Of a stretch of DNA of 64,000 nucleotides, positions 1-64,000 are shown piece by piece (positions within the stretch are counted from its first letter, which is position 1; the number at the start of each line of letters is the position of its first letter). Below the pieces are notes generated by a model. It ran no database searches. It saw only the letters and a program-made list of their open reading frames with translations, and had not been told where the DNA came from. Source of the DNA: Mycobacterium branderi. GTDB lineage: Bacteria > Actinomycetota > Actinomycetes > Mycobacteriales > Mycobacteriaceae. The stretch lies in assembly GCF_010728725.1 (NCBI RefSeq), contig NZ_AP022606.1:4712001-4776000 (forward strand), in the 5' to 3' direction. Position numbers and translations under genes: made by a program.

Positions 1-447
1 TTTGGCCAGCAGCTCGGCGTAGGTCGCGCGGCTGGCGTCGGCAGCGGCGGTCAGGATCTGCTGCAGTTCGGGGTCGTCTTCCATCCCCGGCGGCACCACG
101 ACCTGCGAATTCTTCTCTGGCACGTAGCGCTGCGACAGCTGCGAGTAGGAGAAGTGCCGGTGCCGGATCAGCTCGTGGGTACACGACCGGGAGATCCCGG
201 TGATGTAGAACGACACGCTGGCATGCTCGAGCACCGAGAAATGCCCGACATCGATGATGTGCTTGATGTACGCGGCGTTGGTCGCGGTCTTCGGGTTGGG
301 CTTGGACCAGCTCTGATAGCAGGCCCGGCCGGCGAACTCGAGCAGCGCCTGACCACCGTCGGCGTCGGTGCTCCACGGCACGTCGGGCGGCGCCAAGAAC
401 TCGGTCTTGGCGATCAATTGCACGCGCAGCGGCGCGGTCTGGGCCAC
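1..447 (-). CDS. thyX: Flavin-dependent thymidylate synthase ThyX (3' end cut by window)
   Basis: ThyX makes dTMP from dUMP with methylene-tetrahydrofolate, using FAD and NADPH, and releases tetrahydrofolate rather than dihydrofolate. The visible 149 residues contain the ThyX signature [14 protein letters not shown] near residues 95-108 and match the mycobacterial protein closely from [16 protein letters not shown] onward. About 100 C-terminal residues lie outside the window. I chose the GTG at 447 because an AGGGTGAG-like ribosome binding site lies just upstream and the resulting N-terminus matches the known protein; an in-frame GTG at 456 is the alternative. ThyA is encoded about 3.5 kb away, so both thymidylate synthases are present, as in M. 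tuberculosis. Confidence 0.96.
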
Positions 448-517
448 GGCGCTCACCCTAATGGTCGGCGGGGACGGTGTTGATCGAGCGAGCCCTGAAC
501 GACCAGGATTGCCCTGC

Positions 518-1474
518 ATGAGCCCCTTGCTGTGGGACCAACACGCGTGCCTGCCGCTGCAGCTCGACGCCGACGTTTCGGAGTTGACCCGCTATCAGCG
601 GCCGAGCGGGGCATTCGTGTCCGTCAACGCCGGCTACGCGCCGCACTCGTTCCACGACGCGACAGCGTTGTTGAACCATTTCCGGCGGGCCATCGACGCC
701 CACCCCCACCTCGAGTTGGCCCTCGCCGCAGAGGATGTCCCGACGATCGCCCGCTCGGGCCGCACCGCGGTGGCCTTCGACCTGGAAGACTCGCGGCCGC
801 TGGACGGCGATCTCGACAACGTACGGGTGTTCGTCGACCTCGGCGTGCGCACGATGCTGCCCACCTACAACCACGCCAATGCCGCTGGCTCGGGATGCCT
901 CGACGCCCGCGACGACGGGCTGACGGCCTGGGGTCGCTCGCTGGTCGCCGCGATGAACGCCGCGGGCATGGTGCCCGACGGCTCGCACTGCAGCGTACGC
1001 ACCGGCCTGGATATGTGCGAAATCTCAAGCGGCCCAGTCGTTTACAGCCATTCCTGCATGCGGGCGGTGTGGGATCACCCGCGCAACATCACCGACGACC
1101 AGGCCCGCGCCTGCGCGGGCACGGGCGGCGTCGTCGGGATCACCGGCGTCGGGATCTTCCTCGGCCCCAATACCCCCACCCTGGAGGCGATGACCCGCCA
1201 CCTCGAATACGCCGTCGAACTGGTCGGCATCGACCACGTCGGGATCAGCACCGACTTCTCCTTCGACCACGCTGACTTCGTCGCGGAACTGCGAGCCAAC
1301 CCGCAACTTTTCGACGCCAGCTACACGCGGTGGGGGCCCATCGAGTGGATGCCGCCGGAAACATTCGTCACGATCGGCGAGCACCTGCGCGACCGCGGCT
1401 GGTCGGATGCCGACGTCACCGCGGTGCTGGGCGGGAACTTTCAGCTGGTCGCCCGCCAGGTGTGGTCTGGCTGA
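518..1474 (+). CDS. Membrane dipeptidase-like protein (peptidase M19 family)
   Basis: A 318-residue protein of the renal dipeptidase (M19) fold, a zinc-dependent TIM-barrel family that cleaves dipeptides and related amides. Visible family landmarks are the N-terminal DQHACLP (H9), FDLED near residue 90, DGSHCS (H157), YSHSCMRAV (H178) and [11 protein letters not shown] (D246). In classical M19 enzymes the first motif reads HxD; here the Asp position is Cys11, so the metal site is altered or uses a thiolate. There is no signal peptide, so it should be cytosolic. The ATG at 518 has an AGGA sequence upstream; longer in-frame starts would run through the thyX promoter. It is divergent from thyX. 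The substrate cannot be told from sequence. Confidence 0.85.
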
Positions 1475-1511
1475 GCGCGCGCGGTTCGTCCGCCTGCGCC
1501 GCGGCTTGGAG

Positions 1512-2372
1512 TCAATTGCGGCGGGCGAGCTTCTGCACCATGTTCGCGGCGACGAGATGGCCCATGTGAGCCATGCTTCTCAAGCCACGAGCCGTCTGGC
1601 GGGGGTGCTGGAGCAAGTTGGCGGTGCGGGGCCACCACCAGTAGCTGATCGACATGTTCTGGTCGATGCCCCAGACGGCGTGCCACCAGTAGGTGGGGAT
1701 GAAGAGCATGTCGCCAGGTTCGAGCTCGACGAGAGCTCGCTCTGCTTGAGCCCAGGCGGGGAATTGGGTCAGATCCGGGGAGGCGACGTTGACCTGGGAG
1801 ATGTGGTTGGCGACGTATCTGAAGGGGAAGGGGTAGACGCGGGCGATCTCCCGAGGCGGGCAGAGTATCACCTGCTTTCGGCCGCGGATCTGCGTCAGGA
1901 GGTTGTTGGCGGCGTCGTAGTGCAGCGGGGTTAAGTTGTTGCCGGGGCCGAACCAGAGACTCACGACGCCGTATTTGCCCTGGTCGACGAAGGCGGGAAA
2001 GCGGATATCGGGCCAGAGCTCGGGCAGGGCGGTCTTGATGGGGAGTTGCGTGACGTAGAGCTGGCCGTCGGAGATGTCGCCGCCGGCGAGCAGATCGATG
2101 TACTCGGCGAGCTTCATCGGCGCCGATTCGTCGTTGATCTGCTTCTTCGGGTCGTAGAGGTGGACGCCCGCGTGGGCCTGGGACGGGCGGACGGTGCGGG
2201 CGCCGACTTTCTCCTTGAGGTAGTCGTTGGTCCACTGCTCCCGCGCGGGCCAGCCCTCCATAGCGCCGGAGACGATCACCGGGCGCTGCGGAACGAGGAA
2301 GCGCTCCTCGAACTCCCGGCGGCTCGGGCGCTCCACCCTCGGGACTTCGAACGTGCTTTTGACGTCGAACAC
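1512..2372 (-). CDS. JmjC/cupin_8-type Fe(II)/2-oxoglutarate oxygenase
   Basis: A 286-residue cupin-like protein resembling bacterial JmjC-domain (cupin_8) hydroxylases. The iron triad is visible: LTPLHYDAANN gives His and Asp (H151, D153 from this start) and PTYWWHAVW gives the distal His (H231). GRKQVILCPP follows the first strand, as in this family, and an N-terminal FLVPQRPVIVSGAMEGWPA motif is typical. Members hydroxylate protein or small-molecule substrates using 2-oxoglutarate; the substrate here is unknown. I chose the GTG at 2372 because an AGGAGG ribosome binding site sits five bases upstream; a longer start at 2390 would include that site inside the gene. It is convergent with the M19 gene, 37 bases away. 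Confidence 0.8.
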   Translation of the reverse strand: MFDVKSTFEVPRVERPSRREFEERFLVPQRPVIVSGAMEGWPAREQWTNDYLKEKVGARTVRPSQAHAGVHLYDPKKQINDESAPMKLAEYIDLLAGGDISDGQLYVTQLPIKTALPELWPDIRFPAFVDQGKYGVVSLWFGPGNNLTPLHYDAANNLLTQIRGRKQVILCPPREIARVYPFPFRYVANHISQVNVASPDLTQFPAWAQAERALVELEPGDMLFIPTYWWHAVWGIDQNMSISYWWWPRTANLLQHPRQTARGLRSMAHMGHLVAANMVQKLARRN

Positions 2373-2632
2373 ACCTACCTCCTGCAACACGATGAGGTAT
2401 CCGAACGGTAGCGCCTACGGCTCGCCGCCGCGGCAGATCCGGTTGAATTCGCCTGTCCGAGAAGAGCTCGTAGCGGCGCGCTCTGCTTCGATCGGCACGT
2501 CATGCGCTATTTGTGCTGGTAACCGGCTTTCTTTGGTCAGCAAACATTCGGCACACCCCGCGCACCACTACCCCCACCGAATCCAGTTGCAGCACTTGGA
2601 TTCTGGGTATCAAGCGCCTAGCGTGTGCGACC
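2373..2632. other. Intergenic region with a weak hairpin
   Basis: About 260 bases without a supportable gene between the JmjC-like gene and the coiled-coil gene, both on the minus strand. An imperfect stem (GCACTTG paired with CAAGCGC, 2592-2598 with 2611-2617, loop about 12) lies just past the 3' end of the coiled-coil gene and could slow transcription there, but it has no T-run. The right part near the GTG at 2372 must hold the JmjC gene promoter; no clear box was recognised. Confidence 0.3.
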
Positions 2633-3367
2633 TCAGCCGGTGCTTCTCTTCTGCTCGAAGGGCACCACGACGCCGGCCTCCGGCGGCTTGTCACGATCTT
2701 GGTACGCCGACTCCAGAGCGGCCGGAATCGTTTCAACCCCGCGGTAGACGTCCATCAGCTGCTCCAGGATCTTGATCCGCTGCTGATTGGCCTCGTCGAC
2801 CACTCGGCGCGCCTCCTCGCGAAGGCGCTCAGCCTCCTGCCTGGCCTCGTCGAGCAGCTGGTCTCGATCCTGCTGAGCTTTTTGCATCAGCTCGTCGATC
2901 TCCGACTGCGTCTCTGCGCGCTTGCCGGCCAGTTCCGCTTCGAGTTGGCTCCTGGTTTCGGCACACTCGGCTTCCATGGCGCTGCGCTGTGCGGCCATGT
3001 CCGCCAACAGCTCCTCGTGCTTTCGGTGTGCGGTCTCGGCCTCGGACTCGATGGTGGAGACCAGTGCCTGCACCTCGGCCTTGGCCTCCGCCTGCATCTC
3101 GGACACCTCGTCGATCGCATGCCGCAGTAGCTTCGACATCCGCTGCGGTACTGCGTGCGGCGACGGTGAGGTGTCGTTGAGGAAAGCGACCTCTTTGCGA
3201 AGGGCCGCTACTTCATCGCACGATTCTTTCAGGCGGGCCCTTAGGGTTTCGATGTCGTCGAGTAGCAGCCGCTGCTTGGCGATCAACTCGTCGACGCAGT
3301 CATCGACCGCTACCGGATCGTAGCCAACCACAACGCGAGAGAACTTGGGTCGAGATTCAGTTGTCAC
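2633..3367 (-). CDS. DivIVA-like coiled-coil protein
   Basis: A 244-residue protein. Its first 30 residues (FSRVVVGYDPVAVDDCVDEL) resemble the membrane-targeting N-terminus of DivIVA/Wag31-type proteins, in which a short GYDPxxVD motif is followed by a coiled coil. Residues about 30-60 and 75-215 are almost pure coiled coil rich in E, A, Q, R and K, with an RMSKLLRHAIDE segment near residue 77. The C-terminal 30 residues are Pro/charged and probably flexible. It probably works as a cytoplasmic scaffold at the pole or septum, or on chromosome or envelope complexes; this is inference. GTG start at 3367 with a purine-rich AGGGAGA upstream. It sits between the dfrA-thyA pair and the JmjC gene and is not obviously part of either operon. 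Confidence 0.65.
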   Translation of the reverse strand: MTTESRPKFSRVVVGYDPVAVDDCVDELIAKQRLLLDDIETLRARLKESCDEVAALRKEVAFLNDTSPSPHAVPQRMSKLLRHAIDEVSEMQAEAKAEVQALVSTIESEAETAHRKHEELLADMAAQRSAMEAECAETRSQLEAELAGKRAETQSEIDELMQKAQQDRDQLLDEARQEAERLREEARRVVDEANQQRIKILEQLMDVYRGVETIPAALESAYQDRDKPPEAGVVVPFEQKRSTG

Positions 3368-3451
3368 TGAACAGTCTCCCTTCTGAAATGCTTGGCATAC
3401 ACGGCGAAAACGCCTCTAGCCGAGTATGTCACGCGTGAACCGCAGTTGCTA

Positions 3452-3931
3452 TCAACGCCGATAACTGTGTAGCCGGTAACGCAATCCGGTGCTGCTGGTC
3501 AGCCACTCCCCCGTCGTACCGGTCCAGGTTTCGTCGAGAACCGGAGCCAGCACGTCGCCGTCGTCGCGGGGTAGGTCGATCTCGACCTCGGTGACTTCGC
3601 AGCGGGTGGCCCACGGCATCGCGAGCGCATAGACCTGCTCGCCGCCGATCACCCACGTCTCCGGCTCGGTGAGCGCTTGCTCGATGGCGCCGACGACCTG
3701 CGCGCCTTCGGCCGCATAACCGGGCTGGCGGGTCAGCACGACGTTTCTGCGGCCAGGCAGCGGGCGGAACCGGGCAGGCAGCGACTCCCAGGTCAGCCGG
3801 CCCATCACCACGGTGTGGCCCATGGTGAGTTCCTTGAAGCGGACCTGATCTTCGGGGAGCCGCCACGGAATGGCCCCGGCCCGGCCGATGATCCCCGACG
3901 TCGACTGGGCCCAGATCAGGTTCACCGTCAT
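3452..3931 (-). CDS. dfrA: Dihydrofolate reductase
   Basis: The 159-residue enzyme reduces dihydrofolate to tetrahydrofolate with NADPH, recycling the folate oxidised by ThyA. Family landmarks are the N-terminal [23 protein letters not shown] (substrate and methotrexate-binding segment with the catalytic Asp in PEDQ), [13 protein letters not shown] (NADPH-binding) and [14 protein letters not shown]. Length equals that of the M. tuberculosis protein. Its ATG overlaps the thyA stop by four bases (ATGA), so the two are translationally coupled. Confidence 0.97.
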
Positions 3932-4728
3932 ACGGCGACGGGGGCCTTGATCGCCGGGTGGGGGTCGTAGTTCACGATGGCGATGTCGTCGTAGGTGTAG
4001 TCGAATATCGAAGCCCTCGGCGCCAGAACAAGTTCCGGATACGGCCGCGGGTCGCGGCTCAATTGCTGCCTCACCTGCGCGACGTGGTTGTCGTAGATGT
4101 GGCAGTCCCCGCCGGTCCAGATGAACTCGCCCACCCCGAGGCCGGCCTGCGCGGCCATCATGTGGGTCAGCAGCGCATAGCTGGCGATGTTGAACGGCAC
4201 CCCGAGGAAAAGGTCGGCGCTGCGCTGGTAGAGCTGGCAGCTCAGCTTTCCGTCGGCCACATAGAACTGGAAGAGCAAATGACATGGCGGCAGCGCCATC
4301 TGCGGGATGTCGCCGACGTTCCAGGCCGACACGATGATGCGCCGCGAGTCCGGATCGGTGCGCAGCAGCTCCAGCGCGGCAGCGATCTGGTCGACGTGCT
4401 CGCCCGACGGTGTCGGCCAAGATCGCCACTGCACACCGTAGATTGGGCCGAGATCGCCTGTGGCAGAAGCCCATTCGTCCCAGATCGTGACGCCGTGCTC
4501 GTGCAGCCAGCCGATGTTGGAGTCGCCGCGCAAAAACCACAGCAGTTCGTAGATCACCGATTTGTAGTGCACCTTTTTGGTGGTGATCAGCGGGAAGCCG
4601 GCCGAGAGGTCGTAACGCATCTGGTGGCCGAACAGGCTGCGGGTTCCGGTGCCGGTGCGGTCGGATTTGGGTGTTCCCCGCTCGAGTACCAGGCGCAGCA
4701 GATCCTCGTACGGTGTGGCGATCGGCAC
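3928..4728 (-). CDS. thyA: Thymidylate synthase ThyA
   Basis: Folate-dependent thymidylate synthase of 266 residues, converting dUMP and methylene-tetrahydrofolate to dTMP and dihydrofolate. The catalytic cysteine is in [13 protein letters not shown], the nucleotide-binding [20 protein letters not shown] motif follows, and the protein ends in the typical IKAPVAV. A GTG start at 4728 gives [11 protein letters not shown], three residues longer than the M. tuberculosis N-terminus. It is the first gene of the thyA-dfrA pair. The divergent dienelactone hydrolase gene starts 42 bases away, so the two promoters share a very short region. Confidence 0.97.
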
Positions 4729-4769
4729 GCCCTTCAGCCTACCGAGGGCCGCGGAGTAAAACGGTAGCC

Positions 4770-5504
4770 ATGCCGAACATCACCGACACCGTCACCACTG
4801 CCGACGGCGACTGCACGGTCCGCCTGTATACCCCCGACGGGGAGGGCCCCTGGCCGGGCGTCGTCATGTACCCCGACGCCGGCGGGGTGCGGGACACCTT
4901 CTACGAGATGGCCGCCAAGCTGGCCGGTTTCGGTTACGCCGTGCTGCTGCCCGACGTGTACTACCGCTCCGGAGACTGGCAGCCGTTCGACATGTCGACC
5001 GCGTTCAGCGACCCGAAGGAACGTCAGCGGCTGTTCTCGATGATCGGCACCGTCACGCCGCTCAAGATGGCGATCGACGCCGAGGCGTTCTTCGACTACC
5101 TGGCCGACCGGCCGGAGGTCAAGGGTGAGCGGTTCGGGGTGTGCGGCTACTGCATGGGCGGGCGGACCTCGGTGGTGGTCGCCGGTCGGCAGCCGGGGCG
5201 GGTCGCAGCGGCCGCGTCCTTCCACGGCGGCGGGCTGGTCACCGACAGCGCCGACAGCCCGCATCTGCTGGCCGACAAGATCCAGGCCGCCATCTACGTC
5301 GCCGGCGCGCAGAACGACGGCTCGTTCACCGCGGAGCACGCCGAGCAGCTCGACAAGGCGCTGACCGCGGCCGGAGTCGAGCACACCATCGAGACCTATC
5401 CCGCCGAGCATGGTTTCGCCGTGCCGGACAACCCGCCCTACGACGCCGACGCCGCCGAGCGGCACTGGACGGCGATGCGGGAGTTCTTCGGGGCCAAGCT
5501 CTAG
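4770..5504 (+). CDS. Dienelactone hydrolase family protein (Rv2765-like)
   Basis: A 244-residue alpha/beta hydrolase of the dienelactone hydrolase family. The nucleophile motif is GVCGYCMGG (Cys in place of Ser, as in true dienelactone hydrolases), the acid is expected near the AGAQNDGSF segment, and the catalytic His is in [25 protein letters not shown] supplies the oxyanion region. The family cleaves lactones or esters; the actual substrate is unknown. The ATG at 4770 was chosen because earlier in-frame codons lie inside thyA. It precedes the LLM oxidoreductase gene by 11 bases, so the two probably form an operon. The gene after thyA in M. tuberculosis (Rv2765) is of the same type. Confidence 0.88.
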
Positions 5505-5515
5505 TCGCCGCGGCC

Positions 5516-6529
5516 ATGCACGTCGACGCGATGACGACGCCCGCGCCGCTGGGCCGGATCGGTGAGCTGGCCCGGCGCACCCAGTCCGCGGGGTTCTCCG
5601 GGCTGTTGTTCACCGAGACCGGTCGCACGGCCTACCTCAACGCGGCGGTGGCCTCGCAGGCCGCGCCCGGCCTCGAGTTGTCCACCGGTGTCGCGGTGGC
5701 GTTCCCGCGCAGCCCCTTCGTCACGGCCACCACGGCGTGGGAACTTCAGCAGGCCACCGGCGGGAAGTTCCGGCTGGGGCTCGGCACTCAGGTGCGCCGT
5801 CACATCGAGCGGCGCTACGGCGCGGCGTTCGAGCGGCCGGGCCCGCGGCTGCGCGACTACGTGCTGGCGGTGAAGGCGTGCTTCGCGGCGTTTCGCACCG
5901 GGCACCTTGCGCACCACGGCGAGTTCTACGACCTCGACTTCATCACTCCGCAATGGAGTCCGGGCCCCATCGACGCCCCCGACCCGAAAGTGGATATCGC
6001 GGCGGTGAATCCGTGGATGCTGCGGATGGCGGGCGAGGTGGCCGACGGCGTGCACATCCATCCGATCGCCGAGCCCGGTTATCTGACCCGGCACGCGCTG
6101 CCGAACATCGCCGAGGGGGCGGCGAAAGCCGGGCGCGACGTGTCCGACATCGCGGTGATCGTGCCGGAGATGACGATCGTCGGCGACAGCGACGAGGAGC
6201 GGGCCAAGGAAAGAGAAACCGTGCGAGCCGGCCTGGCTTTCTATGGGAGCACCCCCAATTACGCGTTCATCTGGGACGAGGCGGGGTTCGAGGGCACCAC
6301 CGCGCGGATCCGGGAAAGGCAGAAGGCCGGCGACTTCGCCGGAATGGCGGCCCAGATCACCGACGAGCACCTCGCCGCCTTCGCCACCGAGTCGAGCTGG
6401 GATGGGCTGGCCGACGCGCTCACCAAGAAGTACGCCGGGATCGCCACCAGGCTGGTGCTGTACAACGCACTGGGCAATCAGGAGCGCATCGAGCGCTATG
6501 GCGAGGTGGCCCGCCGGCTGCAATGGTGA
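5516..6529 (+). CDS. LLM-class F420-dependent oxidoreductase
   Basis: A 337-residue luciferase-like (LLM) TIM-barrel protein. Recognisable elements are GFSGLLFTETGRTAYLN near the N-terminus, LELSTGVAVAFPRSPFVTA, GKFRLGLGTQVRRHIERRYG (the conserved LGxGxQ loop), and HHGEFYDLDF. Mycobacterial members usually use coenzyme F420; FMN use cannot be excluded. The C-terminal half includes an AAQITDEHLAAFA segment common in the F420 subfamily annotated as TIGR03617-type. It follows the dienelactone hydrolase directly and is convergent with the DUF3237 gene. Substrate unknown. Confidence 0.85.
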   Translation: MHVDAMTTPAPLGRIGELARRTQSAGFSGLLFTETGRTAYLNAAVASQAAPGLELSTGVAVAFPRSPFVTATTAWELQQATGGKFRLGLGTQVRRHIERRYGAAFERPGPRLRDYVLAVKACFAAFRTGHLAHHGEFYDLDFITPQWSPGPIDAPDPKVDIAAVNPWMLRMAGEVADGVHIHPIAEPGYLTRHALPNIAEGAAKAGRDVSDIAVIVPEMTIVGDSDEERAKERETVRAGLAFYGSTPNYAFIWDEAGFEGTTARIRERQKAGDFAGMAAQITDEHLAAFATESSWDGLADALTKKYAGIATRLVLYNALGNQERIERYGEVARRLQW

Positions 6530-6538
6530 CGGCGCCGC

Positions 6539-6997
6539 TCACAGCACGCGGTACACCTCGTATTCGACCTTCGGGCCGTCGAGCAAATGACCGCGGGCGA
6601 CGAACAGACTCTGGTTGACCCACGCGTAGCGCTCGTCGCCGGTTTCCAGTCGCGGCGCCGTGCGGAAGTACTGGTCCTCGTAGGACGTGCCGCCGCCGCT
6701 GGCCATTACCTCGGCGACTTTTGCGTTGAGCTCGAGCAGCCCGAAGTACTGGACGTACACCAGCGCCCCGTCGTCGGTCTTGAGCTGCAGCCGCACGTCG
6801 AGGCGCGCGTAGTTGTCCGGCCCGACCAGAATCCAGTCGCCGCCGCCACCAAATGCGGTGGCGTTGAACCGTTTACCCGTGGCTGCGCCGTCCGTCACCT
6901 CGAAGTAGGTGCGACGGCCCAGCGGTCCGGCACCAAAGTCGACGGCCGGCTTGAGTGCCGCCCAGAACGAAAACTCATGCGCCAGTTGCAGAGTCAT
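6539..6997 (-). CDS. DUF3237 family protein
   Basis: A 152-residue small beta-barrel-type protein of the DUF3237 family. Typical features are the N-terminal LAHEFSFWAALKPAVDFGAGPLGRRTYFE, GGGGDWILVGPDNYARLDVRLQLKTDDG, and YFRTAPRLETGDERYAWVNQSLFVARG. No catalytic residues are established for this family. ATG at 6997 has a good AGGAGG site. It lies 24 bases downstream of fabG5 on the same strand and is the last gene of the long minus-strand run that starts at dapB, which suggests a role in the same lipid or ketone metabolism, but that is inference from position only. Confidence 0.8.
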   Translation of the reverse strand: MTLQLAHEFSFWAALKPAVDFGAGPLGRRTYFEVTDGAATGKRFNATAFGGGGDWILVGPDNYARLDVRLQLKTDDGALVYVQYFGLLELNAKVAEVMASGGGTSYEDQYFRTAPRLETGDERYAWVNQSLFVARGHLLDGPKVEYEVYRVL

Positions 6998-7021
6998 CGG
7001 GCCTCCTGTCGGGTGGCGGCG

Positions 7022-7786
7022 TCAGCCGCGGAACGGCTGCGCGTTGCCCAGCACCTGGCCGCCGTCGATCACCATGGCCTCGCCGGTGATCCAGCTCGCG
7101 TCATCCGACACCAGGAACGCCACCGCCCCGGCCACATCGGCCGGCTCGCCGATGCGGCCCAGCGGCGTCGTCGCCGCCAGCGGATCCTCGTTGTCTTTCC
7201 ACAGCGCCTCGGCGAGCCGGGTGCGCACCACTCCCGGGCAGATCGCGTTGACCCGCACCCGCGGCGAAAGTTCCAGGGCCAGTTGCTTGGTGACGTGGAT
7301 CAGCGCCGCTTTGGTCGCGTTGTACATGCCCATGTACGGCGAGAAATGCAGGCCGCCGATGGACGCGGTGTTGACCACCGCGCCGCCGTGCTCGCCCATC
7401 CACGCCTTGACAGCCAGCGACGTCCACAGCAGCGGCGCCCACAGGTTGACGTCGAAGACCTTGGCGAACCGGGCGTGGTCCTGCTCGATCAGCGGGCCGA
7501 ATGCCGGGTTGGTTCCCGCGTTGTTGACCAGGATGTCGACGCTGCCGAAGCGCTCGAGGGTGAGGTCGACGCAGCGCTGGGCGGCGTCCTCGTCGACGGC
7601 GTGCGCGGCCACGCCGAGCGCGTTGCCGCTGACCTGGGCGGCGGCCGCGTCCGCGCTGTCCTGTTTGCGCGACGTGAGCACGACGTTCGCGCCGTCGTCG
7701 GCCAACCGCTGCGCTATCGCCAGCCCGATTCCTCGCGAGGCGCCGGTGACGATCGCGGTGCGGCCCTTCAAATCTGGTGACGTCAT
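7022..7786 (-). CDS. fabG5: Short-chain dehydrogenase FabG5-like
   Basis: A 254-residue classical SDR. It has the NAD(P)-binding TGASRGIG near residues 15-22, NNAG near residue 90, a catalytic Ser in NTASIGG, and YNATK (the YxxxK pair). FabG-type enzymes interconvert 3-oxo- and 3-hydroxyacyl groups. Position just beyond Rv2765-type genes matches fabG5 (Rv2766c) in M. tuberculosis. The start overlaps the stop of the upstream acyl-CoA dehydrogenase by four bases, so the two are co-translated. The cofactor and the direction of the reaction are not determined by sequence. Confidence 0.88.
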
Positions 7787-9003
7787 CGTTGGCTTGCCTC
7801 CTGGTACTTGCGAAGCTCGCGGCGGGCGATCGCCCGCTTGTGCACCTCGTCGGGTCCGTCGGCCAAACGTAGCGTGCGCAGGTGCGCCCACGCCATGGCC
7901 AGCGGAAAGTCGTCTGTGACACCGCCGCCGCCGTGCACCTGGATTGCGCGGTCGACGACCTTCAGCGCGACCTGCGGGGCGGCGACCTTGATGGCCGCGA
8001 TCTCGGTTTGCGCCTGTTTGTTGCCGACGGTGTCCATCAGGTAGGCCGCTTTGAGGGTGAGCAGCCGGATCATCTCGATCTCGATGCGGGATTCGGCGAT
8101 CCAGTCTTGAATGTTGGCGTTTTCGCTGATCGGTTTGCCGAAGGTGGCCCGGGATTGCGCACGCGTGCACAGCAATTCGAGCGCGCGCTCGGCCATGCCG
8201 ATCGCGCGCATGCAATGGTGGATCCGGCCGGGGCCGAGGCGGGCCTGGCTGATCGCGAAGCCCTCGCCCTCACCCTTGAGCACGTCTTTGGCCGGCACCC
8301 GAACGTCTTTGAAGTCGATCTCGGCGTGGCCTTCGCGGTCCTGGTAGCCGAACACCGGCAGACCGCGCATCACGGTGACGCCGGGGGCGTCGATCGGCAC
8401 CACCATCATCGACTGCTGCCGGTGCGGGGCGGCCGTCGGGTCGGTCTTGCCCATCACGATCATCACCTTGCAGTTTTTGTGTAAGGCGTTGGAGGCGAAC
8501 CACTTCCGGCCGTTGAGGATGTAGTCGTCACCGTTGCGCACCATCGACAGCTGGACGTTGGTGGCATCGGAGCTGGCGACCTGCGGCTCGGTCATCGCGA
8601 ACGCCGAGCGGATGGTGCCGTCGAGCAGCGGCTTGAGGTATTTCTCCTTGTGTTCGTCGCTGCCGAAGAGGGTGAGCACCTCCATGTTTCCGGTGTCGGG
8701 TGCGCTGCAGTTGCACGCCTCGGGAGCGAGGTGGCTGCGGCCCATGATCTCCGCGAGCGGCGCGTACTCGAGGTTGGTCAGCCCGGGTCCCCACTCGGGA
8801 TGCGGGTGGAATAGGTTCCACAGTCCGCGTTTGCGGGCCTCGGCCTTGAGCTCTTCCATGATCGGCGGCTGGAAGTGCGGGTCGCCGGACGCCCGCATCT
8901 GTTCGTCGTAGACGGCTTCGGCCGGGTAGACATGGGAGTCCATGAAGTCCAGCAGATCGGCCTGGTATTTCTTTGCCCTGTCGGACATTTCGAACAGCGA
9001 CAT
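7783..9003 (-). CDS. Acyl-CoA dehydrogenase (FadE type)
   Basis: A 406-residue flavoprotein acyl-CoA dehydrogenase of the longer-chain ACAD10/11-like group. The FAD and substrate motifs [15 protein letters not shown] and GRKWFASNA are visible, followed by [25 protein letters not shown] and [15 protein letters not shown] near the C-terminus. It would introduce the 2,3 double bond into an acyl-CoA. ATG at 9003 is preceded by a CAGGAG site 7 bases upstream; the in-frame 57 bases before it look non-coding. It lies 11 bases after the SDR gene and overlaps fabG5, forming SDR-FadE-FabG5. Confidence 0.9.
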
Positions 9004-9014
9004 CGCGGCTCCTG

Positions 9015-9827
9015 TCAACTCAGCAGGCTGCGCTGGTAGCGGCGCATGCCGCGCAGCCAACGGTCGTAATCGGTTGCTTTGTGGCGGTACATCTCCAGCA
9101 CTTCCGGGTGCGGAAGGATCAGGAACCGCTCGTCGTCGACGGCCTCCAGGACGATGCCGGCGACCGCGTCGGGTTCCAGCACTGCGCCGGCGGTGGTGAC
9201 GGCGCGGGTGGCGAGGTCGCCCAGCGGGTCACCGGATTGTTCCCCGGAGTACAGCAGCTTGGTGTTGACTCCCATCGGGCACAGGCAGCTGACCCGCACG
9301 CCCTGGTCGCCGTAGGTGATGTTCAGCCATTCGGCGAAGCCGACGGCCGCATGCTTGGTGACGGAGTAGGTCGCCGAGCCGAGTTGGGTGAGCAGCCCGG
9401 CCGCCGACGCGGTGGACACGAAATAGCCTTCGCCGCGCTCGACCCAGCCGGGCACCAGCAATTGGGCGGCGCGGATGTGCGCGCGCAGGTTGACGTCGAT
9501 CGAGCGTTCCCAGTCGGTCTCGCTGACGTCGAGCCCCGCGGCACCGGTAATGCCAGCGTTGGCGAAATACAGGTCCACAGGCCCGAATTCGCGCTCGGCA
9601 AGTTCGATCAGCTGCCGGATTTGCGCGGTGTCGGAAACGTCCGCGCCCGTGCTGACAGCTGTGCCGGGCCGCTGGGCGTTGATGGCGTTCGCCACCGCCT
9701 GGGCGGCGCCCGCGTCCAGGTCGGCGACCACGACCCGGGCGCCCTTGTCGGTGAGCTTGGCGGCCAGCGCGCTGCCGATGCCGCCGCCACCGCCGGTGAC
9801 GACGGCAACCTTCTGAGCAACCTTCAC
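9015..9827 (-). CDS. Short-chain dehydrogenase/reductase
   Basis: A 270-residue SDR with TGGGGGIG near residues 11-18, FANAGIT, the catalytic Ser in VSTASAAG and YSVTK (YxxxK). The region after it ([37 protein letters not shown]) is shared with mycobacterial SDRs annotated as 3-hydroxyacyl-CoA or steroid-type dehydrogenases. GTG start at 9827. A 25-base operator candidate lies 32-56 bases upstream, so it probably begins a TetR-controlled unit with the FadE and FabG5 genes. Substrate unknown. Confidence 0.87.
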
Positions 9828-9858
9828 AAGCGAATCCTCATCGTGATTGCCACCTTTA

Positions 9859-9883
9859 TAGTTGAATCCGGCCTCAAGTTCAA
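9859..9883. promoter_or_regulatory. Operator candidate, copy 1 (upstream of SDR gene)
   Basis: A 25-base element whose core TTGAATCCGGCCTCAA is an imperfect palindrome. It matches 23 of 25 positions with a second copy at 10562-10586. It overlaps the stop codon of the TetR gene and precedes the SDR start by about 30 bases. Repetition on both sides of a TetR gene is what is expected of the binding site of that regulator. Confidence 0.6.
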
Positions 9884-10551
9884 TTCTGGTTTTCGGGGAA
9901 GCGCAGGGCGTTGGCCCACAGCCGGGTCAGTGTGGACACCAGCGCCTCGAAGTCGGCCGGCTCGCCGTCGTCCTCACCCAGCGCGAAGACGCTGTAAGCA
10001 AGCCGGCTGACCATGCCCGACAGCGCCCGCGAGGCCAGCATCGGATCGACGTCCGGGTCGGCGAGCCCGCGCGCCTGCAGCTCGGCGATCCCGCGCGCGT
10101 TGCGCTCGATGAACGCGTCGGCGCGGCGCTTGCGGAATTTCCGGAACTCGGGGTCGACCTGCGCGACCTGTTCCAGCAGGCCCATCAACCTGGCATTGCG
10201 CCGGTAAGCCTCCAGGTAGGCCCGGTTGCTGGCCTCGAGCACCGCATATGGGTCGTCGGTGTCGGCGACGCGGCCCATGCCCGGGTGCATCATGTCGCGC
10301 TGCGCTTCCTCGAGGACGGCGGCGAAGATCTCCTCCTTGCCGGCGAAGTACGTGTAGAAGGAGCCGGTCGCGCACCCCGCCGCCTTGGTGATGTCGCTCA
10401 GCTTGGCGTCGAGGTAGCCGTCCCGCTCGAACACCTTGCGCGCGGCGGCGACGAGCGCTGCCCGGGTCCGCGCGCCGCGCACGGTTGCCGGCGCCCGGCG
10501 CAGCAAGGCGGGCGGCGCCAGCGACGGCGCGCTGTCGTGGGTGTCTGCCAC
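9880..10551 (-). CDS. TetR-family transcriptional regulator (acyl-CoA carboxylase locus)
   Basis: A 223-residue TetR-type repressor. The helix-turn-helix is in DAKLSDITKAAGCATGSFYTYFAGKEEIF-like sequence around residues 48-75, and the C-terminal ligand domain is all-alpha. It is embedded between the single-chain carboxylase gene and the SDR-FadE-FabG5 genes, with near-identical 25-base operator candidates immediately before and after it. The inference is that it controls its own gene and the downstream genes, probably with an acyl-CoA as effector, as for other mycobacterial fatty-acid TetR proteins. The effector is not visible from sequence. Confidence 0.9.
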   Translation of the reverse strand: MADTHDSAPSLAPPALLRRAPATVRGARTRAALVAAARKVFERDGYLDAKLSDITKAAGCATGSFYTYFAGKEEIFAAVLEEAQRDMMHPGMGRVADTDDPYAVLEASNRAYLEAYRRNARLMGLLEQVAQVDPEFRKFRKRRADAFIERNARGIAELQARGLADPDVDPMLASRALSGMVSRLAYSVFALGEDDGEPADFEALVSTLTRLWANALRFPENQN

Positions 10552-10561
10552 GTCGCCAGTG

Positions 10562-10586
10562 TAGTTGAATCCGACCTCAAGTTCGA
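10562..10586. promoter_or_regulatory. Operator candidate, copy 2 (upstream of TetR gene)
   Basis: Second copy of the 25-base element (core TTGAATCCGACCTCAA), 11 bases upstream of the TetR start and overlapping the stop codon of the carboxylase gene (10577-10579). It differs from copy 1 at two positions. Together the copies place TetR under autoregulation and split the long run into two transcription units. Confidence 0.6.
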
Positions 10587-13500
10587 TGAGTCAGCCGTCT
10601 GATCCAGGCTCTCGAGTCGGCGGGGTCGATCACATCGTCGAGCTCGAACGTGGTGGCCGAGGTCAGCGCCTTGCCGTGCTGGTACGCGGCCTCCACCAGC
10701 TTGTCGAACAGCTTCTGCCGCTCGACGGGATCCGTCTCCGCGGCCAGTTCCTTGGAAAACCCCAGCCGCACAGCACCTTCCAGGCCCATGCCGCCGATCT
10801 CACCCGTCGGCCAGGCCACGGTGAACTCCGGGGCATGGAAAGAGCCGCCGGCCATCGCCATTGCGCCCAGCCCATAACCCTTGCGCAGGATGATCATTCC
10901 GAACGGCACCGTCAGGCGTGCGCCGTGCACGAACAACCGGCTCATCCGCCGAACGGCACCATCGACTTCGGCGTCCGGCCCGACCATGAATCCCGGGGTG
11001 TCGCACAGCGAGATCATGGGCAGCCCAAAGGACTCGCACAAGATCAGAAAGTCGGCGATCTTGTCTGCCGCCTCGGCGTCGATCGCTCCGCCGAGATGAT
11101 GGCTGCTGTTGGCCAGCAACCCGTACGGCCGCCCCTCGACGCGGACCAGCGCGGTGACCACGCCGACGCCGTAGTCGGGGCGCAGCTGAAGCACCGAGCC
11201 GACGTCGACAATCGCTTCGATGGCGCGGTGCACGTCGTAGGCCCGTAACCGGTTCTCCGGCACCACCTGCCGGGCCAGTCGCGGATCGGGCGCCTCCCAG
11301 TCGTCGATGTTGCCCTGGAAGTAGGACAGGTACTGCTTGGCCAGCGACACGGCGTGCGCCTCGTCGCGCGCGACCAGGCCGACCACCCCGTTGCGCCGCT
11401 GCACGTCGATCGGCCCGATGTCCTCGGGCCGGTAAACCCCGAGCCCGCCGCCCTCGATCATCGCCGGCCCACCCATGCCGATGTTGGCGTCCGGCGTCGC
11501 GATGATCACGTCGCACGTCCCGGCCAGCGCGGCGTTCCCGGCGAAACAACGCCCGGAGACGATCGACACCAGCGGCACCCGGCCGCTCAGCGCGCCCAGC
11601 GCGCGGAACGTCGGCACGTCCAGGCCGGCCATCCCGCCGACATCGGTGTCGCCGGGCCGTCCGCCGCCGCCCTCGGCGAACAGCACCAGCGGAATACGTT
11701 TGCGTGCGGCCAGATCGAAGACGCGGTCGGTTTTCGCGTGATTGCGCATGCCCTGCGTGCCGGCGAGCACCGTGTAGTCGTATGACACCACGACGGCATC
11801 GGCTCCGTTGATTCTCGCCAGCCCGGCGACCAGCCCGTCGGCCGGCGTGTTGGCGATCAGGTCCTCTTCGGAGCGCCGGCTGCGCTGCGCGGCGACGGCC
11901 AAAGCGCCGTACTCGACGAAACTACCGGGGTCTACCAGATCGGCGATGTTCTCCCGGGCGGTGCGGCGATTCTGCTTGTGCCGCTTGGCGACAGCGGCCG
12001 GCCGACCCTCGTCGAGGGTGAGTAAGCGGCGGTGACGGACCTCGTCGAGGTCGGCGCGGCTGCGGTCGAGATCGAGTTCGGCGGCGGCCTCGCCGGTGGC
12101 ACCGGCGCTGGTGCGGGTGAACACCACCAGCGGGTCGCCAGTTCCGACGACCTGCCCCGGCGTCACCAGGTTTCGCACGGTGCGCAACGCATCCGGTGCC
12201 GCCAGGACATGCTGCATCTTCATGGCTTCGAGCACGACGACCTGCCGGCCCGCGTTGAGCTCGGCGCCCTCCGGCGCCGTCTCGACGACGGTGCCGGCAA
12301 GTTGCGCGCGCAGGACTTCCTCGCCCGGGTACAGCTCGAGCGGTGCGACCCTGACTTCGGACTGGTGCGACACCGCGGCGCCGACCAGGGCGGTCATGTT
12401 CTCGTCGACGAACCCCGTCGTCACCACGCCCGTCTCAACGTCGCTGTGCGACAACACCTCTCGCAGGAACCCGATGTTGGTGCGGATCCCCTCGATGCCG
12501 AACTCCTCCAGCGCCGTGCGCGCCTTGCGCACCGCCGCGGGAAACGACGACCCACGCACGTGGGTGATCACCTTCGCCAACAGCGAGTCGTAGCGCGTGC
12601 TTGGCGTCAACCCCGGTCGCCCGTACGTGTCGACGCGCACCCCGGGGCCGCTCGGCGGCGAGAACACCGTGAGGGTGCCCGCCGAGGGCACGACCGACCC
12701 GTCGACGGCGATGGTCTCCATGTTGACCCGGGTCTGGATCGCGATGCCGCGTACCGCCGCGGGCGCACCAGTGACCTCCGTGCCGTCGGCGACAATCCCC
12801 GCGGGCAGCCGAAGCTGGCGGAACGACGCGCCGCGAGCGATTCCCAGCTGCACGGCCACCAGGTCGATCCCGGTGACCTCCTCGGTCACGGTGTGCTCCA
12901 CCTGGATTCGCGGATTCACCTCGAGGAAGGCGAATTGTTCATTGGCGACGAGAAATTCGACCGTGGCCAGCCCGCGGTAGCCGACCCGGGCACACAGGAC
13001 CGCCGCAGCCCGGTGTAAGTCGCGGCGTAGCGCCGTTGAAATCCCTTGCGCCGGCGCTATTTCGACGAGCTTCTGGTAGCGCCGCTGGATGCTGCAGTCC
13101 CGGTCGCCGAGCGCGAGGGCACGTTCCGGTGTCGCGACGATCTGTACCTCGATGTGCCGGGCGTTGTCGAACAACGCCTCGGCGAACACCGCAGAGAACA
13201 CCGCAGAGTCGCCGAAGCCGAGTTGGGCCTCGGCGGCGCATCGGCGGTATGCATCGTCGATCTGGCCGGCGTCGCGGACTGTACGCATGCCCCGCCCGCC
13301 GCCGCCGGCCAGCGCCTTGATCACGATGCCCTGCGGTTGTCCCGCCGCGAATTCCCGGATCTCCTCGACGCTGCTGGGGCCGTCGGTGGCCGCCAGCACC
13401 GGAATGCCAGCCTCGGCTGCGGCCCGGCGTGCGGCGGACTTGTTGCCGAACAGCTCCAGTGCGTCGGCGTCCGGCCCGACGAATGTATGCCCCGCCACGG

Positions 13501-13777
13501 CGCAGGCCCGCGCGAATTCGGCGTTCTCAGAAAGGAACCCGTAGCCGGGATGAATCAGCTCGGCGCCGGACTGCTTGGCCGCAGCCAGTATCGCGGCCTG
13601 ATCCAGATAGGCGGCGGGGCCGGTGCCGGGCAAGCCGATCGCCTCATCGGCGGCATGCACATGCGGGCTGTCGGCGTCGTCTTCGGCGTACACCGCGACG
13701 GTGCCAATGTCCAATTCGGTTGCGGTGCGGATGATCCGCAGCGCGATCTCGCCGCGGTTGGCGACCAGCAGGGTCAT
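10577..13777 (-). CDS. Single-chain acyl-CoA carboxylase (biotin carboxylase, BCCP and carboxyltransferase fused)
   Basis: A 1066-residue biotin enzyme that carries all activities in one chain. Residues 1-450 are biotin carboxylase: ANRGEIALRI at the start, ATP-grasp glycine loop GGGGRG (158-163), and EVNPRIQVEHTVTE (286-299). Residues about 490-555 are the biotin carrier, with EAMKM at 517-521 and biotinyl Lys520. Residues about 575-1066 are a carboxyltransferase (GTQGMRNHAKTDR, GRCFAGNAALAG, CDTPGFMVG). This architecture matches the single-chain long-chain acyl-CoA carboxylase (LCC) described from M. avium subsp. paratuberculosis. It would carboxylate an acyl-CoA at the alpha carbon. ATG at 13777 overlaps the acyl-CoA ligase stop (ATGA), so ligase and carboxylase are co-translated. 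Confidence 0.93.
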   Translation of the reverse strand: MTLLVANRGEIALRIIRTATELDIGTVAVYAEDDADSPHVHAADEAIGLPGTGPAAYLDQAAILAAAKQSGAELIHPGYGFLSENAEFARACAVAGHTFVGPDADALELFGNKSAARRAAAEAGIPVLAATDGPSSVEEIREFAAGQPQGIVIKALAGGGGRGMRTVRDAGQIDDAYRRCAAEAQLGFGDSAVFSAVFAEALFDNARHIEVQIVATPERALALGDRDCSIQRRYQKLVEIAPAQGISTALRRDLHRAAAVLCARVGYRGLATVEFLVANEQFAFLEVNPRIQVEHTVTEEVTGIDLVAVQLGIARGASFRQLRLPAGIVADGTEVTGAPAAVRGIAIQTRVNMETIAVDGSVVPSAGTLTVFSPPSGPGVRVDTYGRPGLTPSTRYDSLLAKVITHVRGSSFPAAVRKARTALEEFGIEGIRTNIGFLREVLSHSDVETGVVTTGFVDENMTALVGAAVSHQSEVRVAPLELYPGEEVLRAQLAGTVVETAPEGAELNAGRQVVVLEAMKMQHVLAAPDALRTVRNLVTPGQVVGTGDPLVVFTRTSAGATGEAAAELDLDRSRADLDEVRHRRLLTLDEGRPAAVAKRHKQNRRTARENIADLVDPGSFVEYGALAVAAQRSRRSEEDLIANTPADGLVAGLARINGADAVVVSYDYTVLAGTQGMRNHAKTDRVFDLAARKRIPLVLFAEGGGGRPGDTDVGGMAGLDVPTFRALGALSGRVPLVSIVSGRCFAGNAALAGTCDVIIATPDANIGMGGPAMIEGGGLGVYRPEDIGPIDVQRRNGVVGLVARDEAHAVSLAKQYLSYFQGNIDDWEAPDPRLARQVVPENRLRAYDVHRAIEAIVDVGSVLQLRPDYGVGVVTALVRVEGRPYGLLANSSHHLGGAIDAEAADKIADFLILCESFGLPMISLCDTPGFMVGPDAEVDGAVRRMSRLFVHGARLTVPFGMIILRKGYGLGAMAMAGGSFHAPEFTVAWPTGEIGGMGLEGAVRLGFSKELAAETDPVERQKLFDKLVEAAYQHGKALTSATTFELDDVIDPADSRAWIRRLTHRT

Positions 13778-15297
13778 CGCAGCGCCGGGCCCCACTGCAC
13801 CTGTTCGCGCAGCTGGCCTTTGAGCAGTTTGCCGCCGGGGTTGCGTGGCAGCGGTTCGTCAACCACGGTGACGTATTGGGGAACCTTGAAGTCGGCCAGT
13901 TGTCCTCGGCAATGGTCGATCACCGTCTCGACATCCACGTGCTCGCCATAGAGCACGGCGCCGACCTTCTCGCCCATGACCTCGTCGGGCACCGCCAGCA
14001 CGCACGCGTCGGCGACACCGGGCGCCGAGAGCAGCACGGCCTCGACCTCGACGCTGGAGACGTTTTCACCGCCGCGGTTGATGATGTCCTTGAGCCGGTC
14101 GACGATGTGCACCCGGCCGGCGTCGTCGACCCGAACCACGTCGCCGGTGTGCAGCCAGCCGTCGACGATGGTGGCGGCGGTGGCCTCCGGCCGATTCCAG
14201 TAGCCCGCTGTCACGTTGGCGCCACGAGTCACCAACTCCCCCACGGCCGGGTCCTCGCCGTACGGGACTACACCCAAATCCACCGAGGGCACAGCGTAAC
14301 CGACCGAGTCGGCGTGCTCGACGGCGTCGTTATCGGGCAATGTCGTCATCAGCGAAGCGGTTTCGGTCATCCCGTAGCCGTTGAACACAGCGGCCCGCGG
14401 GAACGCGCTTTTCACAGCCTTGACCAACGACGGCGCGATCGGCGCGCCCCCATAGCCGACCCATCGGACGCCGGAGACATCGGCATCTTGGAAGTCGTTG
14501 TGCCGCAACAGCAAAGCGTAAACAGCCGGGACCGTCACCATGGAAGAGATCCGCTCGGCGGGCAATGTCTGTATCAGTCCGGGCAGGTCGAGTGCCGGCA
14601 TGATCACCGACGCCCCGCCGACGTACGCGGCGGCGAGCAGTTGCGAGTTGCAGCCGGTCACGTGGAACAGCGGCACCGAGATCAGGGTGCGGAACTCTTC
14701 GCCCACGTCACGCTCGAGACCCACACAGCGCACCATGTTTTCGGCGTTGGTGAGAAACGCCTCGTGAGTGGTGGGCACGCCTTTGGGCCGGCCCGTGGTG
14801 CCCGAGGTGTAGAACAGCGCCGCCACGTCGGTGTGGTCGAGTCCCTGTGCCACAAAGGGTTCGCCGTCGGGCAGCGGCGTGTCCGCGGCGAGGTCGACCC
14901 GCGCGCCGGCGTCGGACAGGACGAACTCGACCTCCGGCCCAGCGGACCGGGTGTTCACCGGCACCGCCACCCCGCCGGCCATCACGGTGCCCCAGAACGC
15001 CAGCACCCAGTTGAGGCCGGCCGGGTATCGCAGCGCCACGCGGTCGCCCGGTTGTAGACCGTCGGCTTTCAACCCGCCGGCGACTCGGGCGGCCGTATCC
15101 CACAACTGGCGGTAGGTCAGCCGGCCTTTGCTCAGTTCGACGACGGCCTCGCTGTCCGGCCGGGTCTCGACGTGCTGGGCGAGCATGTCCAGCAGGTTGG
15201 CCGGCAATTCGTCGTAGTGCGGGACGCCGTCGCGGTCCCGGGACACCCCTGTCGTCGGGAACGGGTTGTGCCTGCGCGGAATCTCGATCACGGTCAT
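13774..15297 (-). CDS. Acyl-CoA ligase (AMP-forming, FadD type)
   Basis: A 507-residue ANL-superfamily adenylate-forming enzyme. Motifs are FYTSGTTGRPKGVPTTH (A3/P-loop), FNGYGMTETAS (A5), GWLHTGDVVRVD (A7) and the C-terminal lysine motif RNPGGKLLKGQL (A10). It would activate a carboxylic acid with ATP and CoA. It begins six bases after the flavodoxin-like gene and overlaps the carboxylase start, so its acyl-CoA product may feed the carboxylase. It has no homologue at this place in M. tuberculosis, where PE/PPE genes sit. Confidence 0.92.
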   Translation of the reverse strand: MTVIEIPRRHNPFPTTGVSRDRDGVPHYDELPANLLDMLAQHVETRPDSEAVVELSKGRLTYRQLWDTAARVAGGLKADGLQPGDRVALRYPAGLNWVLAFWGTVMAGGVAVPVNTRSAGPEVEFVLSDAGARVDLAADTPLPDGEPFVAQGLDHTDVAALFYTSGTTGRPKGVPTTHEAFLTNAENMVRCVGLERDVGEEFRTLISVPLFHVTGCNSQLLAAAYVGGASVIMPALDLPGLIQTLPAERISSMVTVPAVYALLLRHNDFQDADVSGVRWVGYGGAPIAPSLVKAVKSAFPRAAVFNGYGMTETASLMTTLPDNDAVEHADSVGYAVPSVDLGVVPYGEDPAVGELVTRGANVTAGYWNRPEATAATIVDGWLHTGDVVRVDDAGRVHIVDRLKDIINRGGENVSSVEVEAVLLSAPGVADACVLAVPDEVMGEKVGAVLYGEHVDVETVIDHCRGQLADFKVPQYVTVVDEPLPRNPGGKLLKGQLREQVQWGPALR

Positions 15298-15303
15298 GCC
15301 ACA

Positions 15304-15755
15304 TCACTCCATCAGCGTCGCAGCCAGCGTCCCACCCAGCTCGTAAGCGCGCTCGCGAATCGCGGCATCGATTCCGCCGACCACCTCGAGCACGTCGGCG
15401 GCTTTGACCAACGACAACCCCGTGGCCACCTTGTCCACCGCATTTGCCGCACCCACGGTGTCATTGTTGCCATGCACCCAAAGACCGTAGGGGCGGGCCG
15501 CCACGTGATCCAGAACCGGGTAGTAGACCGTGTCGAAGAAGTGCTTGAGCGCCCCGGACATGTAACCGAGGTTGGCCGTCGTGCCGAACAGGTAGCCGTC
15601 GGCCCCGAGCATGTCCGGGACGGTTCCGGCCAGCGCCGGTCGCGCCACGACGTCCACCCCGGTGATTTCCGGGTCGTTGGCCCCGGCAAGCACCGCCTCC
15701 AGCAGCTCACGAGTGGCGGGCGACGGGGTGTGGTGAATCACCAAGAGCTTCTTGG

Positions 15756-15759
<4 letters not shown>
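15304..15759 (-). CDS. Flavodoxin/NAD(P)H-dependent FMN reductase-like protein (Rv2771c-like)
   Basis: A 151-residue flavodoxin-fold protein. The N-terminal strand KKLLVIHHTPSPATRELLEAV supplies a phosphate-binding loop, ADGYLFGTTANLGYMSGALKHFFDTVYY is the typical flavodoxin-like reductase segment, and WVHGNNDT follows. It probably binds FMN and transfers electrons; partner unknown. The start overlaps the stop of the upstream membrane gene by four bases. The neighbour order dapB, Rv2772c, Rv2771c is conserved in M. tuberculosis. Confidence 0.82.
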
Positions 15760-16954
<1,195 letters not shown>

Positions 16955-17079
16955 CTAATGGTGGTCCCCTTCTCTACGAGCGTGCGTGTCTCCGCTCGTT
17001 CGCGGTGATCGAGTTGTCCACAGTTCGACTTTGATCCACAGGCCTACCTCCTTGGCCAGATTCTGTCGGTGGGCGTCGA

Positions 17080-17085
17080 TAGTGT
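17080..17085 (+). promoter_or_regulatory. Possible -10 box for the HNH gene
   Basis: TAGTGT fits the mycobacterial TANNNT -10 consensus and ends seven bases before the ATG at 17093. There is no purine-rich ribosome binding site in between, so a leaderless transcript is plausible. This is pattern-based only. Confidence 0.3.
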
Positions 17086-17092
17086 TTCGCAC

Positions 17093-18646
17093 ATGAGTTC
17101 GACATGCGTGGCCGATGCGGCGGAGCTGGTCGCCGCACTCGATGCGCTGGATGCGGCGGTGGCGCACATCCGCGAACTCAACTTCACCGGCTATGAGCCC
17201 GCGGCGCGGCTGCGCGCGCTGGAGCGGCTGGAAACCGCAGCGCGCCGCGAAGCCGTGGCCGGCCACGACATCATTACCAGCTTGACCCAGGAAGAGCCCG
17301 CCGACATCGGCGGCGCGGTACACAAAGTGGTCGCCGACTGGCTGCGGATCAGCCCCGCCGAAGCCCGCCGCCGGCTGCGCACCGCCGCACAACTGGCCCC
17401 GCGCACCTCGCTGACCGGCCAACCCCTGCCACCCGAACTGCCGGCCACTGCGGTGGTCTGGCGCGACGGGCACCTCGACACTCAACACCTGCGGGTGATT
17501 CAGAGCTTCATGCGCGACCTGCCCGCCGACACCCCGCCGCCCATCATCGAAGAGGCCGAAGTCTTCCTGGCCGACCAAGCCACCCAGCTGCGCCCCGACC
17601 AGCTGGCGAAAGTCGCCGACCGCTACGCCATCACCATCAACCCCGACGGCAAATTCTCCGACGAGGACCGCGCCCGCCAACGCGGCTTTAGCTGGAGCCC
17701 GCAACGCCGCGACGGCATGAGCATCGCCAAGCTGACCGCCACCCCCGAACTGCGCGCCAACCTCGAAGCCTGGTTCGCCCGCTTCGCCGCTCCGGGCATG
17801 TGCAACCCCGACGACCCTCAACCGTGCACCACTGGCGAGCCGCCCGAAGAACTGGCCCGCGCCGACGCTCGCGGGCATGCCCAACGCCAACACGACGCCC
17901 TCAACGCCCTGGTTCGCGGCCAACTGGGTGACCCCAAGCTCGGCGTGCACAAGGGCCTGCCCGTCACCGTGATCGTGTCCACCAGTTTGGCCGAGCTGTC
18001 CGCGGGCACCGGGCACGCCGTCACCGCCGGCGGCACGCTGCTACCGATGCGCGATCTGATCCGCATGGCCAGCCACGCCTACCACTACCTGGCCGTGTTC
18101 GATGAGCACCAAAACCGGCCGCTGTATCTGGGCCGCACCAAACGTATTGCGTCACCAGATCAGCGCATCGTGCTCTACGCGAAAGATCGCGGCTGCACCC
18201 GGCCGAACTGCGACGTGCCCGGCTACTGGACCCAGGTTCACCACAAGAAAAGCTGGGCCCGCGGCGGCACCACCGACATCACCAACCTCACCTTGGCCTG
18301 CAAACCCGACAACGATATCGCCGAAAACGACTGGCTCACAACACAATCAGCCAACGGCCAAACCCAATGGATCCCCCCGCCGCAGCTCGACCACGGCCAA
18401 CCGCGCATCAACAACTACCACCACCCCGAACGCTACCTACCCCACAACATCAGCTCCCGCATGAGTGGGAGAACAACAGCGCCGGCCACGAGACAATGGA
18501 CGCCATCAGCGTCAGCAACGCCTCGTTGCCCTGCTCGACCTGTACTTGATGCAGTTTCTCGCCGTATGCACCCGACACGACAGCGCCGACGAGCAGGTAG
18601 GGAATCGCGGTCAGCAGCGCAATTTCGACGAGTGCGCCGATGCTGA
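17093..18646 (+). CDS. HNH endonuclease-like protein, DUF222/13E12 repeat family
   Basis: A 517-residue member of the mycobacterial 13E12 repeat family: an N-terminal DUF222 domain (about residues 10-330, including NFTGYEPAARLRALERLETAARREAV-type helices and RISPAEARRRLRTA) followed by an HNH nuclease motif around residues 367-405 (CTRPNCDVPGYWTQVHHK, then NLTLACKPDND). Members are often multi-copy and are thought to be of mobile origin. After HHPERYLPHNI (about residue 450), where relatives usually end, the frame stays open for about 65 residues that lie antisense to a small membrane gene and look non-native. The ATG at 17093 is preferred over a GTG at 17069. Confidence 0.82.
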   Translation: MSSTCVADAAELVAALDALDAAVAHIRELNFTGYEPAARLRALERLETAARREAVAGHDIITSLTQEEPADIGGAVHKVVADWLRISPAEARRRLRTAAQLAPRTSLTGQPLPPELPATAVVWRDGHLDTQHLRVIQSFMRDLPADTPPPIIEEAEVFLADQATQLRPDQLAKVADRYAITINPDGKFSDEDRARQRGFSWSPQRRDGMSIAKLTATPELRANLEAWFARFAAPGMCNPDDPQPCTTGEPPEELARADARGHAQRQHDALNALVRGQLGDPKLGVHKGLPVTVIVSTSLAELSAGTGHAVTAGGTLLPMRDLIRMASHAYHYLAVFDEHQNRPLYLGRTKRIASPDQRIVLYAKDRGCTRPNCDVPGYWTQVHHKKSWARGGTTDITNLTLACKPDNDIAENDWLTTQSANGQTQWIPPPQLDHGQPRINNYHHPERYLPHNISSRMSGRTTAPATRQWTPSASATPRCPARPVLDAVSRRMHPTRQRRRAGRESRSAAQFRRVRRC

Positions 18647-18686
18647 CCGGAAAGTTCAACACCCGACGCAAGGCGGTGAGCAGCAT
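18450..18686 (-). CDS. Small two-helix membrane protein, tandem copy 2
   Basis: A 78-residue protein (MLLTALRRVLNFPVSIGAL start) with two hydrophobic segments, about residues 15-38 and 60-74. It aligns along its length with the adjacent 72-residue protein: LTAxxRxLxF, then a helix ending in xxPYLxxGxVxS/T, a soluble LxQxQ segment, and a final LMxSIxxWPALxxxxC. The two are tandem paralogues, coupled by a one-base TGATG stop-start overlap. The family is common beside mycobacterial lipid genes, but I know no function. Its 3' half lies antisense to the tail of the HNH gene. Confidence 0.7.
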   Translation of the reverse strand: MLLTALRRVLNFPVSIGALVEIALLTAIPYLLVGAVVSGAYGEKLHQVQVEQGNEALLTLMASIVSWPALLFSHSCGS

Positions 18687-18904
18687 CAGGCACACCCGGC
18701 CAATCCCAGCGCCGGCCACAGCAGGATGGAGAAAAGTAGCGACATCATCAGGTCCACGCCCTGCAGCTGATCGAGATGAGCGGCATGGTTGCTGGTCCAG
18801 ACAATGCCCATCGCCAGGTAGGGAACGCCCAACACAACACCGATGCAAAGGATTTCGATGATGGTCAGTTGAAAGCTCAGTAACCGTTCGATCGCGGTGA
18901 GCAC
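18686..18904 (-). CDS. Small two-helix membrane protein, tandem copy 1
   Basis: A 72-residue paralogue of the downstream protein, starting MLTAIERLLSFQLTIIEILC. Two hydrophobic segments (about residues 12-35 and 52-70) flank a short polar loop with HLDQLQGVD. A shared WPAL motif sits near the C-terminus and both copies end with a Cys near the last residues. It begins 40 bases after the SRPBCC gene on the same strand. Function not recognised; a structural or regulatory membrane peptide is possible. Confidence 0.72.
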   Translation of the reverse strand: MLTAIERLLSFQLTIIEILCIGVVLGVPYLAMGIVWTSNHAAHLDQLQGVDLMMSLLFSILLWPALGLAGCA

Positions 18905-18944
18905 ACCGGTATGTTAACGGCCATTCTTCGTAGTCGTCGTGGAT

Positions 18945-19415
18945 TCAGGTCGACGAGTTGGCCTCGGCGCGTTCCTTCAACCGCTGCAAGGTGAGGCGGA
19001 TGTGCTCGGCGTTGGCGGCGGTCCGGTCACGGACACCAGTAGTCAATGGCGTGACCCGGCGAATCCAGCGCCACCGGTGGTCCCAGGTGCTCTCGGTGAC
19101 GCGGCATCCGCCGTCGGCAGGGACGAAGTCGTATTGCCAGCGTGCCACCGGGATCACGCCCGAGCGCACCTCGAAGGCGAATACCCGCCCCGGTTCGGCG
19201 TCGGTGACTGTGCACGTTGTGCTCCAGCGCTGGCTGCCGTTTCGGTTGGCGCCGGTGAACACCGCGCCAGGGCGGGCGACATCACCCTTGCGCCACCGCA
19301 TGGCAACGGTCTCCTCGGCCACCGACGCGAGCGTTGGCAGGTCCGTGACCAGCTCGTACACCTCGTCGGGACTCGCGTTGATGTGCACTGTGGCCGTGGC
19401 GGAGGCATCAGTCAT
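18945..19415 (-). CDS. SRPBCC (START-like/polyketide cyclase) family protein
   Basis: A 156-residue helix-grip protein. It opens with TATVHINASPDEVYELVTDLPTLASVAEE, the standard SRPBCC start, and continues with antiparallel strands and a long C-terminal helix (AANAEHIRLTLQRLKERAEA). Such proteins bind hydrophobic ligands; no catalytic residues are obvious. It overlaps the upstream acyl-CoA ligase by eight bases, so a shared lipid substrate is possible. Confidence 0.82.
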   Translation of the reverse strand: MTDASATATVHINASPDEVYELVTDLPTLASVAEETVAMRWRKGDVARPGAVFTGANRNGSQRWSTTCTVTDAEPGRVFAFEVRSGVIPVARWQYDFVPADGGCRVTESTWDHRWRWIRRVTPLTTGVRDRTAANAEHIRLTLQRLKERAEANSST

Positions 19416-21036
19416 TGGCTGATGATAAGCGCAGCAATCGGATGCTCTCCTCGCGCATGTCGACCTTGCGAACCTTGCCGGTGACGGTCATCGGGAACTC
19501 ATCGACGACGTGCACGTAGCGGGGGATCTTGTAGTGCGACAGCTTTCCTGTCGCGAAGGCACGCACCGCATCGGCGTCGAGCGGGCGGCGCCCCGGCTTC
19601 ATCCGAATCCACGCGCAGATCTCTTCGCCGTAGCGCTCGTCGGGCACGCCAACCACTTGCGCCTCGTCGATATCGGGATGGGTAAGCAGAAATTCCTCGA
19701 CCTCGCGCGGGTACACGTTCTCCCCGCCGCGGATCACCATGTCCTTGAGCCCCCCAACCACGTTGCAGTATCCGTCTTCTCGCATCACCGCAAGATCGCC
19801 GCTGTGCATCCATCCGTCGTCGTCGATCACCTCCCCCGTCTGAGCCTCGTTTCGCCAGTAGCCCAGCATCGCCGAGTAGCCGCGAGCGCAGAACTCCCCC
19901 GGCTGGCCACGCTCGACAACCTCGCCGGTATCCGGATCGACGACCTTGATCTCCACATGTGGGTGCGCCCGGCCGACCGTTGCCGTCCGGCGGTCGAGGT
20001 CGTCGTCAATGAGCGTCTGGCACGACACCGGCGACGTCTCCGTCATGCCGTAGGCGATGGCCACCTCCGTCATATTCATCTCGGCCACACAACGTTTCAT
20101 CACCTCGACCGGGCATACCGACCCAGCCATGATCCCGGTGCGCAGCGAGGACAGGTCGAACGCGGCGAAATCGGGATGACCCAGCATCGCGATGAACATC
20201 GTCGGCACGCCGTAGACACCCGTGCAGCGTTCGGCCTCGATCGCGGCCAGAGTGGCCCCGGCCTCGAACACCGGCGCAGGGATCACCATGGTGGCGCCAT
20301 GCGTGGTACAGCCCAGGTTGGCCAGCACCATTCCGAAGCAGTGGTAGAACGGCACCGGTATACACAGCCGATCGGCAGGCCCCAAGCCGATCAGCTCGGT
20401 GGTGAAAAAGCCGTTGTTGAGGATGTTGCGGTGCGACAGCGTCGCGCCCTTGGGAAATCCGGTGGTTCCCGACGTGTACTGGATGTTGATCGGGTCGCGG
20501 TTGCTCAAAGACGCGCCGCGGCTGCGCAGTTGGTCGACGGGGACGTTCGATCCGCGCTCGCGCAGGGCGTCCCAGTCGTCGGTGTCGAGAAAGACGACGT
20601 CGCTGACACTGCCGCACTCGTGCCGCACCTCGTCGACCATGCGCGCGTAATCCGACGACTTGAACGCGGTTGCCGAAATCAGCGTCCGGACACCGGATTG
20701 GTTGAGCGCGTACGCCAATTCGTGGGTACGGTACGCAGGATTGATGTTGACCAGGATGGCACCGATCTTCGCCGTCGCGTACTGCACGATCGTCCACTCG
20801 GCGCAGTTCGGCGCCCAAATGCCAACCCGGGCACCGCGTTGCACACCGAGCGCCATCAGCCCCCTGGCGATCAGATCGACCTCGGCATCGAGCTCGCCAT
20901 AGGTCCAGCGGCGCTGTCGTGCAACGTCGATTAGCGCCCACGCGTCCGGGTTCGCCGCCACCACGCGCTCGAAATTCGCCCCGATGGTCTCCTCGAGGAT
21001 CGGCATGTCCGTCGGGCCGGCGTCGTACGACTTCAT
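19408..21036 (-). CDS. Acyl-CoA synthetase (FadD type)
   Basis: A 542-residue AMP-forming ligase. Motifs are IQYTSGTTGFPKGATLSH, PFYHCFGMV, AYGMTETSPVS, DGWMHSGDLAVMREDGY, KDMVIRGGENVYPREVEE and the C-terminal TVTGKVRKVDMRE. The protein resembles the FadD35-type group that activates medium or longer carboxylic acids; the specific orthologue is not certain, so no symbol is given. It lies between aldR (five bases upstream) and the SRPBCC gene (overlapping), all on the minus strand. Confidence 0.9.
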   Translation of the reverse strand: MKSYDAGPTDMPILEETIGANFERVVAANPDAWALIDVARQRRWTYGELDAEVDLIARGLMALGVQRGARVGIWAPNCAEWTIVQYATAKIGAILVNINPAYRTHELAYALNQSGVRTLISATAFKSSDYARMVDEVRHECGSVSDVVFLDTDDWDALRERGSNVPVDQLRSRGASLSNRDPINIQYTSGTTGFPKGATLSHRNILNNGFFTTELIGLGPADRLCIPVPFYHCFGMVLANLGCTTHGATMVIPAPVFEAGATLAAIEAERCTGVYGVPTMFIAMLGHPDFAAFDLSSLRTGIMAGSVCPVEVMKRCVAEMNMTEVAIAYGMTETSPVSCQTLIDDDLDRRTATVGRAHPHVEIKVVDPDTGEVVERGQPGEFCARGYSAMLGYWRNEAQTGEVIDDDGWMHSGDLAVMREDGYCNVVGGLKDMVIRGGENVYPREVEEFLLTHPDIDEAQVVGVPDERYGEEICAWIRMKPGRRPLDADAVRAFATGKLSHYKIPRYVHVVDEFPMTVTGKVRKVDMREESIRLLRLSSAND

Positions 21037-21041
21037 CGGCG

Positions 21042-21557
21042 TCAGACCGGTGCCGCCCCGCGCAAATGCTCGAAGATCAACGACGTCTGCGTGCCGGCAA
21101 CGTCGGCGTCGGCGTTGAGATTTTCGACGACGAACGCGCGCAGGTCCTCGGTGTCACGGGCGGCGACGTGCAGAAGGAAGTCGTCGGGCCCCGCCAGGAA
21201 GTAGACGTCCATCACCTGCGGCTTGCGGCGGATCTGCTGAATGAAGTCGCGAATCTTGCCGCGGGCGGTGGACTGCAGGCTGACCGAAATCATTGCCTGC
21301 AAAGGCAATCCAACGGCCACCGGGTCGACGTCGGTGTAGAAGCCGCGGATCACGCCCAACTCCAGCAACCGCCGCAGCCGACCGTGGCAGGTCGACGCAG
21401 CGAGACCGATCTTCTCCGCCAAGGCGCTGTTGGTCATGCGCGCGTCGGCGTGCAGCAGGCCCAAAATCTTGCGATCGACGTCGTCGAGATCGGCAGGTCG
21501 AACATCCTTCGGTGAGGTACCGGTCCCGCCCTTCGAATTCGTTGTCTGCACCGGCAT
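21042..21557 (-). CDS. aldR: Lrp/AsnC-family regulator of ald
   Basis: A 171-residue Lrp/AsnC protein. Residues about 22-75 form the winged helix (LDDVDRKILGLLHADARMTNSALAEKIGLAASTCHGRLRRL), and residues about 85-160 form the RAM ligand domain with VYFLAGPDDFLLHVAARD. It is divergent from ald, which is the arrangement of Rv2779c (AldR), an alanine-responsive regulator of ald in M. tuberculosis. A symmetric site close to the ald start (21608-21625) is a likely target. Confidence 0.92.
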   Translation of the reverse strand: MPVQTTNSKGGTGTSPKDVRPADLDDVDRKILGLLHADARMTNSALAEKIGLAASTCHGRLRRLLELGVIRGFYTDVDPVAVGLPLQAMISVSLQSTARGKIRDFIQQIRRKPQVMDVYFLAGPDDFLLHVAARDTEDLRAFVVENLNADADVAGTQTSLIFEHLRGAAPV

Positions 21558-21607
21558 ACCCCGACTCTACAGAATTATCATCGTAGTGTTTGCCGGCCGA
21601 CCGAACT

Positions 21608-21625
21608 TTCTTCACAATTGAAGAA
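21608..21625. promoter_or_regulatory. Perfect palindrome upstream of ald (AldR site candidate)
   Basis: TTCTTCACAATTGAAGAA has two perfect 7-base arms around a 4-base centre. It ends 12 bases before the ald ATG and abuts the AAGAAGGAG ribosome binding site. In the 80-base aldR/ald intergenic region this is the strongest symmetric element, so it may bind AldR, or fold in the mRNA and affect ald translation. Confidence 0.55.
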
Positions 21626-21637
21626 GAAGGAGCCAGC

Positions 21638-22756
21638 ATGCGAGTCGGCATTCCCACCGAGACCAAGAACAACGAGTTCCGTGTCGCGATCACCCCGGCT
21701 GGGGTCGCCGAGCTCACCGGCCGCGGCCACGATGTGCTTGTCCAGGCGGGCGCCGGCGAGGGTTCGGCGATCAGCGACGGCGACTTCAAGGCGGCGGGCG
21801 CCCAATTGATCAGCACCGCCGAGCAGGTCTGGGCCGAGGCCGACCTGCTGCTCAAGGTCAAGGAGCCCACCCCGGCCGAGTACCCCCTTCTGCGGCGCGG
21901 TCAGACGTTGTTCACGTTCCTGCACCTGGCGGCGTGCCGATCCTGCACCGACGCGCTGTTGGCCTCGGGGACAACGTCGATCGCCTACGAGACGGTCCAG
22001 ACCGCCGACGGCGCCCTGCCGCTGCTGGCACCGATGAGCGAGGTCGCCGGGCGACTGTCCGCCCAAGTCGGCGCCTACCACTTGATGCGAACCCGAGGTG
22101 GCCGCGGCGTGCTGATGGGTGGCGTGCCCGGCGTCGAGCCGGCCAATGTCGTGGTGATCGGTGGCGGCACCGCCGGCCGTAACGCCGCCCGAGTCGCCAG
22201 CGGAATGGGCGCTAGCGTCACAGTGCTCGACGTCAACGTCGACAAGCTGCGCGTCCTGGACGCCGAATTCCTCGGCCGAGTGCACACCCGGTACTCGTCG
22301 GCCTACGAACTCGAGGATGCCGTCCGGCATGCCGACCTGGTGATCGGGGCGGTGCTGGTTCCGGGTGGCAAAGCGCCCACGGTTGTGCCCAATTCGCTTG
22401 TCGCGCATATGAAGCCGGGAGCAGTGCTGGTAGACATCGCGATCGATCAGGGCGGCTGTTTCGAGGATTCCCGGCCCACCACCCACGACGACCCGACTTT
22501 CGCCGTCCACGACACCGTGTTCTACTGCGTGACGAACATGCCCGCCTCGGTGCCCAAGACATCGACGTATGCGTTGACCAACGCCACCATGCCGTATGTG
22601 CTTGCGCTGGCCGACCGCGGCTGGCAAGCGGCCTGTCGATCGGATCCCGCACTGGCCAAAGGGCTTTCGACGTACGACGGGGCGCTGCTGTCCAAGCGGG
22701 TGGCCGCGGACCTGGGTTTGCCGTTCACCGACCCGGCCTGCGTGCTAAACGAGTGA
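21638..22756 (+). CDS. ald: L-alanine dehydrogenase
   Basis: A 372-residue NAD-dependent enzyme interconverting L-alanine with pyruvate and ammonia (also able to reduce glyoxylate in mycobacteria). Landmarks are the N-terminal MRVGIPTETKNNEFRVAITP, substrate residues in LLKVKEPTPAEYPLL, FTFLHLA with the catalytic His, the NAD loop VVIGGGTAGRNAA near residue 170, and DIAIDQGGCFE. The family is typically induced by alanine and low oxygen. The gene overlaps the convergent nitronate monooxygenase by 12 bases. Confidence 0.97.
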   Translation: MRVGIPTETKNNEFRVAITPAGVAELTGRGHDVLVQAGAGEGSAISDGDFKAAGAQLISTAEQVWAEADLLLKVKEPTPAEYPLLRRGQTLFTFLHLAACRSCTDALLASGTTSIAYETVQTADGALPLLAPMSEVAGRLSAQVGAYHLMRTRGGRGVLMGGVPGVEPANVVVIGGGTAGRNAARVASGMGASVTVLDVNVDKLRVLDAEFLGRVHTRYSSAYELEDAVRHADLVIGAVLVPGGKAPTVVPNSLVAHMKPGAVLVDIAIDQGGCFEDSRPTTHDDPTFAVHDTVFYCVTNMPASVPKTSTYALTNATMPYVLALADRGWQAACRSDPALAKGLSTYDGALLSKRVAADLGLPFTDPACVLNE

Positions 22757-23761
22757 GGCCACGATCTCCGCAGCGGGACCGCTTCGCGCGGAGGCGAATG
22801 CCGTTCCGGCCCAGAGGTTTGTGCCGTGCGGGTCGTCGGCCTCGACTGCAGCCTTGCGGATCGGCGACGTCATGTGGTTGACCTCGGGGTACCCCAGGGG
22901 TGCGATGTCGTCGAGCAGCCGGGTGAAGTCGTTCTCCAGACCGCGCGCATATCGTCCGGAGAACGCCCGGGTGACCGTCGTCTTGCCGAACTGCGGGTTC
23001 TGCAGGGCGGTTCGGTGCGCGAAGTTGGTCCCGGCCTCGTCGGACAGCAGCAGCGCCGTGCCGACCTGGGCGGCCACCGCGCCCCTGCGCAAAACGCGGT
23101 CGACGTCCTCGGCGGTGCCCAAGCCGCCCGCGGCGATCAGCGGAACATGATGCGCGGCGCCGATCCGATCCAGCAGGTCGACGAGCGACTCCTCACCAGG
23201 CGGCATGTCGGGTGCGAACGTGCCGCGATGTCCGCCGGCGCCCGGCCCCTGCACCACCAGCCCGTCGGCGCCCGCGGCCACCGCGATGCCCGCTTCGTAG
23301 GCAGACGTGACGGTAATCAGCAGCACGATCCCCAGTGCACCGAACCAGCGCAAGACGTCCGGCGGCGGGGCACCGAAGGTGAAAGACACCACCTCGGGCC
23401 GCACATCGGCGATGACCTCCAGCTTGCGCTGCCAATCGTCATCATCACCGAAACGGGGCCGGCCCACCTCGACCTCGTAGTGTTCGGCGAGCTCGTCGAG
23501 CGCCTCGGCGTAGTGATCCAACTGGACGTAGTCGGCGGCACTCGGTTGCGGCACAAACAGGTTCGCGCCGATCGGCCCGTTGGTGGCCGCCCGCGCGGCC
23601 TCGATGTCGTCAGCGAATTTCTCGGGGCTCACATAGCCGCCGGCGATGAAACCCATGCCGCCGGCATTCGATACCGCCGCGGCCAGCTCCGGCGTCCCGG
23701 GGCCGCCAGCCATCGGCGCCCCGACCACCGGCACCGCGAGATCCCAGAAACCCAAGACCAT
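22745..23761 (-). CDS. Nitronate monooxygenase family flavoprotein (Rv2781c-like)
   Basis: A 338-residue TIM-barrel FMN protein of the 2-nitropropane dioxygenase/nitronate monooxygenase family. Visible are VPVVGAPMAGGPGTPELAAAVSNAGGMGFIAGGY, the FMN-contacting VVQGPGAGGHRGTF (with the catalytic-type His) and PLIAAGGLGTAEDV followed by GAVAAQVGTALLLSDEAGT. It oxidises alkyl nitronates in known members; the physiological role is probably detoxification. It starts four bases upstream of nothing else on its strand but directly follows the pepR stop, so it is the last gene of gpsI-pepR-NMO. Confidence 0.9.
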   Translation of the reverse strand: MVLGFWDLAVPVVGAPMAGGPGTPELAAAVSNAGGMGFIAGGYVSPEKFADDIEAARAATNGPIGANLFVPQPSAADYVQLDHYAEALDELAEHYEVEVGRPRFGDDDDWQRKLEVIADVRPEVVSFTFGAPPPDVLRWFGALGIVLLITVTSAYEAGIAVAAGADGLVVQGPGAGGHRGTFAPDMPPGEESLVDLLDRIGAAHHVPLIAAGGLGTAEDVDRVLRRGAVAAQVGTALLLSDEAGTNFAHRTALQNPQFGKTTVTRAFSGRYARGLENDFTRLLDDIAPLGYPEVNHMTSPIRKAAVEADDPHGTNLWAGTAFASARSGPAAEIVASLV

Positions 23762-23765
23762 GGAG

Positions 23766-25112
23766 CTACTGTACTATCGCCCGAAGCCGTTGCGGCAGTG
23801 ATCGTTTCGAGTGGTGCGGACCGACAACAGCCACACCGTAGGGCTTGGTCAGCAGTCGCCGGGCCACCGCGTTGACCTCGTCGACGCTCACCTGGTCGAC
23901 CTCGCGCAGCGTCTGCTCGATGCTGCGGTGTTCGCCGTAATTCAGTTCGCTGCGGCCAATCCGGTTCATCCGTGAGCTGGAGTCCTCCAGCCCGAGCACC
24001 AGCCCGCCGCGCAACGACCCCTTGGCGATCCGGCACTCGGCCTCGGTGATGCCGTCGCGGGCCACCGACTCCAGCACATCGCACGTCACGCGCACCACCT
24101 CGTCGAACCGCTCGGGCAGGCAGGCGGCGTACACCGACAGCGCGCCGCTGTCGGCGAAGACGTCCAGCGACGAGTACACGGAGTAGGCCAGCCCGCGCGA
24201 TTCGCGAACCTGTTGGAACAAGCGGGAACTCAAGCCGCCGCCCAGCGCGGTGTGCAGCACCGACAGCGCCCAGCGATGCTTCCAGTGCCGGCCGGGCGTG
24301 CGCACGCCCAGCGACAGGTGGGTCTGCTCGGCGTCCCGATTGGCCACCGCCAGCCGCGGCCGCCCGCTCACCCGTCCGGTGCCCTTGCGCGGCGCCACTG
24401 GCCGGCGCCCCCGCACCAACCGCGGCCCGAAGTGTTCGCGGACCAAAGCCACCACCTCGTCGTGGTCGACGTTGCCCGCCACAGCGACCACCATCCGCTC
24501 AGGGGTGTAGCGGCGCAGGTGAAACGAATGCAGCTGGGCGCGCGTCATCCCCGACACCGATGCGACGCTGCCGATCACCGGGCGGCCCACCGGATGGTCA
24601 CCGAACAACGCCGCCAGGAACACGTCGGCCAGCGCGTCTTCGGGGTCGTCGTCGCGCATCGCGATCTCCTCGAGCACGACGTCGCGTTCCAGCTCCACGT
24701 CCTCGGCCGCGCAGCGCCCGTTGAGCACCACGTCGGCGACCAGGTCGACGGCCAGCTCCAGGTCGCTGTCGAGCACATGGGCGTAGTAGCAGGTGTGCTC
24801 TTTGGCGGTGAACGCGTTGAGCTCGCCGCCGACGGCGTCCACCGCCTGCGCGATGTCCACCGCCGTGCGCGTCGGAGTTGCCTTGAACAGCAAGTGCTCC
24901 AGGAAGTGCGCGGCGCCGGCCACGGTGGCGCCCTCGTCGCGCGAGCCGACGCCCACCCAGACACCCACCGACGCGGACCGCACCGCGGGCAGGTATTCGG
25001 TGACGACGCGCAGGCCGCCCGGCAAGGTGGTGCGACGCACCGCGGCCGACGGCTCGGCGCCGGTCCTGCCGCGGCGCAACGCGCCGGTCTTAGCTGCCGG
25101 TGGTCGCGGCAT
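23766..25112 (-). CDS. pepR: M16 family zinc peptidase PepR
   Basis: A 448-residue M16B-type processing peptidase. The inverted zinc motif HFLEH (H69, E72, H73) lies in [13 protein letters not shown], and the distal glutamate should be in the [21 protein letters not shown] region. The C-terminal half carries the R/Y-type motif [24 protein letters not shown]. The family degrades or processes small peptides. Its ATG lies 23 bases inside the 3' end of gpsI, so it is translated with the exoribonuclease, an order conserved in M. tuberculosis. Confidence 0.93.
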
Positions 25113-27366
25113 CGGCCGGCGCGGCCCCTGACTCGGCAGAGCCCTCGGAGGCGGCGTCGTCGGCGACCAAGATCAGCGAGATCTTGCCGCGCTTGTCGAT
25201 GTCGGCGATCTCCACTCGCAGCTTGTCGCCGACGTTGACGACGTCCTCGACCTGGGCGATGCGCTTGCCCTTGCCAAGCTTGGAGATGTGCACCAGCCCG
25301 TCACGCCCTGGCAGCAGCGACACGAACGCGCCGAAATCGGTTGTCTTGACCACGGTTCCGAGGAACCGCTCGCCGACCTTGGGCAGCTGCGGGTTGGCGA
25401 TCGCGTTGATCTTGTCGATCGCGGCCTGCGCCGACGGGCCGTCGGTGGCGCCGACGAACACGGTGCCGTCGTCCTCGATGGAGATCTGCGCGCCGGTCTC
25501 CTCGGTGATCGCGTTGATGATCTTGCCCTTGGGGCCGATGACCTCGCCGATCTTGTCGACCGGGACCTTGATCGTGGTAACCCGCGGCGCGTAGGGGCTC
25601 ATCTCGTCGGGGCGGTCGATGGCCTCGGCCATCACCTCGAGGATGGTCAGCCGGGCGTCGCGCGCCTGCGACAGTGCACCGGCCAGCACCTGCGACGGAA
25701 TCCCGTCGAGCTTGGTGTCCAGCTGCAGCGCGGTGACGAAGTCCTTGGTGCCGGCGACCTTGAAGTCCATGTCGCCGAAGGCATCCTCGGCGCCGAGGAT
25801 GTCGGTCAGCGTGACGAACCGGCGCTCGGTGCCGCCACCGTCCACCTCGACATCGTCGGACACCAGGCCCATTGCGATGCCGGCCACCGGCGCCTTGAGC
25901 GGAACACCGGCGTTGAGCAGCGCCAGCGTCGACGCGCATACCGAGCCCATCGACGTGGAACCGTTGGAGCCCAACGCTTCCGAGACCTGACGGATCGCGT
26001 ACGGGAATTCCTCGACGCTAGGCAGCACCGGCACCAGCGCCCGCTCGGCCAGCGCACCATGCCCGATCTCGCGCCGCTTGGGCGAGCCGACCCGTCCGGT
26101 CTCACCGGTCGAATACGGCGGGAAGTTGTAGTGGTGCATGTAGCGCTTGCTGGTTTCGGGCCCCAGCGAGTCGATCTGCTGGGCCATCTTCATCATGTCC
26201 AGCGTGGTGATGCCCAGGATCTGGGTCTCGCCCCGCTCGAACAGCGCACTGCCGTGTGCCCGCGGGACCACCGCGACTTCTGCTGAAAGCGCGCGGATGT
26301 CGGTGATGCCGCGGCCGTCGATGCGGAAGTGGTCGGTCAGAATGCGTTGGCGCACCAGCTTTTTGGTCAGCGCACGGAATGCCGCGGCGACCTCTTTCTC
26401 GCGGCCGGCGTAGGTGTCGGCGAGCCGCTCGAGCACCTCGGCCTTGATCTCCTCGGTGCGGTTGTTGCGTTCGGCCTTGCCGGAGATCGTGAGCGCCTTG
26501 GCCAGCTCGTCGGTGGCCACCGAGGACACCGAGTAGTACACGTCGTCGCCGTAGTCGGGGAACACCGGGTACTCGGCGGTCGGTTTGGCGGCCGCGTCGG
26601 CCAATTCCTGCTGCGCGGCGCACAATTTCGCGATGAACGGCTTGGCGGCCTCGAGGCCTTGCGCCACAACAGTTTCCGTAGGCGCCTGGGCGCCGCCGTC
26701 GATCAGCTCGACGACGTTCTCGGTGGCCTCGGCCTCGACCATCATGATCGCGACGTCTGGATTTTCGTCGGCGGAGCCGATTACCCGGCCGGCCACCACC
26801 ATGTCGAACACCGCCCGCTCGGTCTGCTCGACCGTCGGGAACGCCACCCAGGTGCCGTCGATCAGCGCTACCCGCACCCCGCCGACGGGCCCCGAGAAGG
26901 GCAGGCCGGCCAGCTGAGTGGAGGCCGACGCGGCGTTGATCGCGAGCACGTCGTAGAGGTCGTTGGGGTCCAGGCTCAGGATGGTCACCACGATCTGGAT
27001 CTCGTTGCGCAGGCCGTCGACGAAGGACGGGCGCAGCGGACGGTCGATGAGCCGGCAGGTCAGGATCGCGTCGGTGGACGGCCTGCCCTCGCGGCGGAAG
27101 AACGAGCCGGGGATGCGCCCGGCGGCGTACATGCGCTCCTCGACGTCGACCGTCAGCGGGAAGAAGTCGAAATGCTCCTTGGGGCTCTTGCTGGCGGTGG
27201 TCGCCGACAGCAGCATGTTCTCGTCGTCGAGGTAGGCGACGGCGGCACCGGCGGCTTGCTGGGCCAGCCGGCCGGTTTCGAAGCGGATGGTGCGGGTGCC
27301 GAAGCTCCCGTTGTCGATGATGGCGGTCGACTCGAACACGCCTTGTTCAATCTCAGCTACAGACAT
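25090..27366 (-). CDS. gpsI: Polyribonucleotide nucleotidyltransferase (PNPase)
   Basis: A 758-residue phosphorolytic 3'-5' exoribonuclease. Two RNase PH-like domains (about residues 20-230 and 345-570) flank an all-alpha linker; a KH domain follows ([25 protein letters not shown] with the GxxG loop near residues 620-640), then an S1 domain ([34 protein letters not shown]). An acidic Ala/Ser-rich tail ends the protein, as in mycobacteria. It degrades mRNA and may add tails. In M. tuberculosis the gene is essential and sits after rpsO-lppU as here. Confidence 0.97.
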
Positions 27367-27725
27367 GGGTCTCTCTGGGTGTATTCAGCTGTTTCGCGTC
27401 ATCACGAATAACCCGGAGCGGCCCGGCCCGAATGCGGCTACGGCCGTCGATCGAAGCAGCCGACCTGCCCCGATGCGGGGAGCCCGGCAGCCACTACCGA
27501 AGACCGCCCGATACAGACTGGCGCTCCTGTCATGACACGCTGGAGCGGTGCGCGCGGATTGCACGGACCGCACCTGCTCGGACCGATCTGGCCCAGAACG
27601 TCCTCACTCTACACGCCGACCTGGCGATACCCGATGTCCCGCCGAGACTTAAACCATTGCCAGCCGCGTCGGCGTGTCGTCGCAGCCAGTGAAGTGTCGC
27701 GGCGGCGGGAGCCACTGAAGCTGAA
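27367..27725. other. gpsI leader/intergenic region
   Basis: 359 bases between lppU and gpsI with no convincing gene. It contains a small perfect stem-loop (CCCCG-ATG-CGGGG, 27468-27480) and several shorter inverted repeats. The length suggests that gpsI has its own promoter and a structured 5' leader. PNPase messages are autoregulated through their leader in other bacteria; whether this one is cannot be read from sequence. Confidence 0.4.
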
Positions 27726-28232
27726 TCAGGCCATGTCCTCGACGCACACCGCGAACCGCCGCTCGGAGTACGCGTAGCCCACGCCGCTTGCGCACTGGTC
27801 GACACCGACCGGCTCCCCCAGGTCGCGGAGGATCTGGGTGGCCCGCTGGCGGTGCGGCGCCGATGTGTCGTTGCAGTCGACGCGGACCGGGTCGGCGTTG
27901 TGCTGCGGGTCGACGCTCATGCAGCCGCCGACCACCCAGTCGATGTCCAGGCAGGCGGTGTTGTTGGAGTCGCTGAACGTGTTGCGCATCGAATACGACG
28001 AGTCCACGTCGGCGGGGCACTGTTCGCGGTCGGCGACCCTGGCCGCGACCTTGAAGTTCGACAGTCGGCTACCGCACGCCACCTTGGTTGCCTCCGGCCG
28101 GTCGGCGGTGCCGCCCAGCCGCAGGCAATCACCGACCTTGAGGTCCGCGGCGTTGGCCGCAGACGCCGTACAGCCCGTCAGCCCCCCGATGATGGCGAGT
28201 GCGGTGATGACTGCCGCGGGCCACGCGTGCAT
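27726..28232 (-). CDS. lppU: Lipoprotein LppU-like
   Basis: A 168-residue secreted lipoprotein. The signal peptide MHAWPAAVITALAIIGG ends in the lipobox LTGC, giving the lipidated Cys21. The mature part has conserved Cys residues in GDCLRL, VACGSRL, REQCPADV, TACLDIDWVVGGCM and VDCNDTS, so several disulphides are likely. The ATG at 28232 was chosen because only it gives a signal peptide; longer in-frame starts run into rpsO. It lies between rpsO and gpsI, the position of Rv2784c in M. tuberculosis. Function unknown. Confidence 0.87.
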   Translation of the reverse strand: MHAWPAAVITALAIIGGLTGCTASAANAADLKVGDCLRLGGTADRPEATKVACGSRLSNFKVAARVADREQCPADVDSSYSMRNTFSDSNNTACLDIDWVVGGCMSVDPQHNADPVRVDCNDTSAPHRQRATQILRDLGEPVGVDQCASGVGYAYSERRFAVCVEDMA

Positions 28233-28245
28233 GGCGGCGGCTGAA

Positions 28246-28515
28246 TCAGCGACGCAGACCCAGTCGCTCGATGAGCGAGCGGTAGCGCTCGACATCGATC
28301 TGGGCCACGTACTTGAGCAGGCGGCGGCGCCGGCCCACCAACAGCAGCAACCCCCGCCGCGAGTGGTGGTCATGCTTGTGCACCTTCAGGTGCTCGGTCA
28401 GGTCTGCGATCCGCCTGGTCAGCAGTGCGACCTGCGCCTCCGGAGATCCGGTGTCGGTCTCATGCAGGCCGTATTGGCCCAGGATTTCTTTTTTCTGCTC
28501 GGCTGTCAGCGCCAC
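28246..28515 (-). CDS. rpsO: 30S ribosomal protein S15
   Basis: An 89-residue S15, a primary 16S rRNA-binding protein of the small-subunit platform. The whole signature is present: [26 protein letters not shown], then [37 protein letters not shown] and the C-terminal [12 protein letters not shown]. About 97 bases separate it from ribF, probably including its own promoter. Confidence 0.98.
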
Positions 28516-28612
28516 GAAATATCTCCATCAATCGGTCCGCGAGGTTCAGATATCGGCAGCGGCCACCGCGAACTGCAGCACGCGCCGTGTCGTGGGGCAG
28601 TTTAGCAGTGGC

Positions 28613-29587
28613 TCAACTGGCAGTGAGCAGCGCGCGCGCCCGTTCGGTGTCGGCTCCCATCGCGGCGATCAGGTCGTCGGCCGAGTCGAACTTCTCCTGG
28701 CCGCGGATGCGGGCGACGAAGTCCAGCGCCACATGCTGGCCGTACAGGTCGGCGGTGGTGTCGAGGACGAACGCCTCGACGGTGCGGGTGCGTCCGGAGA
28801 ACGTCGGATTGGTGCCCACGGACACCGCGGCCTGGTAGCGCTCGCCGGGCACGACGGTGCCGGTCACCGGCCCGTGGCCCAGCACGGTGAACCAGGCGGC
28901 ATATACCCCGTCGGCGGGGATGGCCGAATACATCGGCGGGGCCACGTTGGCGGTGGGAAAACCCAGCTGCATGCCCCGGCCTTCGCCGCGCACCACCACG
29001 CCCTCGACGCGGTGCGGGCGGCCTAGTGCCTCCGCGGCGGCCACCACGTCGCCGGCGTCGACGCAGGAGCGGATGTAGGTCGACGAGAACGTGACCGTCT
29101 CGCTGTCATGGTGCTCGGACACCAGCGACATCGACTCGACCGCGAACCCGAACCGCTCGCCGGCGCGGCGCAGCGTCTCGACGGTGCCGGCGGCTTTCTT
29201 GCCGAACGTGAAGTTCTCGCCGACCACCACCTCCACCACGTGCAAGTGCTCCACCAGGAGCTCATGGATGTAGCGCTCCGGCGTCAGCTTCATGAAATCG
29301 GTGGTGAACGGCATCACCAGGAACACGTCGATGCCGAACTCCTCGGCCAGCTCGGCACGCCGGGTCAGGGTGGTCAGCTGCGCCGGATGACTGCCGGGGA
29401 ACACCACCTCCATCGGATGCGGGTCGAAGGTCATCAACACGGTTGGCACGCCGCGCGCCCTGCCCGATTTCACCGCATGGGCGATCAGCTCCGCGTGGCC
29501 CCGGTGCAGCCCGTCGAACACCCCGATGGTGAGCACGCATCTGCCCCAGTCCGTGGGTATCTCGTCCTGGCCCCGCCACCGTTGCAC
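28613..29587 (-). CDS. ribF: Bifunctional riboflavin kinase/FAD synthetase
   Basis: A 324-residue protein making FMN and FAD from riboflavin and ATP. The N-terminal nucleotidyltransferase domain has GVFDGLHRGHAELI (HxGH-type) and TFDPHPMEVV; VVGENFTFGKKAAGTVETL follows. The C-terminal flavokinase domain (from about residue 190) has LGRPHRVEGVVVRGEGRGMQLGFPTANV (kinase motif GxxxGFPTAN), VPGERYQAAVSVGTNPTF and VEAFVLD. It is divergent from sirR with 38 bases between the coding starts. Confidence 0.96.
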   Translation of the reverse strand: MQRWRGQDEIPTDWGRCVLTIGVFDGLHRGHAELIAHAVKSGRARGVPTVLMTFDPHPMEVVFPGSHPAQLTTLTRRAELAEEFGIDVFLVMPFTTDFMKLTPERYIHELLVEHLHVVEVVVGENFTFGKKAAGTVETLRRAGERFGFAVESMSLVSEHHDSETVTFSSTYIRSCVDAGDVVAAAEALGRPHRVEGVVVRGEGRGMQLGFPTANVAPPMYSAIPADGVYAAWFTVLGHGPVTGTVVPGERYQAAVSVGTNPTFSGRTRTVEAFVLDTTADLYGQHVALDFVARIRGQEKFDSADDLIAAMGADTERARALLTAS

Positions 29588-29625
29588 AACCGCAAGCCTA
29601 CGGCGCGGGGCATAAACTGCGGTGT

Positions 29626-30321
29626 GTGCGCCCCGACGACGAGCCTGGCGAGCTCACCCCCGTTGCCCAGGACTACCTGAAGGTCATCTGGAACGCCCAG
29701 GAGTGGTCGCCGGACAAGGTCAGCACCAAGATGCTGGCCGAGAAGATCGGGGTGTCGGCCAGCACCGCGTCGGAGTCCATCCGCAAACTCGCCGAGCAGG
29801 GTTTGGTCGACCACGAGAAGTACGGCGCGGTGACGCTGACGGAGTCCGGGCGCCGCGCGGCGCTGGCTATGGTGCGCCGGCACCGGCTGTTGGAGACCTT
29901 CCTGGTCAACGAACTCGGCTACAGCTGGGACGAGGTGCACGACGAGGCCGAAGTGCTCGAGCATGCGGTGTCTGACCGGCTGATCGCCCGCATCGAGGCC
30001 AAGCTGGGATACCCGCAACGTGATCCGCACGGCGACCCGATTCCCGCTTCCGACGGTCAGGTGCCCACCCCGCCGGCGCATCAGTTGTGGGCGTGCCGCG
30101 ACGGCGACGCGGCCACCGTGGCGCGGATCTCCGACGCCGATCCGGAGATGCTGCGCTACTTCGATTCCATCGGCATCAGCCTCGACTCACGGCTGCGGGT
30201 GCTCACCCGGCGCGAGTTCGCCGGGATGATGTCGGTGGCTGTCGAGTCGGACGATGGCGAATCCAGCAGGGTCGACTTGGGCAGCCCCGCCGCCTGCGCT
30301 ATCTGGGTGGTGGATTCCTAG
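29626..30321 (+). CDS. sirR: DtxR/MntR-family metalloregulator SirR
   Basis: A 231-residue iron- or manganese-dependent repressor. The winged helix is near residues 10-65 (QDYLKVIWNAQEWSPDKVSTKMLAEKIGVSASTASESIRKL), followed by the metal-binding dimerisation region (MVRRHRLLETFLVNELGYSWDEVHDEAEVLEHAVSD, with His, Glu and Asp ligands) and a C-terminal FeoA/SH3-like domain. Position beside ribF matches Rv2788. GTG start at 29626; two overlapping GTG codons just upstream are out of frame. Its 3' end overlaps the ferredoxin reductase gene by four bases. Confidence 0.93.
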   Translation: MRPDDEPGELTPVAQDYLKVIWNAQEWSPDKVSTKMLAEKIGVSASTASESIRKLAEQGLVDHEKYGAVTLTESGRRAALAMVRRHRLLETFLVNELGYSWDEVHDEAEVLEHAVSDRLIARIEAKLGYPQRDPHGDPIPASDGQVPTPPAHQLWACRDGDAATVARISDADPEMLRYFDSIGISLDSRLRVLTRREFAGMMSVAVESDDGESSRVDLGSPAACAIWVVDS

Positions 30322-31625
30322 GTAGCTCCGACGAGTGATGGCACGGTCAGTATGCCGGCCAGATAGTCATCGAGCAGGTGGCCAACTGTTTCCTGCGCGC
30401 AGGTCCGGTTGGTGCCGATCACTCCCGTGGGCCCGCGCTTGATCCATCCCGCGGTGTATACCCGCGGCATCACGCGCCCCCCGACATGCGGAATCGTATG
30501 CTTCACTGGGTCGAACGGAACGCCGGGCATCGGCCGGCCCTCGAATCCGATGGCCCGTATGACGAGTCCCGCCTCTATGACCTCGCCGCCGGCGATGCGC
30601 ACTCCTCGTACACGCTCATCACCGATGATCTCGGCTGGCGGGGCGTGAAACCGGAACGTGATCCGATTAACACCCGGAACTTGTTGCAGCCCAAGAAGTT
30701 CCGGCGCGGTGAAACTCGCGTCTTCACGTCCTCGCCGGCCCAGGATGATGACCTCGTCGACCTGGCTGGCCCGCAATGCCTCTACGGCATACTGCGCCGT
30801 ATCGGTGCATGCGAGCTCGTCCGGGTCACTGACCAGGATGCGCGCGACATCCAATGCGACATTGCCGTTGCCGATCACCACGACGCGCCCGCTCGACAGA
30901 TCCGGCTCCAACGCCCGGTGATCCGGGTGGCCGTTGTACCAGCCGACGAATTCGCCGGCGGACATCGAACCCGGCAGGTCTTCGCCGGGGATTCCCAGCC
31001 TCCGATTGTTGAAGGCGCCGTAGGCGTAGATGACGGCGTGGTGGTCGGCGAGCAGCTGGTCATGGCTGATGTCGACGCCGACTTCGGTATCCAGATGCAA
31101 CCGGAAGCGGCGTTGTTTCTCTGCACTCCACCGGAATTGGTTCACCACCGCGCGCGTCGCAGCATGGTCCGGTGCGACACCGAATCGGATAAGCCCGAAC
31201 GGCTCGGGCAACCGCTCGTACATGTCGATCTCGACGCCGGGCTCTACCAGCAGCTCCTTGGCGCAGTAATACCCCGCGGCACCAGAGCCGACGACGGCAA
31301 CCCGTAGCGGCTGGCTCCTGCTGGTCACCAATCGGAACGGCTGTCGCCGTTGAAATGTCGGCGATGTCGGCCGATCCTGGTAGTAGGCGGCATTGATCTG
31401 CAAATACGGTCGAGTTGCCGGCGTCAGTGCGGTGTCGGGTCGAATGGCGTCGACCGGACACGCGTCCGCGCATGCGCCGCAGTCAATACAGGTCGCAGGG
31501 TCGATATGCAGCAGTTCCGCGGTGCCAAACCCCGGCTCGTCGGGTGTCGGGTGGATGCAGCCGACCGGGCACGCGGCAACGCATGACGCGTCGTTGCAAC
31601 AGTTTTGGGTGATGACGTAAGTCAC
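30318..31625 (-). CDS. Ferredoxin-ferredoxin NADP reductase fusion (FprB-like)
   Basis: A 435-residue electron-transfer protein. Residues 1-63 are a 7Fe ferredoxin: Cys residues in QNCCNDASCVAACP (3Fe-4S site) and CIDCGACADACP, C46, C49, C52, C56 (4Fe-4S site). Residues about 105-435 are an adrenodoxin-reductase-type FAD/NADP domain, with FAD loop VVGSGAAGYYCAKELL (near 111-126), YERLPEPFGLIRFGVAPDH, NADP loop VVIGNGNVALDVARIL and the C-terminal GWIKRGPTGVIGTNR. The GTG start at 31625 overlaps the monooxygenase stop (GTGA); translation may be coupled. It would pass electrons from NAD(P)H to the neighbouring oxygenases. Confidence 0.92.
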   Translation of the reverse strand: MTYVITQNCCNDASCVAACPVGCIHPTPDEPGFGTAELLHIDPATCIDCGACADACPVDAIRPDTALTPATRPYLQINAAYYQDRPTSPTFQRRQPFRLVTSRSQPLRVAVVGSGAAGYYCAKELLVEPGVEIDMYERLPEPFGLIRFGVAPDHAATRAVVNQFRWSAEKQRRFRLHLDTEVGVDISHDQLLADHHAVIYAYGAFNNRRLGIPGEDLPGSMSAGEFVGWYNGHPDHRALEPDLSSGRVVVIGNGNVALDVARILVSDPDELACTDTAQYAVEALRASQVDEVIILGRRGREDASFTAPELLGLQQVPGVNRITFRFHAPPAEIIGDERVRGVRIAGGEVIEAGLVIRAIGFEGRPMPGVPFDPVKHTIPHVGGRVMPRVYTAGWIKRGPTGVIGTNRTCAQETVGHLLDDYLAGILTVPSLVGAT

Positions 31626-33412
31626 GAGCGCTCCAACAGAGCAAGCTCCGCTTCCAGCGGATATGGATACGGGCATTCTCCTTTGCCGCAGATGTGCGAG
31701 CCGCCCCACGGGTCGGCGTCGAGTAGCAGCGCGTCGACGGGCTGGCTGCCGTTGATCTGCAACCTAATTGGCTGATTGGTTCGTCGGTGCAGCGCACGCA
31801 GCTCCGCCGACGGCATGACGCGACCTGACCAACACACGGCATTGGCGAGGGGCTCGTATTGTGCCATCAAGCGGACCTGAACCGCGAGTTCGTCGCCCTC
31901 GTCGCCGACCAGCACGGCCGGACCGCTGTAGTCCGCGTCGGCCTCATCCTCGCCGATCCGCGAGTAGTCGAAGTCGGCTAAATCCGGGCGACGGGTGCGC
32001 CGCCAGTACGACATCGTGGTCGCCGGCCAAATCGCACGGTTGACGCCCTCTCCGTCGAGATACCAACTGTCGCAACCGCCGGCAGTCCACACGGTGCCGT
32101 CCGACCGGCGCTGCAGTTCCCGGTTGAACTGCGCCTGCACATGCGATTTGACCTCGACACGGGTGGATTCACGGTCGGCCAACGCGCGGATGCATGCGAC
32201 GATGTAGCGCACTTGCGCTTCGATCATGAACACCACTGACTGGTTGCCCACCCCGGTGTTGGGGCCCATGATCATGAAATAGTTCGGGAATCCGTAAACA
32301 GCCATGCCCAGGTAGGCTTCTGGGCCCTCGGCCCACACTTGCTGGATGGTGCGGCCGTCACGACCCACGAGTGTCAAGTGTTCGGCTTTGTTAGTCACAG
32401 CGAATCCTGTTGCATACACGATGATATCGGCCTGATGTAGCGCTCCGTTGGCGGTGCGGATGCCAGATGGGGTGATCTCGACGATCGCATCGGTCACCAG
32501 CGACACATTTCGGCGTTGCAGCGCGGGATAGTAGTCGTTGGCGATGATCATGCGTTTGCAGCCGATTTCGTAATCCGGGGTCAAGACCGCTCGCAGCTGC
32601 GGGTCGCGGACCTGGCGACGCAGATGAGCCTTGGCCAGGGCACGGACCGCCGGCATGTAGCGCGGATTGAGAAACGCGCCCGTCAACGCTTCGTGGGAGA
32701 AGTAGATCCCGGCGCGCACCGCCTTGCGCAGCCCCGGAATGCGCCGGTAGGCGGCTCGTTCGGCAGCGGTGATCGGGCGATCCGGTCGCGGCAACACCCA
32801 GTGCGGCGTGCGCTGAAACACCGACAGCGTCGACGCGTGCTCGGCGATCGAGGGGATGATCTGCGCCGCACTTGCTCCCGTGCCGATTACCGCCACCGAC
32901 TTGCCAATGATGTCGACACCGTGGTCCCACTGGGAGGAATGGAACTGGGTGCCCGAGAACGATTCGGCGCCGGCGATCTTCGGAATCTTGGGAATATGCA
33001 GCGGACCAGTCGCGTCAATGATGACCCGCGCGGTGTATTTCTTGGCGCTGCGGGCGGTCACCGTCCAGATGTCGCTGTCGTCGTCGAACACCGAGGAGGT
33101 CACCTCGACCCCGAACCTGATCAGACGCCGCAGGCCGTAACGGTCGGTGACGGCGCGCAGGTACGCCAGTATTTCGGGCTGGCAGGCATAGCCGCGCGTC
33201 CAATTCGGATTAGGCGCAAATGAATACGAGTACATCAGCGACATCACGTCGCAGGCCGCGCCCGGATAGGTATTCTCCCGCCAGGTGCCGCCAACGTCCG
33301 CTGCCTTCTCCAGCACAGTGATGTTGTTGATGCCGGCTTCGCGAAGCTTGATCGCCGCACCGAGACCCGCAAACCCAGCTCCGACGATGATGACGTCGAA
33401 CTCCGGCGTCAT
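31622..33412 (-). CDS. Baeyer-Villiger-type flavin monooxygenase with DUF4873-like tail
   Basis: A 596-residue FAD/NADPH monooxygenase. The FAD loop is GAGFAGLGAA (11-20), the BVMO fingerprint FSGTQFHSSQW is at residues 152-162, and the NADPH loop GTGASA is at 177-182. Residues about 485-596 form an extra C-terminal domain beyond the usual 490-residue catalytic part. It has the conserved GPAVLVGDEGDE, VCWSGRVMPS and DADPWGGSHICGKGECPYPYP features of the mycobacterial DUF4873 domain, and two Cys residues near the end. It overlaps both neighbours by four bases. Ketone-to-ester or heteroatom oxidation is expected; substrate unknown. Confidence 0.9.
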   Translation of the reverse strand: MTPEFDVIIVGAGFAGLGAAIKLREAGINNITVLEKAADVGGTWRENTYPGAACDVMSLMYSYSFAPNPNWTRGYACQPEILAYLRAVTDRYGLRRLIRFGVEVTSSVFDDDSDIWTVTARSAKKYTARVIIDATGPLHIPKIPKIAGAESFSGTQFHSSQWDHGVDIIGKSVAVIGTGASAAQIIPSIAEHASTLSVFQRTPHWVLPRPDRPITAAERAAYRRIPGLRKAVRAGIYFSHEALTGAFLNPRYMPAVRALAKAHLRRQVRDPQLRAVLTPDYEIGCKRMIIANDYYPALQRRNVSLVTDAIVEITPSGIRTANGALHQADIIVYATGFAVTNKAEHLTLVGRDGRTIQQVWAEGPEAYLGMAVYGFPNYFMIMGPNTGVGNQSVVFMIEAQVRYIVACIRALADRESTRVEVKSHVQAQFNRELQRRSDGTVWTAGGCDSWYLDGEGVNRAIWPATTMSYWRRTRRPDLADFDYSRIGEDEADADYSGPAVLVGDEGDELAVQVRLMAQYEPLANAVCWSGRVMPSAELRALHRRTNQPIRLQINGSQPVDALLLDADPWGGSHICGKGECPYPYPLEAELALLERS

Positions 33413-34296
33413 CCAAGGAACCCGAATTTACGCCATAGCCAACGACTTACCGGATTGAGCAGTCCGTTCTCGTCGAGGAAGTCGTGCAGTCCTGCGAATG
33501 CCTCACGGTGCCGCGCGGCCACCAACTCGTTGTTGCGGGCTTGGCGCATCGCCTCCTTGACGTCGAGCCCGCACCTGGCATAGACGCGTTTGTCGTAGCA
33601 CATCCGGCGCAGGACGAAGCCGGCACCACCGTTGAGCGTCGCCGCGACGGCGCGCTCCCAGCGGGGGGCGCGCTGGATCCGGCGGCGCACACCCTCGCGC
33701 GCATAACGGATGTGACGGGCTTCCTCGACCACATGGATCCGCATGACCTGCGCGATGATCGGCTGTAAGTCCGGGTGCCGTAAGTACTTTCGCTGCGCAT
33801 CGTCGAGGAACTCCTCACCGCACAATGCCGCTACCCACAGCATCAGGCCCCGATACACCAGTGGGAACAACTGCACCGCCAGCGCCTCGGTCCAGGAGAG
33901 CCGATAGGGCTTGGCGCCGATCGCAGCTACTGCGCGTCCGAACATGACCATGTGCCGGGTCTCGTCGCCGAGTTCAGTGAGCGCGTAATGAACATGCCGC
34001 GATGTCGGGTCCTGGTGCAGCATCACCATCAACAGGCCCTGGTTGAGGGTGTTTTCGAACCACACCGCGCGGCTGAGCAAGTTCGCCACTTCCTGCCGAG
34101 ACAGCTCCACCCGTTGCCGATGCGTCATCTGCTCCCACATCGGTGTGCCGTACAGCGAGATCATCTCCGGCGGCATGTAGAACAGGTCCGGATCCTGCGG
34201 CGCGTCCCAATCCACGTCGACCAGCGAATTGAACGAGCGACGCAGCGAACCCCCGATCAACCGTTCAGCCACCTCGTCGTGAGCATTGATCGTCAT
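33409..34296 (-). CDS. AurF-like di-iron oxygenase
   Basis: A 295-residue protein of the AurF (p-aminobenzoate N-oxygenase) family of non-haem di-iron enzymes. All seven expected ligands can be placed: E81, E112 and H115 (DETRH), E161 (GEEFLDD), H188, E192 and H195 (HVVEEARH), with the same spacing as AurF from E112 on. Family members oxidise amino groups or hydrocarbons using O2 and two electrons. First gene of a three-gene unit with the monooxygenase (four-base overlap) and the ferredoxin-reductase fusion. Divergent from a TetR gene. Confidence 0.88.
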   Translation of the reverse strand: MTINAHDEVAERLIGGSLRRSFNSLVDVDWDAPQDPDLFYMPPEMISLYGTPMWEQMTHRQRVELSRQEVANLLSRAVWFENTLNQGLLMVMLHQDPTSRHVHYALTELGDETRHMVMFGRAVAAIGAKPYRLSWTEALAVQLFPLVYRGLMLWVAALCGEEFLDDAQRKYLRHPDLQPIIAQVMRIHVVEEARHIRYAREGVRRRIQRAPRWERAVAATLNGGAGFVLRRMCYDKRVYARCGLDVKEAMRQARNNELVAARHREAFAGLHDFLDENGLLNPVSRWLWRKFGFLG

Positions 34297-34343
34297 AGAG
34301 AGAACAATAGACAGTTTTAGTCTTTTCGTCTACCTTTATTGTT
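34297..34343. promoter_or_regulatory. Divergent AT-rich promoter/operator between AurF-like and TetR genes
   Basis: A 47-base region much richer in A and T than its surroundings. It contains AACAATAGAC (34303-34312) and the mirrored GTCTAC...TATTGTT (34329-34343), an inverted pair spanning an inner TTTTAGTCTTTT. One TetR dimer site here could control both genes. Exact half-sites are not certain. Confidence 0.45.
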
Positions 34344-34964
34344 GTGCTTGTGAGTCGAGCGCGGACGGCTCGGGCCGACGAGCGGGCGACCGATACCCGC
34401 AGCCGCATCATGGATGCGCTGTTGCCGCTGGCGGCACTGACCGGGCTGCGCAAACTATCGATGGACGAGGTGGCGCGCTACGCCAAGGTCGGGCGCGCGA
34501 CGCTGTACAAGTACTTCCCCGGTCGCGATGCACTCATCGCCGCTTTCGTCCAACAGGAACTGGCACGGTTTTTCGCCGATGTCGGGCACATTGTCGAGCG
34601 CTACGACGATCCCGACGAGCGGCTCATTCACAGCTTTGCGCATGCCTACCGCTACCTGCGCTATCACCCGGCACTGTCCACGATCCTGCGGGTGAACCCC
34701 CAGATTTTGTTGCCCTATGTTATTACCGAGGCCAGCGAGGCGTTAGACCTTGGCCGCCAGTTTGTCGAATCAACAGTGGGCGCCGACGAATTGCCCGATC
34801 CGGAGCGTGCGCAGTTCGGCGAACACGTCGCCCGGGCGATCCACACGCTGATCCTCATCCCGTCCAGCGTCATGGGCCTCGACGCACCCGACGGTCCGGA
34901 GAACTACGCGCGGCGGTTCCTCGTACCAGTCAAAAACAGCCTGGCGGCAACGCTTCCGGCCTAA
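34344..34964 (+). CDS. TetR-family regulator, divergent from AurF-like operon
   Basis: A 206-residue TetR protein. The helix-turn-helix is RKLSMDEVARYAKVGRATLYKYF at about residues 35-58, followed by the usual PGRDALIAAFV recognition-helix extension. The C-terminal domain (YRYLRYHPALSTILRVNPQILLPYV) is unlike those of the other TetR proteins here. GTG start at 34344; a second GTG two codons later is possible. Divergent position suggests it represses the AurF-monooxygenase-ferredoxin genes. It is convergent with the SDR-monooxygenase fusion gene. Confidence 0.9.
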   Translation: MLVSRARTARADERATDTRSRIMDALLPLAALTGLRKLSMDEVARYAKVGRATLYKYFPGRDALIAAFVQQELARFFADVGHIVERYDDPDERLIHSFAHAYRYLRYHPALSTILRVNPQILLPYVITEASEALDLGRQFVESTVGADELPDPERAQFGEHVARAIHTLILIPSSVMGLDAPDGPENYARRFLVPVKNSLAATLPA

Positions 34965-34997
34965 GCGACTCTCGAAAGCGGTCATCGACACCTCGGC

Positions 34998-37352
34998 CTA
35001 CACCGCTCCGATACGGGCAGTCCTCTCGTAGAAATCGGCCGGCCGCACCTCGGCGAGGTCACGGTTGAATCTGGCCATGGGCCACGGCCACAGCACGGGT
35101 TTGCCGTCAGGACCCAGATACCAACTGTCGCAACCGGTGGCCCACAACGTGTCCGGCAGTGCGTCGTCGACCTCGCGTAGAAACGCATCGGTGGCTTCGG
35201 CGCTCACCTCGACCTCGGCGAGGTTGCGGTCCCGCATCCGCCGCAGCCACGACACCACGTAGCGGGCCTGTGTCTCGGCGACCGGTACCAGCGATGAATT
35301 ACCGACGGGGCTGTGCGGACCCAGCATCAGAAACATATTCGGCAATCCGGGCACCGCGGTGGTGAGGTAGGCGTGCGGGCCGTTCGCCCAGGCGTCGTCC
35401 ATGGTGATGCCGTCGCGGCCGGTGAGTCGCATCGGCCGCATGTAGGCATGGGCGTCGAAACCGGTCGCCAGCACCAGCACGTCCAGCTGATGTACTTGCC
35501 CGTCGCTGGTTTGTACTCCATCGGGTCGGACATGATCGATCTTCTCGGTGGCGACATGCACGTTGTCTCGTTGCACGGCACGGTAGAAGCTGGGCGAGAA
35601 GATCAGCCGCTTGCAGCCCGGTTGGTAGTCGGGGGTCAGCGCGGCGCGAAGCTGGCGGTCGCCCACGGTCGCCAGGCTGCTACGGGACAGCCAGGCCATC
35701 GCGCGCCGCTGCCATCCGTTTTCGGTTGTCGCTTTGGCGAATTCGTCAAAGGCGTGCCGGATCGATTCGTAGAGCGCCGCATCCGTAAAGGGGACGTGAC
35801 GTAGCAGGGCTTTGACCACGCGCGGGATCGCGGGGTTGGGCACTGTGGCGACCCAGTGCGGGGTGCGCTGGAACAGCGTGATGAAGCCCGCGGTTTCGGC
35901 AAGTGCCGCGGTGATCTGGACGCCGGTCGAACCGGTGCCGATGACGCCGATGCGTGCTCCGGCGACCGGAACATCATGGTCCCATCGGGCGGAATGAAAG
36001 CACGGGCCGGCGAAGTCGTCCAACCCGGCGATGGCGGGGATCTTCGGGTGGTGCAGCACGCCGGTGGCGCATACCAAGACGTCGGCGGTGTGGGTCTCAC
36101 CGCTAGCCGTGCGCAGATGCCAACGGCTGTCTTTGAACTCGCCGTCGACGACCTCGGCGCCGAATCGGATGTGCGGGGTCAGGCGGCGCTCCTGCACGAC
36201 CCGCTGCAGGTATGCGGAAATCTCCTCTGCGGGCGAAAAGAGGTGGCTCCAGTCGGGATTGGGCAGTTCGCGATACGTGTAGTAGTGCGACGGCACGTCA
36301 CAGGTAAGGCCGGGATAGGTGTTCTCGCGCCAGGTGCCGCCGATACGATCGGCCTTTTCCAAAATCGTGAAGTTGGCCGCGCCGGCGTCCTGGAGGGCCA
36401 GCGCCATCGCGATGCCGGAGATACCGGCACCGACGATGGCGACGCTGGGCAGCGGGTCGGGTGTGGTCGGCGCGAACCCCCTGCTGCGCAGCACATCGAG
36501 TGCACGTGGCGCAAAAATGTCCAGGACTTTGCCGACGACGCCGACGGGGTGACTGACCCGTGCCGGAGCGCGCCGGATGGCGTCGAGCACCATCTCGGCG
36601 CCCTGCGCGGCGGTCATAGCCGGCGCACGACGGTAGCTGTCCGTCGGGGCGATCATGTCGGTGCGCACCAGCGGCATATGGACGGTCGTCCATTTCACGT
36701 TGTCGGCGCGAGTCTCGGCCGCAACCGACCTGGTGAAGCTGTCCATCGCACCCTTGGACCCCAGGTACGCCGAAAAACGCGGCTGCGCACCGAATTCGGT
36801 GCCGGTGGTGGAGATGTTGACGACATGCCCACCCCCGGTGCGGCGCATCCGCTCGACGAGCGGGACCGTCAGTCGCACCATACCCAGGTAGTTGAGCCGC
36901 ATGACTCGCTCGAAATCGTGTAGCCGGTCGGCGCTTTCGGAGATTGTGCGGCGAATCGACCGGCCGGCGTTGTTGACAACTACATCCACCCCGCCGTGTT
37001 CGACGATGACGTCGCGGACCAACGTGGCCACCTGACCCTCGTCACTCAGGTCGGCCGGGTACGCGTAACCACGGCCACCGGCATTCTCGATCACGTCCAC
37101 CAGGTCGTCGAGCAGATCGGCTCGCCGCGCGACCAACAGCACCTCCGCGCCGGCTTGTGCCACCCGCAGCGCGACTTCACGGCCGATGCCGGCTGACGCG
37201 CCCGTGATCAGCACTCGCCGACCGGCCACCGCGGCGCGCAGTTCGGCGTCGGCGCTGCGACGCGCTGCCAGGCGGCCCAACCTGCGCAGGTGCACGCTCG
37301 GGTCCAACTCAGCCAGCGCCGCCCAGGTCAGCTCACCAAGAGAAGTAGACAT
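34998..37352 (-). CDS. SDR-Baeyer-Villiger monooxygenase fusion protein
   Basis: A 784-residue two-domain enzyme. Residues 1-290 are a short-chain dehydrogenase with TGASAGIG (50-57), NNAG (127-130), a Ser in NISTTG and YLGSK (Y196, K200). Residues 300-784 are a flavin monooxygenase with GAGISG (308-313), the BVMO fingerprint FAGPCFHSARW (447-457) and the NADPH loop GVIGTGSTGVQ. An alcohol could be oxidised to a ketone by one part and oxygenated to an ester by the other. It is the last gene of a ten-gene run and lies 21 bases after a TetR gene with a palindrome in between. Confidence 0.9.
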   Translation of the reverse strand: MSTSLGELTWAALAELDPSVHLRRLGRLAARRSADAELRAAVAGRRVLITGASAGIGREVALRVAQAGAEVLLVARRADLLDDLVDVIENAGGRGYAYPADLSDEGQVATLVRDVIVEHGGVDVVVNNAGRSIRRTISESADRLHDFERVMRLNYLGMVRLTVPLVERMRRTGGGHVVNISTTGTEFGAQPRFSAYLGSKGAMDSFTRSVAAETRADNVKWTTVHMPLVRTDMIAPTDSYRRAPAMTAAQGAEMVLDAIRRAPARVSHPVGVVGKVLDIFAPRALDVLRSRGFAPTTPDPLPSVAIVGAGISGIAMALALQDAGAANFTILEKADRIGGTWRENTYPGLTCDVPSHYYTYRELPNPDWSHLFSPAEEISAYLQRVVQERRLTPHIRFGAEVVDGEFKDSRWHLRTASGETHTADVLVCATGVLHHPKIPAIAGLDDFAGPCFHSARWDHDVPVAGARIGVIGTGSTGVQITAALAETAGFITLFQRTPHWVATVPNPAIPRVVKALLRHVPFTDAALYESIRHAFDEFAKATTENGWQRRAMAWLSRSSLATVGDRQLRAALTPDYQPGCKRLIFSPSFYRAVQRDNVHVATEKIDHVRPDGVQTSDGQVHQLDVLVLATGFDAHAYMRPMRLTGRDGITMDDAWANGPHAYLTTAVPGLPNMFLMLGPHSPVGNSSLVPVAETQARYVVSWLRRMRDRNLAEVEVSAEATDAFLREVDDALPDTLWATGCDSWYLGPDGKPVLWPWPMARFNRDLAEVRPADFYERTARIGAV

Positions 37353-37365
37353 CGTGTATACTTAA

Positions 37366-37381
37366 CTCGGTTCTCACCGAG
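37366..37381. promoter_or_regulatory. Palindrome upstream of SDR-monooxygenase fusion
   Basis: CTCGGT-TCTC-ACCGAG, two perfect 6-base arms, 14 bases upstream of the fusion gene ATG and overlapping the stop codon of the TetR gene. A GTATAC palindrome lies between it and the start. Probably the TetR operator for the fusion gene, though it could also act as an RNA hairpin. Confidence 0.45.
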
Positions 37382-37988
37382 AGGTCAAGCCCGCCAACCC
37401 GTTCCACATCACGTCGATGCTGATATCGACGAGCCGGTCGAGTTCCTCGGGCGTGGTGCTGGCCCAGTCCAGCCCTTCGGCGATCCGGGAACCGGCTCCG
37501 ACGAGCCCGCGCGCGATCAGTTCGGTAAGCGCAGGGTCCGCTGCGGGCGCTGCGCGCATCAGAGCGCGTGCGGCCGCGCGCTCGAGATCGTCGCGGATCG
37601 CCTCGGCTTCGGCGCGGGCTTTGGAGCCGCTGAAGGTGTCGTCGGCCAGAAAGATCAGGAACAGCCGCGAATGCTCGCCGATGAAACCCACGATGCGCCG
37701 GGCCGCGATGTGTATGGCCTCGAGCGGCTCGGGCACGCCGGTGTCGTCGCGGACCATCTCCTGCAATCGCCGACGCGACGCGGCCAGGCACGCCGCTGCA
37801 AGCTCGTCCTTGGAGGCGTAGTGGCGGTAGAGGATTGCCCGAGTCACGCCGGCGCGGCGCGCGATTTCGTTCATCGACGCGCCGTGAAAGCCGACGTCGA
37901 GGAACGTCGCCTCGGCCACTCGGCGCAAATCGGCGGCCCGGTCTGCGGGCCGCATCCGTCGGCGGCCGGCCGGCGTCGCGGAGGTCAC
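37374..37988 (-). CDS. TetR-family regulator within the catabolic run
   Basis: A 204-residue TetR protein from the GTG at 37988 (an ATG at 37955 is the alternative). The DNA-binding part is HGASMNEIARRAGVTRAILYRHYASKDELAAACL. The C-terminal part includes GFIGEHSRLFLIFLADDTFSG and an Ala-rich helix. It lies 19 bases downstream of the SDR gene and directly upstream of the SDR-monooxygenase fusion. The symmetric element in the gap to the fusion gene suggests it controls that gene and perhaps the whole run. Confidence 0.87.
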   Translation of the reverse strand: MTSATPAGRRRMRPADRAADLRRVAEATFLDVGFHGASMNEIARRAGVTRAILYRHYASKDELAAACLAASRRRLQEMVRDDTGVPEPLEAIHIAARRIVGFIGEHSRLFLIFLADDTFSGSKARAEAEAIRDDLERAAARALMRAAPAADPALTELIARGLVGAGSRIAEGLDWASTTPEELDRLVDISIDVMWNGLAGLTSR

Positions 37989-38007
37989 CGGCCACACGCT
38001 ACCGCGC

Positions 38008-38868
38008 TCAGGTACCCAGCTCGTTGATCCGGCGGTGGTACACGTCGCGTGCGTGCGGATCGACGTTGGTGAACGCAGTGTCGAAATGGGCCGCATGCGA
38101 GATCCGGTTTCGGGTGCGCTCGGGAATCAACGACATGGTTTTGATCATGGCGCCCAACGCCTTTGGCACGGTAACCCTCGCCCGCCGAGCGCCGACCGCG
38201 GTCACGATGGCTGCAGCGACATCGCCGGGGTCCACTTCCCCGATGGGCCGCAACCATGCCGGTGCACTGTGCCCGGCCGACAGCTCGGTGCGCACGATGC
38301 CGGGCAGCACCGCCGTGACGGCGATACCGGCGTCGGCGAGTTCCAGATGCAATGTCTCAGAGAAGCCGACGACGGCGTGTTTGGTCGCGCAATACGTCGC
38401 CAACCCGGGGTGACCGCTCACCCCGGCCAGCGATGCGACGTTGATGATGTGACCGCCGCGTCCGGTCAGTCGTTGGACCGCGAGTTTGGATCCGTTCAGC
38501 ACGCCACCCAAGTTGATGGCCACCATCCGGTCGGTCACCGCGTCGTCCTCGTCGGCGAACAACCCGGTGGGCATGATTCCGGCGTTGTTGACCAGCACAT
38601 CCAATGGCCCCAGCCGTGATTCGGCGTCGTCGAGGAAGGCGGCGAACGACTTTCGGCTCCTGACGTCCAGGCCCAGGCCGCACACCTGCCCGCCAGTTGT
38701 CTCGGCCAGCTCGGCCGCAGTCTTTTCCACCAGCTCGGTGTCGATGTCACCGAGCGCCACGTGAGCCCCGGCCCTTAAAAAGGCCTCCCCGGTGGCCCGC
38801 CCGATTCCCCGGGCGCCACCGGTGACGACGACGACCTTGTCGCGAAGATGGTTGTGGTTGTTCGTCAT
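38008..38868 (-). CDS. Short-chain dehydrogenase/reductase
   Basis: A 286-residue SDR with TGGARGIG near residues 16-23, NNAGIMP, Ser in NVASLAGVSG and YCATK. The C-terminal segment (GDVAAAIVTAVGARRARVTVPKALGAM) is usual in mycobacterial SDRs of the same subfamily as the N-terminal half of the fusion protein. It starts three bases after the acyl-CoA synthetase stop, so it is co-transcribed. An alcohol released by hydrolysis of the ester product may be its substrate; this is inference from context. Confidence 0.88.
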   Translation of the reverse strand: MTNNHNHLRDKVVVVTGGARGIGRATGEAFLRAGAHVALGDIDTELVEKTAAELAETTGGQVCGLGLDVRSRKSFAAFLDDAESRLGPLDVLVNNAGIMPTGLFADEDDAVTDRMVAINLGGVLNGSKLAVQRLTGRGGHIINVASLAGVSGHPGLATYCATKHAVVGFSETLHLELADAGIAVTAVLPGIVRTELSAGHSAPAWLRPIGEVDPGDVAAAIVTAVGARRARVTVPKALGAMIKTMSLIPERTRNRISHAAHFDTAFTNVDPHARDVYHRRINELGT

Positions 38869-38871
38869 TGG

Positions 38872-40671
38872 TCAGGCCTTTCGGATGTTGGCATAAAGCT
38901 GTTCGATCTCGGCGGCGTACTTGCCGGCGATGGGTTTGCGCTTGAGCTTGGCCGTCGGCGTCAGCTCGTCGCCGCCGGGCTGCCAAAACGTCGGTGCGAT
39001 ATGGAAGTACTTGATCTGCTCGACGCGCGAGAGCTTGGCGTTGGCGGAGTCGATCCCCGCTTGCACCGCGGCCCGCACGTCGGGGTGGATGGCCAACACG
39101 GCCGGCGATGCGTCGATGCCCAACTGCCGGGCGTACCTCGCGGCAGCGTCGGCGTCCAGGCTCACCAGCGCAACGATGCACGGCCGGTCGTCGCCGATGG
39201 CCACCACGGAACCGATCAGCGGACACGCCGCCCGGACATGGTTTTCGATATTGGACGGCGCGATGTTCTTGCCGCCCGAGTTGATGATCAACTCCTTCTT
39301 GCGGTCCACGATTCGCACATAGCCGTCCGCGTCGACGGTGCCGACATCGCCGGTGTGCATCCAGCCGTCGGCGTCGATGGCCTGCGCGGTCTTCTCTGGG
39401 TCGTTGCGATAGCCCTTCATCAGTCCGGGTCCGCGCACCAGCAGCTCACCGTCGTCGGCGACCCGAAGCTGCACGCCGGCAACGGGTTTGCCGACGGTAC
39501 CGACCCGGATACCGTCCGGTGGGTTGAGGGTGGCCACCGCCGACAGCTCCGACATTCCCCAGGCTTCGCATACCGGTAGGCCGAGGCCGAGAACGAATTC
39601 CAGTGTCTCCGCGGCGATCGGCGCGGCGCCCGACACCGCGATGCGTACCTGGTCGAGTCCGACCCTTGCCCGCAGCCGACGCAACACCAACTGCTCGGCG
39701 GCCGCGGCTTGCATGGCGATCCATGCCGACGGCCGCTCATTGCGGGTTTGCACCAGCGCCTTCTGGGCGCCGGCGGCGACCGCCCAGCGCGCCAGCGCGC
39801 CCTTGATACCGCGTTGCTCGGCCAGCCCGGCTTGTAGCGCGGCCTGGATCTTGTACCAGAACAGCGGCACCGCAGCAAAGATCGTCGGCCGGGCATCCGG
39901 TAAGGCGCTGACCAACGCCTTGTGGTCGGCCACCGTGGTCACCGATGCGCCGCTCACCGCCGGCGCATAGTGGGCCAGATACCGATTCACGATGTGGGCA
40001 TCCGGCAGATAGGACACCACCCGATCGTGCTCGTCGAAAACGACTAGATCCGCCAGCGCCGCGATATTCGTGAGCAGGTTACGGTGAGTGAGCTCAACGC
40101 CTTTGGGCGGGCCGGTGGTCCCCGAGGTGTAGATCAGGGTCAGCACGTCGTCGGGGCGCACCGCTAGCCAGGTGGCGTCGAAGTCGAACCCGGCGTCGCC
40201 GGCGGCCTCCAGCTCGTCTAACGTCAGCACGCCCGCCGGCTTGGCGTCCACGCATACGACGTGCTCGACCTTGGTGGCCGCCTTGGCTTCGGAAAGCACC
40301 GGCAAGAACTGCTGTTCGCAGACGACGACCCGGTTTTCGGCGTTGCCGAACAGGTAGTTGATCTGGTCGGCCGAACTGGTGTTGTACACCGAAAACGGAA
40401 TCGCACCAAGGTGGTAGGCGGCCGCATCGATCAAGTTGAACTCGGGTCGATTGGTCAGCATCAGCGCCACAGTGTCGCCCCGACGCACGCCGAGCGCGGC
40501 CAGTCCGGCCGTGATGCTGCGCACCCGTGTGGCGTATTGCGCCCAGGTGAGCGAGCCGCCCCGGCCTACAGCGCGGAGCGCGACGCGCTGTGGGTGAGCG
40601 GCCGCGGTGTCTTGGAACAATTGACAGATGCTGGTGGCGGAGCGCAACTCGGCTGGTGTTCGTGCTGGCAT
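38872..40671 (-). CDS. Long-chain acyl-CoA synthetase (FadD15-like)
   Basis: A 599-residue AMP-forming synthetase of the long form with a long insertion, as in FadD15 and eukaryotic-type long-chain ligases. Motifs: TLIYTSGTTGPPKGVELTH, SYLPDAHIVNR, CEAWGMSELSAVATLN, DGWMHTGDVGTVDADGY, RKKELIINSGGKNIAPSNIE and the final LTPTAKLKRKPIAGKY. It would activate an acid for entry to beta-oxidation. It lies 22 bases after the hydrolase gene. Confidence 0.9.
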   Translation of the reverse strand: MPARTPAELRSATSICQLFQDTAAAHPQRVALRAVGRGGSLTWAQYATRVRSITAGLAALGVRRGDTVALMLTNRPEFNLIDAAAYHLGAIPFSVYNTSSADQINYLFGNAENRVVVCEQQFLPVLSEAKAATKVEHVVCVDAKPAGVLTLDELEAAGDAGFDFDATWLAVRPDDVLTLIYTSGTTGPPKGVELTHRNLLTNIAALADLVVFDEHDRVVSYLPDAHIVNRYLAHYAPAVSGASVTTVADHKALVSALPDARPTIFAAVPLFWYKIQAALQAGLAEQRGIKGALARWAVAAGAQKALVQTRNERPSAWIAMQAAAAEQLVLRRLRARVGLDQVRIAVSGAAPIAAETLEFVLGLGLPVCEAWGMSELSAVATLNPPDGIRVGTVGKPVAGVQLRVADDGELLVRGPGLMKGYRNDPEKTAQAIDADGWMHTGDVGTVDADGYVRIVDRKKELIINSGGKNIAPSNIENHVRAACPLIGSVVAIGDDRPCIVALVSLDADAAARYARQLGIDASPAVLAIHPDVRAAVQAGIDSANAKLSRVEQIKYFHIAPTFWQPGGDELTPTAKLKRKPIAGKYAAEIEQLYANIRKA

Positions 40672-40693
40672 ACGATCGTGTCCTGTCTGTCGG

Positions 40694-41551
40694 TCATCCT
40701 GTGCTTGTGGCGTGATCGCCGCTGGTGTCCAGCAACGACGCGATCAGCCTGACCACCGAGGTGGGGTTGTCCAGTTGCGGGCAGTGCCCAGAGCGCGGGA
40801 GCACGACGAGTTCGCTGCCGGGAATCTGCTGGTGCAGCAGTCGGCTTGACTGCACGGGAATGATGCGGTCGCGGGCGCCGTGCACGATCACTGTCGGGCA
40901 ACTGACACGCACGCCGCGGTGTCCGGCAGTGGTTTCGTAGGCGTATTGAAATGCGTAGCGTCCCAAAGTGGCAACGTCCGAAACACAGGAGATTGTCTGC
41001 GACCAATACCTGACGACCTCGGGGTCGGCGACGATTCCGGGCCCGTACAGGAACTTTGGGACGATGCGACGAGTCGCCCAGCTCAACGCGGTCGACGGCA
41101 CGGGGGCATGGGCCACCCGTGACCAGAACGTGGCAGCTATCTCTCGTCGGCGAGCCACCCGGGCCAACCAGTGTCTGGCATTGAGCGGATCGTTCAGTGC
41201 GACAAGCGCTTTGACCGCCGCGGGGTTGTGGGCGGCGCCGCGGACCGCCGTCGCCGCGCCCAGCGAATTACCAACCAGCACTGCCGGTCCGGTTTCGGCG
41301 AGGATCGCGTCGAGGAACGCGTCGAACTGCGGCACCAGCGCTCCGGACCGGCGTGGGTCCGCCTGCCCGAAGCCGGGTAGGTCCACCGCAAACGCGCGTC
41401 GTCCCGCCGCCTCGAGCCGTGTCAGCACGCCCCGCCACGTATCGGCGCTGTCGGCATATCCGTGCAAAAGCACGATCGGCGTCCCGTTACCGACCACGGA
41501 TAGCGCTCGGGTGCCCACGTCGTTGTAGGTCACCCGGCTCGCAGTGATCAT
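40694..41551 (-). CDS. Alpha/beta hydrolase
   Basis: A 285-residue hydrolase. The oxyanion-hole motif LLHGYADS (28-35) and the nucleophile GNSLG (S96) are present, with the acid in HGARDRIIP and the histidine in SGHCPQLDNP near the C-terminus. The ATG overlaps the stop of the acyl-CoA dehydrogenase by four bases. In this setting it may cleave esters or lactones formed by the Baeyer-Villiger enzyme; that is inference. Confidence 0.88.
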   Translation of the reverse strand: MITASRVTYNDVGTRALSVVGNGTPIVLLHGYADSADTWRGVLTRLEAAGRRAFAVDLPGFGQADPRRSGALVPQFDAFLDAILAETGPAVLVGNSLGAATAVRGAAHNPAAVKALVALNDPLNARHWLARVARRREIAATFWSRVAHAPVPSTALSWATRRIVPKFLYGPGIVADPEVVRYWSQTISCVSDVATLGRYAFQYAYETTAGHRGVRVSCPTVIVHGARDRIIPVQSSRLLHQQIPGSELVVLPRSGHCPQLDNPTSVVRLIASLLDTSGDHATSTG

Positions 41552-42777
41552 GCGTTGAGCAGCCCCTTGGCGATGTGTGTCACCTGTACCTCATTGCTGC
41601 CGGCGTAGATCATCAGCGATTTGGCGTCGCGGGCCAGTTGTTCGACGCGGTACTCGGCCATGTAGCCGTTCCCGCCGAACAATTGGACTGCCTCCATCGC
41701 GATGTCGGTGGCGGCCTCCGACGAGTACAGCTTGATCGCCGACGCTTCGGCCAGCGAGGGCACCTTGCCGGCCTGCAGCTTCTCCAACGTCTGAAAGACC
41801 ATGTTCTGCACGTTGATCCGGGCGACCTCCATCTTGGCCAGCTTGAGCTGGATCAGTTGGAACTGCCCGATGGTCTGGCCCCACAGGGTGCGGGTTTTCG
41901 CGTAATCGACGCAGAGCCGGTGGCATTCGTTGATGATGCCGAGCGCCATCAGCGCCACACCTAACCGTTCGGCTGCGAAATTGGCGCGGGCGCTTTCCCG
42001 ACCGTCGCCTCCGGTGTGGTTTTCGGTCTCGCCCAGCAGCCGATCCGGTGTCAGGCGCACGTTGTCGAAGAACAACTCGCCGGTGGGCGACGACATCATG
42101 CCCATCTTCTTGAAGGGCTTGCCCTGCGTCAGTCCCGGCATTCCGGAGTCGAGGACGAAGGGCAGCACCGGCCGGTTGCGCCGATCGGGGTCACCATTGT
42201 CGAGCTTGGCGTAGACGATCAGGACATCGGCGTAGGGACCGTTGGTGATGAACGTCTTCTGCCCGTTGAGGATGTAGTCGGCGCCGTCGCGTTTGACGGT
42301 GGTCTTCATCCCGCCGAAGGCATCCGAGCCGGAGTCCGGCTCGGTGATGGCCCAGGCCGCGATCTTCTCGAGTGTCATCAGTTCGGGCAGCCAGCGTTCC
42401 TTCTGGGCGAGCGTGCCGCGGCTCATGATCGTGGCCGCGCCCAGACCCAGGCTGACGCCGATCGTGCTGAGCAATCCGATACTGACACCGGCAAGTTCGG
42501 ACACCAGGATGGCGGCCATCGACGCCTGCGCGGCAAGGCCGCCCAGCCCGTTCGACGGCTGCCGCTCGGCTTCCGCGGCGCGTTCTTTGTCCAGCATCGA
42601 CTTCACCGCCTCGGCGGCCAGCACGTCGAGACCGAACTCGCTGAACAGCTTGCGGGCGATCGGGTACGGCGACATCTCGCCGGTCTCCAGCGCATCCAGA
42701 TGCGGCCGGATCTCCTTGTCGATGAATCCCCGGACCGTATCCCGCATGATCAGGTCGGTGTCGGACCACTCGATCAT
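41548..42777 (-). CDS. Acyl-CoA dehydrogenase (possible FadE21)
   Basis: A 409-residue acyl-CoA dehydrogenase. FAD-binding elements are AWAITEPDSGSDAFGGMKTT, GQKTFITNGPYADVLIVYAK and LGLGAATIMSRG; RVEQLARDAKSLMIYAGSNEVQ at the C-terminus contains the usual AxxxxIYxGxxE catalytic/FAD region. M. tuberculosis has fadE21 (Rv2789c) between sirR and ltp1, so this may be its orthologue in an expanded locus. ATG at 42777 is preceded by a GAGGAGG site. Confidence 0.88.
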   Translation of the reverse strand: MIEWSDTDLIMRDTVRGFIDKEIRPHLDALETGEMSPYPIARKLFSEFGLDVLAAEAVKSMLDKERAAEAERQPSNGLGGLAAQASMAAILVSELAGVSIGLLSTIGVSLGLGAATIMSRGTLAQKERWLPELMTLEKIAAWAITEPDSGSDAFGGMKTTVKRDGADYILNGQKTFITNGPYADVLIVYAKLDNGDPDRRNRPVLPFVLDSGMPGLTQGKPFKKMGMMSSPTGELFFDNVRLTPDRLLGETENHTGGDGRESARANFAAERLGVALMALGIINECHRLCVDYAKTRTLWGQTIGQFQLIQLKLAKMEVARINVQNMVFQTLEKLQAGKVPSLAEASAIKLYSSEAATDIAMEAVQLFGGNGYMAEYRVEQLARDAKSLMIYAGSNEVQVTHIAKGLLNA

Positions 42778-42826
42778 GTTTATTCCGCCTCCTCCTCGTC
42801 GCTACGCTCCGCATCGTCGGCGGTGG

Positions 42827-43693
42827 CTATGGCAGCCTCGCCGCGATGTCGTCGATGAGCCACGGGCCGTCGGTCTCGATGGTCTCGACATCCTGCCAGC
42901 CCGCGAGTCGCGAAATCGCCCCGCCCTGAACGGCATACACGCGGCCGGTGATCGGGCACTTTTCCGTCGCCAGATAGGCCACCAGCGGCGAGATGTTGGC
43001 TGGGCTGAACAAGTCCAGCTCGCCGTCGTCGGGTTCGTCCATGAGCGCGCCCATCCCGGGAGTGGCCAAGGTGAGCCGGGTCCGTGCGATCGGCGCGATC
43101 GCGTTGACCCGCACACCGTATCGGTCCAGCTCCTCGGCGGCGATCAACGTCAGCGCCGCGATGCCCGCTTTGGCCGCGCCGTAGTTGGCCTGGCCCGGAT
43201 TAGGCAGCGTTACACCGGAACCCGACGCGGTGTTGATCACCGCGGCATTGGGCTGATCCCCCGCCTTCGACTGGGCCTTCCAGTAGGCGGCGGCATGCCG
43301 AAGCATCGCGAAGTGCCCTTTGAGATGCACGGCGATCACCGCGTCCCACTGGGCTTCGTCCATGCCGGCGATGAACGAGTCCCGCAAGATGCCGGCGTTG
43401 TTGACTAGCACATCGAGTCGCCCGAACTCGTCGATCGCCTGCCGCACAACGCTTTCCGCGCCATCCCAGGTGGCGATGTTCTCGGTGTTGGCGACGGCCG
43501 TGCCGCCGGCGGCGGTGATCTCGTCGACGACCTCGTGCGCCGGGCCGGCGTCGGCGCCTTCGCCGGTGTTGTCGCCTCCGAGGTCGTTGACGACGACCTT
43601 GGCGCCCTCCTTGGCGAACAGCAGCGCGTGTTCGCGCCCGATTCCCCGGCCGGCGCCGGTGATGACGGCTACCCGCCCTTCCAATGCACCCAT
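42827..43693 (-). CDS. SDR, 3-hydroxyacyl-CoA dehydrogenase-like (17-beta-HSD4 type)
   Basis: A 288-residue SDR with TGAGRGIGREHAL near residues 12-24, the NDLGGDNTGEGADAG insertion typical of the dehydrogenase half of multifunctional peroxisomal-type enzymes, NNAGILRDSF, Ser in NTASGSG and YGAAK. Such enzymes oxidise 3-hydroxyacyl-CoA. It is coupled by a one-base TGATG overlap to the MaoC hydratase, the usual partner. Confidence 0.9.
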   Translation of the reverse strand: MGALEGRVAVITGAGRGIGREHALLFAKEGAKVVVNDLGGDNTGEGADAGPAHEVVDEITAAGGTAVANTENIATWDGAESVVRQAIDEFGRLDVLVNNAGILRDSFIAGMDEAQWDAVIAVHLKGHFAMLRHAAAYWKAQSKAGDQPNAAVINTASGSGVTLPNPGQANYGAAKAGIAALTLIAAEELDRYGVRVNAIAPIARTRLTLATPGMGALMDEPDDGELDLFSPANISPLVAYLATEKCPITGRVYAVQGGAISRLAGWQDVETIETDGPWLIDDIAARLP

Positions 43694-44559
43694 CAGCGTG
43701 TCTCCCTGATCTCCGCCAGCCCGTCGGTGATGACGAAGTCGTCACCGCGTGCCGTCTCGAATGCGTAACTGGTGATTCCGTCCGCGTGGCCCTTCTCCCA
43801 GATCCGCGTCTCCAGGTCGTCGCCCGGCAGCACCGGCTTGGAGAACCGCACCGCGAACCGCTTGAGCCGGTTGACATCCGAGTCGGCCAGTTCGGTGAGC
43901 ACCGCCCACGAGGTGAACGCCATGGTGCACAACCCGTGCGCGATGATGCCGGGCAGCCCGGCGTCCTTGGCCACCTCCTCGTCGAGGTGAATCGGCATCG
44001 GGTCGCCGGCTGCCGGGGCGTAACGGAACGTCTGGTCGGCGTCGATGTGCTGCACCACCTTGGCGGCGGGCGCCTTCGAGCGCAGCGCGTCGTCGAACTT
44101 GTGGTCGGGGCTCAAAACCCCAACGGCACGGCCCACGGTCAGTCCGCGCACGAACGTGGTGACGTACTGCTCGTTGACCAGTTCGCCGTCCTCGGTGCGG
44201 CATTCCAGCAGGATCGCCGCGCGGGTGCCTTTCTCCAGGCCCTGGTATCCGATCATCTTGGCACGGGATACCAGCTTGTCACCCGGGCGGATCGGCCGGT
44301 GGAAATGAAAATCCTGTTCCCCGTGCACGATTCGCGGGATCGCCTCGACGGGCATGACATCGACCGCCGGGGTCAGCAGCGCCTCGAACACAGGCACGAT
44401 CGCGAACACCGGCGGCGCGACATCCCCTCTGCGGTGCGCCTCGATCGGATCGTTGGTCGCCGCCGCGTATTCCGCCAACCGCTCCCGGGTAACCTCGAAT
44501 CGCTCGTCGTCGGTCCAGCGATCAAGGCCGGTGTCGTCGAACTCGAGTGTTTCCGTCAT
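43693..44559 (-). CDS. MaoC-family enoyl-CoA hydratase
   Basis: A 288-residue double hot-dog hydratase. The hydratase 2 motif is in AGDPMPIHLDEEVAKDAGLP (D186, H191), followed by IIAHGLCTMAF; the first hot-dog repeat is about residues 20-145. It would add water to a 2-enoyl-CoA. It overlaps the SRPBCC gene by four bases and the SDR by one, so hydratase and dehydrogenase are made together. Confidence 0.9.
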   Translation of the reverse strand: MTETLEFDDTGLDRWTDDERFEVTRERLAEYAAATNDPIEAHRRGDVAPPVFAIVPVFEALLTPAVDVMPVEAIPRIVHGEQDFHFHRPIRPGDKLVSRAKMIGYQGLEKGTRAAILLECRTEDGELVNEQYVTTFVRGLTVGRAVGVLSPDHKFDDALRSKAPAAKVVQHIDADQTFRYAPAAGDPMPIHLDEEVAKDAGLPGIIAHGLCTMAFTSWAVLTELADSDVNRLKRFAVRFSKPVLPGDDLETRIWEKGHADGITSYAFETARGDDFVITDGLAEIRETR

Positions 44560-44993
44560 GAGGCCGTGGCCAAAACATCGAGCTGGTCGAGCGTCTTGTC
44601 GAGCTGCTTGGCGCCGTCCTTTTCCACGGCCTTGCCCAGCGCGCCCTTGATCATGGCACCCTCGAAATCACCGCGGACGGTGAATTTGGAGCCGGCTCCG
44701 TCTGGCTCGATGGTGAAGGTGAATTGCGCCTTGACACCGGCCATTCCGGTGCCGCTGAGCACCAGGCCGCGCGGCGGGTCGACCGATTCGACCGTCCACT
44801 CGATCTTGTTGGCCATCCCGAGCATGACGATTTTGGCGGTCAGCTTTGCGCCTTCGCTGAGCGTGGCAGGCGGTTCCTCCAGCCATTTCTCGTGCACGGT
44901 GAACCACTTGTCCCAGTTGGCCAGGTCGCTGACGGTTTCCCACAGCGCCTCGGGGCCGGCACTCAGTTCCCGGGTTGCCTCGATGTGTCCCAT
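44556..44993 (-). CDS. SRPBCC family protein (Rv0910-like)
   Basis: A 145-residue helix-grip protein starting GHIEATRELSAGPEALWETVSDLANWDKWFTVHEKW. The C-terminal half has strand KAQFTFTIEPDGAGSKFTVRGDFEG and a long final helix with ALGKAVEKDGAKQLDKTLDQL. Proteins of this kind are found beside lipid genes or as the toxin of Rv0909-Rv0910-like pairs; no antitoxin lies here, so a ligand carrier role is more likely. It begins two bases after the thiolase stop. Confidence 0.8.
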   Translation of the reverse strand: MGHIEATRELSAGPEALWETVSDLANWDKWFTVHEKWLEEPPATLSEGAKLTAKIVMLGMANKIEWTVESVDPPRGLVLSGTGMAGVKAQFTFTIEPDGAGSKFTVRGDFEGAMIKGALGKAVEKDGAKQLDKTLDQLDVLATAS

Positions 44994-44995
44994 GA

Positions 44996-46186
44996 TTAAC
45001 GCTCCGCTCGTTGGTAGGCGGTGACGACGGCGGCGCCACCGAGTCCGATGTTGTGCTGCAGGGCCGCCGTGACCCCGTCGACCTGGCGCTTGTCCGCGAG
45101 ACCCCGTAACTGCCAGGTCAGTTCGGCACACTGCGCCAAGCCTGTTGCGCCCAGCGGATGACCCTTGGAAATCAGGCCGCCGGACGGGTTGACCACCCAG
45201 CGCCCGCCGTAGGTGGTGTCGCCGTTGTCGATCAGCTTGGGCGCTTCGCCTGGGCCGCACAGGCCGAGGGCCTCATAGAGCAGCAGCTCGTTGGCGGAGA
45301 AGCAGTCGTGCAGCTCGATCACCTGGAAGTCCTCCGGGCCCAGGCCGGATTGGTCGTAGACGCGTTGCGCCGCTTGCACGTTCATGTGGTAGCCGACCAG
45401 CGCCTTGCAAGTGCCGTCGAACGTTGACTCGAAGTCGGTGGTCATTGCCTGCCCGACGATCTCCACGGCCTGGCCGGCCAGCCCGTGCTTGTCGACGAAC
45501 TGTTCGCTGGCCAGGATCGCGGCTCCCGAGCCGTCGGAGGTGGGCGAACACTGCAGCTTGGTCAGCGGGTCGTAGATCATCCGCGAGCCCAGGATGTCCT
45601 CCAGGGTGTAGGAGTCCTGGAACTGCGCGAACGGGTTGTTGACCGAGTGCTTGTGGTTCTTGTAGCCGATCTTGGCGAAATGCTCTGCGGTGCTGCCGTA
45701 CTGGCGCATGTGCTCGCGACCGGCGGCGCCGAACATCCACGGCGCCGGCGGAAACAAGACCTCGGAGATCTCGGCCATCGCGAGGATGTGCTTTTCCATC
45801 GGCTGCGCGCGGTCGTCGTAGCTGGCCTCTAGCGATCCGGGCTTCATTTTTTCAAACCCGAGTGCGATGGTGCAGTCGGCGAGCCCGCCTCGAATCGCCT
45901 GGGCGGCCAGGAAAAGCGCCGTCGAGCCGGTCGAGCAGTTGTTGTTGACGTTGACGACCGGAATCCCGGTCATGCCCAGCTCGTAAAGAGCACGCTGCCC
46001 CGACGTCGACTCGCCGTAGACGTAGCCGACGTAACCCTGCTCGACGTCGCTGTAGCTGATGCCGGCGTCCTGTAGCGCGTTGGTGCCGGATTCGCGCGCC
46101 ATGTCCGGGTAGTCCCAGCCTTCCCGGCGCCCCGGTTTCTCGAACTTCGTCATCCCCACACCGACGACGTAGACCTTGTTTGCCAT
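44996..46186 (-). CDS. Thiolase/lipid-transfer protein (Ltp type), second copy
   Basis: A 396-residue thiolase-superfamily protein of the Ltp (SCP2-thiolase-like) group. The reactive Cys is in [14 protein letters not shown] (C84); [10 protein letters not shown] and [15 protein letters not shown] carry the His residues. It lacks the CxG-type second catalytic cysteine of classical thiolases, so it may be an aldolase/retro-aldolase-like or sterol-side-chain type enzyme. Most residues are identical to the neighbouring ltp1 product. First gene of the minus-strand catabolic run; TetR is upstream. Confidence 0.92.
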
Positions 46187-46207
46187 CGCCCTCCCATCGG
46201 ACTGTTT

Positions 46208-46227
46208 TCCGAAACATACATTCCGGA
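46208..46227. promoter_or_regulatory. Imperfect palindrome upstream of thiolase copy 2
   Basis: TCCGAAACATACATTCCGGA, two 8-base arms with six matches around ATAC, 22 bases upstream of the thiolase ATG and downstream of the TetR gene. Plausible operator of the adjacent TetR regulator, marking the start of the run's transcription. Confidence 0.4.
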
Positions 46228-46275
46228 TGGCATCTTTACAAGTCAGCGCCAACGCAAACGGCTCGTTCGCAGTGC

Positions 46276-46914
46276 TTAAGCGCCCGGCTGAACTGAGAGC
46301 AGCTGGCTCAGCTCGTTGCGGAGATGAGCGCAGGCGCGATCCCATCGACGGCGCGCCCGGGCGATGTCCTGATCGACGAAGCTGGCCACCAGAATGCCGC
46401 GCAGAGCATCCATCGCCGTATAGATGAGGTAGCGCAGTTCCTTTTGCGCTGCTTGCTCTGGAAGGAACTGCGCAATCGCGGAGAACAGCGTGTCGTTGAC
46501 CAGCGGTTCGACGCGCTGGATCTGCTGCGCGAGCACTCGGTCCGTTCGGGATGCCACCCAAAGTTCGAGCGTGGCAACAAAAAGCGGGCCCTGATGCGCG
46601 TCCCAAATGAAATCCAGCACCTTGGCGGGATCGGGCCTGCCCTTGACGCGGCTCAGCTCGCGAATGGCCGCGTGCGCCCGCTGCTGAGCCAGGTGCTCGA
46701 TCGCGGCGACCACCAGATCTTGCTTCGACCGGAAGTGGTGGATCTGCGCGCCGCGGGTCACGCCGGCCAGCTCCGCGACGCGGTGCGTGGTCGTGCCGGC
46801 ATACCCGTAGGTGACCAGGCATTCGACCGTCGCCTCGAGCAACCGCGACCGCATGGCAGCACTGCGCTCGGCCTGTGAGCGTCGCGCGCGCGATCCGTCC
46901 GTCCGCGTGGTCAC
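46276..46914 (-). CDS. TetR-family regulator between the two thiolase genes
   Basis: A 212-residue TetR protein. The helix-turn-helix is in [32 protein letters not shown] (about residues 41-72). The family to which it belongs commonly controls fatty acid or steroid beta-oxidation genes. Its own promoter should lie in 46915-46982, and an imperfect palindrome sits in the gap to the downstream thiolase. Ligand unknown. Confidence 0.9.
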
Positions 46915-46982
46915 GCCGACATCTTACCCATATACATGCCGATGAGAATGGAAGTGCTGGCGCCGTTGACGTTGCTGTCGCG

Positions 46983-48179
46983 TCACCGTTCGGCGCGCTG
47001 GTAGGCGGTGACGACGGCCGCTCCCCCGAGCCCGATGTTGTGCTGCAGCGCGGCGGTCACGTTGTCGACCTGACGCTTGTCGGCGGTACCGCGCAGCTGC
47101 CAGGTCAGCTCGGCGCACTGCGCCAAACCGGTTGCGCCCAGCGGGTGGCCCTTGGAGATCAGCCCGCCGGACGGGTTGACCACCCAGCGGCCGCCGTAGG
47201 TGGTGTCGCCGTTGTCGATCAGCTTGGGCGCCTCACCCTCGCCGCACAGCCCGAGAGCCTCATAGAGCAGCAGCTCGTTGGCGGAAAAGCAGTCGTGCAG
47301 CTCGATCACCTGAAAATCGGTCGGCCCGAGACCGGACTGCTCGTAAACGCGTTGCGCGGCTTGAACATTCATGTCGTAGCCGATGAGATTTTTCGCCGTG
47401 CCGTCGAAGGTCGACGCGAAGTCGGTGGTCATCGCCTGGCCGACAATCTCGGTCGCCTGGCCGGCCAGCCCGTGCTTGTCGACGAACTTCTCGCTGGCCA
47501 GGATCGCCGCGCCCGACCCGTCCGAGGTGGGCGAACACTGCAGTTTCGTCAGCGGATCGGAGATCATCCGCGCCGCCAGGATGTCGTCGAGCGTGTAGGG
47601 CTCCTGGAACTGCGCGAACGGGTTGTTGACCGAGTGCTTGTGGTTCTTGTAGCCGATCTTGGCGAAATGCTCTGCGGTGCTGCCGTATTGGCGCATGTGC
47701 TCGCGACCGGCGGCGCCGAACATCCACGGTGCGACGGGCATCGCGAACTCGTCGATCTCCGCCATCGCCTTCACGTGCCGCGCCATCGGCGATTCGCGGT
47801 CCTGCGCACCGCCGCCCAGCGAGCCGGGCTGCATCTTCTCGAAGCCCAGCGCGATCGTGCAGTCGGCGAGCCCGCCGCGGATGGCCTGCGCAGCCAGAAA
47901 AAGCGCCGTCGAGCCCGTCGAGCAGTTGTTGTTGACGTTGACAATCGGAATCCCGGTCATGCCCAGCTCGTAAAGCGCCCGCTGCCCGGACGTCGAATCG
48001 CCGGCGACATAGCCGACATAGCCCTGCTCAACTTCGCGGTAGTCGATGCCCGCGTCTTCGAGCGCCTTGGTGCCGGACTCCCGCGCCATGTCGGGATAGT
48101 CCCAGTTTTCCCGGCGGCCCGGCTTCTCGAACTTCGTCATGCCGACGCCGACGACGTAAACCTTGTTTGTCATCGGCAT
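46983..48179 (-). CDS. ltp1: Thiolase/lipid-transfer protein Ltp1
   Basis: A 398-residue Ltp-type thiolase. Reactive Cys in NNNCSTGST (about C86), [10 protein letters not shown] and [10 protein letters not shown] as in its paralogue. Adjacent to truB, as ltp1 (Rv2790c) is in M. tuberculosis, and the sequence agrees with that protein over the [11 protein letters not shown] segment, where the paralogue differs, so this copy is the orthologue. The start could be 48179 or the ATG two codons later. Likely role is the last step of side-chain or branched-acid degradation. Confidence 0.93.
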
Positions 48180-48194
48180 AGCGTACTGCTCGCG

Positions 48195-49073
48195 CTACAA
48201 CGTGGCGGGGCGGATCACGACCACCGATTTGGTGCGCGGGCCGTCGTCGCGCAGCAGCGCGATCACCCGGTCGTCGGCGGCGCAGGCGGCGTAGACGCCG
48301 TCGATGCCGGCCGACGGCAGCGGCCGGCCGTGGGACACCGACACGGCTTCTTCAACAGTCAGCTCGCGGCGTGGAAAGAGCTGCAGGCACGCCTCGTCGA
48401 GATCCAGGCTCAGCCGCGGCTGCTCGGCCAGTTCGTCGAGCGTGCGCGCTTGATCCAGCCCGAAGCGCCCCACCCTGGTGCGCCGCAACGCCGTCAGATG
48501 TCCGCCGACACCGAGCGCGTCGCCCAGATCGCGGGCGAGCGCGCGGATGTAGGTTCCCGACGAGCAGTCGACCTCGACGTCGAGGTCGACGAGCCGATCG
48601 TGGCGCCTGCGGGCCACCAGCTCGAAGCGGTCGACGCGCACCGGCCGCGCGGCCAGTTCGACGGTCTGGCCCTCCCGGGCCAATCGATAAGCGCGCCGGC
48701 CGCCGATCTTGACCGCGCTGACCGCCGACGGCACCTGCATGATGTCGCCACGAAGGCCCGCGATGGCCGTCGTTACCGCATCGTCGGTCAGGTGCGCAGC
48801 GGAGACCTCTTGCAGCACTTCGCCTTCCGCGTCCTCGGTGGACGTCGACTGGCCCAGCCGAATGGTCGCCGCATACGACTTCGGCGCGCCGCTGATCAGC
48901 CCGAGGACCTTGGTCGCCCGCTCTACGCCGATCACCAGCACGCCGGTGGCCATCGGGTCCAGCGTCCCCGCGTGTCCCACGCGGCGGGTACCGAAGATCC
49001 GCCGGCATCGCCCCACCACGTCGTGGCTGGTCATCCCGGCGGGCTTGTCGACGATGACAAGGCCGGCGGTCAT
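48195..49073 (-). CDS. truB: tRNA pseudouridine-55 synthase
   Basis: A 292-residue TruB, which makes pseudouridine 55 in the T-loop of tRNAs. [17 protein letters not shown] starts the protein, and the catalytic Asp is in [29 protein letters not shown] and [14 protein letters not shown] follow. A mycobacterial C-terminal extension ends the protein. ATG overlaps the pptT stop by four bases. Confidence 0.97.
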
Positions 49074-49747
49074 AGCACGATCGCCGTGAGCACCAAGTCG
49101 TTTCGCACCGACCACCGCCCGCGCAGCGCGGTCAACGGCGGGCCGGACAGCGCGGCGCCGTCGACCAGGATCTTGGAGACGAACACGCCCGTGGACCCGT
49201 TCGGATCCACGTCGAACACGATGTGAGCGTCCTCGAAACCCAGCCAGCGCCGCGTCAACGGAAACCACGCCTTGTAGGTTGCCTCCTTGGCGCAGAACAG
49301 GATTCGATCCCAGTGCAGGCTGTCGGGCAGCGCGGAGATTTCGTGGCGTTCCTCCGCCAGCGTGATCGCGTCAAGCACACCGTCCGGTAGCACGTCGTGC
49401 GGTTCGGCGTCGATGCCCACCGAGCGCACTGCACCGCTGCGGCCCACCAGGGCGCCGCGGTAGCCCGTGCAGTGCGTGAGGCTGCCCACCACGCCCTCGG
49501 GCCAGCACGGCTCGCCCTTGTCGCCCTTCAGAATTGGCAACGGCGGCAACCCCAGTTCGCCCAGCGCGATCCGGGCACAGTGCCGGACGGTGGTGAATTC
49601 GTTGCGCCGCTTGGCCACCGAGCGTGCGATCAACGGCTCTTCCTCGGGCAGCGGCGTCAGGCCGGGCGGGTCCGAATACAACTCGGCAAATGCCAGGTTG
49701 TCGGCATGCTCGGGCAGCACCGCCGACATCAACGTGCTGTCGGTCAT
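49070..49747 (-). CDS. pptT: 4'-phosphopantetheinyl transferase PptT
   Basis: A 225-residue Sfp-type transferase. The Mg-binding GIDAEPHD (D113, E115) and [19 protein letters not shown] (E155, K159) are present, with SLTHC upstream. It loads phosphopantetheine from CoA onto carrier domains of polyketide synthases and peptide synthetases used for mycolic and siderophore pathways. Coupled to both neighbours by ATGA overlaps. Essential in M. tuberculosis. Confidence 0.96.
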
Positions 49748-50703
49748 CGTGATTGCCGCTGCCGCAACCGTTCCCGGAACTGTTCGGCCTGCTTGCGCAT
49801 CTCGGGGGTGATCACGAAATGTCCGCCGAAATCGTTGAGGTACCCGGGCGCATACTGCGGGTCCGGCAGCACCTGGCGCAGCCAGCTGAACGGCTTGCGG
49901 CGCCGCCATTCCCGCGGGTAGCCCACCGACACCTCTTCGAAGCGCACCCCGTCGTACCACGTGGTGCGGGGAATGTGCAGGTGGCCGTAGACCGAGCAGG
50001 TCGCGTTGTAGCGGGTGTGCCAGTCGGCGGTCTCGGTGGTGCCGCACCACAGCGAGAACTCCGGGTAGAACAACGCATCACAGGGCTCGCGCACCAGCGG
50101 GAAATGGTTGACCAGCACGGTCGGCGTCATCCAGTCGAGCTCTTCCAGGCGCTTGCGGGTGGCCGCCAACCGATCCCGGCACCAGGCCTCGCGGGTGCCG
50201 TACGGCTCGGGCGACAACAGGAATTCGTCGGTGGCCACCACGTTGTGTTCCCGGGCGATCGCCAGGCCTTCGGCTTTGGTGGTCGCCCCTTCCGGCAGGA
50301 ATGTGTAGTCGTAGAGCAGAAACATCGGCACGATCGTGGCCGGGCCGCCCCGCTCGGTCCACACCGGGAAGGGATGCTCCGGGGTGACGATGCCCAGTTC
50401 GTCGCACATGTGCACCAGGTAGTCGTAGCGCGCGCGGCCGAAGACCTGCATCGGGTCCTTGCCGGTGGTCCACAGCTCGTGGTTGCCGGGCACCCAGATG
50501 ACCTTGGCGAACCGTCGTCGCAGCAGATCCAGCGACCAGCGGATGTCATCGGTGCGTTCGCCGACGTCACCGGCGACGATCAGCCAGTCGTCCGGCGACG
50601 ACGGGTGCAGCGATTCGGTGACGGGCTTGTTGCCGAGGTGACCGGTGTGCAGGTCGGAGACCGCCCACAGCGTCGGCTCGTGCCGCGTGTTTTCTGCCGC
50701 CAC
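49744..50703 (-). CDS. Metallophosphoesterase (Rv2795c-like)
   Basis: A 319-residue calcineurin-like phosphoesterase. Metal-binding motifs are AVSDLHTGHLGN (D-x-H), IVAGDVGERTDD (GDxxD-type), VPGNHELW (GNHE), VNHFPLV and YGHLHIPRT (GHxH). A hydrolase of phosphate esters using two metals. In M. tuberculosis Rv2795c opposes PptT by hydrolysing phosphopantetheine from carriers (PptH); the coupling to pptT here agrees with that. First gene of the phosphoesterase-pptT-truB operon. Confidence 0.93.
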   Translation of the reverse strand: MAAENTRHEPTLWAVSDLHTGHLGNKPVTESLHPSSPDDWLIVAGDVGERTDDIRWSLDLLRRRFAKVIWVPGNHELWTTGKDPMQVFGRARYDYLVHMCDELGIVTPEHPFPVWTERGGPATIVPMFLLYDYTFLPEGATTKAEGLAIAREHNVVATDEFLLSPEPYGTREAWCRDRLAATRKRLEELDWMTPTVLVNHFPLVREPCDALFYPEFSLWCGTTETADWHTRYNATCSVYGHLHIPRTTWYDGVRFEEVSVGYPREWRRRKPFSWLRQVLPDPQYAPGYLNDFGGHFVITPEMRKQAEQFRERLRQRQSR

Positions 50704-50767
50704 GACTCCTCAGCGTAGCCAGCCAACCGGGTGCGGACAGGAACAGGTTCTAGTTAGACTGCCCGCC

Positions 50768-51361
50768 ATGGCCGGAAAGTGGCTCGCGAAATTGCGTGTG
50801 ATCACGGCACTGGGCGCGCTGCTGATGGCGGTTGTCGTGGTCTGGCAGAGTACCCCGCCGACCGGTAGCGGCGGCATGGCCGTGCAGTTGCGGTCCACCG
50901 GCGCACCGCTGGACCCGGCCACCACGATGAAAAGCCCGATCGTGGCCACCACCGATCCCCGGCCGTTCGACCCCTGCGAGGACATCCCATTCGACGTCGT
51001 CCAGCGGCTCGGCCTGTCGTACACCCCGCCCGAGCACGAGGAGGGGCTGCGCTGCCACTACGACGCGGGCAACTACCAGTTGGCCGTCGAGCCGATCGTC
51101 TGGCGCAGCTACGAGCAGACGTTGCCGGCCGACGCTCTCGAGACCACAGTGAACGGTCACCGGGCCGCGCAGTACTGGGTGCTCAAGCCGACCTACCACA
51201 ACAGCTATTGGTACGTTTCCTGCATGGTGGCGTTCAAGACCAGCTACGGGCTGATCCAGCAGGCGCTGTTCTATTCGACGGTCTACTCCAATCCCGACGT
51301 CGACTGCCCGGCCACCAATTTGCAACGGGCCAACGAGCTTTCCCCCTACTACGTGTTCTGA
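50768..51361 (+). CDS. DUF3558-like secreted protein
   Basis: A 197-residue protein with one N-terminal hydrophobic segment (about residues 9-26) that can act as an uncleaved signal anchor; there is no lipobox Cys. The mature part has PFDPCEDIPFDVVQRLGL and two later Cys (RCHYD, CMVAF, CPATN), typical of mycobacterial DUF3558 lipoproteins. ATG at 50768. The next gene starts four bases after its stop, so they form a pair. Cell-envelope location is likely, function unknown. Confidence 0.82.
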   Translation: MAGKWLAKLRVITALGALLMAVVVVWQSTPPTGSGGMAVQLRSTGAPLDPATTMKSPIVATTDPRPFDPCEDIPFDVVQRLGLSYTPPEHEEGLRCHYDAGNYQLAVEPIVWRSYEQTLPADALETTVNGHRAAQYWVLKPTYHNSYWYVSCMVAFKTSYGLIQQALFYSTVYSNPDVDCPATNLQRANELSPYYVF

Positions 51362-51365
51362 TGCG

Positions 51366-53057
51366 GTGACGACGGCATCCACCCGGTCCCCGGAGTCGAT
51401 GCTGCGCACGCGCATTCGGCGTGCCGGCGGTCGCGTCCTGCGCCCACTGCTGCACCTGCCGGCGGAAACCACGCGTTACACGGTGAGCCGCGTCGCCGTC
51501 CCGATGCGCGACGGCGCCGAGCTCGCCGCCGACCACTACGCCCCAACCGGCACCGAGCCCGTCGGGACCCTGTTGGTCCGCGGGCCGTACGGCCGCGGGT
51601 TTCCGTTCTCGCTGATATACGGCGCGCTGTACGCCGCCCGCGGCTACCACGTGGTGCTGCAAAGCGTTCGGGGAACATTCGGGTCGGCGGGGGTCTTCGA
51701 ACCAATGGTCCGTGAGGCCGACGACGGCGCCGACACCGTGGCATGGTTGCGTCAGCAGCCGTGGTTCACCGGCCGGTTCGGCACCGTCGGACTGTCGTAT
51801 CTCGGCTTCACCCAGTGGGCGATCCTGGCTGACCCTCCACCGGAACTGGCCGCCGCCGTCATCACCGCAGGGCCCCACGACTTCTGCGCGTCGTCGTGGG
51901 GAACCGGCTCGTTCGGGCTCAACGACTTCCTGGGCTGGAGCGACCTGATCGCCCACCAGGAAGAACCCCGGATCCGGAGCGGCATTCGCCAGCTGCTCGC
52001 CCGCCGCCGGGTGGCCCGCGCGGCCGGCAAGTTGCCGCTCGGCGCGGGGGGCCGGGCGCTGCTCGGCGAGGGCGCGCCCTGGTACGAGTCCTGGCTGGAA
52101 CACCAGGACCGCGACGACCCGTTCTGGGAGCCGATGCGTTTCACCGCCGCACTGGACAAGGCGCAGGTCCCCGTGCTTCTGTTCGGCGGCTGGCAGGACC
52201 TGTTCCTGCGGCAGACACTCGAGCAATACCGGCATCTGCGCGACCGGTCCGTCGACGTGGCGCTGACCGTCGGGCCGTGGACCCATACCCAGCTGCTCAC
52301 CACCGGCTTGGGCGCCATCAGCCGCGAATCCCTGGCGTGGCTGGACACCCATCTGGGCGGTGCGGCGGGCAGGTCGCGGCCCAGCAGGGTGCGGGTCTTC
52401 GTCACCGGTGAAGGTTGGCGGGAGCTGGCGGATTGGCCGCCGGCGACGACCACCCGGCCGCTGTACCTGCAACCCGGCGGCGGGCTGGCCACCAAGCCGC
52501 CCTCCCCTGCCCCGGCAGCCACGTTCCGGTTCGACCCGGCCGACCCGACGCCCACGATCGGCGGCCCGCTGCTCTCGCCGAACAGCGGATACCGCAACGA
52601 CAGCCGGCTCGCCCGCCGCGACGACGTGCTCGTGTTCACCGGCGACGCGCTCGCCGACGACCTCTGCGTGCACGGCAACCCGATCGTCGAGCTGGCACAC
52701 ACCACCGACAATCCCCACGTCGACGTGTTCGTCCGGGTCAGCGAGGTGGACGCGCGGGATCGCTCCCGCAACGTCAGCGACGGGTATCGGCGGCTGGCCG
52801 AGCCGCTGGACCCGCTGCGCATCGAACTCGACGCCGTGGCACACCGATTCCGCGCCGGCTCGCGCATCCGCGTGCTCATCGCCGGCGGCTGGCATCCGCG
52901 CTATGCACGCAACCTCGGCACCGGCGAGCCGGTGGTGAGCGGCAGCCGAATGACACCGACCACCCACAGCGTGCACTTCGGCACGTCGCGGTTGCTGCTC
53001 CCGGTCGACCAGACCTCAGCCGACGGCATTGCGGACCCGGGCGGCGATCCGCGCTAG
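51366..53057 (+). CDS. CocE/NonD-family serine hydrolase (Rv2800-like)
   Basis: A 563-residue hydrolase of the X-Pro dipeptidyl-peptidase/cocaine esterase type. The nucleophile is GLSYLG (S144), the acidic residue lies in GGWQDLFLRQTLEQY, and the His is in GPWTHTQLL. A C-terminal jelly-roll domain (about residues 335-560, with RVRVFVTGEGWRELADWPP) completes the family. It hydrolyses esters or amides. GTG start at 51366 follows the DUF3558 gene. The 3' end overlaps the opposite-strand DUF1802 gene by 42 bases. Confidence 0.9.
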   Translation: MTTASTRSPESMLRTRIRRAGGRVLRPLLHLPAETTRYTVSRVAVPMRDGAELAADHYAPTGTEPVGTLLVRGPYGRGFPFSLIYGALYAARGYHVVLQSVRGTFGSAGVFEPMVREADDGADTVAWLRQQPWFTGRFGTVGLSYLGFTQWAILADPPPELAAAVITAGPHDFCASSWGTGSFGLNDFLGWSDLIAHQEEPRIRSGIRQLLARRRVARAAGKLPLGAGGRALLGEGAPWYESWLEHQDRDDPFWEPMRFTAALDKAQVPVLLFGGWQDLFLRQTLEQYRHLRDRSVDVALTVGPWTHTQLLTTGLGAISRESLAWLDTHLGGAAGRSRPSRVRVFVTGEGWRELADWPPATTTRPLYLQPGGGLATKPPSPAPAATFRFDPADPTPTIGGPLLSPNSGYRNDSRLARRDDVLVFTGDALADDLCVHGNPIVELAHTTDNPHVDVFVRVSEVDARDRSRNVSDGYRRLAEPLDPLRIELDAVAHRFRAGSRIRVLIAGGWHPRYARNLGTGEPVVSGSRMTPTTHSVHFGTSRLLLPVDQTSADGIADPGGDPR

Positions 53058-53561
53058 CGCCGCCTCGTCGTACACGGGCGACGCCAGGCTCGGGGTGATC
53101 GGAACCTGCACCCAGCTGGTGCATCCCGCATAGTCCGCAGTCCGTGCCAGCGTCACCGGCTCGGCCAACGGGATGGCCTGCACCACCAGCACGGCCAGCC
53201 GATGCTTGGGCCGGAAGTCCAGCCGGTCCTTGCGGACCGATTCGGTGGTCCAGATATGCAGGTCCTCGATCGCCTCGAGGTGTTCGGGACGGTTAACCGC
53301 AAGCGCGGCAACAACTTTGGCCGCTGCGCGGACAATCAGCCGGTCGTCGGTGCTGTCGGCGGCCGCTGCGGTCAGCAGATCCCGGTGCTCGGGCCGGACC
53401 CGCTCGGCGTGGCTGTGCGCCACCGTCGGAAACAACACGAATTCGTCGGCGGCGACGTCGAAGCGCTTTTCGTGGATCCCGCCTTTGCGCAGCAGCACGG
53501 TCTGGCGACCGTCCAGCAGCGCATGCACGACCGCGCTCCACTCCTTGAGCGCAGCCGTCAT
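53016..53561 (-). CDS. DUF1802 family protein
   Basis: A 181-residue protein. MTAALKEWSAVVHALLDGRQTVLLRKGGIHEKRFDV begins the family, followed by FVLFPTVAHSHAERVRPEHRDLL and LHIWTTESVRKDRLDFRPKHRLAVLVVQA. Function unknown; many members sit beside cytosolic hydrolases. Its ATG overlaps the stop of the DUF2277 gene by four bases. Confidence 0.82.
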   Translation of the reverse strand: MTAALKEWSAVVHALLDGRQTVLLRKGGIHEKRFDVAADEFVLFPTVAHSHAERVRPEHRDLLTAAAADSTDDRLIVRAAAKVVAALAVNRPEHLEAIEDLHIWTTESVRKDRLDFRPKHRLAVLVVQAIPLAEPVTLARTADYAGCTSWVQVPITPSLASPVYDEAALARIAARVRNAVG

Positions 53562-53806
53562 CTCGTCGCGAGCCGGCGCAGCGGCGGCATGGTTTTGGGA
53601 GGCTGACGCCGCGCCGGCAGCGTGGCCAGCAACTGCGTCGTCGCTTCCGCGACTTGTGCGACCGCAGCCTCGAAGGCCTCGGCGTTGGCCGCCGACGGGC
53701 GCGTGACGCCGCTGACCTTGCGCACGTATTGGCGCGCCGCCGCCTCGATCTCGGCGGCCGTCGCCGGCGGCTCGAGTCCGCGCAGTTCGGTGATGTTCCG
53801 GCACAT
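53558..53806 (-). CDS. DUF2277 family protein
   Basis: An 82-residue protein starting MCRNITELRGLEPPATAAEIEAAA, the strongly conserved beginning of DUF2277, then RQYVRKVSGVTRPSAANAEAF and an Ala/Thr-rich helix. Function unknown. It leads the two-gene DUF2277-DUF1802 unit and is divergent from the enoyl-CoA hydratase gene. Confidence 0.85.
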   Translation of the reverse strand: MCRNITELRGLEPPATAAEIEAAARQYVRKVSGVTRPSAANAEAFEAAVAQVAEATTQLLATLPARRQPPKTMPPLRRLATR

Positions 53807-53842
53807 GCATCAACCATAGGTGGGCCTGGTTACGGTGATGCG

Positions 53843-54589
53843 ATGAGCGACATTCTGCTGATCGACACCGACGAACGCGTCCGCACCCTGACCCTGAACC
53901 GCCCCGAGTCCCGCAATGCGCTGTCCGCGGCGCTGCGGGACCGGTTTTTCGCCGCGCTGGCGCAGGCCGAGGAGGACGACGCCGTCGACGTCGTGATCCT
54001 CACCGGCGCCGACCCGGTGTTCTGCGCGGGACTGGACCTCAAAGAGCTGGGCGGGCAGTCGGCGCTGCCGGACATCTCGCCGCGCTGGCCGGCCATGACC
54101 AAACCGGTGATCGGCGCCATCAACGGCGCCGCCGTCACCGGCGGGCTGGAGCTGGCGCTGTACTGCGACATCCTGATCGCCTCGGAGCAGGCCCGGTTCG
54201 CCGACACGCATGCGCGGGTGGGGCTGCTGCCGACGTGGGGGCTGAGCGTGCGGCTGCCGCAGAAGGTCGGAATCGGACTGGCCCGCCGGATGAGCCTCAC
54301 CGGCGACTACCTGTCCGCGCAGGACGCACTGCGCGCCGGGCTGGTCACCGAGGTGGTGCCGCACGACGAGCTGCTGCCCGCCGCCCGCAAAGTGGCCGCC
54401 TCGATCGTCGGCAACAACCAAAACGCGGTGCGCGCACTGCTGGCGTCCTACCACCGCATCGACGAGTCGCAGACCAGCGCGGGGCTATGGCTGGAGGCAA
54501 GCGCGGCCAGGCAATACCGGACCACCGGCGAGGACATTGCCGCCAACCGGGACGCCGTGTTGCGCCGCGGCCGGGCGCAAGTGCGGTAG
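53843..54589 (+). CDS. Enoyl-CoA hydratase (possible EchA16)
   Basis: A 248-residue crotonase. TLTLNRPESRNALSAALRD near the N-terminus, GADPVFCAGLDLKELGG (oxyanion hole) and PVIGAINGAAVTGGLELALYCD with a catalytic-type Glu in THARVGLLPTWG are visible. It hydrates enoyl-CoA. Length and position a few genes before dinF fit echA16 (Rv2831) in M. tuberculosis, but the symbol is not certain. Its 3' end overlaps the opposite-strand hypothetical gene by about 105 bases. Confidence 0.88.
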   Translation: MSDILLIDTDERVRTLTLNRPESRNALSAALRDRFFAALAQAEEDDAVDVVILTGADPVFCAGLDLKELGGQSALPDISPRWPAMTKPVIGAINGAAVTGGLELALYCDILIASEQARFADTHARVGLLPTWGLSVRLPQKVGIGLARRMSLTGDYLSAQDALRAGLVTEVVPHDELLPAARKVAASIVGNNQNAVRALLASYHRIDESQTSAGLWLEASAARQYRTTGEDIAANRDAVLRRGRAQVR

Positions 54590-54847
54590 ATCTGCGGGTG
54601 CGATCACCGTTACGTCCACCGACAAATAGTCGGCAAGGGCGTGCGCCTTCGGCCAATCGCCGGCACGTACCGCGCTTGCCAGATCTTCGACAAACGGTGT
54701 CGTAGCGCCCAACTCGGCCAGCCAGGCAGACAGCGTCGTCACGATGTCCTCGCCCGACACCAGCACTGTGCGCCTGTCATGCAGACGATCGGTCAATTGG
54801 TAGACGGCCGCATCGAGCTTGGCGCGGTGGAATCGATGCGATGACAC
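54485..54847 (-). CDS. Hypothetical small protein
   Basis: A 120-residue frame starting MSSHRFHRAKLDAAVYQLTDRLHDRRTVLVSG. Residues 1-85 lie in an otherwise empty interval and look protein-like (helical, mixed charge). The remaining 35 are antisense to the enoyl-CoA hydratase gene and rich in Gly, Pro and Ala. It may be a real gene whose 3' part overlaps, or a gene that has lost its proper stop. Not recognised; no family assigned. Confidence 0.45.
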   Translation of the reverse strand: MSSHRFHRAKLDAAVYQLTDRLHDRRTVLVSGEDIVTTLSAWLAELGATTPFVEDLASAVRAGDWPKAHALADYLSVDVTVIAPADLPHLRPAAAQHGVPVGGNVLAGGPVLPGRACLQP

Positions 54848-54902
54848 TGGAGATCTCCTTCGTGGCTAGCACCACTTTGTCCCCACCACGAGGCATTGTC
54901 GC

Positions 54903-54918
54903 GAGTAGTCCGCTACTC
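54903..54918. terminator. Hairpin in the interval between lipoprotein and hypothetical genes
   Basis: GAGTAG-TCCG-CTACTC forms a perfect 6-base stem with a tetraloop, 15 bases past the lipoprotein stop codon. It lacks a T-run, as is common for mycobacterial intrinsic terminators, and could also be an operator for the downstream gene. Confidence 0.35.
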
Positions 54919-54932
54919 CAATCGACTACGTC

Positions 54933-55664
54933 CTACTGGCCGCGGACCGCCGAGGTGGCCTTGACCAGTAGATCCGACAGCAGCTGTTGCGGATTGAGTT
55001 GCGTGTCCGTGCTGCCCATCACCACCACAGAGGTCTGGTCGTCGAGCGCCGCCGTGTAGATGTAGTCGGGGTCGTCCGAGGCGTCGGCGCTCAGCTTGAC
55101 TCCGGTGGTGTTGAGGCCGTCGATGTGCGGGGCCGGGATGCGCTCCGCGGTTCCGGTCGCCTGCGGGTCGCCGGACAATGTGACCCGATCGCAGCCGGCC
55201 GCGGCTTGCCCGGCCGGCACCGGCTGGGGCAACCGGAGCGCGACGACGTAGATGTTGCCCTGGTCGCCCTCGCCGCGGACACCGGCCGCCTGGGCGCCGA
55301 CCGACGGTTCGACGTTCGGTGGAATGACCATCGCGCGGCATTGCGGCGGATCGATCTGCGCTTTGGTGAACGCGGTGATCCCTGAGCTGTCGATATCGTG
55401 TTGCGCCAACGCCTTTGGTGGTTCGGCCTGCGGAGCAAAGCCGGCCGGAAAGTCGTCTTTGACGTTGTCGACGCGCCCGATGTCATAGGCCGCGGGAGCC
55501 GCAGCAGCCGGCACATTGGTTGCCGACGGCGGTTGCGACGACGCTGACGACGCGGCCGCCGGCGGCCTTTCGGCGGACTGGCCGCACGCCGAGATGGCCA
55601 CGCTTGCGCCGAGTGCTGTGAGCAGGCAAGCGATTTGACGGATGGTGGGCGATTGGGAAGTCAT
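54933..55664 (-). CDS. Putative lipoprotein, DUF5642-like
   Basis: A 243-residue secreted protein. The signal peptide (residues 7-25, IRQIACLLTALGASVAIS) ends in the lipobox ISAC (C27), followed by a Ser/Ala/Pro-rich linker to about residue 60. The mature domain has YDIGRVDNVKDDFPAGF, QIDPPQCRAMVIPP and a second Cys (AAGCDRVTLS). It probably sits on the outer face of the cytoplasmic membrane. Function unknown. ATG at 55664; an overlapping upstream ATG is followed at once by a stop. Confidence 0.82.
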   Translation of the reverse strand: MTSQSPTIRQIACLLTALGASVAISACGQSAERPPAAASSASSQPPSATNVPAAAAPAAYDIGRVDNVKDDFPAGFAPQAEPPKALAQHDIDSSGITAFTKAQIDPPQCRAMVIPPNVEPSVGAQAAGVRGEGDQGNIYVVALRLPQPVPAGQAAAGCDRVTLSGDPQATGTAERIPAPHIDGLNTTGVKLSADASDDPDYIYTAALDDQTSVVVMGSTDTQLNPQQLLSDLLVKATSAVRGQ

Positions 55665-55776
55665 TGCATGGTCCTTGAGGGTCGGTCCGTCTGGAAGGTC
55701 TTCGAAGCCGCTGCGCCCGACGGGCGAACACCCGGCCCCGCCGGGCCGGGTGTTCGCTTCGGCGACGCTTCGCGGG

Positions 55777-56010
55777 TCACCACCACCACCACCAGTGATG
55801 CCACCACCGGTGGTGATGCCACCAGTGTTCCGGCATGGGCGTGTCATGCCAACCCGCGGCCACAACGCTGTTCAGGTCGGACGGATTGCCCGAAGCCGCG
55901 GGGGTGGCGTGCGCCGACGGGAGGGCGCCCAAGAGCATCGCGCCACTGACAGCACCGGCGCCGATCGCACCCAGCACCGCCCGGCGCGCCGAACCCGCCC
56001 AACTCGACAT
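55777..56010 (-). CDS. Secreted mini-protein with His/Trp-rich tail
   Basis: A 77-residue protein. Residues 1-36 form a signal peptide (RRAVLGAIGAGAVSGAMLLGALPSAHA) with an AHA cleavage site, giving a mature part of about 41 residues. The last 16 are HWWHHHRWWHHWWWWW; with seven His residues in the mature tail it may bind metal or haem, but that is inference. No relative is recognised. It lies 112 bases upstream of the lipoprotein gene on the same strand and is followed on the other side by the AT-rich stretch. Confidence 0.65.
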   Translation of the reverse strand: MSSWAGSARRAVLGAIGAGAVSGAMLLGALPSAHATPAASGNPSDLNSVVAAGWHDTPMPEHWWHHHRWWHHWWWWW

Positions 56011-56430
56011 AACAACCTCCTCGAAACAATTACTTGCTGGTTCGTCAACTAACTTAACCCAGCTAATTGGTCTTCAGCAACTTTTTTGGGCGCTTTTCAG
56101 CAACTTCACAATTAACGACGTATCGCAGATCTGAGGAAGGTGTTGCAGGACTTCAGTAGATACTTTCCAGTACTTACTATCGTATTATAGCTGGCTATCG
56201 CTCTACGATTACTTACTGATGCCGCGATCTTTGTATTTCCGTATCCGGTGAATCAGTAAATTATGATCCCTAATGCTGCGGTGACGCTTTCACACCGACA
56301 GCAACGGTAATAGCGTGCGTTTATTCGACGACACTTCGGGTCACTGACTTCTGCCACGGGGTCATACTGATATGCTGACTCGCCTACCCGGCTCACTAAT
56401 GTCCCGTCCGCCGATGGAAGGTTCGCATCA
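56011..56430. other. AT-rich intergenic region
   Basis: About 420 bases with clearly lower GC than the rest of the window and no convincing gene. Short repeated words are visible (TCAGCAACTT twice near 56076-56106, and TACTTACT twice near 56172-56218). It must hold promoters for the mini-protein gene and the small gene that starts at 56431. The composition break suggests acquired or relict DNA. Confidence 0.5.
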
Positions 56431-56757
56431 ATGAGCGCTGCCGCCGATCGTTTCGAGGCCGACGCCGAACGGTCCCGCACACCCGGCAGAGCCGCCCCAC
56501 CCACGTTCCCGGGCTCCGCTGCGGCGACCGAACGCATCACCGTCGGCCAGACACGCGGCCGGAAAACGCGACGCACCGTCGATCTCACGCCGGCCCAGCA
56601 CCGTGCCCTCGACATCTGGCAACGAGATGCCGCCGATCGCCTCGGTCTCGCCCGCGTGACCGGACAAGAGGTGCTGACCGCGCTGATCGACCAGCTGCTG
56701 ACGGATCGCGAACTCTCCGCCCGGATCCAACGCGCCATCCAAGCGGGGCGGCGCTGA
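56431..56757 (+). CDS. Small ribbon-helix-helix-like or plasmid-type protein
   Basis: A 108-residue protein. Residues 1-40 are a disordered Ala/Pro/Arg-rich lead; residues 42-105 read RGRKTRRTVDLTPAQHRALD then DAADRLGLARVTGQEVLTALIDQLL, a beta-strand followed by helices, similar to small DNA-binding proteins often found on mycobacterial plasmids and prophages. A DNA-binding role is inferred. It is alone on its strand, next to the AT-rich segment, which supports a mobile origin. Confidence 0.55.
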   Translation: MSAAADRFEADAERSRTPGRAAPPTFPGSAAATERITVGQTRGRKTRRTVDLTPAQHRALDIWQRDAADRLGLARVTGQEVLTALIDQLLTDRELSARIQRAIQAGRR

Positions 56758-56769
56758 ACCGACGCGCGA

Positions 56770-57339
56770 CTAGCGCCGGCCGGTTAGCTCCCTGATCACT
56801 CGGCACGGGTTACCGGCCGCCAATACGCCCGCCGGCACATCCCTGGTGACGACACTGCCGGCGCCGACAACCGAGTTGTCGCCGATCGACACCCCGGGAC
56901 AGACAATGACTCCGCCCCCGAGCCACACATTGTCGCCGATTGCTATGGGCGACGCGGATTCCCAGGCCTCCCTGCGGGTCTGGTAGTCGTCGACCGGGTG
57001 TTGCGCCGTGAGCAGCTGCACACGGGGACCAATCGACACGTCGTCGCCGATAGTGATCGGCGCGCAGTCCAGCAGGACTGCGTCGTAGTTGAGAAAACTG
57101 TTCGCGCCGACGCTGATGTAGGTCCCGTAATCGCATTGGAATCGCGGCAATATCACCGAACCCTCGCCCAGCGAGCCGAGCAGCTCGTGCAGCAGCTGCC
57201 TTCTGCGCTCGCCGTCGTCGGCCAGGGTCGCGTTGAACGCATCGAGCAGGCGCTGACATGCCCTCCTGCTCTCGACAAGGTCGGGGTCGCTCGCCTGGTA
57301 GAGCGCCCCACGCAGCATCCGCTCCCGCTGACTAACCAT
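56770..57339 (-). CDS. Hexapeptide-repeat O-acetyltransferase (maltose/galactoside type)
   Basis: A 189-residue left-handed beta-helix acetyltransferase. An N-terminal helical part (MLRGALYQASDPDLVESRRAC) precedes hexapeptide repeats from about residue 75 (DYGTYISVGANSFLNYDAVLLDC) to about 180. The catalytic His is in LLTAQHPVDDY and the typical NVWLGGGVIVCPGVSIGDNSVVGAGSVV and ending AGNPCRVIREL are present. It acetylates a sugar or similar hydroxyl from acetyl-CoA. It lies six bases from dinF on the same strand. Confidence 0.88.
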   Translation of the reverse strand: MVSQRERMLRGALYQASDPDLVESRRACQRLLDAFNATLADDGERRRQLLHELLGSLGEGSVILPRFQCDYGTYISVGANSFLNYDAVLLDCAPITIGDDVSIGPRVQLLTAQHPVDDYQTRREAWESASPIAIGDNVWLGGGVIVCPGVSIGDNSVVGAGSVVTRDVPAGVLAAGNPCRVIRELTGRR

Positions 57340-57345
57340 GGCTCC

Positions 57346-60114
<2,769 letters not shown>

Positions 60115-60116
60115 GC

Positions 60117-62795
60117 CTAGTGACGCTCCTTTTCGACCAGCTCATAGGTCTCGATGACGTCGCCTTCCTTGATGTCGTTGTAGCCCAGCGTCAAACCGCA
60201 CTCGTAGCCGTCGCGGACCTCGGTGACGTCGTCCTTTTCCCGTCGCAGCGATTGGACCGTGAGGTTCTCGGCGACCACGATGTTGTCGCGCAGCAGCCGC
60301 GCTTTGGCGTTGCGGCGCATCACACCCGAGGTGACCAGACATCCGGCGATGACACCGACCTTGCTGCTGCGGAACAGCGCGCGGATCTCGGCGCGGCCCA
60401 GCTGGTTTTCCTCGTAGACCGGCTTGAGCATGCCGCGCAGGGCCTTTTCGATCTCGTCGATGGCCTGGTAGATCACCGAGTAGTAGCGGATGTCCACGCC
60501 TTCGCGGTTCGCGAGCTCGGTGGCCTTGCCCTCGGCGCGCACGTTGAACCCGATGATCACCGCGTCGGACGCCGAGGCCAGGTTGACGTTGGTCTCGGTG
60601 ATGCCACCGACACCGCGGTCGATGACGCGCAGCGCCACCTCGTCGTCGACCTGGATTCCCATCAGCGCCTCTTCCAGCGCCTCGACGGTACCGGCGTTGT
60701 CTCCCTTGAGGATCAGGTTCAGCTGGCTGGTTTCCTTCAGCGCCGAGTCCAGGTCCTCCAGGCTGATCCGCTTGCGCGACCGCGCCGCCAGCGCGTTGCG
60801 CTTGCGGGCGCTGCGCCGGTCGGCGATCTGGCGGGCGATGCGGTCCTCGTCGACGACGAGGAAGTTGTCACCGGCGCCGGGCACCGACGTGAAGCCGATG
60901 ACCTGCACCGGCCGCGACGGCAGCGCCGCCTCGACGTCCTCGCCGTATTCGTCGACCATCCGGCGGACCCGGCCGTAGGCGTCGCCGGCCACCACCGAGT
61001 CGCCGACGTGCAGCGTGCCGCGCTGCACCAGCACGGTGGCCACCGGGCCGCGACCGCGGTCCAGGTGCGCCTCGATCGCCACACCCTGGGCTTCCATGTC
61101 GGGGTTGGCCCGCAGGTCCAGTGCCGCGTCGGCGGTCAGCAGCACCGCCTCCAGCAGCGCCTCGATGTTGGTGCCCTGCTTGGCGGAGATGTCGACGAAC
61201 ATCGTGTCGCCGCCGAATTCCTCTGGCACCAAACCGTATTCGGTGAGTTGCCCGCGAATCTTCTGCGGGTCTGCGCCCTCTTTGTCGATCTTGTTGACCG
61301 CCACCACGATCGGCACGTCGGCCGCCTGAGCGTGGTTGATGGCCTCTACCGTCTGCGGCATGACGCCGTCGTCGGCGGCGACCACCAGGATCGCGATGTC
61401 GGTGGCCTTCGCACCGCGGGCACGCATCGCGGTGAACGCCTCGTGACCTGGGGTGTCGATGAAGGTGATCAGCCGTTGGTCGCCGTCGAGGTCCACCGGT
61501 ACCTGGTAGGCGCCGATGTGCTGGGTGATGCCGCCGGCCTCGGCCTCGCGGACGTTGGCCTGGCGGATGGTGTCCAGCAGGCGGGTCTTCCCGTGGTCGA
61601 CGTGACCCATCACGGTCACCACCGGCGGGCGGGTCTGCAGATCCTCCTCGCTGCCTTCATCCTCGCCGTAGGTCAGGTCGAAGGATTCCAACAGCTCGCG
61701 GTCCTCGTCCTCGGGGGACACGACCTGCACGTTGTAGTTCATCTCGCTGCCCAGCAGCTCGAGGGTCTCGTCACCCACAGACTGGGTGGCGGTCACCATC
61801 TCGCCGAGGTTGAACAGCGCCTGCACCAGCGCGGCCGGGTTGGCGTCGATCTTCTCGGCGAAGTCGGACAGCGACGCCCCGCGCGCCAGCCGGATGGTCT
61901 CGCCGTTGCCGTGCGGCAACCGGACGCCGCCGACCACCGGCGCCTGCATCGAGTCGTATTCCTGGCGCTTCTGCCGCTTCGACTTGCGGCCCCGCTTCGG
62001 GGCGCCGCCGGGACGGCCGAACGCGCCGGCCGCACCACCGCGCTGGCCGGGACGACCACCGCCGCCACCCGGCCGGCCGCGGAAACCGCCGGCGGGCGGT
62101 GCCCCGACACCCCCGCCGCCGCCTCGGTAGCCGCCGCCACCGCCGCCCGGACGGCCGCCGGACGGCGCGCCGGGACGGCCACCGGGCCCGGGCCGCGGGG
62201 CACCGGGACGCGGCGGGCGGCCCTGACCTGCGGCTCCGCCGGGACGGGGCGGCATGCTGCCCGGCGACATGCCGGGCCGCGGCGCGCCGGGCCGGGGAGC
62301 GCCGGGACGCGGCGCAGGCGGCCGCGGGATGGGCCGCTCGACGGGCTGCGCCGACGAGAACGGGTTGTTGCCGACGCGCGGCGTGCGGGCGGCCGGCTTG
62401 GGTGCGGGGCTGGGGCCTGGAGCCGGCCGCTGCCCTGGCGTGGCGCCGGGGGTGGGCCCGGGGCGCGTCGGGGGCGGCGCGGCTTGGGGTTGCGCGGCTT
62501 GCGGCGGCGCGGCTTGCGGCTGCGCGGCCGGCGGCTCAGCAGCCGGCGCCTTGGCCTTCTGCGGCGCCGCCTCGGTCTTGGCGGCGGCCTTCGCGGGTGC
62601 GCCGTTGCCGGCAGTCTTCTCCGCGGCCGGCTTGCCACCGCCGAACGACTCGCGCAGTCGGCGCGCAACGGGCGCCTCAACCGTCGAGGATGCCGATTTG
62701 ACGAATTCGCCCTGTTCGCTCAGCCGGGCGAGAACTTCCTTGCTGGTAACACCGAGTTCCTTGGCCAACTCGTGTACGCGGGCCTTGCCTGCCAC
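60117..62795 (-). CDS. infB: Translation initiation factor IF-2
   Basis: An 892-residue IF-2 GTPase that places initiator tRNA on the ribosome. An N-terminal IF2N helix ([28 protein letters not shown]) is followed by a long Ala/Pro/Gly/Arg linker (about residues 55-300) and then the GTP-binding domain with GHVDHGKT (G1), DTPGHEAF (G3) and NKIDKEGAD (G4). Domains II, III and IV complete it. GTG start at 62795 with AGGAGA upstream. Confidence 0.97.
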
Positions 62796-62861
62796 TACTT
62801 CTCCTGTCCATGAGGCGACAGCGGTGGTGGGCCGCGCCTCGGGTTTAGCTATGACGCATGG

Positions 62862-63224
62862 TCATCGGGACTTCACGGTGTGCTCATGTTCTTTGCTACC
62901 TGTCCTGTTGCCGGGTGCACCGAGCGAATCGACATGCTCGGCCACCGCGGATGTGTCCGGTGAACCGGTGATGCGCAGCGCTCGGGTGAAAGCTCGTCGC
63001 CGGATCGCTTCGCGCGTGCACTGCGGTGAGGGATGCAGCCACGCACCCCGCCCCGGCAGGTTACCTGCTGTGTCAACGATTACGGCATATTTGCCGTTCC
63101 CGGTCGACACAGCCACCACGCGAAGCAGTTCGACGGCCAACTCTCGCTTCCGGCAGCCGACACATGTCCGCACCGGTCCTTCGGTGCGTCGATGCGCCGA
63201 GGCCGAAGTCTCGCGCTGGATCAC
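62862..63224 (-). CDS. YlxR/DUF448 family protein (Rv2840c-like)
   Basis: A 120-residue RNA-binding-like protein. The diagnostic [22 protein letters not shown] starts the domain and [26 protein letters not shown] follows. A basic tail ends it. It lies between nusA and infB, the standard place for YlxR. A role in ribosome or RNA metabolism is inferred. Confidence 0.92.
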
Positions 63225-63274
63225 GGCTCAGTTTACCTGCACCGGGCCGGCGCTCAGCACCGGCTGGCCTATTG

Positions 63275-64000
63275 CTACCGGTCGTGGGCCATGCCGTGGC
63301 TGGCCCCGTGTTCCGGCTGGCCAGCGGGGTGTTCCGGTGAATCGCCGCGGATGTCGATGCGCCAGCCCGTCAGCCGGGCAGCCAGCCGCGCATTCTGGCC
63401 CTCCTTGCCGATGGCCAGCGACAACTGGAAGTCGGGCACCACCACCCGCGCGGCCCGCGCCGACTGGTCGATGACCGTGACCGAAACCACCTTGGCCGGC
63501 GAGAGCGCGTTGGCGACAAAGCGGGCCGGATCCTCGTCGTAGTCGATGATGTCGATCTTTTCCCCGGACAACTCGCTCATCACGTTGCGCACCCGTTGGC
63601 CCATCGGACCGATGCAGGCGCCCTTGGCGTTCAATCCGGGAACGTTCGAGCGCACCGCGATCTTCGAGCGGTGCCCGGCTTCGCGCGCGACGGCGACGAT
63701 CTCCACCGACCCGTCGGCGATCTCGGGCACCTCCAGCGAGAACAGCTTGCGCACCAGGTTGGGGTGGGTGCGCGACAGCGTGATCAGCGGCTCGCGTGCA
63801 CCGCGGGTCACCCCGACCACGTAGCAGCGCAGCCGATCGCCGTGCTCGTAGGTCTCGCCGGGGACCTGCTCGGCCGCCGGGATGACGCCTTCGGAACCCT
63901 TTGTCTCGCTTCCCATCCGCACGACGACGAGCCCGCGCGCGTTGGCGCGGCTGTCACGCTGGATGACCCCGGCGACGATTTCGCCCTCCCGGGTGGAGAA
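63275..64000 (-). CDS. nusA: Transcription factor NusA (5' end cut by window)
   Basis: 242 C-terminal residues of NusA. The part visible begins inside the S1 domain ([30 protein letters not shown]...[12 protein letters not shown]), followed by two KH domains ([65 protein letters not shown]). The N-terminal domain lies outside. It regulates pausing, termination and antitermination by RNA polymerase. It is the first gene of the nusA-ylxR-infB-rbfA operon within the window. Confidence 0.96.

Follow-up and report, generated by a model that had tools for sequence, protein, structure and literature searches.

A mycobacterial operon-like cluster that may couple a natural SDR-BVMO fusion to a peroxisome-like β-oxidation core

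Introduction

A run of minus-strand genes in Mycobacterium branderi unites β-oxidation enzymes with a Baeyer-Villiger monooxygenase (BVMO) fused to a short-chain dehydrogenase (SDR), and raises the question whether these genes serve one catabolic pathway or bring together parts with different substrates. The window analyzed is a stretch of 64,000 nucleotides. According to the original prediction, ten genes form an operon in which a ketone or ester could be converted to an acyl-CoA and degraded. Below we call the thiolase-SRPBCC-MaoC-SDR-FadE block the core and the genes that follow it the tail. Our literature search, mainly of freely accessible papers, found no report on this operon.

Gene content and organization of the locus

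The ten genes and their order were borne out by Pfam and NCBIfam scans together with the translations, and the same scans upheld the predicted domains (Table 1). The gene list itself was incomplete, since the regulator TetR_A and a second SCP2-type thiolase (LtpA) had been missed upstream. Operon-like packing is supported by short gaps and by three overlaps of 4, 1 and 4 bases, which agree with the predicted one- or four-base joints. Computed from the coordinates, the intergenic distances from the thiolase to the hydrolase are 2, -4, -1, 49 and -4 bases, and those from the hydrolase through FadD, SDR2 and TetR_B to the fusion are 22, 3, 10 and 21 bases, the distance of 10 presupposing that TetR_B starts at 37997 (GTG) and not at 37988 (GTG) or 37955 (ATG). 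A strict sigma-70 scan returned no promoters versus 1.3 in shuffled sequences, and terminator-like sites occurred at the shuffled frequency (7 versus 7.7); both results count against a tidy operon. The order of the core genes is nevertheless beyond chance, since it recurs in 17 of 18 regions from relatives.

Table 1. Annotated features of the locus, with positions in the window
Feature	Positions	Strand	Basis
LtpA, SCP2-type thiolase adjoining truB, upstream of TetR_A	46983-48179	-	Pfam thiolase
TetR_A, likely operon regulator	46276-46914	-	PF00440
Inverted-repeat element TTGNNNAGATRC-N10-GTATGTTT, candidate operator over promoter	46212-46241	-	alignment of upstream regions
LtpB, SCP2-thiolase type-1 homologue, predicted thiolytic step	44996-46186	-	6hsj match, motifs
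SRPBCC protein, probable acyl/lipid binding helper	44556-44993	-	PF10604
MaoC, predicted double-hotdog enoyl-CoA hydratase 2	43693-44559	-	1s9c match
17-beta-HSD4-like SDR, predicted (3R)-hydroxyacyl-CoA dehydrogenase	42827-43693	-	PRK07791
FadE acyl-CoA dehydrogenase	41548-42777	-	domain scan
Alpha/beta hydrolase, candidate ester hydrolase	40694-41551	-	PF00561/PF12697
FadD11-like acyl-CoA ligase	38872-40671	-	NF038343
SDR2, probable NAD-type alcohol dehydrogenase	38008-38868	-	PRK07825
TetR_B	37374 to ~37997	-	PF00440
SDR-BVMO natural fusion, 784 aa	34998-37352	-	single open frame without stops
TetR_C, divergent from AurF	34344-34964	+	PF00440
AurF-type diiron oxygenase, candidate hydroxylase	33409-34296	-	PF11583, 304 bits
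Second BVMO, with DUF4873	31622-33412	-	domain scan, FSGTQFHSSQW
Ferredoxin/pyridine-nucleotide reductase, candidate AurF electron donor	30318-31709	-	domain scan

Core enzymes

The predicted full β-oxidation cycle is supported, as the FadE, MaoC, SDR and thiolase families are all present, and three of these enzymes are of peroxisomal type by their closest solved relatives. LtpB scored 574.6 bits against 6hsj in a comparison with solved structures, where the next family reached 214 bits, and it carries the Cys/His active-site motifs of SCP2-thiolase type 1 (SCPx), including HNIGLGG. The best solved relative of MaoC is the R-specific MFE-2 hydratase 1s9c at a modest 84 bits, with the Asp and His retained in GDPMPIH. 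The 17-beta-HSD4-like SDR matched PRK07791 (447 bits, cut-off 373) and 2et6 (307 bits), while 1zbq and 1gz6 ranked lower. Both parts of MFE-2 are encoded separately, as a double-hotdog hydratase 2 with its Asp and His and a 17-beta-HSD4-type dehydrogenase, in two genes overlapping by 1 base instead of one chain. FadE has a Glu within AAERLG (268-273) and an Ala at the usual base position, an arrangement that probably represents the isovaleryl-CoA-dehydrogenase type of catalytic base. The SRPBCC protein, which by NCBIfam would be named an Rv0910-family toxin (170.4 versus a cut-off of 100), is the second core gene in all 18 regions.

In this core, FadE would form a 2-enoyl-CoA, MaoC would hydrate it to the (3R)-hydroxyacyl-CoA, the 17-beta-HSD4-like SDR would oxidize that product with NAD, and LtpB would end the cycle by thiolytic cleavage with CoA. 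The sequence would correspond to the peroxisomal D-bifunctional-protein/SCPx route with MFE-2 divided over two genes. In animals this route handles 2-methyl-branched and sterol-side-chain acyl-CoAs.

Conservation and candidate regulation of the core

Besides that of the window, 22 genomes gave a MaoC match; the core counts rest on 18 regions (L117-L134), from 18 of these genomes. Two of the remaining four (G299, L161; G295, L162) were read and carry other cluster types, G327 was covered at its second match (L135), and G311 was left out. The core was complete and syntenic in 17 of the 18 operon-type regions of the genus. A relative of TetR_A (65-76% identity), which in the window lies 89 bases upstream of LtpB, precedes the Ltp gene in 15 regions, with a further one at 60% in L157.

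Of 19 upstream regions, 17 hold the inverted-repeat element with at most three mismatches, L131 has 5 and L134 has 8; a reversed control gave 6-8. A scan of the window genome gave one exact match and four further sites with three mismatches, versus one match for the reversed control, and all 16 other Ltp loci read have at least six mismatches. Read as a sigma-70 promoter, the element has 8 of 12 consensus bases by hand count and was missed by the scan. TetR_A would control the core through this element.

Flanking genes and Ltp paralogues

LtpA and LtpB are 89% identical, and the next paralogue in the genome reaches 39%. In L178 the corresponding site holds a lone Ltp with 96% identity to LtpA, which makes LtpA the probable resident gene of the truB site. 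A clean division into a resident LtpA and an operon LtpB was rejected, because among ten operon-free Ltps at truB loci four are closer to LtpA and six to LtpB.

An Ltp-FadE pair occupies 8 of the 16 operon-free Ltp loci read. At these truB-Ltp-FadE loci the Ltp is 87-93% identical to that of the window, and the FadE is 81-85% identical in seven of the eight, the L179 FadE consisting of three pieces (64-93%). The pair, presumably ltp1-fadE21 by M. tuberculosis gene numbers, shares with the operon its site between truB and sirR but is without SRPBCC, MaoC, SDR and operator element. We considered the pair as a decayed remnant of the operon and dropped this idea, as it has no operator, MaoC or SDR, and as G317 carries the pair at truB (L177) and, at another place, an operon-type region (L131). 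It is no less likely that the operon represents an enlarged or imported form at the site that it shares with the pair.

Downstream of the fusion, TetR_C, AurF, the second BVMO and the reductase occupy the space to sirR and ribF. Relatives of the last three (69, 38 and 49% identity for AurF, BVMO and reductase, respectively) lie beside the core only in L134 among the 18 regions.

Tail genes and the SDR-BVMO fusion

Tails of the core regions repeatedly contain BVMO, P450, ALDH, ACS, hydrolase and SDR2 genes. The alpha/beta hydrolase, which has a Ser in GNSLG plus the Asp and His motifs, has relatives in 8 of the 18 regions (61-67%), and SDR2 (PRK07825, 334 versus a cut-off of 287) in 12 (44-69%). 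For TetR_B and the FadD11-like ligase no relative was found in these 18 regions. The ligase scored 771.5 bits against NF038343, under the cut-off of 950, and its best relative (68%) directly follows a core in G381 (L157).

The BVMO half of the fusion carries the FxGxxxHxxxW fingerprint of type I Baeyer-Villiger monooxygenases at 447-457 (FAGPCFHSARWD, 447-458), between GAGISG (308) and GTGSTG (472). F447, G449, H453 and W457 are invariant among 16 aligned fusions, as are the Rossmann glycines, R76/R77, and the catalytic R582 (in CKRL from 580) and D352, which we take to be the equivalents of Arg337 and Asp66 of PAMO. Its fold matches those of CHMO, PAMO and STMO (TM by target 0.68-0.76 among the 50 matches listed). 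Among the BVMO relatives, CHMO and PAMO outscore steroid monooxygenase. The SDR half is of the classical type, with GASAGIG at 51 and N127, S181, Y196 and K200 invariant in the 16 fusions. Its Ser-Tyr spacing of 15 is unusual, the classical value presumably being 13, and a neighbouring Thr may assume the role of the Ser. In an engineered construct, an SDR carrying a C-terminal BVMO was no longer active as an SDR (PMC5624969); the SDR half of the window fusion may therefore lack activity or work in another way.

The best 120 homologues listed include 26 SDR-BVMO fusions and 12 alpha/beta-hydrolase-BVMO fusions. No description of a natural SDR-BVMO fusion was found in the literature, searched mainly in freely accessible papers by titles and abstract openings; the natural fusion in PMC6165268 is, in the accessible text of that paper, a styrene monooxygenase with its reductase.

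Few genomes of the genus carry the fusion (3 of 396). In the other two carriers, G327 and G527, it lies within about 14 kb of relatives of MaoC, the Ltp thiolase and SRPBCC, in clusters that also hold double acyl-CoA dehydrogenases, an ALDH and a CaiB-family gene; for the CaiB-family gene of G327 the closest match is alpha-methylacyl-CoA racemase (1x74, 377 bits). Both carriers probably represent one lineage and are therefore not independent. Draws of 251 family and 397 order genomes returned the window itself as sole match, at E-values (1e-250 and 1e-190) and with few candidates scored per genome, such that more distant fusions would be missed. None of the best 80 of 594 loci in a contig scan passed the test for a fused SDR-BVMO, a result uninformative on close relatives. 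In a looser look at 15 of these 80, 11 have the BVMO and an SDR-like segment in separate places, L067, L079 and L085 show no SDR-like segment, and in L011 one match spans both fusion parts but the open frame covers only part of it. In none of 186 plasmid records did a locus cover 80% of the fusion.

Association of the tail with the core

A BVMO is found near the core in 5 of the 18 regions, and the stretches read in the other 13 have no match. Relatives of the fusion BVMO half (378-680 bits) account for four, where about one is expected from the 17 other BVMOs of at least 200 bits in the window genome (binomial P about 0.015). With L134 included, whose match of 159 bits is of the second-BVMO type, and with about 30 BVMO-like genes by a looser count, P is about 0.02, and the least favourable count gives P = 0.09; these controls are rough, as the species are related and gene density comes from one genome. 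Identity to the nearest relative is far lower for the hydrolase (62%) and SDR2 (69%) than for the core (94-95%) or the flanks (86-97%), which suggests exchange of the tail. Core and tail may therefore have been joined recently. Of the original prediction, the full β-oxidation cycle is supported; a single pathway through all ten genes is an inference, because the BVMO is not a constant member and the tail looks exchanged.

Functional interpretation and alternatives

We tentatively favour, at slightly under even chances, a two-layer catabolic operon in which an ester-forming tail feeds a peroxisome-like branched-acid core. The predicted gene list had no enzyme to make the first alcohol, a role for which AurF (in the window) and P450s (in relatives) are candidates. 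AurF with the reductase would perhaps make a secondary alcohol. The SDR half of the fusion would oxidize it to a ketone, yielding NADPH, and the BVMO half would convert ketone, O2 and that NADPH to an ester. The hydrolase would then open the ester, SDR2 would begin oxidation of its alcohol half, and the FadD11-like ligase would activate the acid for the core, all perhaps from a single transcript. As substrate we would guess an alcohol or a ketone of methyl-branched isoprenoid or side-chain-like structure. This two-layer reading is supported by the core synteny, the recurrent element with its one exact genome copy, the resemblance of three core enzymes to SCP2-thiolase and both MFE-2 parts, and the neighbourhoods of the fusion in G327 and G527. 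It is weakened by the modest BVMO enrichment, the tail divergence and the modest similarity of MaoC to MFE-2. A bolder version, which we consider doubtful, makes the fusion a redox-neutral, one-polypeptide alcohol-to-ester enzyme that, by way of the hydrolase and the ligase, feeds a bacterial copy of AMACR/MFE-2/SCPx, giving a complete, exchangeable route for branched secondary alcohols or ketones.

Alternatively, core and tail would have different substrates, the core being a β-oxidation operon for branched acids in its own right and the FadD11-TetR_B-fusion block having recombined in and being run by TetR_B, which directly precedes the fusion. The 13 core regions with no BVMO match and the divergence of the tail from core and flanks agree with this explanation. 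However, gaps are short throughout, four or five regions have a BVMO at the core, a FadD11-type ligase comes straight after the core in L157, and the fusion adjoins an Ltp/MaoC cluster in both other carriers; we consider separate substrates rather improbable, though the likeliest of the alternatives.

It is unlikely that the locus encodes a side-chain pathway for sterols or bile acids, parallel to the known KstR-controlled cluster, in which the BVMO would act upon a keto-steroid. SCP2-thiolase and MFE-2 relatives presumably act on animal sterol side chains, the BVMO relatives include steroid monooxygenase, and in one relative (L121) the locus holds an MlaD/Mce-type gene. Against these points, the ten genes include no DUF35 partner, the element seems to differ from the KstR operator, and CHMO and PAMO are the better matches.

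An envelope-lipid operon, in which the flavoenzyme and ligase modify or recycle envelope acids and do not serve growth on external ketones, is very improbable: mymA presumably also unites a BVMO, a lipase-like hydrolase, SDR-type and other dehydrogenases and a FadD (FadD13) in a mycobacterium, but it presumably has no β-oxidation core, whereas the present locus has a complete thiolytic one, and Pfam and NCBIfam detected among the ten genes neither a zinc alcohol dehydrogenase nor an acyltransferase, which we take to be adhD and tgs4 in mymA.

Comparison with known systems

Peroxisomal β-oxidation of branched-chain and bile acids proceeds through AMACR, ACOX2, MFE-2/D-bifunctional protein and SCPx. 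Three enzymes of the operon find their nearest solved relatives here, in SCP2-thiolase, hydratase 2 and (3R)-hydroxyacyl-CoA dehydrogenase, and the G327 cluster has a racemase-like gene. In contrast, the operon has the MFE-2 parts as separate genes and FadE in place of the oxidase, and its ten genes include neither an SCP2 domain nor a racemase.

The combination of genes was not found in the literature, as predicted, but the claim that no such pathway is described was too strong for the alcohol-ketone-ester-acid logic, which is known. The cyclohexanol (chnABC) and Gordonia acetone pathways follow the logic of alcohol dehydrogenase, BVMO and esterase; here dehydrogenase and BVMO form one polypeptide, and a dedicated β-oxidation core is attached. 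PMC6304351 describes conversion of long-chain alkanes in T. oleivorans from secondary alcohol to ketone, ester, and acid plus alcohol. Engineered ADH-CHMO fusions share the redox-closed alcohol-to-ester logic; unlike them, the window fusion is natural, with the SDR N-terminal, an orientation that failed for the one SDR tested (PMC5624969).

The HBC operon atf1-chsH4-chsE6-kstR3, as given in the accessible part of PMC10398937, similarly has a stand-alone SCP-x-type gene, an acyl-CoA dehydrogenase and a TetR regulator off the sterol cluster. That operon has an aldolase and a DUF35 partner, and no SDR or BVMO in the same part of the source; here, no DUF35 was found among the ten genes or in TetR_A.

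Altogether, the alcohol-ketone-ester logic is textbook, and the fusion plus a split-MFE-2/SCPx operon is an unusual combination of components that are each of a known type. Genes vaguely annotated as lipid-related (Ltp, FadE, SRPBCC, MaoC and SDR) become one conserved unit, apparently regulated and of peroxisome-like chemistry, against which the Ltp-FadE pair of genes can also be read. Biocatalysis groups have attempted to construct such an enzyme, of which the natural fusion would be a self-contained form. The window genome has 19 strong BVMO matches (at least 200 bits). PMC9044951 gives mymA a role in envelope lipids and notes that the physiological role of BVMOs in mycobacteria has received little study. 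The cluster described here renders one role of a mycobacterial BVMO directly testable.

Gene content of the locus

The original prediction placed here a ten-gene operon that could convert a ketone or ester to acyl-CoA and then degrade it. Pfam and NCBIfam scans, together with the translations, bear out the ten genes and their order, and successive genes of the run are separated by 2, -4, -1, 49, -4, 22, 3, 10 and 21 bases. A core of five genes (Ltp thiolase, SRPBCC, MaoC, SDR and FadE) is followed by a tail encoding a hydrolase, a FadD11-like ligase, SDR2, TetR_B and an SDR-BVMO fusion. The window genome comprises 5.98 Mb in two contigs; the window corresponds to C1:4712001-4776000, and the gene run with its neighbours described here is flanked by pptT/truB on one side and sirR/ribF on the other. 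Further downstream genes, namely TetR_C, AurF, a second BVMO and a reductase, were missing from the original prediction. They form a group of an AurF diiron oxygenase, a DUF4873-BVMO, a ferredoxin-type reductase and a divergent TetR, and relatives of all four adjoin the core in one related region (L134).

Features of the locus, in window coordinates
Feature	Position	Remark
LtpA, second SCP2-type thiolase	46983-48179	absent from the originally predicted gene list
TetR_A	46276-46914	absent from the originally predicted gene list
Tandem thiolases with TetR gene between	44996-48179	
Upstream element	46212-46241	inverted repeat, candidate operator
Core operon	46186-41548	minus strand
LtpB, core thiolase	44996-46186	
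SRPBCC	44556-44993	
FadE	41548-42777	
AurF to TetR_C group	30318-34964	
TetR_C	34344-34964	

Core enzymes

LtpB scored 574.6 bits against SCP2-thiolase type 1, with the next family at 214 bits. The top solved relative of MaoC was the MFE-2 hydratase (84 bits), and that of the core SDR was the (3R)-hydroxyacyl-CoA dehydrogenase 2et6 (307 bits), with 17-beta-HSD4 lower in the ranking. FadE carries Ala at the position of the Glu of IYEGTNE in its two best solved relatives, and a Glu in AAERLG where both of these have Gly. The catalytic base is probably the helix Glu, Ala occupying the usual site, an arrangement familiar from the active sites of isovaleryl- and long-chain acyl-CoA dehydrogenases. 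By its NCBIfam score, which clears the family threshold, the SRPBCC gene would be labelled 'type II toxin-antitoxin system Rv0910 family toxin'. This name is probably misleading here, the gene being a constant member of the beta-oxidation operon (18 of 18 regions) with enzymes as its neighbours.

Conservation of the core and its upstream element

A MaoC search (E 1e-60) gave matches in 23 of 118 genus genomes, the window genome counted; 20 regions were fetched, and 18 of them (L117-L134) were of the operon type. The core is complete and on one strand in 17 of these, L131 being without FadE. A gene related to TetR_A precedes the core in 15 of the 18, separated from it by a BVMO gene in L133, and five regions (L122, L123, L125, L126 and L127) have a second TetR_A-like gene (56-67%) beyond the one upstream of Ltp. 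Aligned sequences upstream of Ltp yielded the element TTGNNNAGATRC-N10-GTATGTTT, whose arms AAGATAC / GTATGTT form an imperfect palindrome. Of 19 regions, the window among them, 17 carry it with 3 mismatches or fewer, 12 of these exactly (L131 has 5 mismatches and L134 has 8), a count that measures conservation and not independent prediction, as the pattern was derived from the same 19 regions. The reversed control gave 6-8 mismatches across the regions. The window genome holds one exact copy and four places with 3 mismatches, compared with one for the reversed control. In a single relative, an MlaD/Mce-type protein gene adjoins the core operon (L121:13879-15045), which hints at uptake of a lipid-like substrate.

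An Ltp search (E 1e-190) matched 105 of 118 genomes. Sixteen operon-free Ltp loci were inspected: ten sit between truB and ribF, and eight of these have an adjoining FadE, the arrangement of the ltp1-fadE21 pair; none of the 16 has the element (best, 6 mismatches), MaoC or SDR. The two thiolases of the window are 89% identical. Since the lone Ltp of one such locus (L178) is 96% identical to LtpA, sequence comparison points to LtpA as the resident gene and to LtpB as having arrived with the operon. This reading is tentative, as the lone Ltp is closer to LtpA in 4 of the 10 truB-ribF loci and to LtpB in 6.

Variable tail

Tail genes were recounted in the 18 regions by tblastn (E 1e-15), with some query sequences taken from the regions themselves. 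SDR2 relatives (at least 44%) were the most frequent at 12 of 18, followed by acyl-CoA synthetases of a non-FadD11 type (at least 58%; 10, one being the query), hydrolases of the window type (8), ALDH (at least 56%; 6, one the query) and P450 (at least 56%; 4, two the queries). Another hydrolase type was found in L118, itself the query; L119 and L121 matched it weakly. BVMOs occur in five regions, four (L118, L121, L129 and L133) detected through the BVMO half of the fusion and L134 through the second BVMO only. At matched thresholds, 4 of 18 compares with about 1 expected (P ~0.015), and other countings gave P from 0.02 to 0.09. No match was kept in the 18 regions for the FadD11-type ligase, TetR_B or the SDR half of the fusion in this recount. 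The ligase most similar to the FadD11-like one of the window (68%) is in another genus genome, G381, directly after a core (L157).

Measured against L117, the nearest relative, the window's core shows 94-95% identity and the flanking genes pptT, truB, sirR and ribF 86-97%, whereas the hydrolase (62%), SDR2 (69%) and TetR_A (74%) have diverged and the ligase is of a different type. Against such conserved core and flanks, these differences make exchange of the tail likely.

The SDR-BVMO fusion

Among the matches listed, the closest relative of the fusion is from a Mycolicibacter algericus MAG, by record name (82% identical). The best 120 homologues include 26 full-length SDR-BVMO fusions, with named carriers among mycobacteria, Mycobacteroides, Gordonia, a Marmoricola MAG and Psychrobacter. 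Another 12 of the 120 (P0047, P0063 and P0066 among them) are alpha/beta-hydrolase-BVMO fusions (PF07859 + PF00743), which would put formation of the ester and its cleavage on a single polypeptide. When the window protein was aligned with 15 of the 26, N127, S181, Y196, K200 and the pair R76/R77 of the SDR half were invariant, as were D352, F447, G449, H453, W457 and R582 of the BVMO half. Such an Arg pair is a sign of NADP preference in SDRs, and R76/R77 suggest NADP as the cofactor. In the structure model (mean pLDDT 76.9, pTM 0.77), the BVMO part matches the folds of CHMO, PAMO and steroid monooxygenase. An engineered fusion with the SDR before the BVMO is reported to have lost its SDR activity (PMC5624969), which leaves room for doubt about whether the SDR half is active here.

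Proposed pathway and substrate class

From family and motif we infer the following reactions. An alcohol, possibly supplied by AurF or another hydroxylase, would be oxidized to a ketone by the SDR half of the fusion and converted to an ester by the BVMO half; the hydrolase would release acid and alcohol, and the ligase would activate the acid to an acyl-CoA that enters at least one cycle of peroxisome-like beta-oxidation. The weakest joint is that between tail and core, as no BVMO was seen in 13 of the 18 core regions. The kinds of enzyme and the chemical logic are already known; no account of either the operon or a natural SDR-BVMO fusion turned up in the open-access literature searched.

A search with the fusion (E <=1e-200) matched 4 of 396 genus genomes, three with fusions (the window genome, G327 and G527) and one with an unfused BVMO (G331). 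Between a MaoC relative and the start of the fusion, 11 kb further on in G327 and 14 kb in G527, lie Ltp, SRPBCC and a hydrolase relative (34-35%). Both clusters also contain an ALDH, a double acyl-CoA dehydrogenase and a gene of the CaiB family. In G327 the CaiB protein is most similar to alpha-methylacyl-CoA racemase (377 bits), and its G527 counterpart is 82% identical to the G327 protein. In peroxisomes, the set for 2-methyl-branched acyl-CoAs consists of racemase, SCP2-thiolase and MFE-2. By analogy, a racemase beside relatives of SCP2-thiolase and MFE-2 is the strongest pointer to the substrate class, and hints at 2-methyl-branched acyl-CoAs.
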